A program made the position numbers and the translations under genes. Below are positions 1 to 34,157 of a DNA stretch of 34,157 nucleotides, piece after piece. Under the pieces are notes generated by a model. It ran no database searches. It was not told the DNA's origin and saw only the letters and a program-made list of their open reading frames with translations. Positions within the stretch are counted from its first letter, which is position 1. Each line of letters opens with the position of its first letter. The DNA lies in IMG/VR virus record IMGVR_UViG_3300036818_000129, positions 1 through 34,157 of that record; one strand, written 5' to 3'. This DNA is from a virus.

Positions 1-3000
1 ACCGCCTTCGCTAAGGCCTCGTGGGTCGAAGCTGCGGCCTGGTTGACGATCTCCGCTTCATGCTCGGCGGCGTAGCCTTTCGCCGTTGCGTCGGCGAGCC
101 TCTGATTCTCACCGATCGAGATATTGAGTGCCTGGGTCTGCTTCTCGCCGCTCTCGATCGCCGCAGCGGCCGCGGCTTCAAGCGCCGACGTCGCCTGCTG
201 CCGGATCAGGGTCTCGTTCCCCTCGACCTTGCCGAGGCGGCTCAGGGTCGAGATTTCGGCTTCGCGGGCGGCCTCGGCTTTGAGACCTGCCGCTTCACTG
301 GTGATGTAGGCGTCCGCCGAGTCGAGGGTCGCCTGGGTCGAGAGCTTCTGCTCGGCCGTCTGCTTGCCGATCTCATCGACCGCGCGCTGCACCTCTACAT
401 TTGCTTTGGAGCGGGCGTAGGCCTCCTTTTGGTCTCCCTGCAGGGTTTTACCCACTTCATCGTTCAATGCCGCGTAGTAGGCCGCCTGTGCCTGTGCAGC
501 GGCCCCCTGAAGCTTCGAGATCTCGAGCGCGCGCGTGTTTTCGGTATTCGCTCTTTGCACCGCCGTGCGCTGCGCTTCAGTTGGAAGAGTGAATGGCTGC
601 GCGCCTCCCCCAGGTGGCGCAGGAGCTGCGGTAAAGCCGGCCGGGACCGGTGGCCCCGCAACCGTCGTCGAGGTCGGCGTACCGGGCCCCGGCACGGAGC
701 CAGCTGCGTTCCGGATGACCTGCTGCGTCACACCCGCCGGGAGCACGCCGCCGTGCTCGTTGCGGATTGTTGCTTCGACCACCTTCGCCAAGGTGTCGGG
801 GTTCGACAGGTTCAGCTGCTCGGTTTCACCAAAACCCGTGACTTTTGTCGCCGCGGCGATCAGCGCCGCGGTATTGTTCTCCTTTGGCGGCGAATAAGTG
901 CTGACGATGTCCTGCAGGGTCGTAAGCTGGTGACCGGTCGCAGCACCGGTGAAATACCGAGTAAGCTGGTTCGCGACACCCTGAACGCCCGCCTCGATGG
1001 TCGCAAAGCTCTGGAATCCTGGCGCGCCGACGTTGCGGATGTTCCCGACATTGTTGTTCGTCCCACCGTACATCGTTGGCGTCGGCAACTGCCCGGCGGG
1101 TGCCCGGCCACCGATGTTTACGTTCTCGGCGCCGGGATAGATCGGCGGCGCTGAGACACCGCGGCCGCTCGGAAGGCTCGGTAGTTTAGCAATGAGCTTG
1201 TCGATCCCTGCGACCGTCTCGTCGACGAGTTGGAGGACCCCCTTCACCCCTCCCTCGACGATCGAAAACAGCGTCGAAAAGACGTTCAGCAGGCCTTTCG
1301 CTGTGGCCTCGAGGCCCGTCACTACCGCGTTGAAGGTCTCGCTCTTGACGAGGCGATCGAGGAAATTGTTCCAGGCCGAAGCGAGATCGTTGGTCGTCCG
1401 ACCCGCATCGCTGAGCGACTGGCGATACCGGCCACCATATAGCGCCGTAAGGCTGTTGATCGCGATTTGCAGGGCCTGCGCCAAATCCCCATGATCAGCG
1501 AGGCGGCGCATCTCCGCCGCTTCCGGCGTGCTCAGCGCATTCAGCGATTGCGCGTACTTGATCGTCGCCTCGACACCTCCGGTGAGTGCCGACACCACAT
1601 TCCGGGTCTCCGTTACGAGGTCCTGGCCGGTAACCGCACCGATATCCCGCGCCAACGTCGTGATGGCACCGGTGGCAGCAGGATTGATACCCTGCGGCAC
1701 CGCGTGGACAACCTCGTCAATCGCCTTTTTGGCATCGTCGGCGGCCGTGCCCGTATTCCGTAACTGCTCCAGCACGGCCTGCAGGCCTTGCGCGGTCGGA
1801 CCACCAGCTGTTTTCCCGACCGTGTCCAGTTCAAGATTGAACGAGCGGATGTTCTCCTTGATCGAAATGAACCGTGCCGCGACGAGCGCGAGCCCTGCGG
1901 CGACCACCGCCAGCGGCCCGAGAATGCCGATCAGCGACCGCGCCGAGAACAATCCGCCTTGTATAAGGGCACCCACCACCTGAGCCCCCTCGGTCTCGGC
2001 CGTCCGAAGCGGGCTAATGCCGGCCGCCAATGACTGAAAGGCGTTGATGCCGGACGCCTGCAACTCCAGCAAACCGACACGATTTAGGCCAAAGGCTCTG
2101 TTCTGCGTCGAAGCGAAATCCAGGAAGTCTCTGTTCGCTTGCTGCAATATCGGCCGGAATTGTTTCGTGATCTGTGCCGACGTCAGCTGGCTCGCATTGG
2201 CTTTATCGATCGCCGCCGCTACCTGCGCTTCCTTGCTGGTAAATTCAGCGGCGAGCGCTGCAAGACCTGCTTGCTGCGCACTCGTAAGACCAGTGTTGCC
2301 CGCCAACACCGAATTAACTTCTGCGAGGACTTTTTCGTATCTCGACTGGGCATCGATCAGCGGATTGACCCGCACCAGCAATTGCTGCGTTGCCGCTGAG
2401 AGCCGCGCCTCGGCTACGGCCTGTTCCTGAAATACCGCCGCAGAACTCGCGGCCGACTTCGACACGGCGTCCTGCACCCCGAGCAGTTCGTTGAACCGCG
2501 CTTGGTTGTCGGATGCAACCTGGACCGCAGCCTCGGATCTTCCCGCGGAAACCGCCTGCGGCGACGCCGCCGCGGCGCGTGCCTGATTGGCCTCCTGGGA
2601 GGTGCCGGCGAAGGTGCGCGATTGAACGACGATCAGATTCTCTGCGGCTGACGTCAGTTGGCCGTATCTTGCCTTGATCTCGTCGAGAGCCTTCTCATAC
2701 CCGCCGGCGATGTTTACGCCACGAAGCTGCGCCTCGTTGAGGTCGCCAATCTCCTTCGCGAGCGCGATCGCGGAGGCCGTGACTGGATCAAACCGCGCCG
2801 TCAGCTCTGTCAGACGGGCCGACTCCGCGTCATATGCCGCCGCGGCGTCGGCCACCGCCTTAAAGTTCTCTTCAAACGCGGCCGCCGACTCCCTCGCGGC
2901 GTCGGTCGCACGCGGGAGCACACCGAGCAGTTCGTTGTAGACGCGCTGCGCATCCGACGCGAGTTGCTCTTGCGCTTCCGAGATCCCGCCGGCAATCTCT

Positions 3001-3605
3001 TCCGGCACCGCCGCGCCCGCACGCCCGAGGTTTGCTTGCGCGCTCGTGCCCGTAAATCCACGAGCCTGTGCTTGCTGCAATTGAATGGCGCCGGTCGCCG
3101 CCTGCGCGTAGGCCTTGATCAACGCATTCAACGACGCGAGATTATCGTTTGCCGCTTGCGTCGCCACCTTTTGGGCGGCCGCCAATTGGTTCTGTGCCGC
3201 CACCAACAATTGCGCCGCAACCCCGGCCCGCTCTCCGCCCTGCTCGACGATCCGATTTAACGCATCGACCTGTTGCTGCGCCTTTGTTACAGCAAGCGTG
3301 AAAGGGTCATACTGCCGCGCTGCCGAATTGATGATCTGCTGCTGCCGCGAAATGCTCGTGATGACACGGTCAGTCGCTCTGGCGATAACGTCGTTTGCGG
3401 CGCCGACATCCGCCGCAGCCTTTTTTGCTGCTTCGCTCGCTGCTGTCCGCGACGCCTTTATCGTCGCCGCGAGCCGCGCCTCGGAGTCCTCGACGGCCCG
3501 GTTAGTCGCGACAATCTGCTGGCCGCTCTGTTGAGCGACCTCGGCGCCGGCCTTATAGCCAGACGCATCCAGCAAGATCCGAGTCAGGGCGTCATTGCTT
3601 GCCAT
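1..3605 (-). CDS. Phage tail tape-measure protein (3' end beyond the window)
   Basis: The reading frame is open from an ATG at 3605 to the left edge, so at least 1201 residues are present and the C-terminus is missing. The product is Ala/Gln-rich and mostly helical, typical of a tape measure, which sets tail length inside the tube and is later ejected. The N-terminal third contains related segments: RGFTGTS near residue 182 and RTFAGTS near 330 each begin a similar stretch ending in NELLGV, so there is an internal duplication with a period near 148 residues. A hydrophobic stretch (SLIGILGPLAVVAAGLAL) at about 556-578 could cross a membrane during DNA entry. A Gly/Pro/Asn-rich part follows, then a long Ala/Glu coiled-coil region. 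A GGAGG site lies 6 nt before the ATG, and the start overlaps the chaperone gene by 14 nt. Position after the chaperone pair supports the call; no enzymatic domain was seen in the visible part. Confidence 0.9.
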   Translation of the reverse strand, partial: MASNDALTRILLDASGYKAGAEVAQQSGQQIVATNRAVEDSEARLAATIKASRTAASEAAKKAAADVGAANDVIARATDRVITSISRQQQIINSAARQYDPFTLAVTKAQQQVDALNRIVEQGGERAGVAAQLLVAAQNQLAAAQKVATQAANDNLASLNALIKAYAQAATGAIQLQQAQARGFTGTSAQANLGRAGAAVPEEIAGGISEAQEQLASDAQRVYNELLGVLPRATDAARESAAAFEENFKAVADAAAAYDAESARLTELTARFDPVTASAIALAKEIGDLNEAQLRGVNIAGGYEKALDEIKARYGQLTSAAENLIVVQSRTFAGTSQEANQARAAAASPQAVSAGRSEAAVQVASDNQARFNELLGVQDAVSKSAASSAAVFQEQAVAEARLSAATQQLLVRVNPLIDAQSRYEKVLAEVNSVLAGNTGLTSAQQAGLAALAAEFTSKEAQVAAAIDKANASQLTSAQITKQFRPILQQANRDFLDFASTQNRAFGLNRVGLLELQASGINAFQSLAAGISPLRTAETEGAQVVGALIQGGLFSARSLIGILGPLAVVAAGLALVAARFISIKENIRSFNLELDTVGKTAGGPTAQGLQAVLEQLRNTGTAADDAKKAIDEVVHAVPQGINPAATGAITTLARDIGAVTGQDLVTETRNVVSALTGGVEATIKYAQSLNALSTPEAAEMRRLADHGDLAQALQIAINSLTALYGGRYRQSLSDAGRTTNDLASAWNNFLDRLVKSETFNAVVTGLEATAKGLLNVFSTLFSIVEGGVKGVLQLVDETVAGIDKLIAKLPSLPSGRGVSAPPIYPGAENVNIGGRAPAGQLPTPTMYGGTNNNVGNIRNVGAPGFQSFATIEAGVQGVANQLTRYFTGAATGHQLTTLQDIVSTYSPPKENNTAALIAAATKVTGFGETEQLNLSNPDTLAKVVEATIRNEHGGVLPAGVTQQVIRNAAGSVPGPGTPTSTTVAGPPVPAGFTAAPAPPGGGAQPFTLPTEAQRTAVQRANTENTRALEISKLQGAAAQAQAAYYAALNDEVGKTLQGDQKEAYARSKANVEVQRAVDEIGKQTAEQKLSTQATLDSADAYITSEAAGLKAEAAREAEISTLSRLGKVEGNETLIRQQATSALEAAAAAAIESGEKQTQALNISIGENQRLADATAKGYAAEHEAEIVNQAAASTHEALAKA

Positions 3606-3882
3606 GCCCGCCCTCCGCTTCTTTCCCTGATTTGGCTAATGCCCACGCCAGTAGCTTCTGGGCGGCTCCCTCACGATCCGGTTTCGCATTAAGGAGAGCA
3701 TCTTCTTTTGCTTTTGTTTCATCCTGACCCCACGGCCAGGTTTTCTTCACGTAATCCAGTAGCCCGTCGCGCATCAGCTCCAATTGGCCGAACGGTGTGT
3801 CTAATGCGACCTCAGGCGTATAGCCCCGCCACCCCGTAGCGAACTTGAAGAGTTCGTCGCAATACTCTTCAAGGCTTAGCCG
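3592..3882 (-). CDS. Tail assembly chaperone, downstream frame reached by -1 frameshift (T part of G-T)
   Basis: This frame has no good start codon of its own near its beginning. It is entered by a -1 slip on GGGAAAC at 3882-3888 near the end of the upstream chaperone gene, adding 96 residues (from RLSLEEYCDELF to the end) to its first 117. The fusion would be about 213 residues. In lambda and many other phages the equivalent G-T fusion binds tape measure and tail tube subunits during tail assembly and is absent from the virion. The segment is charged and helical with a Lys/Glu-rich tail. It sits exactly between chaperone and tape-measure genes, as expected. An internal ATG at 3783 could start a 63-residue product, but the continuity of coding sequence upstream argues for frameshifting. 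Confidence 0.85.
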   Translation of the reverse strand, partial: RLSLEEYCDELFKFATGWRGYTPEVALDTPFGQLELMRDGLLDYVKKTWPWGQDETKAKEDALLNAKPDREGAAQKLLAWALAKSGKEAEGGHGKQ

Positions 3883-3888
3883 TTTCCC
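3844..3888 (-). promoter_or_regulatory. Programmed -1 ribosomal frameshift signal
   Basis: On the minus strand GGGAAAC occupies 3888-3882 and is read in the zero frame as (GA)G GGA AAC, the X XXY YYZ arrangement. After an 8-nt spacer comes a perfect 10-bp stem, CTTGAAGAGT (3873-3864) pairing with ACTCTTCAAG (3853-3844), with a 10-nt loop. The zero-frame stop TAA (3878-3876) lies in the spacer. The heptamer resembles the GGGAAAG of lambda G/GT. Position, phase, spacer and stem all fit. Confidence 0.9.
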
Positions 3889-4232
3889 TCCGCTGGATGT
3901 GTTCCGACGTCCTCATCACCATCATCAGGCATCCGGCCACCACTTCCGCAGATACCGATGAATTTGATGATCGGCACCAAAAGATCAGCGTCAATCCCGT
4001 TACGAAACACCCGTTCATCCAGGCCTTTAGCATCTCGATCGGCCATATTCGCGCCGACGCGTAGCACAAACGCGATCGCATCGATATTCTCATCGACAAT
4101 GGCCTGCCGCGCCTTGGCCATCCCGCCATAAGTGCGAGAAATCTGCAGTGCGGCCCGTGGTGTCGGCCGGAGCACTATCTCTTTCTGCCCGAGCATGACA
4201 CACACTTCACCTTGCGTGATTTTTGAGTCCAT
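3876..4232 (-). CDS. Tail assembly chaperone, upstream frame (G-like; GTA/TAC family)
   Basis: A 118-residue protein starting MDSKITQGEV at ATG 4232. The N-terminal part (about residues 8-60) has the pattern of the gene-transfer-agent-type tail chaperone family: a short beta segment, then an RPTPRAALQI stretch and helices. The C-terminus is acidic and Gly-rich. The last codons contain the slippery heptamer, so some ribosomes should make the longer fusion. The reading frame is open upstream to 4274, but that extension runs through a strong hairpin and lacks a convincing ribosome site, whereas GGAAAAG lies just before 4232. Assignment to the family is from pattern and gene order, not a search. 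Confidence 0.82.
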   Translation of the reverse strand: MDSKITQGEVCVMLGQKEIVLRPTPRAALQISRTYGGMAKARQAIVDENIDAIAFVLRVGANMADRDAKGLDERVFRNGIDADLLVPIIKFIGICGSGGRMPDDGDEDVGTHPAEGNG

Positions 4233-4257
4233 AACTTTTCCGTCGGAAGGGGGTGAA

Positions 4258-4283
4258 GACGCCAGTGCCGACACACTGGCGTC
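4258..4283 (-). terminator. Strong hairpin between tail tube and chaperone genes (possible attenuator)
   Basis: GACGCCAGTG and CACTGGCGTC form a perfect 10-bp stem with a 6-nt loop in the 130-nt gap between the tail tube stop (4363) and the chaperone start (4232). A perfect 12-bp palindrome, GTCTCGCGAGAC, lies about 10 nt upstream at 4289-4300. There is no U-run after the stem, so this is not a classical intrinsic terminator. It may be a 3'-end stabiliser or attenuator that lets the tube protein outnumber the chaperones. Confidence 0.45.
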
Positions 4284-4362
4284 CTCTGTCTCGCGAGACC
4301 CTCGGCCCAGGCTAAGCTGCCTGAGGCGAGAGGTTTCCGCCTGGTCGGGACGGATTCACAAA

Positions 4363-4833
4363 TTAACTATCGCCGACAAAGACCTCTGTATTGACTTCAA
4401 GGTTCACCAGTCCTCTGAACACGCTGTTGGCAGCGCCAGCCTGGAACCGGAACGACATCACCTTGCCGCCGAAATAAATCGTGTCCCAATAAGCTGATGC
4501 CCCAACGAGGATCAGCTGAAAGGGATAGGTGTTTTGATCAAGCGCAGTGCCGGCGTTAAACAAAATCTGCTGGCCGGCATCGAAGAGGTCTGATCCCACG
4601 GTCATCTGCATGGTGCCGTCATCGTACGGACCCTTGAGTTTCAAGGTCCGCGCATCATTGACCGACACGAACTTGACAGTCTCGAACTGGCGACCGAACT
4701 CACCCAGGTTTTCAACAAACCCGACTGCCGTATAGCCAAGCCCTTGAAACGACGTGATCGTCAAACCGGTCACAGTGACGAGCGGGCTCGCGCCGACACT
4801 GAGTTGTGCGCCAAGTGTGCCTGTCGCGGCCAT
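4363..4833 (-). CDS. Major tail tube protein (putative)
   Basis: A 156-residue protein from ATG 4833 (MAATGTLGAQLSVG), chosen because AAGGAG lies 8 nt upstream; the open frame extends to 4902 without a better site. The sequence is beta-rich, with alternating small and aromatic residues and segments such as LKLKGPYDDGTMQM and YFGGKVMSFRF, as in phage tail tube subunits. It polymerises around the tape measure to form the tube if the call is right. It sits between the tail terminator and chaperone genes, the standard place for the tube gene, and is followed by a hairpin that could raise its relative yield. No immunoglobulin-like extension is present. Confidence 0.8.
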   Translation of the reverse strand: MAATGTLGAQLSVGASPLVTVTGLTITSFQGLGYTAVGFVENLGEFGRQFETVKFVSVNDARTLKLKGPYDDGTMQMTVGSDLFDAGQQILFNAGTALDQNTYPFQLILVGASAYWDTIYFGGKVMSFRFQAGAANSVFRGLVNLEVNTEVFVGDS

Positions 4834-4942
4834 TGGCCAATTCTCCTTTTGTAAGAGACGAGCGGGAAAAGCCCGGCTGGCCGCAGGCCAGGATCGGGTC
4901 ATTCACACGCGCGTTGTCGGCCGCGAACGTGATTGGGAGTTT

Positions 4943-5428
4943 TCAGCGAGCGCCGTTGTTCAATACGAACGGCACTGAACCGGAACAGCGGTAATATTGA
5001 CCTTCAGGCTGCGCCGTCGGGACGAGCCCATCCGCTGGGGTGTAATCATCTGCCAGGCCGCCCCGCGGTCTCGACCATTCTACCGGGCTCGGCGGATTGG
5101 CTCCTTCAAACTTGATAACCGCGTTGAACGTCTGCAGTTCTAGGATCTGTCCCAACGCCACTACGGGCGACAATACAGCCGCTTTCCCCGCTCCCCACGG
5201 GCCAAAGCAGTGATAAAACACGATCCCCGCCTCGAAGGAGTACCGGTAGCCCATGGGCCCATAGATCGACTTCTCGGCGTATGTTCCCTCGACATTGACG
5301 ACCATATAAAAGTCAGAGTCGTCCTTATTTTCGTTCTCGAAGACCAGCGGGATGGTCGCATACGGGCTTAGCGCCCACGCGGCCTCGAGTGTCGTCCGGA
5401 TCGCGGCCTCGCATTCGTCCCAAAGCAT
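4943..5428 (-). CDS. Tail terminator-like protein (DUF4128-type, putative)
   Basis: A 161-residue protein. The ATG at 5428 (MLWDECEAAIRTTLEAAW) has GGAGG 7 nt upstream and is preferred over the open frame reaching 5464. The N-terminal helix followed by a beta-rich body (IPLVFENENKDD, then YSFEAGIVFYHC) is the layout of small tail terminators, which cap the tail tube and join it to the head. Position between the neck gene and the tail tube gene agrees. The C-terminus (QYYRCSGSVPFVLNNGAR) is also beta-like. Family membership is inferred from layout and neighbours. Confidence 0.7.
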   Translation of the reverse strand: MLWDECEAAIRTTLEAAWALSPYATIPLVFENENKDDSDFYMVVNVEGTYAEKSIYGPMGYRYSFEAGIVFYHCFGPWGAGKAAVLSPVVALGQILELQTFNAVIKFEGANPPSPVEWSRPRGGLADDYTPADGLVPTAQPEGQYYRCSGSVPFVLNNGAR

Positions 5429-5472
5429 CAAGAGACCTCCGGATACGATGACGCAAACGAGCACGTCGATAC

Positions 5473-6096
5473 TCAGACCCGCGGCGTTAGCACCAATGCA
5501 GGGTAATTCACCTGTTGCGGCCCACGGCGACGACGCCTTCCTCTTGGACGCTTCAAGACGTATCCCCCCCGCAGCTCGAGATATCTGATCGTCACCACTA
5601 CCTGACCGCCATATTTACGAAGGATCAATTGCCGAAGCCGCTCTACGATGCCGGGCGGTACCGGTACCGCAGCGCGCCGAGCGCCGCGCACCTCGATCTT
5701 TCGCGCGTAAGGCTGGTCGTTCGTAATGATGATCTCTCTGGCGGTCGGCGCCACTGAATTCTCGGCCGTCTCGACGCCGTCGACGAGCAAGAACCACGAT
5801 CGGCGATACCGGCCGCTGTCGACCGGCGAGATCCCTCGTGCCGTCACGATCCCGTATCGCGCTATCTGCGGCATCCGCAGAATGCGATACTCGATCCGCC
5901 CGAATGGCCGCACCGATTCCTCGCTGCCAACCAACTGGCCGTCGACCCAAATCTGGATCTCCGGCTTTTCCTCTTGGGAGGCGAGGAAGTCCGCAAGCAC
6001 CCGGCGTGCTATTTCAATATGTAATTTCTTGGCCTCTTCCGGTGAAAATCGCGAGAGCGAGAGCTCGATCGCTCGCTCGAATGCACTGCGCGCCAT
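5473..6096 (-). CDS. Neck / tail completion protein, HK97 gp10-like (putative)
   Basis: A 207-residue protein starting MARSAFERAIELSL. It has an N-terminal helix, then a beta-rich body with GISPVDSGRYRRSWF, where P-V-D-S/T-G-x-(L/Y)-R-x-S is characteristic of gp10-like neck proteins, and a late PYARKIEVRGAR segment. The C-terminus is very basic (GRRRRRG), which could contact DNA at the head exit. The start ATG follows the head-closure stop directly (TGAATGG). Gene order connector, head closure, neck, tail terminator is the usual siphovirus one. Confidence 0.7.
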   Translation of the reverse strand: MARSAFERAIELSLSRFSPEEAKKLHIEIARRVLADFLASQEEKPEIQIWVDGQLVGSEESVRPFGRIEYRILRMPQIARYGIVTARGISPVDSGRYRRSWFLLVDGVETAENSVAPTAREIIITNDQPYARKIEVRGARRAAVPVPPGIVERLRQLILRKYGGQVVVTIRYLELRGGYVLKRPRGRRRRRGPQQVNYPALVLTPRV

Positions 6097-6486
6097 TCAT
6101 TGCTGACCGCGTACCTGTGCTTCGAGCCGCACGAGGGTCCCGTCCACGTAGTAAGGCGGCATCGTTGCCAACACCGTGCGCGCCGTTCCTTGAATGATGA
6201 ATTTATCCTCTCCGCGGCGCGGGACCCGCTGGTCGCCTCCCCCTGATCCCGCACCGGCCCCAGGCCAGCCCGCCTCATTGATTTGGGTGGGCGACAATAT
6301 CACTTTCGTGTCACCTTGAATGATCTCAGGCGTCAACTCGCTAGGCGCGAACCCAACTGCCCATACGCGCACGACAACATCGTAATGCGTCTGGCTTGTC
6401 GTACCCACTGTCCTACGAAGGATTGCATTTTGTCCCACTTCGAGCAGCGCGCGGTCGAGCGCGGCGATCTCATCAGCAGCGCTCAC
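6097..6486 (-). CDS. Head closure / head-tail joining protein (putative)
   Basis: A 129-residue protein beginning with GTG in a GTGA overlap with the connector gene. It has a helical start (AADEIAALDRALLEVGQNAILRR), a beta body (YDVVVRVWAVGF, DTKVILSP) and a Gly-rich loop (AGAGSGGGD) before FIIQGTARTV. Stopper or head-closure proteins are small beta-barrels of this length and lie right after the connector. The identity rests on size, fold-like pattern and position; I see no diagnostic motif. Confidence 0.6.
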   Translation of the reverse strand: MSAADEIAALDRALLEVGQNAILRRTVGTTSQTHYDVVVRVWAVGFAPSELTPEIIQGDTKVILSPTQINEAGWPGAGAGSGGGDQRVPRRGEDKFIIQGTARTVLATMPPYYVDGTLVRLEAQVRGQQ

Positions 6487-7172
6487 GAGACGGCGATCCT
6501 ACGATAAGGGGCAAGCAACGTTTCGACATCCGGGGGTAAGTCTCCGGTGCTGCGAGCACCACCTGCCAAAAACGACACCGACCGCACCCCGAAGATCGTC
6601 TCAGATCTGACGCGAGGATCCTTGCTCGCGCCCGAGAACGCATCGATCACGAACAGCCGGGCCGCCCGGTCGACATCACTCGGAATTGGATCATATCCGC
6701 CGGTGTAGTCAATGATCAGCGACTTCGCAACAAACCAAGTCCATGGATAGCCTGACGAGTCCAGCCGATAGAGAAGCCCGGCGTCCGCATCGAGGCGATA
6801 TTCGCTTGGATCCACAACTTCGTCGTCGAGCATGACACTGGCAATCGACGATACCGGGTAGCGATCAAGCCGGACGATCTCGGCTTCGACGCCGGCGAAC
6901 CCGCGCCACGACCAAAAATTGGCTCCCCCCCTGGTCCCCCCGCGATGATTGAGTGCATTCGGGTCCGGCCAGAACAGCTCGCTGACGTCTTCCTGCACCA
7001 GAACCCGATTGCAATAGGTCGCAATTGCCTGCGAGGCCTGCGCAATCTGCGACGAGATCAAGGAGTCGTCGGCGCCTGACTCGCCGCTCAACCGCATCTC
7101 AGCGAGCACGGCATCTCGGGTCGTGAGATCGTAGCTCGACGCTGGATACGTGACGGTCAGGATCGATTTCAT
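6483..7172 (-). CDS. Head-tail connector protein (gp6-like / phage gp6 adaptor)
   Basis: A 229-residue protein. The N-terminal half has helices typical of gp6-like adaptors: VLAEMRLSGESGADDSLI, then SQIAQASQAIATYCNRVL, followed by the EEVSELFW-like turn (QEDVSELFWPDP). The second half contains DRYPVSSIASVMLDD and LIIDYTGGYDPIPSDV, where the YTGGY and P-x-D-V pattern is strongly characteristic of this family. The protein forms a ring below the portal in relatives. Its gene starts the connector and tail module, just left of the accessory island. Confidence 0.82.
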   Translation of the reverse strand: MKSILTVTYPASSYDLTTRDAVLAEMRLSGESGADDSLISSQIAQASQAIATYCNRVLVQEDVSELFWPDPNALNHRGGTRGGANFWSWRGFAGVEAEIVRLDRYPVSSIASVMLDDEVVDPSEYRLDADAGLLYRLDSSGYPWTWFVAKSLIIDYTGGYDPIPSDVDRAARLFVIDAFSGASKDPRVRSETIFGVRSVSFLAGGARSTGDLPPDVETLLAPYRRIAVS

Positions 7173-7175
7173 GGC

Positions 7176-7454
7176 TCAAGACGCCCGTCTGAGCGAGATC
7201 ACTAGCGTGCCATCCTCAGTCAGGCCCGCAGCCGCATGATACAGAGGCGCCGTAGCGCCAAGCATTAACGGTGCAAACGCACTCGCATACCCAAAATATT
7301 CGGTCACGTCGAGTTCTGGCTTGCACCGCGACTCAACGATGTCCATGACAGCCTGCACTGCCTGCAGCACACCCGTGGTACTCAGCAGATCATTACACAC
7401 CCAGACACGACCGGCCCGGTTTTCTCGAACGGCACCCAGCATTCTGCTGCTCAT
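7176..7454 (-). CDS. Small protein of unknown function
   Basis: A 92-residue protein with a very strong ribosome site (AGGAGGAGG directly ahead of the ATG), so it is very likely translated. I do not recognise a family. It contains a central helix (VLQAVQAVMDIVESRC) and ends TLVISLRRAS, suggesting a small alpha/beta protein. It lies between the DUF115-like gene that ends the glycan island and the connector gene, spaced 8 nt from the first and 3 nt from the second. It may belong to the head-tail module. Confidence 0.65.
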   Translation of the reverse strand: MSSRMLGAVRENRAGRVWVCNDLLSTTGVLQAVQAVMDIVESRCKPELDVTEYFGYASAFAPLMLGATAPLYHAAAGLTEDGTLVISLRRAS

Positions 7455-7462
7455 GCCTCCTC

Positions 7463-8071
7463 CTAGATCAACTCTTCAAGCCGACAACAGGGAAATTCCC
7501 GAATTGCGCTCCCCGGGGTCGCGTTCACAACCTCGACACCGGCCCGCGCAGTCGCCTCTCCCCAGCCCTCCCAGGCCGGCAAGAAGTCCCGCTCGTAGAC
7601 CCACTCGCTCGGCGCGCTATATGCGTCGTGCCAATGCGACCTCCCGTCGACGCACTTGCAGTCATACCCCAGCAGAACAATACGGAGCGCGGCCATCGCG
7701 ATAGCCAAGCTCACAGCCAGATGACCCCCTGAGCGCCCGTAGCGGATCGCCGGCGACCCGACCCCAGGAAACTCCGGGTTATGGGTGGTCTTGACGACCC
7801 GGGCGCGCGCCGGCGGCGTGCCAAGCCCACGGCACGTCGACACAACGAGCCCGGGCCAGCGGTCAACTAGTGATAGGTTTCCCCAATAAAACCGCAGATC
7901 CCGGAAAAACAACAGCGCCCACGGCGCCAATTCTCCCGCGGTGTTGACCGCGATCGTCGGCTTGTCCTTGAGCAACGCGACATCCACGAGGGATAGGCTT
8001 GGGCCGCCGCCGAGCAGAAACACCGTCTGACCGGCGAAGATCGGTTCAGGAACCCAATATTCGACCGCCAT
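7463..8071 (-). CDS. DUF115-like protein with GGGPSL motif (copy 2)
   Basis: A 202-residue protein taken from ATG 8071 (MAVEYWVPEP). The motif VFLLGGGPSL at about residues 16-25 is a Rossmann-type phosphate-binding loop, followed by IAVNTAG, LFFRD, a Ser/Gly-rich SGGHLAVSLAI helix, IVLLGYDCK and a metal- or substrate-like SHWHDAY. The last part (VVNATPGSAIREF) is nearly the same as in the protein at 17404-17976, so the two are paralogs. DUF115 proteins are found with surface-glycan and flagellin-glycosylation genes and resemble sialyltransferase-type folds; the reaction is unknown. The gene overlaps the cupin gene by 26 nt. Confidence 0.72.
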   Translation of the reverse strand: MAVEYWVPEPIFAGQTVFLLGGGPSLSLVDVALLKDKPTIAVNTAGELAPWALLFFRDLRFYWGNLSLVDRWPGLVVSTCRGLGTPPARARVVKTTHNPEFPGVGSPAIRYGRSGGHLAVSLAIAMAALRIVLLGYDCKCVDGRSHWHDAYSAPSEWVYERDFLPAWEGWGEATARAGVEVVNATPGSAIREFPCCRLEELI

Positions 8072-8405
8072 GATCCGCACGGACGATATCTTCGTCGCTG
8101 ACCCATGGTGGATAATATATTTCGAGCGCTTCCACCGGTTCATCGCCAGTGAGAAAGCGATGATACTCGCCTGGCTGGATTGAGGTGAGATCGTCCGGCC
8201 CGAGCATTGTTACGTCGGTAAGAGCGTACTCGTTCTTCTGCGCTTCAATTCGTAGCTTCCCCGACAACACGTAGAAGGCGTTCCAGCGCGCCCGATGTTT
8301 GTGCATCGAGCAGAAAGACTGCGGCTCGATCGAAATCCGATGGATCCCAATCGTCGGAACGACCAGCTTTGGCCGAGTGGAGCCCCACACCTTCCCAGTA
8401 ATCAC
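8046..8405 (-). CDS. Cupin-fold protein
   Basis: A 119-residue protein containing a single conserved cupin barrel. Motif 1 reads MHKHRARWNAFYVLSGKLRI (His-x-His, a downstream aromatic and G at the turn) and motif 2 has PGEYHRFL with a conserved His. Small single-barrel cupins close to glycosyltransferases are often nucleotide-sugar isomerases or epimerases, but they may also be sugar-binding or regulatory proteins. Start: GTG 8405 (or TTG 8408), one codon or less after the glycosyltransferase stop at 8409. The metal-binding His residues seem intact. Confidence 0.75.
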   Translation of the reverse strand: MITGKVWGSTRPKLVVPTIGIHRISIEPQSFCSMHKHRARWNAFYVLSGKLRIEAQKNEYALTDVTMLGPDDLTSIQPGEYHRFLTGDEPVEALEIYYPPWVSDEDIVRADHGGRILGS

Positions 8406-8408
8406 CAA

Positions 8409-9149
8409 TCACCACCCTACCTCAACCCGATCCGCGATCCGCGCCGCTTCGGCGCGCCATTCATCACCGTATGCCACCCGCTGCCAGTTCGGGTGCCACG
8501 GACCGCCACGCGTAAAGTGCACCGCCCGCGGCTCAATTAACGGATCCGAGGACCCTTCAAGCCAGTTCCATTCCGGCGCGAGCGCGCCGATCTCATCGTC
8601 CTCGAGCCACCCGAATGCGTGAAGCCATTGCCCGCGGGCCGCATTGACCTTCTCGGGCGTCAACAAAAGGTTAGCCGCGTGCCCATTGTTGAAGACAATC
8701 AGGGATGACCAGTTTTTCCGGTAGTAACGCGACTGGATGCGCCCATCCATCTTAACGGACTCAACCGGCTCATGATCATGCTTTACCACGGAAACTGCAT
8801 GGCACGGCCTTACCTTCCGTAGGACCTCGCGGACATCATCGCGCCACAGGAAGTCGCAGTCACAAAAAATTGCCCAACCCTGCCATTGACACAGCGCCGG
8901 CACCAAAAAGCGTGAATAAGAAAATTCCGTCGAAAATGGTGCGCCGTCGTTTACGTCAAGGAACTGCCCATTCTCGACACGCCATGCGCGACAATAAAGC
9001 CCAGCGTGCGCCAACCGCCGTACATCGAGGCGCTCGATCAACAGCGGTATTGTCGCGTGCCGTCGCAAGGACGATTCGCAAACTCCAAACGCCTCTCGCT
9101 CTCGCGTATCGTAACCGATAAAGACGCGAAGTGGTTCTGGAATGTTCAC
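8409..9149 (-). CDS. GT-A-like glycosyltransferase (DxD: FCDCDFLW)
   Basis: A 246-residue protein from GTG 9149, which makes a GTGA overlap with the preceding gene; an ATG at 9164 is an alternative. It opens with RVFIGYDTRERE, the N-terminal beta strand and loop common in GT8-like enzymes, and carries the D-x-D motif in FCDCDFLW for a divalent metal and nucleotide sugar. Near the C-terminus VHFTRGGPWHP resembles the H-x-x-G region that closes the active site in GT8 enzymes. It probably transfers a sugar in the cytoplasm. The substrate cannot be inferred. It lies in a string of glycan genes. Confidence 0.75.
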   Translation of the reverse strand: MNIPEPLRVFIGYDTREREAFGVCESSLRRHATIPLLIERLDVRRLAHAGLYCRAWRVENGQFLDVNDGAPFSTEFSYSRFLVPALCQWQGWAIFCDCDFLWRDDVREVLRKVRPCHAVSVVKHDHEPVESVKMDGRIQSRYYRKNWSSLIVFNNGHAANLLLTPEKVNAARGQWLHAFGWLEDDEIGALAPEWNWLEGSSDPLIEPRAVHFTRGGPWHPNWQRVAYGDEWRAEAARIADRVEVGW

Positions 9150-9925
9150 GCCGCTTCCCACCATTTACTCGGATTTTCCGGCGAATGCCCCAATACCTTA
9201 CGCTGCGGTCCTTTCAGATGGTCGGTGTATTGTCCTAGCGGCATCGAGAACCACACATGGCCAGCGTGCCCATCCTTCTCAGTCAGGTTTACGGTTTTCA
9301 GTTCGCAAACACGCTCGGCGAGCAATCGGCAATAATCAAACGCGAACGCCGAGTGATGCTGGGAGAGCACCAGCACCTCGTCAGAAACGAACAGCCTAGC
9401 AAGTTCATTTACGAACCAGCGCGACCGCTCATTCGCCCTGACGATCCAAAACCCGATTTCACTGTGATACGGCGCGCGCCCTAGATAAGCGAGATCGGCA
9501 TCCCCCAGCATTTGCTCGAGCAACCCAGGTGGGACCGGCGCAAAGGTGACGACATCCGCGTCGAGCCATACGAGCAACTCACCATTCCGGAGCCCTGACA
9601 TCGCGTTCGCTGGAATGACGCACTGCTTAAAGAACCTGACAACGTCGAACCGCCACGAATATCCGACGCGCCGGTCTTTCATGCGCCACCCGTGAATTGG
9701 CGTCCTGCCGGTCCTGCGGCTATCCTTTCTGTGGCGATCGTAAAATGCCCGCGCGCCGTCACAGTCCCAAAGACTTCGACAATCGCCGCGCGGCACGAGC
9801 ACCCACTCTTCGGTATAGGTTGCCAGATCGACGCTTTCGGGCCAATGGAGGGCAAACGTTTCCAAAAACCGTCGGCCATATTGCTCATAGCCTGACGGGG
9901 CAAAACCCGTGCACACGAGGGTCAT
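9146..9925 (-). CDS. GT-A-like glycosyltransferase (DxD: WLDADVV)
   Basis: A 259-residue protein starting with ATG in an ATGA overlap. N-terminal VCTGFAPSGYEQYGRRFLETF is a typical first strand and helix for this group, WLDADVVTF carries the D-x-D, and RAPYHSEIGFWIV follows. The C-terminal segment TDHLKGPQRK shares HLKGP with the enzyme at 11825-12562, so the two are related. It is likely a cytoplasmic sugar transferase; donor and acceptor are unknown. The gene is sandwiched between an SDR-like gene and another glycosyltransferase gene, with 4-base overlaps on both sides, so the genes are probably translationally coupled. Confidence 0.75.
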   Translation of the reverse strand: MTLVCTGFAPSGYEQYGRRFLETFALHWPESVDLATYTEEWVLVPRGDCRSLWDCDGARAFYDRHRKDSRRTGRTPIHGWRMKDRRVGYSWRFDVVRFFKQCVIPANAMSGLRNGELLVWLDADVVTFAPVPPGLLEQMLGDADLAYLGRAPYHSEIGFWIVRANERSRWFVNELARLFVSDEVLVLSQHHSAFAFDYCRLLAERVCELKTVNLTEKDGHAGHVWFSMPLGQYTDHLKGPQRKVLGHSPENPSKWWEAA

Positions 9926-10539
9926 TCAGGATCTTTCGCTCTTTGACCTGCAGCGCGGCGTCCGCCGTGCACCCTGATTACTATCGACGTGACGTAATCA
10001 GTGCTATCGTACAACAGGAACTTCACCCATTGGGCGATCTCCTCGGCCCGCAAGAACCGCCCTTTGGGATGCTGCTCCATCATTTTTACCAGATTGTCTC
10101 GGTCCAGGCGCCGCATTGTCATCGCGCAATCAGCGATGATCCACGGCGCAATGCAGATCAACTGCTGATTCCTGCCGACCGGCCTCGTCTCAACATACCG
10201 GTGCAATGCGGCCTTGGCCGCGGCGTATGCTCCGTCATGGGACCACGAGAACCCTGACTCTGATCCAATGACGCAAATCCGCGCGCCGGAATTATTCTCC
10301 AGAATTCGGTCGCACGCTCGGATCACGCTGCCGGCATTCGCCAACCAGGAATTGGCGATATCCGTATCGGACCGCTCGGCCAGCCGACGGCTGTTAAGAG
10401 ACCCCTGGCAAAAGAGATAGCGCTCCGCATCCAGCGGCGCCTTTTCATGCCGGCCGATCGGGAATACCTTCTCCTCAAACGGCAACCGCTGGATCAGTTC
10501 TCGAACGATCTTACTTCCGGTGCCGCGGATGGCAATCAC
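9922..10539 (-). CDS. Degenerate short-chain dehydrogenase (SDR)-like protein
   Basis: A 205-residue protein whose GTG start overlaps the FAD gene stop (GTGA). The classic N-terminal strand and TGxxxGxG loop are shortened to IRGTGSKIVREL, but the central VIGSESG and the catalytic-type AYAAAKAALHRY (Y-x-x-x-K) are present, followed by a PWIIADCAM-like loop and a C-terminal SIVIRVHGG typical of SDR ends. It may reduce or oxidise a sugar nucleotide, or may be a non-catalytic relative, because the cofactor loop is reduced. It sits directly after the FAD oxidoreductase and before two glycosyltransferases, suggesting a shared sugar pathway. Confidence 0.7.
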   Translation of the reverse strand: MIAIRGTGSKIVRELIQRLPFEEKVFPIGRHEKAPLDAERYLFCQGSLNSRRLAERSDTDIANSWLANAGSVIRACDRILENNSGARICVIGSESGFSWSHDGAYAAAKAALHRYVETRPVGRNQQLICIAPWIIADCAMTMRRLDRDNLVKMMEQHPKGRFLRAEEIAQWVKFLLYDSTDYVTSIVIRVHGGRRAAGQRAKDPE

Positions 10540-11615
10540 ACTGCCACGCCTTCGGCATTACGAAAGTATCGCTGAAGCCAATCTCGTTTCGTCGTATGAT
10601 GTGAGACTGCTTCCTTGATTTTTTGCTCGGCCGCAAAGATCGCGTCCAGCTTACCGGCGCGCACTCGAATGGCCCGCTCGCCGACCACTACGATATCGAT
10701 CAACCGGGCATCTGCGGCAGATCGTGGCAACGCCCGAATAGCAAAACGATGATCGACAACCCGAAAGTCTGCAATGGCCGGGTAGTATTCTGCCATCTGG
10801 CTGATCATCATTTTTGTCTGCTGCTCGACCACGACCCGCGAAAGCTCATGATCGAGATAATACCGAGCGTCTTTCCAAGTTATTCGGCGAGCCAACGGCG
10901 TGTACCGCGCCGAGGTCAATGAACATAAGCCCTTGTTTTCCTGCCACGGGTACAGGCTGGGGAAGGGCCCATCCATCACCGTTACCGCGCGATCGGTCAG
11001 CCCTTCCAGAAGAACCGTCAGGCACGCCTCAAACCGGTCGATGCCGTATCCTTCGTGCGCACAGAAGGTGCAGTCAATCGTTAGGTCCCACCCGGCATCG
11101 TCGACTTTCCCCGGAGGCCTTCCGCATTCCACCCGATCCCCAAGGACCTTAGCGAAGTGAGCGCGCAGCTCATCAACAATGATATGCTTCTCGTGGGTTT
11201 GCAGAGCTCCTTCAATCTTTTTCAATCCGAGAGCGCTCGGATCAACTTCAATAAACTCCGGACCCGCCAAAAGACGGCGCAGACTACCGAGATGGACCGA
11301 CAGCAAGATCCTTTTATAGGCGCTGAAATCGAGAAGGCTGTCCTCTTCTGCTATGCAATATAGATTGGTAGGCACCGCTCTCGCGAAATTCCCGTAACTC
11401 CGCATAAACGCGCGGTGATGCGTCCGGCACGCATCGATCGTCAATCCCGATCGCGGATAGTGGAATCCTTGGTGCAGGCGCGCCGGTATATTACCGCTGG
11501 CACCAGAAAACAGCCGGTCGGCGATTTCATGCAATTCCACATCGTGGCCGTCTCGTAGCAATGACTTTGCAAGATGGCACCCGTAAATGCCACCACCGAG
11601 AATTCTTATTTTCAA
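10536..11615 (-). CDS. FAD-dependent oxidoreductase (DAO-type)
   Basis: A 359-residue protein from TTG 11615, the codon preceding the expected first strand. Residues 1-16 contain ILGGGIYGCHLA, a dinucleotide-binding GxGxxG-type motif, and an acidic residue (VELHEIADRLFSGASG) follows at the end of strand 2, as for FAD. The middle holds HQGFHYPRSGLT, and the C-terminal half carries a long substrate domain. D-amino-acid-oxidase-like enzymes in glycan clusters can act on sugar or amino-sugar intermediates. Phage-encoded copies are uncommon. Its stop overlaps the SDR-like gene, so the pair is probably co-translated. The specific substrate is unknown. Confidence 0.78.
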   Translation of the reverse strand: MKIRILGGGIYGCHLAKSLLRDGHDVELHEIADRLFSGASGNIPARLHQGFHYPRSGLTIDACRTHHRAFMRSYGNFARAVPTNLYCIAEEDSLLDFSAYKRILLSVHLGSLRRLLAGPEFIEVDPSALGLKKIEGALQTHEKHIIVDELRAHFAKVLGDRVECGRPPGKVDDAGWDLTIDCTFCAHEGYGIDRFEACLTVLLEGLTDRAVTVMDGPFPSLYPWQENKGLCSLTSARYTPLARRITWKDARYYLDHELSRVVVEQQTKMMISQMAEYYPAIADFRVVDHRFAIRALPRSAADARLIDIVVVGERAIRVRAGKLDAIFAAEQKIKEAVSHHTTKRDWLQRYFRNAEGVAV

Positions 11616-11627
11616 AACTGTACGGCC

Positions 11628-11828
11628 CTACAAAAGTGCAAACACCATACGACGGCACTCAGCTGTTTCATGGGCCTCCCCAAGATAACCGAACCCCAGT
11701 CGCTCCATGGCATCGCGGCCCTCACCCGGGTCGCTCTTTTCCTCGAATCGCTCCATAAGCGCGGTCGGATCGCCCCCGACTTGCTCCCTGAGGAACGCGC
11801 AGACGGGCTTCGGATATGCCAGTCTCAC
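11628..11828 (-). CDS. Small protein of unknown function
   Basis: A 66-residue protein whose GTG start lies in a GTGA overlap with the glycosyltransferase stop, with GGAG 8 nt upstream. The start overlap and ribosome site argue that it is real. It has a helical CAFLREQVGGDPTALMERFEEK segment and no recognised domain. Such short products between enzymes may be subunits or adaptors; I cannot assign a function. Confidence 0.6.
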   Translation of the reverse strand: MRLAYPKPVCAFLREQVGGDPTALMERFEEKSDPGEGRDAMERLGFGYLGEAHETAECRRMVFALL

Positions 11829-12562
11829 GCAAACCGCTCCTTCAAGAAATATTCGAGATGCTTTTTCCGCGGTCCTTTGAGATGCACAAAATACGCTTCA
11901 CGCTGCCGTCTCCGAATCTTCCCGTCATCAGGCAGCGGACAGTTGTGGGTCAGGCAGGGATAAACGTCGACCACACCAGCACCGGTGCAGGCCGTCCACC
12001 GTTCATCGCCAAGCGGCATCCACGACGCCGGCGACCCGAGAGCAACGCCCCACGCGTCCTGATCGCCTCCCCACTCGCGCCGCTCGAGCGGCCAGGTTTC
12101 CAACACCTCGTAAGCCAAATGCAGAAAACCGATACCGAGAGACCGGTCCCGCACGTAGGCGAGATTGTTGATCCGCCGTTCAAATTTCGGACCTTTGTGC
12201 GTTACAACCATCCCGACGTTTGCTGGCACGGCATCATCGAGCGCACGGTTTGCCAGGCAATCCACATCCGGCAGGATCACGAGATCGGCTTCACTTTGCG
12301 GCTGAGCCAAAAAGTATCTCTGAGCAAATATCACTTTGCTCATCAACGGCATGTGCTCCGGCGCAACGACAGCGCATTCCAGCCCCGCCTCCTCGAGAGC
12401 CGGCGCCGTAAGACTATCAGTCAGAATGATGTAGCGAGCTCCTGGATTCGTTTCTTGCAGTGCCCGCTGGCTCGCTCGCGCCAGCGGCAGGTATTCGTTG
12501 AGCCGCGACGGCTGGCCAACGATATCGGAGTAGAACGCCGCCACGATGATCTTCTCAGCCAT
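11825..12562 (-). CDS. GT-A-like glycosyltransferase (DVDC variant of DxD)
   Basis: A 245-residue protein from ATG 12562 (MAEKIIVAAFYSDIVGQ) with GAGG 7 nt upstream; the frame is open to 12604. IILTDSL and LVILPDVDCLANRAL give the expected strand and D-x-D, followed by LGIGFLHLAYEVL, WGGDQDAWGVAL and a closing YFVHLKGPRKKH that shares HLKGP with the gene at 9146-9925. This is probably a cytoplasmic sugar transferase. A 52-residue ORF overlaps its start by 8 nt. Confidence 0.75.
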   Translation of the reverse strand: MAEKIIVAAFYSDIVGQPSRLNEYLPLARASQRALQETNPGARYIILTDSLTAPALEEAGLECAVVAPEHMPLMSKVIFAQRYFLAQPQSEADLVILPDVDCLANRALDDAVPANVGMVVTHKGPKFERRINNLAYVRDRSLGIGFLHLAYEVLETWPLERREWGGDQDAWGVALGSPASWMPLGDERWTACTGAGVVDVYPCLTHNCPLPDDGKIRRRQREAYFVHLKGPRKKHLEYFLKERFA

Positions 12563-12713
12563 CCCCAAACCTCGGCCCGTACGGATCCCAGACGCGCTCA
12601 TCATCGGCTGGCGGCAACGGAGCCGGCGCGGCCGGTTCCTTTTCTACCCGCCGGATTTCTTTGAGGCGTTCCGCGATCGCCGTAAAGTCATCGGCCGACC
12701 TCGCGTCAGGCAT
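12555..12713 (-). CDS. Small 52-residue protein (unannotatable micro-ORF)
   Basis: A complete ORF with an ATG at 12713, overlapping the FkbM stop as TAATG, and a TGA at 12555 that overlaps the next gene start by 8 nt. It fills almost exactly the gap between the two genes, so coupled translation is likely. Product: MPDARSADDFTAIAERL, then an Arg/Lys/Glu-rich helix (EIRRVEKEP), a Pro/Ala-rich stretch (APAPLPPA) and a short end (DPYGPRFGDG). No family is recognised. The clean filling of the gap supports it, but expression is unproven. Confidence 0.55.
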   Translation of the reverse strand: MPDARSADDFTAIAERLKEIRRVEKEPAAPAPLPPADDERVWDPYGPRFGDG

Positions 12714-13384
12714 TAGGGCCATCCAAGGCAATGGTCACCGCTCTTGGCCCAGAACTCCACCATTCCCCAGGATTGCAGCAGTTTGACCGTCGGCTGGCGG
12801 CGGTCCAACCCATAGCGCGCCAGATACCGCTTCTTCTGCTCGAGCACGACGACGGGCTTGTCACGGCGAATCACTTCCGAGCCACCCTGCACCACGAAAT
12901 GTTCGAAGCCTTCCGCATCGATCTTTAGGAAATCAATCGGACCGCCGAACCATTGGTCATCGAGCCGGCGGATCGGCGCGCAGCATTCTGCATCTATTGG
13001 CTCGCACACTTGTGACGTTGCCACATCTTTAATCCGTCGCAGTCCGACCTGTCCTTCCGTCGCACCAAGCGCCACGGGTCGGATAACGACATTACTCAGA
13101 TGTTGCACATTCTGTCTCAGGCATACGACGTGCTCGGACAATGGCTCAAAGGCCATAACTTCTTCGAAACTGCTTGCCAGGACTAAAGTCCATAGACCGA
13201 CATGCGCGCCCACATCGACCGCGAGCCTCCGACGGTCACCCGGGCAAAACGCGATTGCCGCTCGCAGCTTCGCGAGCTGATATGTCCCGCGGCCATCAAC
13301 AACCGGGCTTGACCTCAGCTGTTCGGCGAAATGCAAGTCGTTCGCCGGCAACACGATCCCTGCAACCGTCTGCGTCTTGGTCAC
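12713..13384 (-). CDS. FkbM-family methyltransferase (copy 1)
   Basis: A 223-residue protein from GTG 13384 with AGGGG 6 nt upstream. It contains the FkbM signatures: AVDVGAHVGLWTL (SAM-binding motif I, about residues 55-67), VMAFEPLSEHV (motif II acidic) and FLKIDAEGFEHFVVQGG near 152-168. FkbM enzymes O-methylate sugars and related molecules. A second copy occurs at 29222-29905. Located in the glycan island next to another methyltransferase, it may methylate a sugar added by the neighbouring glycosyltransferases; the substrate is not known. Confidence 0.85.
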   Translation of the reverse strand: MTKTQTVAGIVLPANDLHFAEQLRSSPVVDGRGTYQLAKLRAAIAFCPGDRRRLAVDVGAHVGLWTLVLASSFEEVMAFEPLSEHVVCLRQNVQHLSNVVIRPVALGATEGQVGLRRIKDVATSQVCEPIDAECCAPIRRLDDQWFGGPIDFLKIDAEGFEHFVVQGGSEVIRRDKPVVVLEQKKRYLARYGLDRRQPTVKLLQSWGMVEFWAKSGDHCLGWP

Positions 13385-13387
13385 CGG

Positions 13388-13981
13388 TCACCCCTGATCA
13401 CACGGTTCGATATGGCGCCACCCCTTCCACTCATCCGGGCTACGAAAGAGGCCTACCAGCCGAACCAGAGAGCCTGGCCGCCGAAGCGTCGACGTCCAGT
13501 CATCAATGCCAAATTCGTAGGGCATCACACCTTTTATCGAACTGTGTATCTGCTTGCGGGGCGCCCCGAGGCGCTCGGCCACAAACAATACCCGGCTGGC
13601 GTAGCTGTAAAGACGATCAACAAACGCAGGCAGGTCGCTTTTCGGCACGTTATTCAGGACCTGAACGCAAATCACCAATCCGAATGTACCAGCCGGCTGG
13701 CTCTCGAACTGAGGGAAATACGGATCGTACTTGGTCGGAACCAAGTTCCAATATTCTTCGAGCGGCTGTCCCTCATTCCTCGGGTCAGCGCGATCGTATT
13801 GCTTCCCTGCGCCGCATCCGTAATCCAGCATCGTCGTTATGTCGAAGCGGTCGATTACCTGCTTGATCTCGTCCCGCAGCTTCCAGGTAAACCGACCAGA
13901 GAACGTCTTGCCTCGGTTTTTCTGATTGTGACTCCGCACCAATTCGCCGGCACGAAAATATGCTTCGGTGAACTCCCTCAA
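13388..13981 (-). CDS. Class I SAM-dependent methyltransferase
   Basis: A 197-residue protein taken from TTG 13981, in a TTGA overlap with the SpoVG-like gene and with AGGGG 8 nt before it. The open frame continues upstream to 14158, but that stretch overlaps another gene and lacks a start with a ribosome site. Motif I is TTMLDYGCGAGKQYD (about residues 49-63); FGLVICVQVLNNV is the later motif with the catalytic-type loop. Small phage methyltransferases of this kind are often found near glycosyltransferases. The methyl acceptor is unknown. Confidence 0.75.
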   Translation of the reverse strand: MREFTEAYFRAGELVRSHNQKNRGKTFSGRFTWKLRDEIKQVIDRFDITTMLDYGCGAGKQYDRADPRNEGQPLEEYWNLVPTKYDPYFPQFESQPAGTFGLVICVQVLNNVPKSDLPAFVDRLYSYASRVLFVAERLGAPRKQIHSSIKGVMPYEFGIDDWTSTLRRPGSLVRLVGLFRSPDEWKGWRHIEPCDQG

Positions 13982-14328
13982 TTTACGAGCCCCTGCAACG
14001 GACGAGGCAGCGGCGAGGGCTTGGTCCAATAACCGGCATCCAACGCCGCGAACACCACTTGCGCGATACCGTCGGCGATTTTGTTCGGCACCTCGACCGA
14101 CGGCACCAGTTTGCCATCCCGGCGATGATGCGGCGTCCGGCATACGCGCTCGCCGCATTCTTCATCGCGCGTAATCGTGATCCCGTGGACAATCATGTCG
14201 ACGCCCTCGATACGCACCACAACAGATGCCCAGGCAACCACGTCCTCGCTGGTGCCCCGTTCCATCGCCGTTAGAATGATCTGGACATCTGGCAACGCGC
14301 GGGCGGCAGTCCCCGTCGCATCACTCAT
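13978..14328 (-). CDS. SpoVG-like protein (putative)
   Basis: A 116-residue protein whose ATG overlaps the sulfotransferase stop by 8 nt. Residues about 16-105 follow the SpoVG pattern: DVQIILTAMERG, a beta hairpin ending FVVH-like (DMIVHGITI), then a P-rich short loop with DGKLVPSVEVP and a final helix (IADGIAQVVFAALDAGY). SpoVG is a small RNA/DNA-binding regulator in Gram-positives, and relatives occur in phages. The similarity here is moderate and by eye. If right, the protein would be a regulator rather than a glycan enzyme. It may instead be an unrelated small beta protein. Confidence 0.5.
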   Translation of the reverse strand: MSDATGTAARALPDVQIILTAMERGTSEDVVAWASVVVRIEGVDMIVHGITITRDEECGERVCRTPHHRRDGKLVPSVEVPNKIADGIAQVVFAALDAGYWTKPSPLPRPLQGLVN

Positions 14329-14899
14329 AACCCATGACCCTCAGCAACTCTTCACCTCCGCCAGTTTGCCACGCGGCATGCGATCGCGGCCCAAAGCTCT
14401 CGCGCCAATCGGAATACCGCCCGGTAAAGGTCGCACTACGCTCAAAAACCCGCGCGTAGAGCTTCGCGGCATCACACGCCACACCAAGGTGCTCCGCGAT
14501 CCGCGCAACTTCTGCAGGCCCATCCAGGCGCATACGTTCGAAACGAACAGTCAGTGCTCCAGACCACGTGCACCAGATACGCGCCCAGCGCAGCATCTCC
14601 GCCATGAAACCGCCCGGGCCCAACAGTCCCGCTATCCACTCGTCCGGCGTTTCCCCGTAACGGCGAAGCTCCTCAATCATTTTCGGTTTCGGCCGCGGTC
14701 CTTCGCCATTCTTGAACCGCATCGTCGAAACCATTCGATCTCGAGGATCGCGGAGAAACACGATCACTGGACCTTGTGCCTGATCTAACGGCGCTCGGAA
14801 ATTGCCCGGCTCGATAATCTCAAACCCCATCGCCCCGACGATCGGCCGAATGAGGTGGCTGCCGCCGTGGCGCAGCAACGCAACCGTCGCCAGCTTCAT
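14321..14899 (-). CDS. Sulfotransferase-like protein
   Basis: A 192-residue protein from ATG 14899 (MKLATVALLRHGGSHLIRP) in an ATGA overlap with the upstream gene; the frame is open to 14998, but that part overlaps the upstream gene. The 5' PAPS-binding loop is replaced by LLRHGGSHLIRP (residues 8-19), and the 3' phosphate motif VFLRDPRDRMVSTM is clear at 47-60, including an R, a conserved D-P-R and a Ser. W-x-x-W-like residues and an FERM segment follow. It should transfer sulfate from PAPS to a glycan or other acceptor, if active. Sulfotransferases are rare in phages. Confidence 0.75.
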   Translation of the reverse strand: MKLATVALLRHGGSHLIRPIVGAMGFEIIEPGNFRAPLDQAQGPVIVFLRDPRDRMVSTMRFKNGEGPRPKPKMIEELRRYGETPDEWIAGLLGPGGFMAEMLRWARIWCTWSGALTVRFERMRLDGPAEVARIAEHLGVACDAAKLYARVFERSATFTGRYSDWRESFGPRSHAAWQTGGGEELLRVMGYE

Positions 14900-15816
14900 G
14901 ACGCCGGCTTGTCCATCTCGGCCCGCAGGAAGCGCCACATCTCTCCGTTGGCCATCTCGTCCAGGCGCCATTGCCACCACGCGAGTGCTGACAGCCACGC
15001 CAACCGATCCGAATGATTTGGATAGGGCAGTGGCCTAGCGGTGTGCAAAACGTCAAGACTCCCCGATGATACCGGGAGCGCCGCGCCCTGCCCTAGTACG
15101 ATCGCCGGCACCCCGGCGAGGATCGCATCTATTGCGGCGTGCGACCCATGTGTCACGAGCACAAGCGGCGCCACGCTCAAAAGCGCTCCCAATGGTTGCG
15201 GCGGCCGCGAGAACTTCGTCCCCTCGATCGGAACGGCACCTGGCCATGAGGGCTTCGGCCGATAAATGACGGCTCGTTTATGCTTGCCTTCTGCCTGCGC
15301 TAACTGCTTTCGGATCTGCCAAATGACCTGCGTCGCGTACTCCGTCGCGTCGCCCAACTCGTGGAAGTCGCAATATTTTTGCGATGAACCAGCATAAATC
15401 ACCGCTGCCTTCAACGGATCACACAATTGACTGCGCGGCTTCGGATGCATCCCCAATTCGCACCAGCGCCACGATGGCCACCGCTGCCGCATCATGCGGC
15501 CTAGCGGCATGAATTCGTCGAGCGATACACGGTAGTGATGCTTGCCTTTTTGAGCCCCCATCCCGGTAGAGGCACGGATAAGCGGCTTATCGAAGAGCAG
15601 CGTATGAGCGCCCACCCTCGAATATGCTTCGAGTATCCGCTTCGAGTGCCCCTTTAGCGCAAAGACGCAGGCGACTTCGGCATCGCTCGGCTCGACAAAT
15701 TGCCCGCTATCACCGCACTCAAACGTATCGCCGCACGCTTCCACTCCAGCGCAAACAGCTTTGGCAATCTCCTCTTCCCGGCCCTTCTCGCCAGCAACAT
15801 AAAAGCGTAGTTTCAC
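14896..15816 (-). CDS. GT-B-like glycan protein, paralog 1
   Basis: A 306-residue protein starting with GTG in a GTGA overlap. The C-terminal half has the pattern RAVIYRPKPSWPGA, then an acidic/Pro linker, LVLVTHGSHAAIDAILAGVPAIV and LGQGAAL, which is the GT-B-style donor-binding face (H, S/N, then A-G-V/I-P). Similar blocks occur in the next two genes, so the three are tandem duplicates. They resemble capsule-polysaccharide-type glycosyltransferases. The N-terminal half (RVGAHTLLFDKPL, HYRVSLDEFMPL) is the acceptor-side domain. The sugar and acceptor cannot be named. Confidence 0.7.
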   Translation of the reverse strand: MKLRFYVAGEKGREEEIAKAVCAGVEACGDTFECGDSGQFVEPSDAEVACVFALKGHSKRILEAYSRVGAHTLLFDKPLIRASTGMGAQKGKHHYRVSLDEFMPLGRMMRQRWPSWRWCELGMHPKPRSQLCDPLKAAVIYAGSSQKYCDFHELGDATEYATQVIWQIRKQLAQAEGKHKRAVIYRPKPSWPGAVPIEGTKFSRPPQPLGALLSVAPLVLVTHGSHAAIDAILAGVPAIVLGQGAALPVSSGSLDVLHTARPLPYPNHSDRLAWLSALAWWQWRLDEMANGEMWRFLRAEMDKPAS

Positions 15817-16652
15817 TCGATTAATCCATCCTCGAGGAATTGCCGAAGCATTTCACCAGAAACGATTTCCGCGCGGTTGAATTGCGTATAGGAAACGTCG
15901 CAGCGGAATTGCTCGCGGCTCCCAACCGGCATTCGCCGATCACCAATCTCCTGCAGCGGGATCGACAGTACGCTTGCCAGCCCCTCTTCACAGACCACCG
16001 GAATTCCAGCCAACAGCGCATCAATGCCGACATTGCTGTAATGGGTCACAACCGCGTGCGCGCCGCAAAGGGCCGCTTCGAGAGGCTCCTCTGCAGCGGA
16101 AAAGTCGACATCGGGAAGCGGACGTGCCGCGGTCCAACTCGGTTTTGGCCGATATACGATCCGTCGATTACTCAGTTGGCGTAAAGCTGCTATTGTTTTT
16201 CGTTCCCATTCGTAGGGTTCGAACCCGCAGGATTGCGCCCCTTTGCCACTGAGGCCGGCGACGAGGATGTGTCCGTTGGCGGGCGCCGGCGTCCAGGGAG
16301 CAAGCGGCGGAGCATTTGCGAGCCGATCCGCCGGACGCCGACGCTGGAAATACGCAGTCGCATGCCGTGCATCTAACACCACCTTATGCATACCGCCGAA
16401 ATCGCCTCGGAAGGCTCGACGGTGCCAATACCCAAGATCGACATAAAGAAAGTGACCCCCAGCGCGCAGCTGGGCTTCAAACAACGGACGATGCTTCCAT
16501 CCGTAGGCTAACAGCAGCTCGCCATCGGGAACGTCGCTGCACCGAATTTCACGAACCCGCCATCCCTTATTCAGGGCTCCATTGACCAATGCTTCAGCAA
16601 TCCGGCGCGCGCGCGGATGCGTGGGATCATTCAAGACGACGGCGGAGCGCAA
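15813..16652 (-). CDS. GT-B-like glycan protein, paralog 2
   Basis: A 279-residue protein from TTG 16652, the codon with AGGA about 8 nt upstream. It includes HILVAGLSGKGAQS, RRIVYRPKPSWTAARPLP and AVVTHYSNVGIDALLAGIPVV, closely matching the blocks of the genes on both sides. The shared YRPKPSW and H-Y/G-S-N/A pattern indicates the same fold and donor type. The differing N-termini and intervening linkers suggest that each copy acts on another acceptor or that some have lost activity. Overlaps its upstream neighbour by 22 nt. Confidence 0.7.
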   Translation of the reverse strand: MRSAVVLNDPTHPRARRIAEALVNGALNKGWRVREIRCSDVPDGELLLAYGWKHRPLFEAQLRAGGHFLYVDLGYWHRRAFRGDFGGMHKVVLDARHATAYFQRRRPADRLANAPPLAPWTPAPANGHILVAGLSGKGAQSCGFEPYEWERKTIAALRQLSNRRIVYRPKPSWTAARPLPDVDFSAAEEPLEAALCGAHAVVTHYSNVGIDALLAGIPVVCEEGLASVLSIPLQEIGDRRMPVGSREQFRCDVSYTQFNRAEIVSGEMLRQFLEDGLIE

Positions 16653-17428
16653 CCGAGCAATCCTGCTAATGCTTCTCCAGTCTGGATTTCACCGGGACTC
16701 CACTGCGCCCACGCGAGGCGTCGAAACATCGGCAAGCGGTCCCCAAGCCAGCATGCCTCGACGTCATCGACTCCCATGACGGCAGCCGCTCCACCGATCC
16801 ATTTCGGCATGTCATAAAAAACCGGAATCCCAGCTGCGAGCGCTTTGATGCCGGCACCGCTGCCCCAGACGACCGCAGCCCAAGCATCCGTGAAATCGGG
16901 ATCTTTCGGGTTTTCAACGCCTGGGTGGTGCCGTACTACGACGCGGCGCCGGGTCACACTCTGCAGACGCCGCAGCATGTCCGGGAGCCAATTGCTGGGC
17001 ATCCCAACGCCACGTTCGCCATAACCTCGCTGCGGCAGCACCAAGATGTGATCGCCGGCGATCCGCCAGGGCTGGAGCTCGACACCGCACAGCGGCCACC
17101 GATCTTCATCACCGCTCTCCCAGGTACCCGCGCCGTTGTGATGGCCGCGGGCCAGTGCAATAGGCTTACAGCCGTCTATCTTCCCGACCCATCCGTTCTC
17201 TGCGACGATTACGGTTGCGCCAGCTTTCTCGTAGTGTGCCGCCCACCGCTCATTGTGCGGATGGCGGTTCCACATGACCAAGACCTGGTGCGGCCTTTTC
17301 ATTCTTGGCGTATCGCTGACTTTAAACCCGAGGCGCGATAGCCCGACCGTAAATTGTTCCCAGCGGGTATAGTGCGAACGCCGAAGCAGGAGACACGCTT
17401 CGTTCAGAGCAATTCCGCGATCTCGCAT
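16631..17428 (-). CDS. GT-B-like glycan protein, paralog 3
   Basis: A 265-residue protein from ATG 17428 (MRDRGIALNEACLLLRRS), with AAGGA about 11 nt upstream; the open frame to 17479 overlaps the upstream gene. Similar blocks: VLPQRGYGERG, VVVRHHPGVENPKD and VVWGSGAGIKALAAGIPVFY. Here the YRPKPSW motif is replaced by RHHPG, the more usual form in polysaccharide-type glycosyltransferases, so this copy may be closest to the ancestral sequence. Substrate unknown. It lies between the DUF115-like gene and paralog 2. Confidence 0.68.
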   Translation of the reverse strand: MRDRGIALNEACLLLRRSHYTRWEQFTVGLSRLGFKVSDTPRMKRPHQVLVMWNRHPHNERWAAHYEKAGATVIVAENGWVGKIDGCKPIALARGHHNGAGTWESGDEDRWPLCGVELQPWRIAGDHILVLPQRGYGERGVGMPSNWLPDMLRRLQSVTRRRVVVRHHPGVENPKDPDFTDAWAAVVWGSGAGIKALAAGIPVFYDMPKWIGGAAAVMGVDDVEACWLGDRLPMFRRLAWAQWSPGEIQTGEALAGLLGCAPPSS

Positions 17429-17976
17429 CTCCGGAAGTTCCTTATCGCGCTTTCCGGCGTCGCGTTTACGATCTCGCACCCAGCCCGCGACGCGCGTTCG
17501 CGGTAGCCTTTCCAGCCCTCGACCAACCCACCCCGGTACTCGAGGCCCTGCTTCGGGTACCGATTGTGGTAATTTCCGCCGTCGGGATTCCAGTCATAGC
17601 CGAGCAGCACTATCTGCCGCGCGGCCATCATCACCGCCAATGCCACCGCCTGCTGCCCGCTTGTCCGCGCCCGCGGCATCTCCCGAGTGTTGGATTCGAC
17701 AAAAAGCACTCGACCAGGCCACTCCCGGGCGGCGCCAGGTGAAACCGTGATGATCCGGCCCGGCCACTCGGTAAGGATTTCGGCCCGCCCGGCAAACCAG
17801 TCAAAATCCCGGAAGAAGAGCACGCTGGCCCACGGAACATCGAGAAACGCTTCATTGATCGCCAGGCATTCCTCATTCGCCAGCAGCTCAAAGCGAAACC
17901 CTTTGAGACTAGGACCGCCTCCTATAAGAAAGACCCGCTTCCCGCGCCACAGTGGCTCAGCGACCCACGGCGTCAA
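17404..17976 (-). CDS. DUF115-like protein with GGGPSL motif (copy 1)
   Basis: A 190-residue protein. It starts at TTG 17976, the only usable codon after an in-frame stop. It carries VFLIGGGPSL (residues 15-24), CLAINEAF, VLFFRDFDW, a QQAVALAVMMAA helix, IVLLGYDWN and EIVNATPESAIRNF. These match copy 2 at 7463-8071, which bounds the other end of the glycan island. The family's known associations are with surface glycan and flagellar glycosylation. The two copies in one phage are paralogs; the reaction is unknown. The first 20 nt overlap the preceding head gene. Confidence 0.72.
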   Translation of the reverse strand: MTPWVAEPLWRGKRVFLIGGGPSLKGFRFELLANEECLAINEAFLDVPWASVLFFRDFDWFAGRAEILTEWPGRIITVSPGAAREWPGRVLFVESNTREMPRARTSGQQAVALAVMMAARQIVLLGYDWNPDGGNYHNRYPKQGLEYRGGLVEGWKGYRERASRAGCEIVNATPESAIRNFRRCEIAELL

Positions 17977-18607
17977 TGCCGTGTTCTACCATTGCTTCTG
18001 CATCCATTTTGGCAAGCGGTTGCCGGCTGATCCGGATGCCGTCTTCGTAAACATGAAACCGGCCACTTGTGCCCGCCGGACGCATTTCCCGACGCTTCGC
18101 GTCCCGGTTCGGTTCACCTTCACCGGCCGCGGCCACCGGCTCACCACTTTCGTCCCCGACCGAGCCCACACCAAACACACTCGGCACAATGATCGGCGGT
18201 GCTTCCCCGCCAGCCTCAACAACCTCGAATAATGCTGTCTCCAAAGGTACTACGGCACCCACAAGGACCCCGCCAGACGCGCCCTCATTTTCTTTGGCGA
18301 CTACCGGCGGTGCTCCTTGTGGCCCGGTCGCCGCATGGACGTCCGCATCAGATGGCCACGCACTGACGGTCCCGCTATCATAGCCGCCAGCAGTCACTCT
18401 TATCGTCGCGCCCTGTGCTTGAGCCGCCTCGCTTCGCGTATGCTTCGGCCAAGGCGCGGCATCCTCGTCCACTAAGACCGCAGCTTCCATCTCGAGCCAG
18501 CGGCGAACCGAACGCGGCTTCAAGTCATGGACTGTTCCCTCAAAGAAGATGTGGTTCGGGCCTCCCTCGGCTTCCGTCGGCGTCCGCGTAAATCGGATTT
18601 TCGGCAT
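17957..18607 (-). CDS. Phage head-associated protein of unknown function
   Basis: A 216-residue protein starting MPKIRFTRTPTEAEGG, with GGAG 5 nt before the ATG. The N-terminal 60 residues (KIRFTR, FFEGTVHDLKPRSVRRWLEMEAAVLV) follow a pattern common to small proteins encoded right after major capsid genes. The middle is Ala/Gly/Pro-rich and probably disordered, and the end (GRFHVYEDGIRIS) looks folded. It sits behind the decoration gene and a terminator, ahead of the glycan island. No enzymatic motif seen. Confidence 0.62.
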   Translation of the reverse strand: MPKIRFTRTPTEAEGGPNHIFFEGTVHDLKPRSVRRWLEMEAAVLVDEDAAPWPKHTRSEAAQAQGATIRVTAGGYDSGTVSAWPSDADVHAATGPQGAPPVVAKENEGASGGVLVGAVVPLETALFEVVEAGGEAPPIIVPSVFGVGSVGDESGEPVAAAGEGEPNRDAKRREMRPAGTSGRFHVYEDGIRISRQPLAKMDAEAMVEHGIDAVGR

Positions 18608-18620
18608 CCGGTCTCCAGTG

Positions 18621-18659
18621 CAAAAGAAAGATCGCGCCCCATTAACTGCGGGGCGCGAT
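18621..18659 (-). terminator. Rho-independent terminator
   Basis: A 10-bp perfect stem, ATCGCGCCCC pairing with GGGGCGCGAT (18650-18659 with 18631-18640), a 9-nt loop, then CTTTCTTTTG on the minus strand. It lies 10 nt after the decoration gene stop. It would stop or reduce transcription into the small head gene and the glycan island. Confidence 0.8.
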
Positions 18660-18669
18660 AGGCAACGAC

Positions 18670-19128
18670 TTAGCTGATGATTTGCGAGACGATGGTATCG
18701 TCGTTGTTGGATGCCGGTCCGTATTTGCAGTCCAGACCGAACACGGTACCAGACAGCAAAGACGCCGCCGTCGCCGTAACGACGTTTATTCGCAAGAACC
18801 TGAAGCTGTTTGCGATATCCAGTTCGTCAGCACGGCAATTGATTTCGGCAATCGAGTTCGAATTGTCGGTCGGTGTCTGGGTCAGTCCGACAATCGCCTT
18901 GCCGGTAATATCCTTCGCCCCGGCGCCGCCCGAGCTCGTTGCCTGCTCAAGCTTGAATGCGACCGTGCCATTGGAACTGATCGTGCCGACGTTCACGACC
19001 GCCAGAACCTTTGCCCAGATATCCATATCCACCCAGCCGGACGTATAGGTGCCGGCGGTGGCGCTCTGCGGATTGATATGCGCAACCGGGCTAATCGCCT
19101 CGCTTGCAAGCATGTTGTGAGTAGCCAT
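18670..19128 (-). CDS. Capsid decoration-like / minor head protein (putative)
   Basis: A 152-residue protein starting MATHNMLASEAISPV at ATG 19128, with GGAG 10 nt upstream; the open frame to 19143 includes this ribosome site. The sequence is beta-rich (AVVNVGTISSNGTVAF, ASLLSGTVFGLDCKYGP) with Ala/Thr/Gly content typical of virion surface proteins, and the place right after the major capsid gene supports a decoration or head role. It has its own terminator after it and one before it, so its dose is probably set separately from its neighbours. A loosely similar protein is at 31978-32457. Confidence 0.62.
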   Translation of the reverse strand: MATHNMLASEAISPVAHINPQSATAGTYTSGWVDMDIWAKVLAVVNVGTISSNGTVAFKLEQATSSGGAGAKDITGKAIVGLTQTPTDNSNSIAEINCRADELDIANSFRFLRINVVTATAASLLSGTVFGLDCKYGPASNNDDTIVSQIIS

Positions 19129-19142
19129 TTCATAAAACTCCA

Positions 19143-19174
19143 ATAAAAAAGGGCACCAACTAAGGGTGCCCTTT
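19143..19174 (-). terminator. Rho-independent terminator after the major capsid gene
   Basis: AAAGGGCACC pairs perfectly with GGTGCCCTTT (19165-19174 with 19148-19157) around a 7-nt loop, and the minus strand continues into TTTTTTATTG. It lies 33 nt after the capsid stop at 19207 and just ahead of the decoration gene's ribosome site. This is the strongest terminator I can see in the window. Confidence 0.88.
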
Positions 19175-19206
19175 GCACTGGACCAATCTTTATTACGGGC
19201 TAGCGG

Positions 19207-20649
19207 CTAGGGGCGCGCCGCCAAAGTTACTGCCCATGACAGGGTATTGGACCCGTTTTCCCGCGTAATCGTATTGGTCCACAGCGGCGTGCCGTTGAGG
19301 CGGAACGTGAAGCGGAACGCCATCAGGCCTTGATCGAAGAACAAGTGCATCGACACGTCCTGGCGCGGCTCCTGTTGGCCGGCCTTCGTGTACATGATGT
19401 AATTGTCCAGATTCACCAGAATGATGTCGCCCTGAGTGCCGGCGGCACTGCACGGCTCGATCGGAACCACCGGGCGACCCTGGAGCGTCGCATAAGGCGA
19501 TCCGGCGATGCCGTTGGGCCCCAAGTAGACCGGCACTTTCGTGCTGGCTTCCGGGTCAAACGCCATTCTTTGAAGGAACGGCTCAACGTCCTGGTTAATC
19601 AGCCAAATGGCGCCGGCGCGCAGTGGCGCATACATCCGGCCCCACATATCCGTGACATTCTGGAACCAGACGGTGCCAGCATCCTGGGAAGTGGCAGCAG
19701 AAACACTGATCACCGAAGGCGAGTTCAAAATACCGAGAGGCTGCCCCGCACCCGTGCCGCGAATAATCGCGGTATTGATACGCGCCACCATCTTCTGCGG
19801 GGCCTTCAGATTGAGCCAGCCTTCAATCGCTGGCGCATCCTCGAGCAACTCCTCCGAGATCGGCACCAAGGCCATAAGCTTCGCGAGGCGAATGGTGTCC
19901 TGCAACCAGCTGGGCTTCGATTGTGCCACCGTCGCCGCTTCGCTTTCCCAGTAAGCCAGGATGCCGCCGCTCGTTTGCCACGGCGTCGTCTCGTCTTTCG
20001 GGAACGTCATATTGTTGCTCGCCATCGGCATCGTGGCGCAGCGCGTCATCAGGTTTTCCTGAGTATTGATCTTCTGCCAGATCTGGGTTGTAAACTCAGG
20101 AGGAACCGCAAAGCCGCCGTCGCCACCGACACCCTCACTACCGTAGGACGTCGCCGCATTCATCAACCGCGTGGTGGCGCCGTTGTCATTCCGCGCATAA
20201 TGAGAGAATGTCGCTTGTGCGAAATCACCTAGTGTGCGGAACCCGCCGCGCCGGTCGACCGGCGTCGCCGGAACGCTATGCCCGGGTGTTGCGGGAACCG
20301 CGTGCCCTGGATTGGGGCCGCTTGGCCTGTTCTGCGGTTCCATTCCCGCCGGCACCGTCCGACGGCCGGGGCCCCCGAACTGCAGCGGTTCGTTCGCATT
20401 GGCAAGCTTTACCCAACGCGCCGCGTTCGCCCGCAGTTCATCGAGTTGCTCAACCTCTTCATCGGTGAGCTCGCGACCGGCTTCTGCTGCCATCGCACGA
20501 ATCCGCGAATGCTCGTCGATCGCCGCTTGCGCGCGAGCGCGATATTCCTCTGGCTCAACGACAGTCGCCATCGCAAGGATGGCACCCGCTGGCAGAAATG
20601 CCAGTACCTGGCCAATGTCAGCCAGGCCACCATTGACCAAGATGGTCAT
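19207..20649 (-). CDS. HK97-type major capsid protein
   Basis: A 480-residue protein. After a short hydrophobic N-terminal piece comes a helical scaffolding (delta) domain from about 27 to 85 (EYRARAQAAIDEHSRIRAM, TDEEVEQLDELRAN), a Pro/Gly linker with an imperfect duplicate (GHAVPATPGHSVPATP), then the HK97 fold: QATFSHY, SEGVGGDGGFAVPPEF, MTRCATMPM, FPKDETTPW, MALVPISEELLEDA, RGTGAGQPLGILNS and VSMHLFFDQGLMAFRF. The delta domain should be removed by the upstream protease. The ATG at 20649 has GGAGAAG 5 nt upstream; a later ATG at 20571 lacks one. A predicted promoter and a leader shared with the protease gene lie upstream. Confidence 0.93.
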   Translation of the reverse strand: MTILVNGGLADIGQVLAFLPAGAILAMATVVEPEEYRARAQAAIDEHSRIRAMAAEAGRELTDEEVEQLDELRANAARWVKLANANEPLQFGGPGRRTVPAGMEPQNRPSGPNPGHAVPATPGHSVPATPVDRRGGFRTLGDFAQATFSHYARNDNGATTRLMNAATSYGSEGVGGDGGFAVPPEFTTQIWQKINTQENLMTRCATMPMASNNMTFPKDETTPWQTSGGILAYWESEAATVAQSKPSWLQDTIRLAKLMALVPISEELLEDAPAIEGWLNLKAPQKMVARINTAIIRGTGAGQPLGILNSPSVISVSAATSQDAGTVWFQNVTDMWGRMYAPLRAGAIWLINQDVEPFLQRMAFDPEASTKVPVYLGPNGIAGSPYATLQGRPVVPIEPCSAAGTQGDIILVNLDNYIMYTKAGQQEPRQDVSMHLFFDQGLMAFRFTFRLNGTPLWTNTITRENGSNTLSWAVTLAARP

Positions 20650-20692
20650 TCAGGCTTCTCCATTTTTGAGAAAAGCCCGATGTCGGTCGGAC
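20647..20692 (-). repeat. Shared leader repeat, copy ahead of the capsid gene
   Basis: 46-nt segment almost identical to 21798-21844. It holds GTCCGACCGACATCGGGCTT (20692-20673), which can form a small hairpin (CCGA/TCGG), followed by the GGAGAAG ribosome site and the ATG of the capsid gene. A five-codon ORF (MEKPE, then TGA) overlaps the ATG. Confidence 0.75.
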
Positions 20693-20723
20693 CACGGTAA
20701 ATCCGCTGGTCGGAAGCGGGGAA

Positions 20724-20751
20724 ATTATACGGCTGTCTTTCCCTTTGTCCT
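20724..20751 (-). promoter_or_regulatory. Putative sigma-70-type promoter for the capsid gene
   Basis: AGGACA (20751-20746), a 16-nt spacer, and a perfect TATAAT (20729-20724) on the minus strand. It would give a leader of about 70 nt containing the repeat and the capsid ribosome site. The -35 match is partial (4 of 6), so this is a prediction; the -10 is exact in a GC-rich sequence. Confidence 0.5.
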
Positions 20752-20753
20752 GC

Positions 20754-21800
20754 TCACGCAGCCGCCGCCAATAAGCGGCGCAGCCGGTCTTCTTCCGCCG
20801 AGGCTTTCGCTAACCGCGGCCGCATCGACGCTGGAAGATTTTTAAATCGCTCGGTCGGTTGCACCCGGCGATTGCCGGCGCGCAACACCCAATCACGCAC
20901 TTGCGCCCTCGCCTGGGTTACTCCTACAACATTGGTGCAGAACCCGTTCTTTAAACACTCCGCGGCCGTCATCCACGTTTCGGCGTTCATCATATCGGTG
21001 ATCTTGAACGGATCCATCGAGGTGCGGCCGGCGTATGCCTGGCAGAGCGTCTTGTCGATCGAATCGAGCAGATCTGCTTGCTTTCGCATCTCCGCAGAGT
21101 TGCCGATGCACATGCCCCAGGCATTGTGCACCATCATCATGGCGCCGTCGGACATCGTGATCGAATTACCCGCCATCGCAATCAGCGACGCGATCGATGC
21201 GGCCAACCCGTCTACATAGACGCTTTTGTTCGCCGGGTGCTGATTCAATAGCGAATAGATCGCGGTGCCCTCGAACACATCGCCGCCGTCACTATTGATG
21301 CGGACGTCCAGTGTTCGGACGGGCCCGAGCGACCGTAAATCGGTCGCGATCTGTGCAGCGGAAATTCCACCCAGATACCCACCGCCGATCACGTCATAAA
21401 GAAAGATTTCGGCACCGGTCGTTCCTTGCGCCTTTATCCGATAGCCGCGGCTGACGTTCTCTTTCTTCTCGCCATCGATCGTCTCGAGGAGCGCGCCGGC
21501 CGCGTCAAATACTTCCGTATCATTCTGCGCACTCGCCCGCTGCCGGATCGCCGTCAGCCCCGATCGATAGACGGTCTCGCCCTTGCAGCATGGATATTCG
21601 AAATGATCCTTCGTCTTTGGATCGGAGTCTGGCCGCAACCCCAGGAAATGCTTCCCGTAGTTTGCCCAGTCGTCTCCCTCGGGCCCCAGCCATTTATTGC
21701 CGTCGTCGGCACTAAAGGACCACGCACTCGACTTGTCGACTTTCCCATCTGCAATCAAAGAGCGGGCGTGCGCGCGGCCCGCGCTATTCAACGTCGCCAT
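20754..21800 (-). CDS. Head maturation protease, ClpP-type, with an N-terminal extra domain
   Basis: A 348-residue protein from ATG 21800 with GGAGAGG upstream. Residues about 1-115 form a domain (AWSFSADDGNKWLGPEGDDW, FEYPCCKGETVYRSGL, FDAAGALLETI) that is also found in other phage proteins. From about 125 it is a ClpP-like serine protease: RINSDGGDVFEG (167-178), DGLAASIASLIAMAG with the nucleophile Ser202, MMVHNAWG with His225, and Asp246 or Asp249 in LLDSIDK. Such proteases cleave the delta domain of the capsid protein and act without ATP. It lies directly upstream of the capsid gene. Confidence 0.88.
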   Translation of the reverse strand: MATLNSAGRAHARSLIADGKVDKSSAWSFSADDGNKWLGPEGDDWANYGKHFLGLRPDSDPKTKDHFEYPCCKGETVYRSGLTAIRQRASAQNDTEVFDAAGALLETIDGEKKENVSRGYRIKAQGTTGAEIFLYDVIGGGYLGGISAAQIATDLRSLGPVRTLDVRINSDGGDVFEGTAIYSLLNQHPANKSVYVDGLAASIASLIAMAGNSITMSDGAMMMVHNAWGMCIGNSAEMRKQADLLDSIDKTLCQAYAGRTSMDPFKITDMMNAETWMTAAECLKNGFCTNVVGVTQARAQVRDWVLRAGNRRVQPTERFKNLPASMRPRLAKASAEEDRLRRLLAAAA

Positions 21801-21844
21801 TCAGGCCTCTCCATCTTCGCGAGGAAGCCCGATGTCGGTCGGAC
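21798..21844 (-). repeat. Shared leader repeat, copy ahead of the protease gene
   Basis: 47 nt aligned to 20647-20692 with few mismatches and one indel; the 20-nt core GTCCGACCGACATCGGGCTT is identical. The GGAGAGG site and the start codon of the protease gene lie at its end. This duplication suggests a copied translation-initiation region that coordinates protease and capsid synthesis. The upstream gap (21845-21903) also has a GTCGTC/GACGAC hairpin at 21861-21878. Confidence 0.75.
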
Positions 21845-21903
21845 TGAAAGGATTCCTTGAGTCGTCTATCGGGACGACAAACTGCTGACCTGACCTGGCC
21901 ATT

Positions 21904-24900
21904 TCACAAACCGAGAAGTGCCGCGGTAAGGGCCTGCAAGTCATCCGGCTCATGTGCTCCGCTTGCCTGTGCCGTCGGCACCGTGACCACCCAACCCAGA
22001 TTACCTACTGTCTTAATCTGCACGCGCGCGGAGCACTGGATGCCCGGGCTCGTAGCGGCGAGTTTGCCAGCAACCCCGCTCTGAATACTCGTACTCAGCT
22101 TTGCAAGGATTGCCGCTCTACCAAAAGCAACGATCGCGGTTTCACTCTGGCCCCGAGCCGTTGGCCCGCGTACCGTAGCGCTGACGCGGGCTTGCCGCGC
22201 ATACTCGAGGGCCGCTGTCGCCGCTGCCTGTGGCCCGCTGATATGACCATCGCCCGCAACCGGCAGAAATCCGAGCGCACTTAATGCGCTCCGAACCTCG
22301 GCAGAGAGATATCTCGCCGAAATCCCGACATTGCCGTCTAGCTCACTCTTCGCCTCGCCGGCCTCGCCCGCCAGCGCACCACGCGCGCCGCGTACGCCGG
22401 TCCCAAACCCTTCAGGGGCGGCCGCAAGCGCATCAACGCCATGTGGCCAGAGGAATTCGCCATACGCAAAACTGGCTGGTGAGGGAGCAACTGCCCACAA
22501 ATCACCAGTTCGCGGTATCCTCTGACGCGCGAGCTCCGCTCGCACATACTCGTGCCACCACCACGCCCCGGCACCACCGCCCCGCACACTGCGCGGCGGG
22601 ACAAACACGACATCGAGATTAGGATTCGGAAGCTGATACGATCTCCTCTTGAGGACTTCGACCGAACCCTGCTGGGCCCAGAGCAGCGGTGCCGGCGGCG
22701 GGGGGACGAACACCGACTCCACGTTGCCCGCGCTCGGCAGCGCGGCCGCCCCGCTTTCCGGGCGGCGGTGCGGCGGCTGCGGATCCTGCGGGAGCCAGCC
22801 AACATTTCTCCAATCAATAAACCGCGCTTCGACGTTGGTGGCGCCAGCCAGCGCGCTCGCGCGCTTCTCGACGCCCCGATGCGGTGGTTGGACGCTAGCG
22901 ATCTCCCACCCGGCGGGCTGGAAATACGCCACCGCCAGCAGCGTGCCATCTCCTACAAACGCGTGGCGCAGCCCGCGCTTCCTTGGGATCTCGAGCGGAC
23001 CTTCTTGTCCCCACCGGATCGGGCTCGGAGGCGGCACAAACACCGCGTCGACATTGAACGCACCGCTAAAATGCGCTCCTCGCCGCCGAACCGCCGGCGC
23101 TGTCACGATGGTCGGTAGTGCTGCCTCCCAGCCATCATTCCTCCAATCCTGAAACGCAGCCTCGACACCATCACCGCCGGGCTGCACTGCCCCCGCTCGC
23201 TCCGGTCGCTGGTGCGGTGGCTGCGGGTCCTGAGCAACCCACCCAAAGGGTGAAAACGTGACAGGCTGCTCGATGCCGCCCGCGCCGCGCGCGATCGCTC
23301 CAGATCGTTCCACTCGTACATGCGGAAGCCAGAATGCTTGAACCGATTCTTGGCCCCAATTAAGCGGCACATTGAAGAGCGGTGGCGCGTCCTCGCGACA
23401 AGTTAGCCACTGAAAATTTTGGCGGCGCTGAAATCGCGGAGGAGCCGCCGGCGGCGGCCACCCATCCGGGACAAAGGACTTCAGCGTATCCTCGATCCCT
23501 CCGTCTCCAAGCAGGATCGCGCCAGCACGCTCGACCCGAAGGTGCTGGGGCTGATAAGCTTGCACCTCCCAGCCTCCGAGGCGAAAGACGATCTCCACCG
23601 CTTCCGTGCCACTCTCGCTCGGCATGAGCGCGCCCGGTCTGACATATCTGGGCCGCGGCGGCTGCGGCTCCTGTACGGCCCACCCAGCATTAAGCCAGGA
23701 GACGAAGGATGCTTCGATGTTGCTTGAGGCGAGAAGCTGACCGGCTCGCTCGAACCGCTGGCGCGGCATTTGCGGAGGTGTCGGATCCCAGCCATAGGGC
23801 TGAAAGATAAATTGCGTGGGCGGCACCGGATCCGGTGTTGTCGGATGGCGGGGCGGTTGCCTCTTTGGCAGGTCGAGATATTGAATGGCCCACCCGGCCG
23901 GAAAAAAGCCAGCCTGCGTTCCCTCGATCCCGGCATCTCCGATCATGAGCCCGCCGGGCTTCGAAGACCTTGGCCGTGGCAGCGGTGGCACTTGCACTTG
24001 CCAGCCTTGGTTGACCCATGGCCGCAGCAAGCCTTCAACATTACCCGCACCGGGCATCTGCGCCGCGGCACGCTCGAACTTTAGCCGCGGCGGCTGTACG
24101 GCCTGGATCTGCCAGCCCTCATTAATCCAGCGCCGGAATTGGGCGTCGACATTGATTGCGCCCGCGAGTGCCGCTCCTCCCTTTTCCACTCGCGGATGGC
24201 GAGGCTGCACTTCCTGCGTCGACCAGCCGACATTCTGCCACGCGAACTCCTGCAGCGCGGCCTCAGGTTGGGCCGCTTGCTTGTGCGGCTTAAATGCCAG
24301 CGCTACGGCCTGGTCGTATGCCCAGGTGATGGGAGATGGCGGCGGCACAAACACCGCGTCGACATTCCCAAGCAACTCAAAGGTCTCGCGAGAACGACGA
24401 CGCGTAGTCGTATCAATAAAACTCGTTAGCGCGAGTGGGGTCGGCTGCAATACGGCGTCAACATTGACTGCAGACGGTAGTTGCGATCCTTTCTGCCTCT
24501 CGCTTGGCCTGCGAGGCAATATCGGAAGATCGAACTCCCAGCCAGCATTCCGCCACACGCCGTACTGCGCATCTATGTTCGCCGCAGACGGGAGGGCGGC
24601 TGCCGTTCTTTTTACGCTGCGGTTAGGTGGCTGCGGATCCTGAGACGACCAGCCGGCATTCAGCCATTGGCTGAACGGTTTTTCGATATTAGCGTGGGCG
24701 GGCGTCCAGACAAAGCGCCGATGTGGTGGTAGTGGGGCCTGCGCTTCCCAGCCCGCGTTCTGCCACCGAAACACAGGCAGTGCAACATCTGGTCGAACGA
24801 CAACCGACCGCACCGCTCTATTAGGCGGCCGCGATAGCTGGGGTAGCTGCGTCTCCCAGCCATAAGGCTGAGTGATTATATTTTGACCCGGCCCAACGAC

Positions 24901-26418
24901 GACATTGCCAAGCGCATCGACCACGACATTCCCAAGCGCATCGACCAGAACATCGGTGCCGGAGGTCCCGCCTCCAGGTGCCAATCCCTCGATGCCAGCG
25001 GCGTTCGATCGGTACGCAATGGTTCTCCGACGGGCGCGCGGCAACCAGCTTTTTGCCGCGTCACTTTCCCAGCCCCAAATCTGCGATAAGGGGCTGTACG
25101 TTATGATGATGATCCCAGCCTGACCGCCCCCCGCAGTGCCGCCAGTGGCGCTATCGTGGCCACCTCCAGCGCCGCCATAGAGACCGCCGACCTTACCATT
25201 TCCCGAAGCCGAGGTGGCTCCTGAGCCGCCGCTGCCTATGCCATGAGTCGAGTCAAACTCCGTCCCGCTGTTGCCGACTGCGTTTACGCCGCTTGCCGCC
25301 ACAACGCCATTGTCGCCAGCCCCGCCAGCTTGGCCAGCCGCCGTTGAGCCCGCGCCCTTCGGCCCGGCCGCGCCTCCGCCGCCACCTCCGAACGCTGTAC
25401 TGGTCGGCGTTGCCCGTCCTGCGCCCCCGTTAAAATGGACGGCATTCGCGCTGCCTGTACCGCCCGCTCCAGCACTTCCTGCGGATGCAGCGGCGTTACC
25501 TCCATGATGGGCCGTGGTTGTGACAGATGTTGCTGTCAGTGCCGTGTCTGTGCCACTACCGCCCTGCCCGACCGTATAAGTCGGATTAGAGGACATAACG
25601 ACATTTTGTTCGGAGGCGTATTCTCCGCCCCCGCCGCCATTGCCGGCCCGGGTCGAGGTTACCCGCAACGAACCATTGCCACCCTCGCCGACGCACTCTA
25701 CCAGCGCGGCCGTGCCTGAGAAATCGCCCGGCCTCGTCCATGTGCCGCTTGCTGCCGTAAGAAATACTGTCGTAAGACTTGACGGCACAAATGATGTGGC
25801 AGAGGTGATATAGTCAGCATTGGTAGATGGATAATTGATCCCAAGATTTTGACTTCCAGACGCGAGCGGTCCATTGCTGTCGAAAAAATTGGGCAGATTA
25901 AACGCCGCTCCAGACTGTCGTAATATCAGGTTTGTCCCGCCAGAAATGGTCTCTGCACCAGCATTGCTGCATGATCCACCGACCATCGCCCACGAATTTG
26001 CCGTGCCAATTGTCAGGGCTGTCGTAATTGCCTGCGCAGACGTAGCCACGCCCGTGGCATTCGCGTCCGGCTGCCCGCTTTGATTCATGCCAATATATTC
26101 AGCGCCGACAGCGAGGATATAATGAGTATTAGCGCAGGTGATTACGACATTATTAGATCCGCTAGCGGGATTCTCCAGTCTATAAAGATAGACATAACGA
26201 CAACTCGCGCCGACACTTATGTTCTTTTGGGTAAGAGACATCGCAGCGCCGGCATAAGTAACGCTCGTGATGTCGTCGAAACTTTCTGGTGTGAAGCTCC
26301 CTACAATTGTAACAACGAGTTCGCGATCCGGCAGCGTCGAGACAGTATAGGCCGAAGACAAACTGTTTGTTGCGCCACCATTATTGCCGAGATCTGCCGA
26401 ACTCCAGAACCTCGCCAT
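21904..26418 (-). CDS. Giant 1504-residue Gly-rich and W/Pro/Arg-repeat protein (virion-associated, unknown)
   Basis: The largest gene in the window. Residues about 1-215: a Ser/Thr/Gly-rich beta domain (ITSVTYAGAAMSLTQK). About 219-440: a Gly-rich domain beginning GTWTRPGDFSGTAALVE with GGGGGAAGPKG-type tracts, as in many phage tail fibre ends. About 445-1270: roughly 22 degenerate units of 32-40 residues, each with a W-x-N-x-G-W anchor, PQPPRR-type Pro/Arg segment, and an N-V/I-(D/E)-A or G-I-E-type end. About 1271-1504: Ala/Gly-rich, with a final beta-like stretch. It could be a long fibre or whisker. No enzymatic motif seen. The ATG has no strong ribosome site, but the frame and composition are continuous. 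Confidence 0.82.
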   Translation of the reverse strand: MARFWSSADLGNNGGATNSLSSAYTVSTLPDRELVVTIVGSFTPESFDDITSVTYAGAAMSLTQKNISVGASCRYVYLYRLENPASGSNNVVITCANTHYILAVGAEYIGMNQSGQPDANATGVATSAQAITTALTIGTANSWAMVGGSCSNAGAETISGGTNLILRQSGAAFNLPNFFDSNGPLASGSQNLGINYPSTNADYITSATSFVPSSLTTVFLTAASGTWTRPGDFSGTAALVECVGEGGNGSLRVTSTRAGNGGGGGEYASEQNVVMSSNPTYTVGQGGSGTDTALTATSVTTTAHHGGNAAASAGSAGAGGTGSANAVHFNGGAGRATPTSTAFGGGGGGAAGPKGAGSTAAGQAGGAGDNGVVAASGVNAVGNSGTEFDSTHGIGSGGSGATSASGNGKVGGLYGGAGGGHDSATGGTAGGGQAGIIIITYSPLSQIWGWESDAAKSWLPRARRRTIAYRSNAAGIEGLAPGGGTSGTDVLVDALGNVVVDALGNVVVGPGQNIITQPYGWETQLPQLSRPPNRAVRSVVVRPDVALPVFRWQNAGWEAQAPLPPHRRFVWTPAHANIEKPFSQWLNAGWSSQDPQPPNRSVKRTAAALPSAANIDAQYGVWRNAGWEFDLPILPRRPSERQKGSQLPSAVNVDAVLQPTPLALTSFIDTTTRRRSRETFELLGNVDAVFVPPPSPITWAYDQAVALAFKPHKQAAQPEAALQEFAWQNVGWSTQEVQPRHPRVEKGGAALAGAINVDAQFRRWINEGWQIQAVQPPRLKFERAAAQMPGAGNVEGLLRPWVNQGWQVQVPPLPRPRSSKPGGLMIGDAGIEGTQAGFFPAGWAIQYLDLPKRQPPRHPTTPDPVPPTQFIFQPYGWDPTPPQMPRQRFERAGQLLASSNIEASFVSWLNAGWAVQEPQPPRPRYVRPGALMPSESGTEAVEIVFRLGGWEVQAYQPQHLRVERAGAILLGDGGIEDTLKSFVPDGWPPPAAPPRFQRRQNFQWLTCREDAPPLFNVPLNWGQESVQAFWLPHVRVERSGAIARGAGGIEQPVTFSPFGWVAQDPQPPHQRPERAGAVQPGGDGVEAAFQDWRNDGWEAALPTIVTAPAVRRRGAHFSGAFNVDAVFVPPPSPIRWGQEGPLEIPRKRGLRHAFVGDGTLLAVAYFQPAGWEIASVQPPHRGVEKRASALAGATNVEARFIDWRNVGWLPQDPQPPHRRPESGAAALPSAGNVESVFVPPPPAPLLWAQQGSVEVLKRRSYQLPNPNLDVVFVPPRSVRGGGAGAWWWHEYVRAELARQRIPRTGDLWAVAPSPASFAYGEFLWPHGVDALAAAPEGFGTGVRGARGALAGEAGEAKSELDGNVGISARYLSAEVRSALSALGFLPVAGDGHISGPQAAATAALEYARQARVSATVRGPTARGQSETAIVAFGRAAILAKLSTSIQSGVAGKLAATSPGIQCSARVQIKTVGNLGWVVTVPTAQASGAHEPDDLQALTAALLGL
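22600..25085 (-). repeat. W-x-N-x-G-W / PQPPRR repeat array inside the giant gene
   Basis: About 22 degenerate protein-level repeats, average near 36 residues (about 108 bp). Typical units: AGWEAQAPLPPHRR, AGWAVQEPQPPRPR, FGWVAQDPQPPHQRPE, VGWLPQDPQPPHRRPE. Some units replace the G-W anchor with PPPSPI and R/T-W. DNA repeats are diverged, so the array is old or under selection for protein pattern. A short DNA tandem of 24 bp with few mismatches occurs near 24895-24948 (VDALGNVV twice). Confidence 0.8.
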
Positions 26419-26435
26419 TATTTGCTATCACGAAC

Positions 26436-26954
26436 TCAGCCAAGCCCGCTTACGGTCACGCTGACATCGCCCGACCAATTCGCCGTAGCGATGATGTAAA
26501 TCTCTTGGCCAGCGATCAACGGATTATTAACGTTGATCACGATTGTAGGGTCAGGATCGATCGTTACCACACCATCTGGCGCAGTGCTTACCAATTCTCC
26601 ACCATACGATGTCCACAGGCCACCATCAGGTGGCCCCGGATACCCCGCTATAAACAAATCATCAGACGCGCGGTAAACGGCGAGTTGCAGGGTGTTGCCG
26701 ACAGCTTCCTTTAGAGCCGTTGTTAGATTTACAGATGCGCCAAATGACTGATATTGCAGATTTGTCGGAATGACATGGCCACCAGTCGCCGGCACTCTTT
26801 TTGATACGCCAGCTGTTAACGCAACGTTCGGAACAGTCAAAATTGGCGTGCTCTGAATCGCCATAATTAGTGCCTTCGGCTGATGGACGGTTCCTGGATT
26901 TTTAATTGCGTGCTCCCATTGGTGCGCACAGTTATTCGTAGGATGGTGTTTCAT
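26436..26954 (-). CDS. Small beta-rich protein, probably virion-associated
   Basis: A 172-residue protein from ATG 26954, with AAGGGGAAA about 9 nt upstream. An internal ATG at 26864 (MAIQSTPILTVPNVAL) is an alternative that would give a 142-residue product. From there the protein is beta-rich (LTVPNVALTAGVSKRVPA, IDPDPTIVINVNNPLIAG, IYIIATANWSGDVSVTV), with the tone of a virion fibre or baseplate accessory. The first 30 residues are His/Asn-rich and unlike the rest. It lies 17 nt upstream of the giant repeat gene. Confidence 0.65.
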   Translation of the reverse strand: MKHHPTNNCAHQWEHAIKNPGTVHQPKALIMAIQSTPILTVPNVALTAGVSKRVPATGGHVIPTNLQYQSFGASVNLTTALKEAVGNTLQLAVYRASDDLFIAGYPGPPDGGLWTSYGGELVSTAPDGVVTIDPDPTIVINVNNPLIAGQEIYIIATANWSGDVSVTVSGLG

Positions 26955-26993
26955 GCGTACATTTCCCCTTTTGAAAAATACGAACCGTCCCGC

Positions 26994-27377
26994 TCAATGA
27001 CGCTTGACTGGGTTCACGGCTCCGCGTTGATCCCACGGATTCGCATTGGACGGCCGCTCGTCTGCCAGCGCAAAACGGGCACGCTTGCCAATGGTCTTTT
27101 TCTCGCTCAGCATGTCATGATGTTCAGCCAACGGGACGGGCTGTTGCGGCTCAGTGGCCTTTGCATCCTGCGGCGCGAGCGGTGCCGGCCGCGCCGTGGC
27201 CGGTATAATGCCGATCCGCGGACTGAATGCAGCACAGCAGAAATCGGCGCTCACGATCAATTCGACGCGAGGCTGCGAAACCCGCACGCCCTCGCGGTTG
27301 TCACACCGCCCCCAATTCGGTTCGCCCGACCGCTTCCAATGAAAACACGCCGCACATCGCGCTGGCATTTGTGACAT
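26994..27377 (-). CDS. Small Cys-rich protein with C-x2-C-x-H-W start
   Basis: A 127-residue protein. It begins MPARCAACFHWKRSGEPN WGRCDN, a compact C-x2-C ... C arrangement, followed by ADFCCAAF, so four or more Cys and a His could bind metal. The remainder is Pro/Ala-rich and probably flexible. The opening resembles the protein at 30612-31064 (CSSCLHWLRGTW), so the two are a small family in this phage. Start ATG 27377 is one base after the TPR gene stop. Function unknown. Confidence 0.6.
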   Translation of the reverse strand: MSQMPARCAACFHWKRSGEPNWGRCDNREGVRVSQPRVELIVSADFCCAAFSPRIGIIPATARPAPLAPQDAKATEPQQPVPLAEHHDMLSEKKTIGKRARFALADERPSNANPWDQRGAVNPVKRH

Positions 27378-27378
27378 T

Positions 27379-29040
27379 TCAACTCAATCCCTGAAGTTCG
27401 ACAGCAATCTGCTCGACTACCGGTTCCCATTCATAGGCTCGCTTCTGACGGAAAACCCTCGCTGTCGGATACCAGGGGCTGCGGTTCTGCCACGGCGCTC
27501 CTGGAGTGTCGGCCAGCCAATGCCAGCTACCCTCAGTGTGCATTAGCAACCACACCGGCTTACCCATTGCCCCAGCGAGGTGCGCGATTGCGCTGTCGAC
27601 GGTTATCACGACGTCAAGGCATTCGACGAGCGCCGCAGTCTCGTCCCACGAAGGCTCCTCGGCGCCGAGACCCGGCAACATCGTGTTCTCCGCAGCGGGC
27701 GGTCCACATTGCAGCGAGCAAAACACCGCGTCATAGCTAAAGAGCGGCGCGAAGCTCCTAAAGGTCGCTGATTTGCGGCGTCCATATTCACCTAGCCAGA
27801 TGCCCTTGCGGATGCCCGACGACCAACACAGGCCGATTTTCAGCCGGGTTTCCCCGCACAGCTTGAGGCGTTCTCGCCACTCTTCGACGAGGCTCGGACA
27901 TGCTCGCAGATACGGGCCGTGCCAAGGTACCGTCGCAACTCCCGTCCCCAACGCGTGCGGCGCACTGAGCAACGGCAGATGATAATCAAAATCGGGAATG
28001 CCCAAAGCATGCGGGTAATTAACCGCACGCGGCACCACCGTCACGCCCGGCATCGAACGTCTGAAGAGCTCGATCATGCTCTCCCGTACCTCCAGCCGCA
28101 CGTCATAACCCCCGGCCGCCAACAGCGGCGCATAGCGGCATAGCGCTAGCGTGTCACCGTGCCCCATCTCTTCGTGCAAGTGGATCGCGCACGGTGGCGG
28201 CTCGCCTTGCCAAATCGGTCTCTCGAACCGTCGCATCGGAATGGCAAATTCCGGCGCCGCTGTTTGCTGACCACGAAATTCGTATTCAACCCAGCCCTCG
28301 ATGTATAGGCCGATTGACTGCAGTGCGAGGGCCTTATTCCATCGGCACATCGCCGGGTCTTCCACGCCGAGCGCAAGCGCTCGGTCATGCAGGCTAATGG
28401 CTTCCTCGTGTCGACCCTGCCGATAGGCAATTGCCGCAGACAGGTGCATTGCGTCGCCGGCGCGTTCCGGATGCTCGGCGATAACCTTGTCGATCGCCAG
28501 CTGTGCGACGTCGTACTCCATCGCATCGATCGCCACGACGGCCTGATCGAGAATGATCACCGGATCCTCAGGAGCAAGCTCGAGAGCCCGGGCGCGCGCC
28601 GCGCGCGACCCTTCCAGGGTCCCGACCGCATGCTCGATGACCCCGAGCACCCGCCACGCCTTTACGTCTTCGGGATCAATCTGCGTCGCTCGCCGCGCCT
28701 CGATTAGCGCTGCGTCATCGAGCCCGACGGCCAGCAGCACTCCGAGCGCATAATCCGAACGATAGTCCGTCGCTCGCGGGTCTGCCTCGAGCGCCCGCCG
28801 AAACCAGTCTCCCGCTTCGCCGAGTTTCTTGTTTCTCAGCGCCACCCGCGCGCGAAACACGCAGGCCTCCCCGCGCGCGATCCGCTGCAGCGGGGTCGTA
28901 AACGGCGGGCGCGTCTCGCGCTCCATGACCCTGTAGAACACCGCCGCATTGGCGGCGTTGACATCCCCATCCAGTTCTTCGACATAACCGTAAGTTTCGA
29001 CCGCGCGGCGCGCGTGCTTCAACAGCTCGCTGAGGTTCAC
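27379..29040 (-). CDS. TPR protein with GT9-like (heptosyltransferase-type) C-terminal domain
   Basis: A 553-residue protein from GTG 29040, with a strong GGAGG site ahead and a GTGA overlap with a small ORF. Residues about 55-250 contain several tetratricopeptide repeats (AGDWFRRALEADPRATDY, AARARALELAPEDP, HEEAISLHDRALALG). From about 290 to the end it is like TPR-linked GT9-type transferases: HEEMGHGDTLALCRYAPLLA, LKIGLCWSSG and a terminal VDSAIAHLAGAMGKPVWLL. This architecture is found in bacterial and phage glycosylation loci. It likely adds a sugar to a protein or glycan, the TPR part binding the acceptor. It lies next to an FkbM methyltransferase. Confidence 0.8.
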   Translation of the reverse strand: MNLSELLKHARRAVETYGYVEELDGDVNAANAAVFYRVMERETRPPFTTPLQRIARGEACVFRARVALRNKKLGEAGDWFRRALEADPRATDYRSDYALGVLLAVGLDDAALIEARRATQIDPEDVKAWRVLGVIEHAVGTLEGSRAARARALELAPEDPVIILDQAVVAIDAMEYDVAQLAIDKVIAEHPERAGDAMHLSAAIAYRQGRHEEAISLHDRALALGVEDPAMCRWNKALALQSIGLYIEGWVEYEFRGQQTAAPEFAIPMRRFERPIWQGEPPPCAIHLHEEMGHGDTLALCRYAPLLAAGGYDVRLEVRESMIELFRRSMPGVTVVPRAVNYPHALGIPDFDYHLPLLSAPHALGTGVATVPWHGPYLRACPSLVEEWRERLKLCGETRLKIGLCWSSGIRKGIWLGEYGRRKSATFRSFAPLFSYDAVFCSLQCGPPAAENTMLPGLGAEEPSWDETAALVECLDVVITVDSAIAHLAGAMGKPVWLLMHTEGSWHWLADTPGAPWQNRSPWYPTARVFRQKRAYEWEPVVEQIAVELQGLS

Positions 29041-29222
29041 GTTCTTCCCCCTCCAGAGACCGCCACCCCATTCGACTCCGTCAACTTTTTTGGGAAACGC
29101 AAATGAGCCGCTATGTACTCGCGCGTTGGTGTGAAAGAAAACGCGCCATAGCAGTTCGTCGTGCTTGCAGTATAAAATGGTGGCAATTTTGGAAGAGGCG
29201 TTTCCTTAAAGGCCACTCGCAC
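29037..29222 (-). CDS. Small ORF of unknown function
   Basis: A 61-residue ORF between the FkbM gene and the TPR-GT gene. Its GTG start overlaps the FkbM stop (TAGTG) and its stop overlaps the next start (GTGA), the same coupling as at surrounding genes. The ribosome site is poor. Sequence includes LPPFYTASTTNCYGAFSF and a basic region (HLRFPKKLTE). It may be a real coupled small protein or a fortuitous frame in a spacer. Confidence 0.42.
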   Translation of the reverse strand: MRVAFKETPLPKLPPFYTASTTNCYGAFSFTPTREYIAAHLRFPKKLTESNGVAVSGGGRT

Positions 29223-29905
29223 TACACCGGCATGCAGAGGACGTTGACACTGCGCTGCTCAATAACGTAGCGCATGCTCTGAATCAGCTTGATCAACGCG
29301 CGTTTGTCGGTGTAGACACAATCGCTCTCGATGAACATCACCGGCCGCGTGCGCATGATGACCTCGCGTGCGCCGAGCAGAACATCGAACTCCGCGCCCT
29401 CGACATCCATTTTGATAAATGACACATGATCTGTATCACCGATGAAGTCCGTCAACGGGCGTGCTTCAATCGGCTCCCGCGGCCAAGTCGGCGCATGCTG
29501 GGGTAAAATCGAGATACCGCCGGAATTCGTGTTCGGCTGACTGAAGTCAAGCACCGGGATCGACAAGGTACATTGCCCGGACCACAACGCACAGTTATGA
29601 AGTTGCACTTGGCGATCGACATGATTTAGCGCAACGCTTCCACAAAGCATGTGATAGACAGGCAGTTGCGGCTCGAACGCCACGACGCGCTCTACATGCG
29701 GCACCAACGCTAATGTCCAACATCCGAATGACGCGCCGACATCCACGGCGACGCCCCGCGGACGCTCGCGTAGAATGCCGATGATTTCGTCGATCTCTCG
29801 GTCTTCCCAATAAACGCCAGCAATCCGTAACCAGTCGTACTGACCGACGTCAGTGTCGGATGAGAGCATCCGGCCGTAGCGCGTCGCAAGAAGCTGAATG
29901 GTCAT
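29222..29905 (-). CDS. FkbM-family methyltransferase (copy 2)
   Basis: A 227-residue protein from ATG 29905 with AGAGG before it. Motif I is VAVDVGASFGCWTLAL (about 52-67), then VVAFEPQLPVYHML, and FIKMDVEGAEFDVLLGA (about 163-179), the FkbM hallmark. It is related to the copy at 12713-13384 but quite diverged. It is expected to O-methylate a sugar or other glycan-linked group; its neighbour the TPR-GT suggests a linked modification. Spaced 120 nt from the upstream gene. Confidence 0.83.
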   Translation of the reverse strand: MTIQLLATRYGRMLSSDTDVGQYDWLRIAGVYWEDREIDEIIGILRERPRGVAVDVGASFGCWTLALVPHVERVVAFEPQLPVYHMLCGSVALNHVDRQVQLHNCALWSGQCTLSIPVLDFSQPNTNSGGISILPQHAPTWPREPIEARPLTDFIGDTDHVSFIKMDVEGAEFDVLLGAREVIMRTRPVMFIESDCVYTDKRALIKLIQSMRYVIEQRSVNVLCMPV

Positions 29906-30025
29906 GCCTCTATCACGAGACCCCCACTCATTGGCGACTCTTCAACCACACCCTAAACCTATAAAGGAAAGGGTAAGAGGATGTTTGTTCCATGCTTATC
30001 CGGTTGTTACCCGCAGCCGCTACTT

Positions 30026-30325
30026 CTAGACAGGATCGTAAATCTCGGCAAAGATGTCCGGCTTGCACGGATATAATTCGTCCTTAGTACCTCGAATAAT
30101 CCAGTCTCCATGTTTTACCGTATGGTCGCCTTCGCGCGTCGGTATCGTCAACTCGATGTAGGGAGCCTGTTCGCCGCAGTCGTCGGAGAAATCATCGACG
30201 TTTCGGCCAGGATTATGTACGCCGATGACCGGACCGAGAAAATCGCAGACCTCCGACCAGTTGCGCCAATTGAGCTGCACAGCCTCGACAACGACTGGCT
30301 TTTTGCGAAATCGCGCCATCAACAT
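30026..30325 (-). CDS. Conserved small phage protein of unknown function
   Basis: A 99-residue protein from ATG 30325 (MLMARFRKKP; ATG 30319 is also possible), with GGGAG 4 nt before the first. It begins MARFRKKPVVVEAVQL, passes PYIELTIPTREGDHTV and HGDWIIRGTKDELYPCKPDIF, and ends EIYDPV. This pattern (RKKPV-x-V-E-A and G-D-W-I-I-R-G-x-K-x-E-x-Y-P-C-K-P) is a widely distributed small phage family. It has a beta-rich layout and no known function. It follows an unrecognised ORF stop by no gap. Confidence 0.75.
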   Translation of the reverse strand: MLMARFRKKPVVVEAVQLNWRNWSEVCDFLGPVIGVHNPGRNVDDFSDDCGEQAPYIELTIPTREGDHTVKHGDWIIRGTKDELYPCKPDIFAEIYDPV

Positions 30326-30556
30326 CTAGCTCCCGTTGGGTGTCAGCCGGATAAGCATGGTTTGTTCTTTCAGGAATTCCTTCAGCTCCTCAAATTTTAC
30401 GGCGCCAGATGGCAGACTTATTTCGGACATCGAGTTGAGATCGGGGGTCGCGACCGCCCTGCTGAGATGCAGTCTGCATACCTCGATGCCGGCACCTTTT
30501 AAGATGGCGCGACTTCTTTTTGATAGCTCGGACCGATGGTCCTGGCCTCGATCCAT
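30326..30556 (-). CDS. Small ORF of unknown function
   Basis: A 76-residue ORF from ATG 30556, ending immediately before the next gene start. It has a helical, charged character: RSELSKRSRAILKGAGIE, SRAVATPDLNS, then FEELKEFLKEQTM. A shorter product from ATG 30430 (MSEISLPSGAV) is possible. GGAG lies directly at the start, too close for an ideal site. No family recognised. Confidence 0.5.
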   Translation of the reverse strand: MDRGQDHRSELSKRSRAILKGAGIEVCRLHLSRAVATPDLNSMSEISLPSGAVKFEELKEFLKEQTMLIRLTPNGS

Positions 30557-30611
30557 CTCCAATACCAAGAGAGGAATGCCCCCGGTAGTTTACGCTCCCA
30601 TGCTGGGATGC

Positions 30612-31064
30612 TCACAGGCTCTCCAGTTCCGCCCTCAGCACCCTTGCGCGCTCCTCGCGCTCACGCGCTAACCGCCGCTCCTTAGCCTTCGGATGCTCCC
30701 AGGTCTGCTGGTCCCCAACGTAGCCGTCCCGATATTGGGGCACCTCGCCCTTCCCAGCGCAGCGGTGGCATGCAGCCTCTCCGACGACACCTGGCGGCCG
30801 ACACTCCGGACACGGAACCAACTCCCAGATTTCCCAATCCGCCTGGTCATGGACCTCTCGGATAACTTGGTCGGCTTCAGTGCCCAGCGTATGCCGCAGA
30901 CACCCAAACTCACCGGGTGTCACCTGGTCGCACAGCGGGTTCCCTGGATCACGACAGCGCCCGGCGCCGGCCGGCGCTGATGGGACAAACTGGGGCGCAG
31001 TATTCGCGTAGCTGACCCAGGTTCCGCGCAGCCAATGAAGACAACTCGAGCATGTCGCGGTCAT
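30612..31064 (-). CDS. Cys-rich zinc-ribbon-like protein
   Basis: A 150-residue protein starting MTATCSSCLHWLRG in an ATGA overlap with the methyltransferase gene. It has an N-terminal C-x2-C-x-H-W group and a later LVPCPECRPP plus ACHRCAGKGEV pair, where the C-P-x-C and C-x2-C-x-G-x-G pattern is DnaJ-like zinc-ribbon. The C-terminus is a basic/acidic helix (AKERRLAREREERARVL). Shares its opening with the protein at 26994-27377. Probably a metal-binding accessory protein; function unknown. Confidence 0.65.
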   Translation of the reverse strand: MTATCSSCLHWLRGTWVSYANTAPQFVPSAPAGAGRCRDPGNPLCDQVTPGEFGCLRHTLGTEADQVIREVHDQADWEIWELVPCPECRPPGVVGEAACHRCAGKGEVPQYRDGYVGDQQTWEHPKAKERRLAREREERARVLRAELESL

Positions 31065-31600
31065 ACGCGGCGCAGCGTCATGCTTATTTCCGTAGCGACA
31101 TTGAACTGCGTCTCCGCAGCCAACTCGCGGCGCTCGGGCGCGATCGACATCCCCAAGTCACTCCATCCGTAGCAAACCCGCCCAATTGGCTCGAAGTCGA
31201 CGTTCGCGATTAATGCCAAAGGCGTCATCGCGCCGCCCTCCGCCGTCTGCTTTTCGCACTCCTTCCGTGAGAACATCCGGAGCGTCATCGGCAGGATCGG
31301 CCGCACATGAGTCGGATCCGCAAGAAAGTTATCGCTGCGCGGATGCGGCACGGTTACCCAAAGGAGCGCCCCAGGGCACATCACTCGGTAGAGCTCCCGC
31401 ATGATGTTCACGAAAGCCGCCGGGGTCGAACCGAGATGCTCGAGGACGTGGTGCATTACCACTTCGGCAGCGACCTCGTCTTCCCACGGCCATGGCGTCT
31501 TTTCAAGATCGCACACCTCATCCGGGCTACAGGCCGCCCAGAGATCAACATTGACAAACCCTGCGAGATGCGCGCGGCCGCAGCCTAAGTTCAACCTCAT
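31061..31600 (-). CDS. Class I SAM-dependent methyltransferase
   Basis: A 179-residue protein from ATG 31600. It begins MRLNLGCGRAHLAGFVNVDL with motif I LNLGCG, continues VVMHHVLEHL and the RELYRVMCPGALLWV helix-strand, then a short C-terminal part. This compact form is typical of small methyltransferases in phages and glycan clusters. The acceptor is unknown. A 92-nt gap precedes the gene, with a small AATGCA/TGCATT hairpin near its middle. Ribosome site weak. Confidence 0.8.
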   Translation of the reverse strand: MRLNLGCGRAHLAGFVNVDLWAACSPDEVCDLEKTPWPWEDEVAAEVVMHHVLEHLGSTPAAFVNIMRELYRVMCPGALLWVTVPHPRSDNFLADPTHVRPILPMTLRMFSRKECEKQTAEGGAMTPLALIANVDFEPIGRVCYGWSDLGMSIAPERRELAAETQFNVATEISMTLRRV

Positions 31601-31692
31601 CCGTCTCGTTGCCCGGGTTCGTTAGTCTATGGCCTTCAATGCATTAATGCTGCATTTAACGGCTCTGGAGGTCCGCTTCGCCCGGGTGCCTG

Positions 31693-31938
31693 CTAGATGA
31701 GACCCATGTCCCGCAACATACGGCCACGGGCCTCCGCGCGTTCGACCCACAGCTCGATCGGCCGGCACCCCTTACCAACGCAGTCCCCGCAAATCAGTCC
31801 GTCGCAGCCGTAACACACTCCCCCGCAGTCTTCCGCGGACGCCCGGTGCGGGATCGTCACGATCTTTTGGCAATGAACGCAGGTAAAGGTGTCGTGCTCG
31901 ACCCGCTCTTTACGATCCTCGCGCGTGAGGATTTGCAC
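31693..31938 (-). CDS. Small phage zinc-ribbon-like protein
   Basis: An 81-residue protein from GTG 31938 (TREDRKERVEHDTF follows within a few residues); the frame is open to a TTG at 31971. It contains TCVHCQKIV, then GGVCYGCDGLICGDCVGKGC and IELWVERAEARGRML. The paired C-x2-C groups and C-x-x-x-G-C spacing are typical of a small phage Cys-rich family, likely binding zinc. No enzymatic role is suggested. The coding region lies between a methyltransferase gene and a putative structural gene. Confidence 0.68.
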   Translation of the reverse strand: MQILTREDRKERVEHDTFTCVHCQKIVTIPHRASAEDCGGVCYGCDGLICGDCVGKGCRPIELWVERAEARGRMLRDMGLI

Positions 31939-31977
31939 TCCACCGCCGCGATGACGAAGCAACCTCGGCAACCTTGA

Positions 31978-32457
31978 TTACCTCTCGACCCACGACACGT
32001 TTCCGATTGCCGAACCTGTGAAGTTCGAGCTCAGTGCCCGTACCCCGAGCCCGGCGCCAGCGCTCGCCGGAATAATGATGTTGTCGCCGTCGTCCAGGGC
32101 GCGCCAGCGATTGGTACCGCGCTGATTGACACCCCAGCTCTTGATCGCCAAGCCGGCGCCAGCGGTCGTATAAGTTCCTTCGTTCGTCGCATTGTTCTGA
32201 AAGGTGTACGACGCCGCGGAGTCACCAAGGTCCAGAAGGTTCGCTGTTACTGCAGTCGCAGTAAATAAATTGGTGGTCGAATTGCGCGAAACGTCCCACT
32301 GTACCTGACAGTCGGTTGACGAGAGGCCACCAGTTTGGCCCATCTCGATTTCGTAGACCATCGCGCGTCGGGCGGTGGAGCCAACGAGCAGAAGTGCTGC
32401 TGTCTTATAGGTTGTCGTTAAGGATCCCTGAAGAATTGGCCCTTCATAATTTGCCAT
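31978..32457 (-). CDS. Small putative structural protein
   Basis: A 159-residue protein starting MANYEGPILQGSLTTTYKTA, with GGGAG about 6 nt ahead of the ATG. It is beta-rich with Ala/Thr/Gly and many small residues (LFTATAVTANLLDLGDSAA, TYTTAGAGLAIKSWGV, DGDNIIIPASAGAGLGV). The style matches capsid-surface or tail accessory proteins in tailed phages. It shares an overall tone, not clear sequence, with the decoration-like protein at 18670-19128. Function is by inference only. Confidence 0.6.
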   Translation of the reverse strand: MANYEGPILQGSLTTTYKTAALLLVGSTARRAMVYEIEMGQTGGLSSTDCQVQWDVSRNSTTNLFTATAVTANLLDLGDSAASYTFQNNATNEGTYTTAGAGLAIKSWGVNQRGTNRWRALDDGDNIIIPASAGAGLGVRALSSNFTGSAIGNVSWVER

Positions 32458-32472
32458 AATGTTTACTCCCAG

Positions 32473-32604
32473 TTAAAAATCACAGGCGCCGGCAGTGGCG
32501 GGGCCATACCGAACCTGTGTCTCCACACCCCGATGGTAGAATTCGACGTGCGACCAATGTTTTGCCTCGCCGATTATGCGTGCATGTCGCGCAACCCCTT
32601 CCAC
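32473..32604 (-). CDS. Possible 43-residue ORF
   Basis: GTG 32604 to TAA 32473, filling most of the 196-nt gap between the membrane gene and the structural gene. It contains EAKHWSHVEFYHRGVETQV, a sequence with a protein-like composition. It has no good ribosome site and follows an in-frame stop directly, so it may be spurious. An 8-bp tandem (GACCTGCT twice) lies just upstream. Reported because the gap otherwise has no gene. Confidence 0.3.
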   Translation of the reverse strand: MEGVARHARIIGEAKHWSHVEFYHRGVETQVRYGPATAGACDF

Positions 32605-32653
32605 TCAGCAGGTCAGCAGGTCGGATGGCTTGGCGGGGGCCCGGTCGGCGCGA

Positions 32654-33340
32654 TTATCGGCGCGCCAGCGGATTGCTGAGTTGCCATACCCAGCGGCTAT
32701 AGAGAAAATGGACGAAACCGAGCCCGTAGCGCAGCCCCAGAAGCGCTGGGATGCTGTAAACGGCGGTACACACCAGCTTAGCGCCACAGAGCCGCGGATC
32801 GTCGGTCGCGATCTTCCATAGGAAACCACCGCTGCCGACAACCAGCACTACCAGCAGGAACACCCACCACGGGCGCCGGGCTCGCCACGTCGATAGCCCA
32901 ATATCGGTCGTCCAATGGGCAAAGCTCATGATCTCCGCAACCAACAGCGGGACTAGGCCGGAGCCCCACGGGAGCAACATGCTGGCCATCGTCACTCCGA
33001 TGATCCCCCATCGGCGCAGCCACCTGGGGCCGCGCTTCCACCCCATCAGTGACGCCACCCCGAAATGCTGGCTGCCGAAGTGCCATGCGTTCCATATCAG
33101 GTACGTAATGGCGAGCAGCTGAAAGGCCGGGTCTCTGATCGAGCCCGAGACCGCCCCCACCAGCATAGCCGCCACAGCACACAGCGTCGGCAGAAGGATG
33201 AATTTCACCGGCCGCCCGCGCATCATGCAGCGGAAATCTCGACTGCCCCAACTCAACCACAAGGGACACACCAGATGCGCGTGATCGAGAACGATCGCGA
33301 GCGAAAAGTAGGCAAACAGGAGCCCGCTTAATGTGGCCAT
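32654..33340 (-). CDS. His-rich multi-pass membrane protein of unknown function
   Basis: A 228-residue protein from ATG 33340, overlapping the lectin-like gene by 13 nt. About six or seven hydrophobic segments are visible (GLLFAYFSLAIVL near 6-18, LLPTLCAVAAMLVGAV, LLAITYLIWNAW, IIGVTMASMLLPWG, WVFLLVVLVVGSGGFLW, and a last one). Histidines cluster at membrane edges: DHAHL near 19-23, WHFGSQHFG, FAHWTTDIG and FVHFLY. Such patterns can hold a metal in membrane enzymes. No family was recognised with confidence; a transporter-like role is not suggested. Confidence 0.65.
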   Translation of the reverse strand: MATLSGLLFAYFSLAIVLDHAHLVCPLWLSWGSRDFRCMMRGRPVKFILLPTLCAVAAMLVGAVSGSIRDPAFQLLAITYLIWNAWHFGSQHFGVASLMGWKRGPRWLRRWGIIGVTMASMLLPWGSGLVPLLVAEIMSFAHWTTDIGLSTWRARRPWWVFLLVVLVVGSGGFLWKIATDDPRLCGAKLVCTAVYSIPALLGLRYGLGFVHFLYSRWVWQLSNPLARR

Positions 33341-34157
33341 CGCCCGCCCGGGTCGCACGTCCACGGTTGCTTGGAATAGCAAATGCCCTCGCCTCGTCGC
33401 GCCTTATGGATCACCGGATCCGACCCTAAATATGCCGCATCGGATTGAGTGCAGTCTTTTCTCTCCGGGACACACACTTTCATCCAATCGCGATGCCGAA
33501 GGAATTCGGCGGGTATGCACCGGCTGTAATGCACCCCGCTTACCGACCCATCAGGACACACCCACGCGCCCGTAAATGGGACGTCGAAGACATCGGCGTG
33601 AGCGGCCGGGAAAACCGCGTCTTTGATCCAGTCGAAGGCTTTCGAGGCATACCTCTTGACGCCACCAGCGTCAGTGATCTCGCCATTATTGCAACTCTGC
33701 GATTGATAGCCGGAGCACTCCCACACCTGGAGATACTGCACATAGGCATCAACCTGATTGAGCGCGCACGCCCCCGTCCCGAAGCAATACGCCCCGACAA
33801 TCAGGTTGATCGAGTTCCAGCGGTCGAGCGCCACGGTCGGATGGTCTGTCGTGTCTATGGTTTGGCACGGCTGCTTGACGCCATTGATGTACATGCACAA
33901 CGAGGTATTGGTGCCCGCGACATTGGTCGTCGTCAATTGGCCTACGGTGGTCCACTGCGTAAAGTTTACATTGCCGGTTTGATCAGCCGGCGTCGCCTGA
34001 CGACAATTCCCGCCCCCACCGCAGTTCACGAAATCCCACAGCCCCATCCCGGCTACCCACTGCCAGACTGAACTGCTGTTGTTGAAAACGTTGATTTCTA
34101 TCTGGTCGGGAGACAGCCACGCATTATTGCTATTGTTCCACTGCAATGTGTAGAGAT
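33328..34157 (-). CDS. Cys-rich lectin-like (concanavalin A-fold) protein, partial at the window edge
   Basis: At least 275 residues; the frame is open past the first in-window TTG (34146) to the edge, so the N-terminus is missing. The visible part resembles a ConA-like lectin or glucanase sandwich: SPDQIEINVFNNSSS, a turn with NFTQWTTVGQL, SLCMYINGVKQPC, RWNSINLIVGAYCFG and VDAYVQYLQVWEC. Many Cys in pairs (GVKQPC, YCFGTGACAL, CSGYQSQSCN, CVPERKDC) suggest disulfides. A C-terminal part without a clear fold follows. A glycan-binding virion or secreted protein is likely. Confidence 0.68.
   Translation of the reverse strand, partial: LYTLQWNNSNNAWLSPDQIEINVFNNSSSVWQWVAGMGLWDFVNCGGGGNCRQATPADQTGNVNFTQWTTVGQLTTTNVAGTNTSLCMYINGVKQPCQTIDTTDHPTVALDRWNSINLIVGAYCFGTGACALNQVDAYVQYLQVWECSGYQSQSCNNGEITDAGGVKRYASKAFDWIKDAVFPAAHADVFDVPFTGAWVCPDGSVSGVHYSRCIPAEFLRHRDWMKVCVPERKDCTQSDAAYLGSDPVIHKARRGEGICYSKQPWTCDPGGRWPH

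Follow-up and report, generated by a model that had tools for sequence, protein, structure and literature searches.

Gene content of the locus

We analysed a 34,157-nt stretch of viral DNA, referred to here as the window (positions 1-34,157 of IMG/VR record IMGVR_UViG_3300036818_000129, which is a fragment). Positions 7463-17976 hold an unbroken, co-directional run of about 15 minus-strand genes leading from the head genes (protease, HK97 capsid protein and two small genes) to the head-tail connector gene (Table 1). The block encodes two DUF115-like proteins, three GT-B and up to three GT-A glycosyltransferases, a sulfotransferase, two methyltransferases, FAD-dependent and SDR oxidoreductases, a WbuC-like cupin and two small ORFs. 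Family searches and coordinates agree with the gene content, order, strand and position given in the original prediction, and its description of genes in one direction with coupled overlaps also held: applying likely start codons (for example, that of the sulfotransferase) yields five 4-bp overlaps among the block genes. D115b shares a 20-bp overlap with the small gene that precedes it; the biggest gap inside the block is 108 bp (12605-12712), and promoter-like sites in the block were not above chance. The ORFs are intact and their G+C content by codon position is of coding type, which, together with the 4-bp overlaps and the recurrence in independent relatives described below, argues that the block is more than a chance assembly. 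The class I methyltransferase gene probably starts downstream of a 181-bp overlap. The small ORFs at 13978 and 7176 had no family match.

Table 1. Features of the capsid-connector region and of the module upstream of the capsid gene, in transcription order.
Feature	Coordinates	Strand	Match or other evidence
Methyltransferase	31061..31600	-	phrog_6636, E 7.6e-13
FkbM methyltransferase	29222..29905	-	PF05050, E 4e-14
TPR protein with C-terminal GT9-like domain (TPR-GT)	27379..29040	-	PF01075, E 2.7e-5; TPR families
Fibre-like protein, 1504 aa	21904..26418	-	Gly-rich part and diverged repeats
HK97-type major capsid protein; left slot border	19207..20649	-	PF05065, E 2e-43
Small head protein	18670..19143	-	phrog_28483, E 2.6e-38
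Small protein, last resident gene before insertion	17957..18607	-	
D115b, DUF115-like, first island gene	17404..17976	-	phrog_4603, E 1.4e-27
GT-B 1	16631..17479	-	KpsC/WbbB-like fold; likely start ATG 17428
GT-B 2, family of GT-B 1	15813..16652	-	Alignment A3 and fold
GT-B 3, family of GT-B 1	14896..15816	-	Alignment A3 and fold
Sulfotransferase	14321..14998	-	PF00685, E 5e-9, above cut-off; likely start ATG 14899
Small ORF	13978..14328	-	
Class I methyltransferase	13388..14158	-	PF13489, E 1.9e-5 (below cut-off); phrog_24759, E 3e-9
FkbM methyltransferase	12713..13384	-	PF05050, E 6e-12
GT-A-like (GTA11825)	11825..12604	-	DxD motif only
Small ORF, 66 aa, fills gap	11628..11828	-	
FAD-dependent oxidoreductase, DAO type	10536..11615	-	PF01266, E 3e-7
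Short SDR oxidoreductase, 205 aa	9922..10539	-	PF13561, E 1.5e-10
GT-A-like with DxD	9146..9925	-	Homologues in other phage glycan clusters
GT-A, GT8/WbbM-like (GTA8409)	8409..9164	-	phrog_28018, E 1.8e-73
Cupin, WbuC-like	8046..8408	-	PF07883, E 2.8e-9
D115a, DUF115-like, last glycan gene	7463..8143	-	phrog_4603, E 2.4e-28
Small ORF between D115a and connector	7176..7454	-	
Head-tail connector; right slot border	6483..7172	-	phrog_442, E 2.6e-27

Relationships of the encoded enzymes

Matches to phrog_4603, a family annotated with the predicted activity of alpha-2,3-sialyltransferase, cover most of each DUF115-like protein. Against PF01973 (DUF115, MptE-like), D115a and D115b scored 21.1 and 17.6 bits, below the gathering cut-off of 34.6 bits, and a DUF115 relative from locus L070 scored 31.6 bits. 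The structure model of D115a, whose likely start is ATG 8071, had a pLDDT of 81, and the fold nearest to the DUF115 model was that of MptE (8sd5), a pterin kinase (probability 0.99, TM 0.41, E 0.02). Scans for DUF115 used the narrower alignment A7, A4 being too divergent, and a tree placed D115a with slot-resident DUF115 proteins of prophages. We rejected the idea that the two terminal DUF115 genes served as recombination arms (41% protein identity; their pairing had no tree support). A literature search combining DUF115 with phage found nothing. The Maf enzymes are part of the DUF115 group. Maf enzymes attach O-linked glycans to flagellin while it is in the cytosol; CMP-Kdo is accepted by one of them (PMC11339370).

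All three predicted GT-B assignments were backed by profile and by fold, with KpsC or WbbB accounting for 17 of 18 fold-search matches at E <= 0.001 (probability 0.99-1.00); rows from the phage collection were left out of the alignments used for structure prediction. The trio shares its fold with the retaining beta-Kdo transferases KpsC, WbbB and KrkA (GT99, GT107 and GT140). By contrast with those enzymes, GT-B 1 and GT-B 2 lack the QXXXD motif that holds the Asp nucleophile; GT-B 3 has QKYCD near the expected QXXXD, an uncertain assignment, and the motif is present in L061, L062 and L064. The three GT-A assignments fared unevenly. That of GTA8409 is supported, with relatives in 50 viral loci, and the GT-A family found in the slot comes nearest to glycogenin (E 1e-3), an enzyme that adds glucose to protein. 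The enzyme at 9146 is backed by its homologues in phage glycan clusters, whereas GTA11825 had no family or profile match and no homologue in other phage glycan clusters or related loci, and is recognised by its DxD motif. Profile comparison gave no support for placing either of these two in the slot GT-A family.

Homologues of the class I methyltransferase occur in viral glycan-cluster loci and in related head loci. The NCBIfam model nearest to the cupin is WbuC (TIGR04366, E 1.2e-6, below cut-off). Direct phmmer searches found no homologue of the FAD enzyme, the SDR enzyme, the sulfotransferase, GTA11825 or the small ORF at 13978 in the related loci examined, and neither phages nor viral contigs nor 289 genomes yielded a relative of the FAD enzyme. 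None of the block genes encodes a polytopic membrane protein, and no lipid-linked initiating transferase, flippase or polymerase was recognisable there.

We also observed a second glycan module, absent from the original prediction, at 27379-31600 upstream of the capsid gene, where FkbM and TPR-GT genes lie beside the fibre-like gene. TPR-GT is 46-53% identical to relatives in L229-L232, and relatives of the fibre-like protein lie next to TPR-GT in the same loci; the FkbM gene is conserved beside TPR-GT in L229 and L230, and the methyltransferase has a counterpart in L229. The TPR part of TPR-GT matches that of protein O-GlcNAc transferase, a similarity that is generic for TPR sequences.

A variable slot in the head operon of related phages

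The phage group is siphovirus-like, and its closest relatives include alphaproteobacterial prophages. Single-sequence queries with the capsid and the 1504-aa protein had no match among viral contigs; an alignment-based capsid query retrieved the capsids of relatives, which are 35-54% identical to that of the window. Comparison with these relatives uncovered presence and absence of glycan genes at a fixed site: of 115 related head loci, 75 have a capsid-connector slot no longer than 1.14 kb and 40 have a filled one, and L085 and L052 provide exact empty sites. The small head protein gene directly follows the capsid gene and is conserved, likewise in L052 and many other loci, and in L085 the homologue of the last resident gene adjoins the connector gene. 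A DUF115 gene is present in 10 of the 40 filled slots and in none of the 75 short ones. Most locus sampling was seeded from the capsid, with few searches seeded otherwise, so the sample is biased towards the capsid neighbourhood. When DUF115 alone was the query, all 12 matches at 35% identity or more had a connector gene downstream, and these DUF115 genes mostly adjoin the connector gene or overlap it by 4-16 bp.

Smaller cassettes in the slot join DUF115 and GT-A genes to an acyl-, methyl- or sulfotransferase gene; some consist of acyltransferase, GT-A and DUF115, others of methyltransferase, GT-A and DUF115, and a further type of FkbM, sulfotransferase, GT-A, methyltransferase and DUF115. 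The slot acyltransferase is near the NeuD type. Cassettes in prophages of Mesorhizobium loti DSM 2626 (L141), a Rhizobiaceae strain (L140), Bauldia (L182) and L226 occupy the same slot as in the window and likewise combine DUF115, GT-A and tailoring enzymes, but have only 3-6 glycan genes, and their sulfo- and methyltransferases belong to families other than the window's. L226, whose FkbM gene was identified by Pfam, preserves the window's core order between capsid and connector (D115-GTB-GTB-FkbM-GTA-connector). A unique position is not supported, as many related phages and prophages keep smaller glycan cassettes in this slot. The set stands out by its size, with a capsid-to-connector span of 12.0 kb, 9.2 kb being the runner-up among relatives.

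Two unrelated phages, Caulobacter phage CcrColossus and a Manatee Spring podovirus, also have overlapping gene sets, placed among their late or structural genes. In CcrColossus, gp126-gp129 correspond to DUF115, two GT-Bs and GTA8409 in the window's order (28-44% identity, with 44% for GTA8409 and gp129). However, this is a jumbo phage whose related genes lie between tail and lysis genes, away from the capsid, and no sulfotransferase, FAD, SDR or cupin gene was seen at that locus. Viral contigs L019-L050 carry large glycosyltransferase clusters in which, as in the window, GTA8409, arrays of the GT-B family, FkbM and cupin genes occur together, but their structural genes have no detectable relation to the window's. 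The LPS-type gene clusters of cyanophages and pelagiphages are further large glycosyltransferase clusters.

A proposed role in virion glycosylation

On balance, we favour with modest confidence the view that the block entered the head operon as a cargo cassette, at a slot of fixed place and variable content, and would act as a cytosolic, lipid-independent glycosylation line for virion proteins. The cassette would be transcribed together with the head genes, and the DUF115-like and other transferases would attach sugars to freshly synthesised proteins of the virion head, neck or fibre, the virion being the putative substrate. Donors would come from host nucleotide-sugar pools and may include CMP-ulosonic acids. 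DUF115 would be the committing transferase, the GT-B and GT-A enzymes would lengthen the sugars, and the methyl-, sulfo- and redox enzymes would tailor them. The TPR-GT/FkbM module may act similarly on the neighbouring fibre-like protein.

Consistent with virion glycosylation are the empty sites and the confinement of DUF115 to filled slots, the return of the DUF115-only search to the head operon, the varied glycan-type genes in the slots of relatives and the core order in L226, the proximity of the slot GT-A to a protein-glucosylating enzyme, the linkage of TPR-GT to a fibre-like gene and the precedent of Maf. Virion glycans are known on the capsid and tail tube of mycobacteriophages, where phage-encoded enzymes are likewise the presumed agents of the modification (Freeman 2023, as cited in PMC12619734). 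Counting against it are the DUF115 scores below the PF01973 cut-off and the resemblance to a pterin kinase, the two GT-Bs lacking the nucleophile motif, the other, non-glycan genes that fill the L101 slot, the location of the CcrColossus genes and the capsid-biased sampling.

The original prediction, supported in part, had offered either virion glycosylation or alteration of the host surface as the use of a putative methylated, sulfated glycan. The former is the better of the two, because DUF115 genes of relatives are linked to head and connector genes, usually adjoining the latter, and because the block lacks polytopic membrane proteins and recognisable lipid-linked initiating transferase, flippase and polymerase genes. 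Remodelling of the host surface, with LPS or capsule precursors modified late or in lysogens so as to block re-adsorption or superinfection, is unlikely, although it draws on the fold relatives KpsC and WbbB, which make capsule linker and O-antigen, on the similarity of the cupin to WbuC of O-antigen clusters and of the slot acyltransferase to NeuD, and on the prophage nature of the relatives. Within the late head operon the block has no space for a separate promoter, and minimal cassettes of three genes look too small to make a surface polymer. It is less probable still that DUF115 has the virion as its target and the remainder of the block is for the most part unrelated cargo collected at a permissive site: the non-glycan genes in L101, the very long ORFs in the L094 slot and the four enzyme genes without homologues in the related loci examined would fit such a hotspot, but the enzyme types are coherent, their genes overlap within one operon and L182, L140, L070 and L226 repeat the combination of types. 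Sugar decoration of phage DNA bases is very improbable; virus-encoded DNA-glycosylating glycosyltransferases are known (Pyle 2024, as cited in PMC12619734), but no base-modifying enzyme is present in the window (itself from a fragment), the genes are linked to those of the head, and enzymes of the sulfotransferase, FkbM and acyltransferase types suit sugars carried by protein or polysaccharide. Nor does the block fit a gtr-type serotype-conversion cassette, which has a polytopic membrane flippase and transferase next to att/int: the block encodes no polytopic membrane protein, and no integrase lies nearby in the window.

Returning to virion glycosylation, a more specific version is doubtful, namely that DUF115 is quasi-resident in the head-completion operon and founds a new lipid-independent class of virion glycosylation, using CMP-ulosonic acids (host CMP-Kdo or similar), Kdo-fold enzymes with a changed catalytic residue, and methyl and sulfate caps. 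The capsid-connector slot is a specific, testable site at which phages swap glycan enzymes of varied number and chemistry, and the prophage of Mesorhizobium loti DSM 2626, a cultured strain, opens the question to experiment. Should the virion prove to be the target, cassette exchange would let phages of Gram-negative bacteria change the sugars that coat their particles, with bearing on adsorption, stability and recognition of the particles, and the cassettes would be a source of enzymes that glycosylate proteins in the cytosol without a lipid carrier.

Organisation of the late genes and the glycan island

The minus strand carries all late genes of the window, first unknown and virion-like genes, an FkbM methyltransferase, TPR-GT9, a 1504-aa fibre-like protein and a ClpP-type head protease; then HK97 capsid, 18670, 17957, the island, 7176 and connector 6483; then neck and tail-terminator genes, the major tail protein and the tape measure. 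The window is an entire IMG/VR record (linear, 34,157 bases), carries no tRNA gene and is probably a fragment. All of the enzyme classes named in the original prediction for the island are present, but one of its three GT-A calls (11825) is a DxD motif alone. Fitting starts to the respective families removes most of the long overlaps, after which most genes of the block overlap slightly or lie a short distance apart (largest gap, 108 bp); G+C in the block (~0.55-0.62) differs little from that of neighbouring genes. Two strong terminator-like hairpins follow the capsid gene and 18670 (Table), and may step expression of the island down relative to capsid, which would suit enzymes. The count of terminator-like sites in the region is only slightly above chance.

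Coordinates of features in the window and in related loci
Feature	Coordinates	Strand
D115a (DUF115-like 7463), fitted start	ATG 8071	minus
GT-B 1 (16631), fitted start	ATG 17428	minus
SULF (sulfotransferase 14321), fitted start	ATG 14899	minus
Hairpin after capsid gene	19148-19174	minus
Hairpin after 18670	18631-18659	minus
Region with the probable second cargo block, upstream of protease	21904-34157
L101, Kelch-like gene	13651-14805
L231, TPR-GT ORF	7353-9641
L232, TPR-GT ORF	7365-9623
L228, chromosomal cluster	2109-10482
L019, GT-B array	10669-16975

A variably filled slot between capsid and connector

In Bradyrhizobium phage ppBdUSDA122-1 (L052), the capsid gene and an 18670 homologue are followed directly by the connector homologue, and locus L085 reads capsid-18670-17957-connector with no further gene in between; these empty orders fix the insertion site after 17957 and before the connector. 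Searches with a capsid alignment recovered 80 viral loci and, in sequenced bacterial genomes, 78 more; slot length was scored in the 115 loci with an identified capsid and connector. The capsid-connector distance was at most 1.14 kb in 75 loci, none with DUF115, and 1.16 to 9.25 kb in the other 40, of which 10 had DUF115 (L057, L058, L061, L062, L064, L073, L139, L140, L141, L182); a minority of the remaining filled slots had contents that could be assigned. The distance in the window is 12.03 kb. A related phage, L101, has the same slot filled by a Kelch-like gene and no recognisable glycan enzymes, indicating that glycan genes are not the only occupants of the slot.

We also searched viral contigs with a narrow DUF115 alignment alone. 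Eleven of the 18 loci recovered were flanked by capsid and connector, and a twelfth had terminase upstream and connector downstream. The connector lay downstream of all 12 matches with at least 35% identity, the pairs mostly abutting or overlapping by 4-16 bp. Since L239 and L243 duplicate the contigs of L057 and L058, and L238 shares the layout of L239, independent new cases number nearer nine. Among 385 genomes from the class of the Mesorhizobium loti genome, DUF115 occurred in four, one being M. loti itself (L224-L226 come from this search). A second DUF115 locus of the Bauldia MAG, L227, is likewise flanked by capsid and connector.

Gene content of slots and DUF115 loci in relatives
Locus	Content
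L058, L235, L242	hexapeptide acyltransferase, GT-A, D115
L141 (M. loti prophage)	D115, acyltransferase, GT-A
L237	methyltransferase, GT-A, D115
L182 (Bauldia)	FkbM, sulfotransferase (PF03567), GT-A, methyltransferase, GT-A, D115
L140	GT-A-like, methyltransferase, sulfotransferase-like (PF13469, just under cut-off), methyltransferase, GT-A, D115
L070	D115, methyltransferase, FkbM, GT-A, D115-like, TylF, sulfotransferase-like (by eye; no NCBIfam match), start of GTA8409 homologue
L225	capsid, D115 (truncated frame), connector
L226	capsid-D115-GTB-GTB-FkbM-GTA8409-connector
L224	D115-GTB-GTB-GT9-like-GTA8409; capsid gene not found nearby

Several GT-A assignments in relatives are based on the slot GT-A alignment and its DxD-type motif.

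Enzyme identity

Profile comparison places the slot GT-A closest to glycogenin, a GT8 enzyme (E about 1e-3); the slot acyltransferase is closest to NeuD/PglB-type sugar acetyltransferases. The D115a model (pLDDT 81) had a single sensible fold match, archaeal 8sd5, of MptE type (prob 0.99, TM 0.41), with no match at E 0.001; by profile, the best solved relative was an alpha-2,3/8-sialyltransferase (E 0.006). The L228 cluster holds two cytidylyltransferases; its remote DUF115 homologue has a cytidylyltransferase and a NeuB-cupin protein as neighbours, suggesting that members of the DUF115 family act as CMP-ulosonic acid transferases.

The GT-B model (pLDDT 80) matches KpsC and WbbB, for whose type a QXXXD nucleophile motif is reported (PMC12887879). 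This motif is retained in the GT-Bs of L061, L062 and L064 and is not kept in window GT-Bs 16631 and 15813; 14896 has QKYCD, two residues off the expected position. Based on these matches and the motif survey, the donor could be CMP-Kdo-like; judged from sequence, at least two of the three window GT-Bs cannot use the standard nucleophile. Separately, GT-B genes of this family stand in arrays of up to five in L019 and other marine-type loci, on viral contigs with structural genes unrelated to those of the window.

A probable second cargo block upstream of the protease

L229 and L230 both carry the set of 31978, 30612, FkbM 29222, TPR-GT 27379 and the fibre-like gene, with MT31061 added in L229; L231 and L232 retain 31978, 30612, TPR-GT and the fibre-like repeats. 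The TPR-GT ORF of the latter two has an extra N-terminal domain, methyltransferase-like by eye, and looks like a natural fusion of methyltransferase and TPR-GT activities. In L230 the set is closely preceded by a portal-like gene and closely followed by homologues of the connector, D115 and GTA8409. Portal and protease matches are within about 2 kb of each other in relatives, whereas the 12 kb upstream of the protease in the window yielded neither portal nor terminase; a second large insertion is therefore likely to separate portal from protease. The block seemingly so placed holds TPR-GT, FkbM, a methyltransferase, the 1504-aa repeat protein and 31978.

Proposed function of the island

Glycosylation of phage virions and clusters of phage glycosyltransferase genes are both known; in open-licence papers we found no description of the capsid-connector slot, of DUF115 as its resident or of so large a cassette there. 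Remodelling of the host surface by the island enzymes is possible, and DNA modification less so. We favour modification of virion proteins, which the island enzymes would carry out in the cytosol: DUF115 is linked to the connector, most cassettes are small, and the island lies in the late operon and encodes no polytopic membrane protein.
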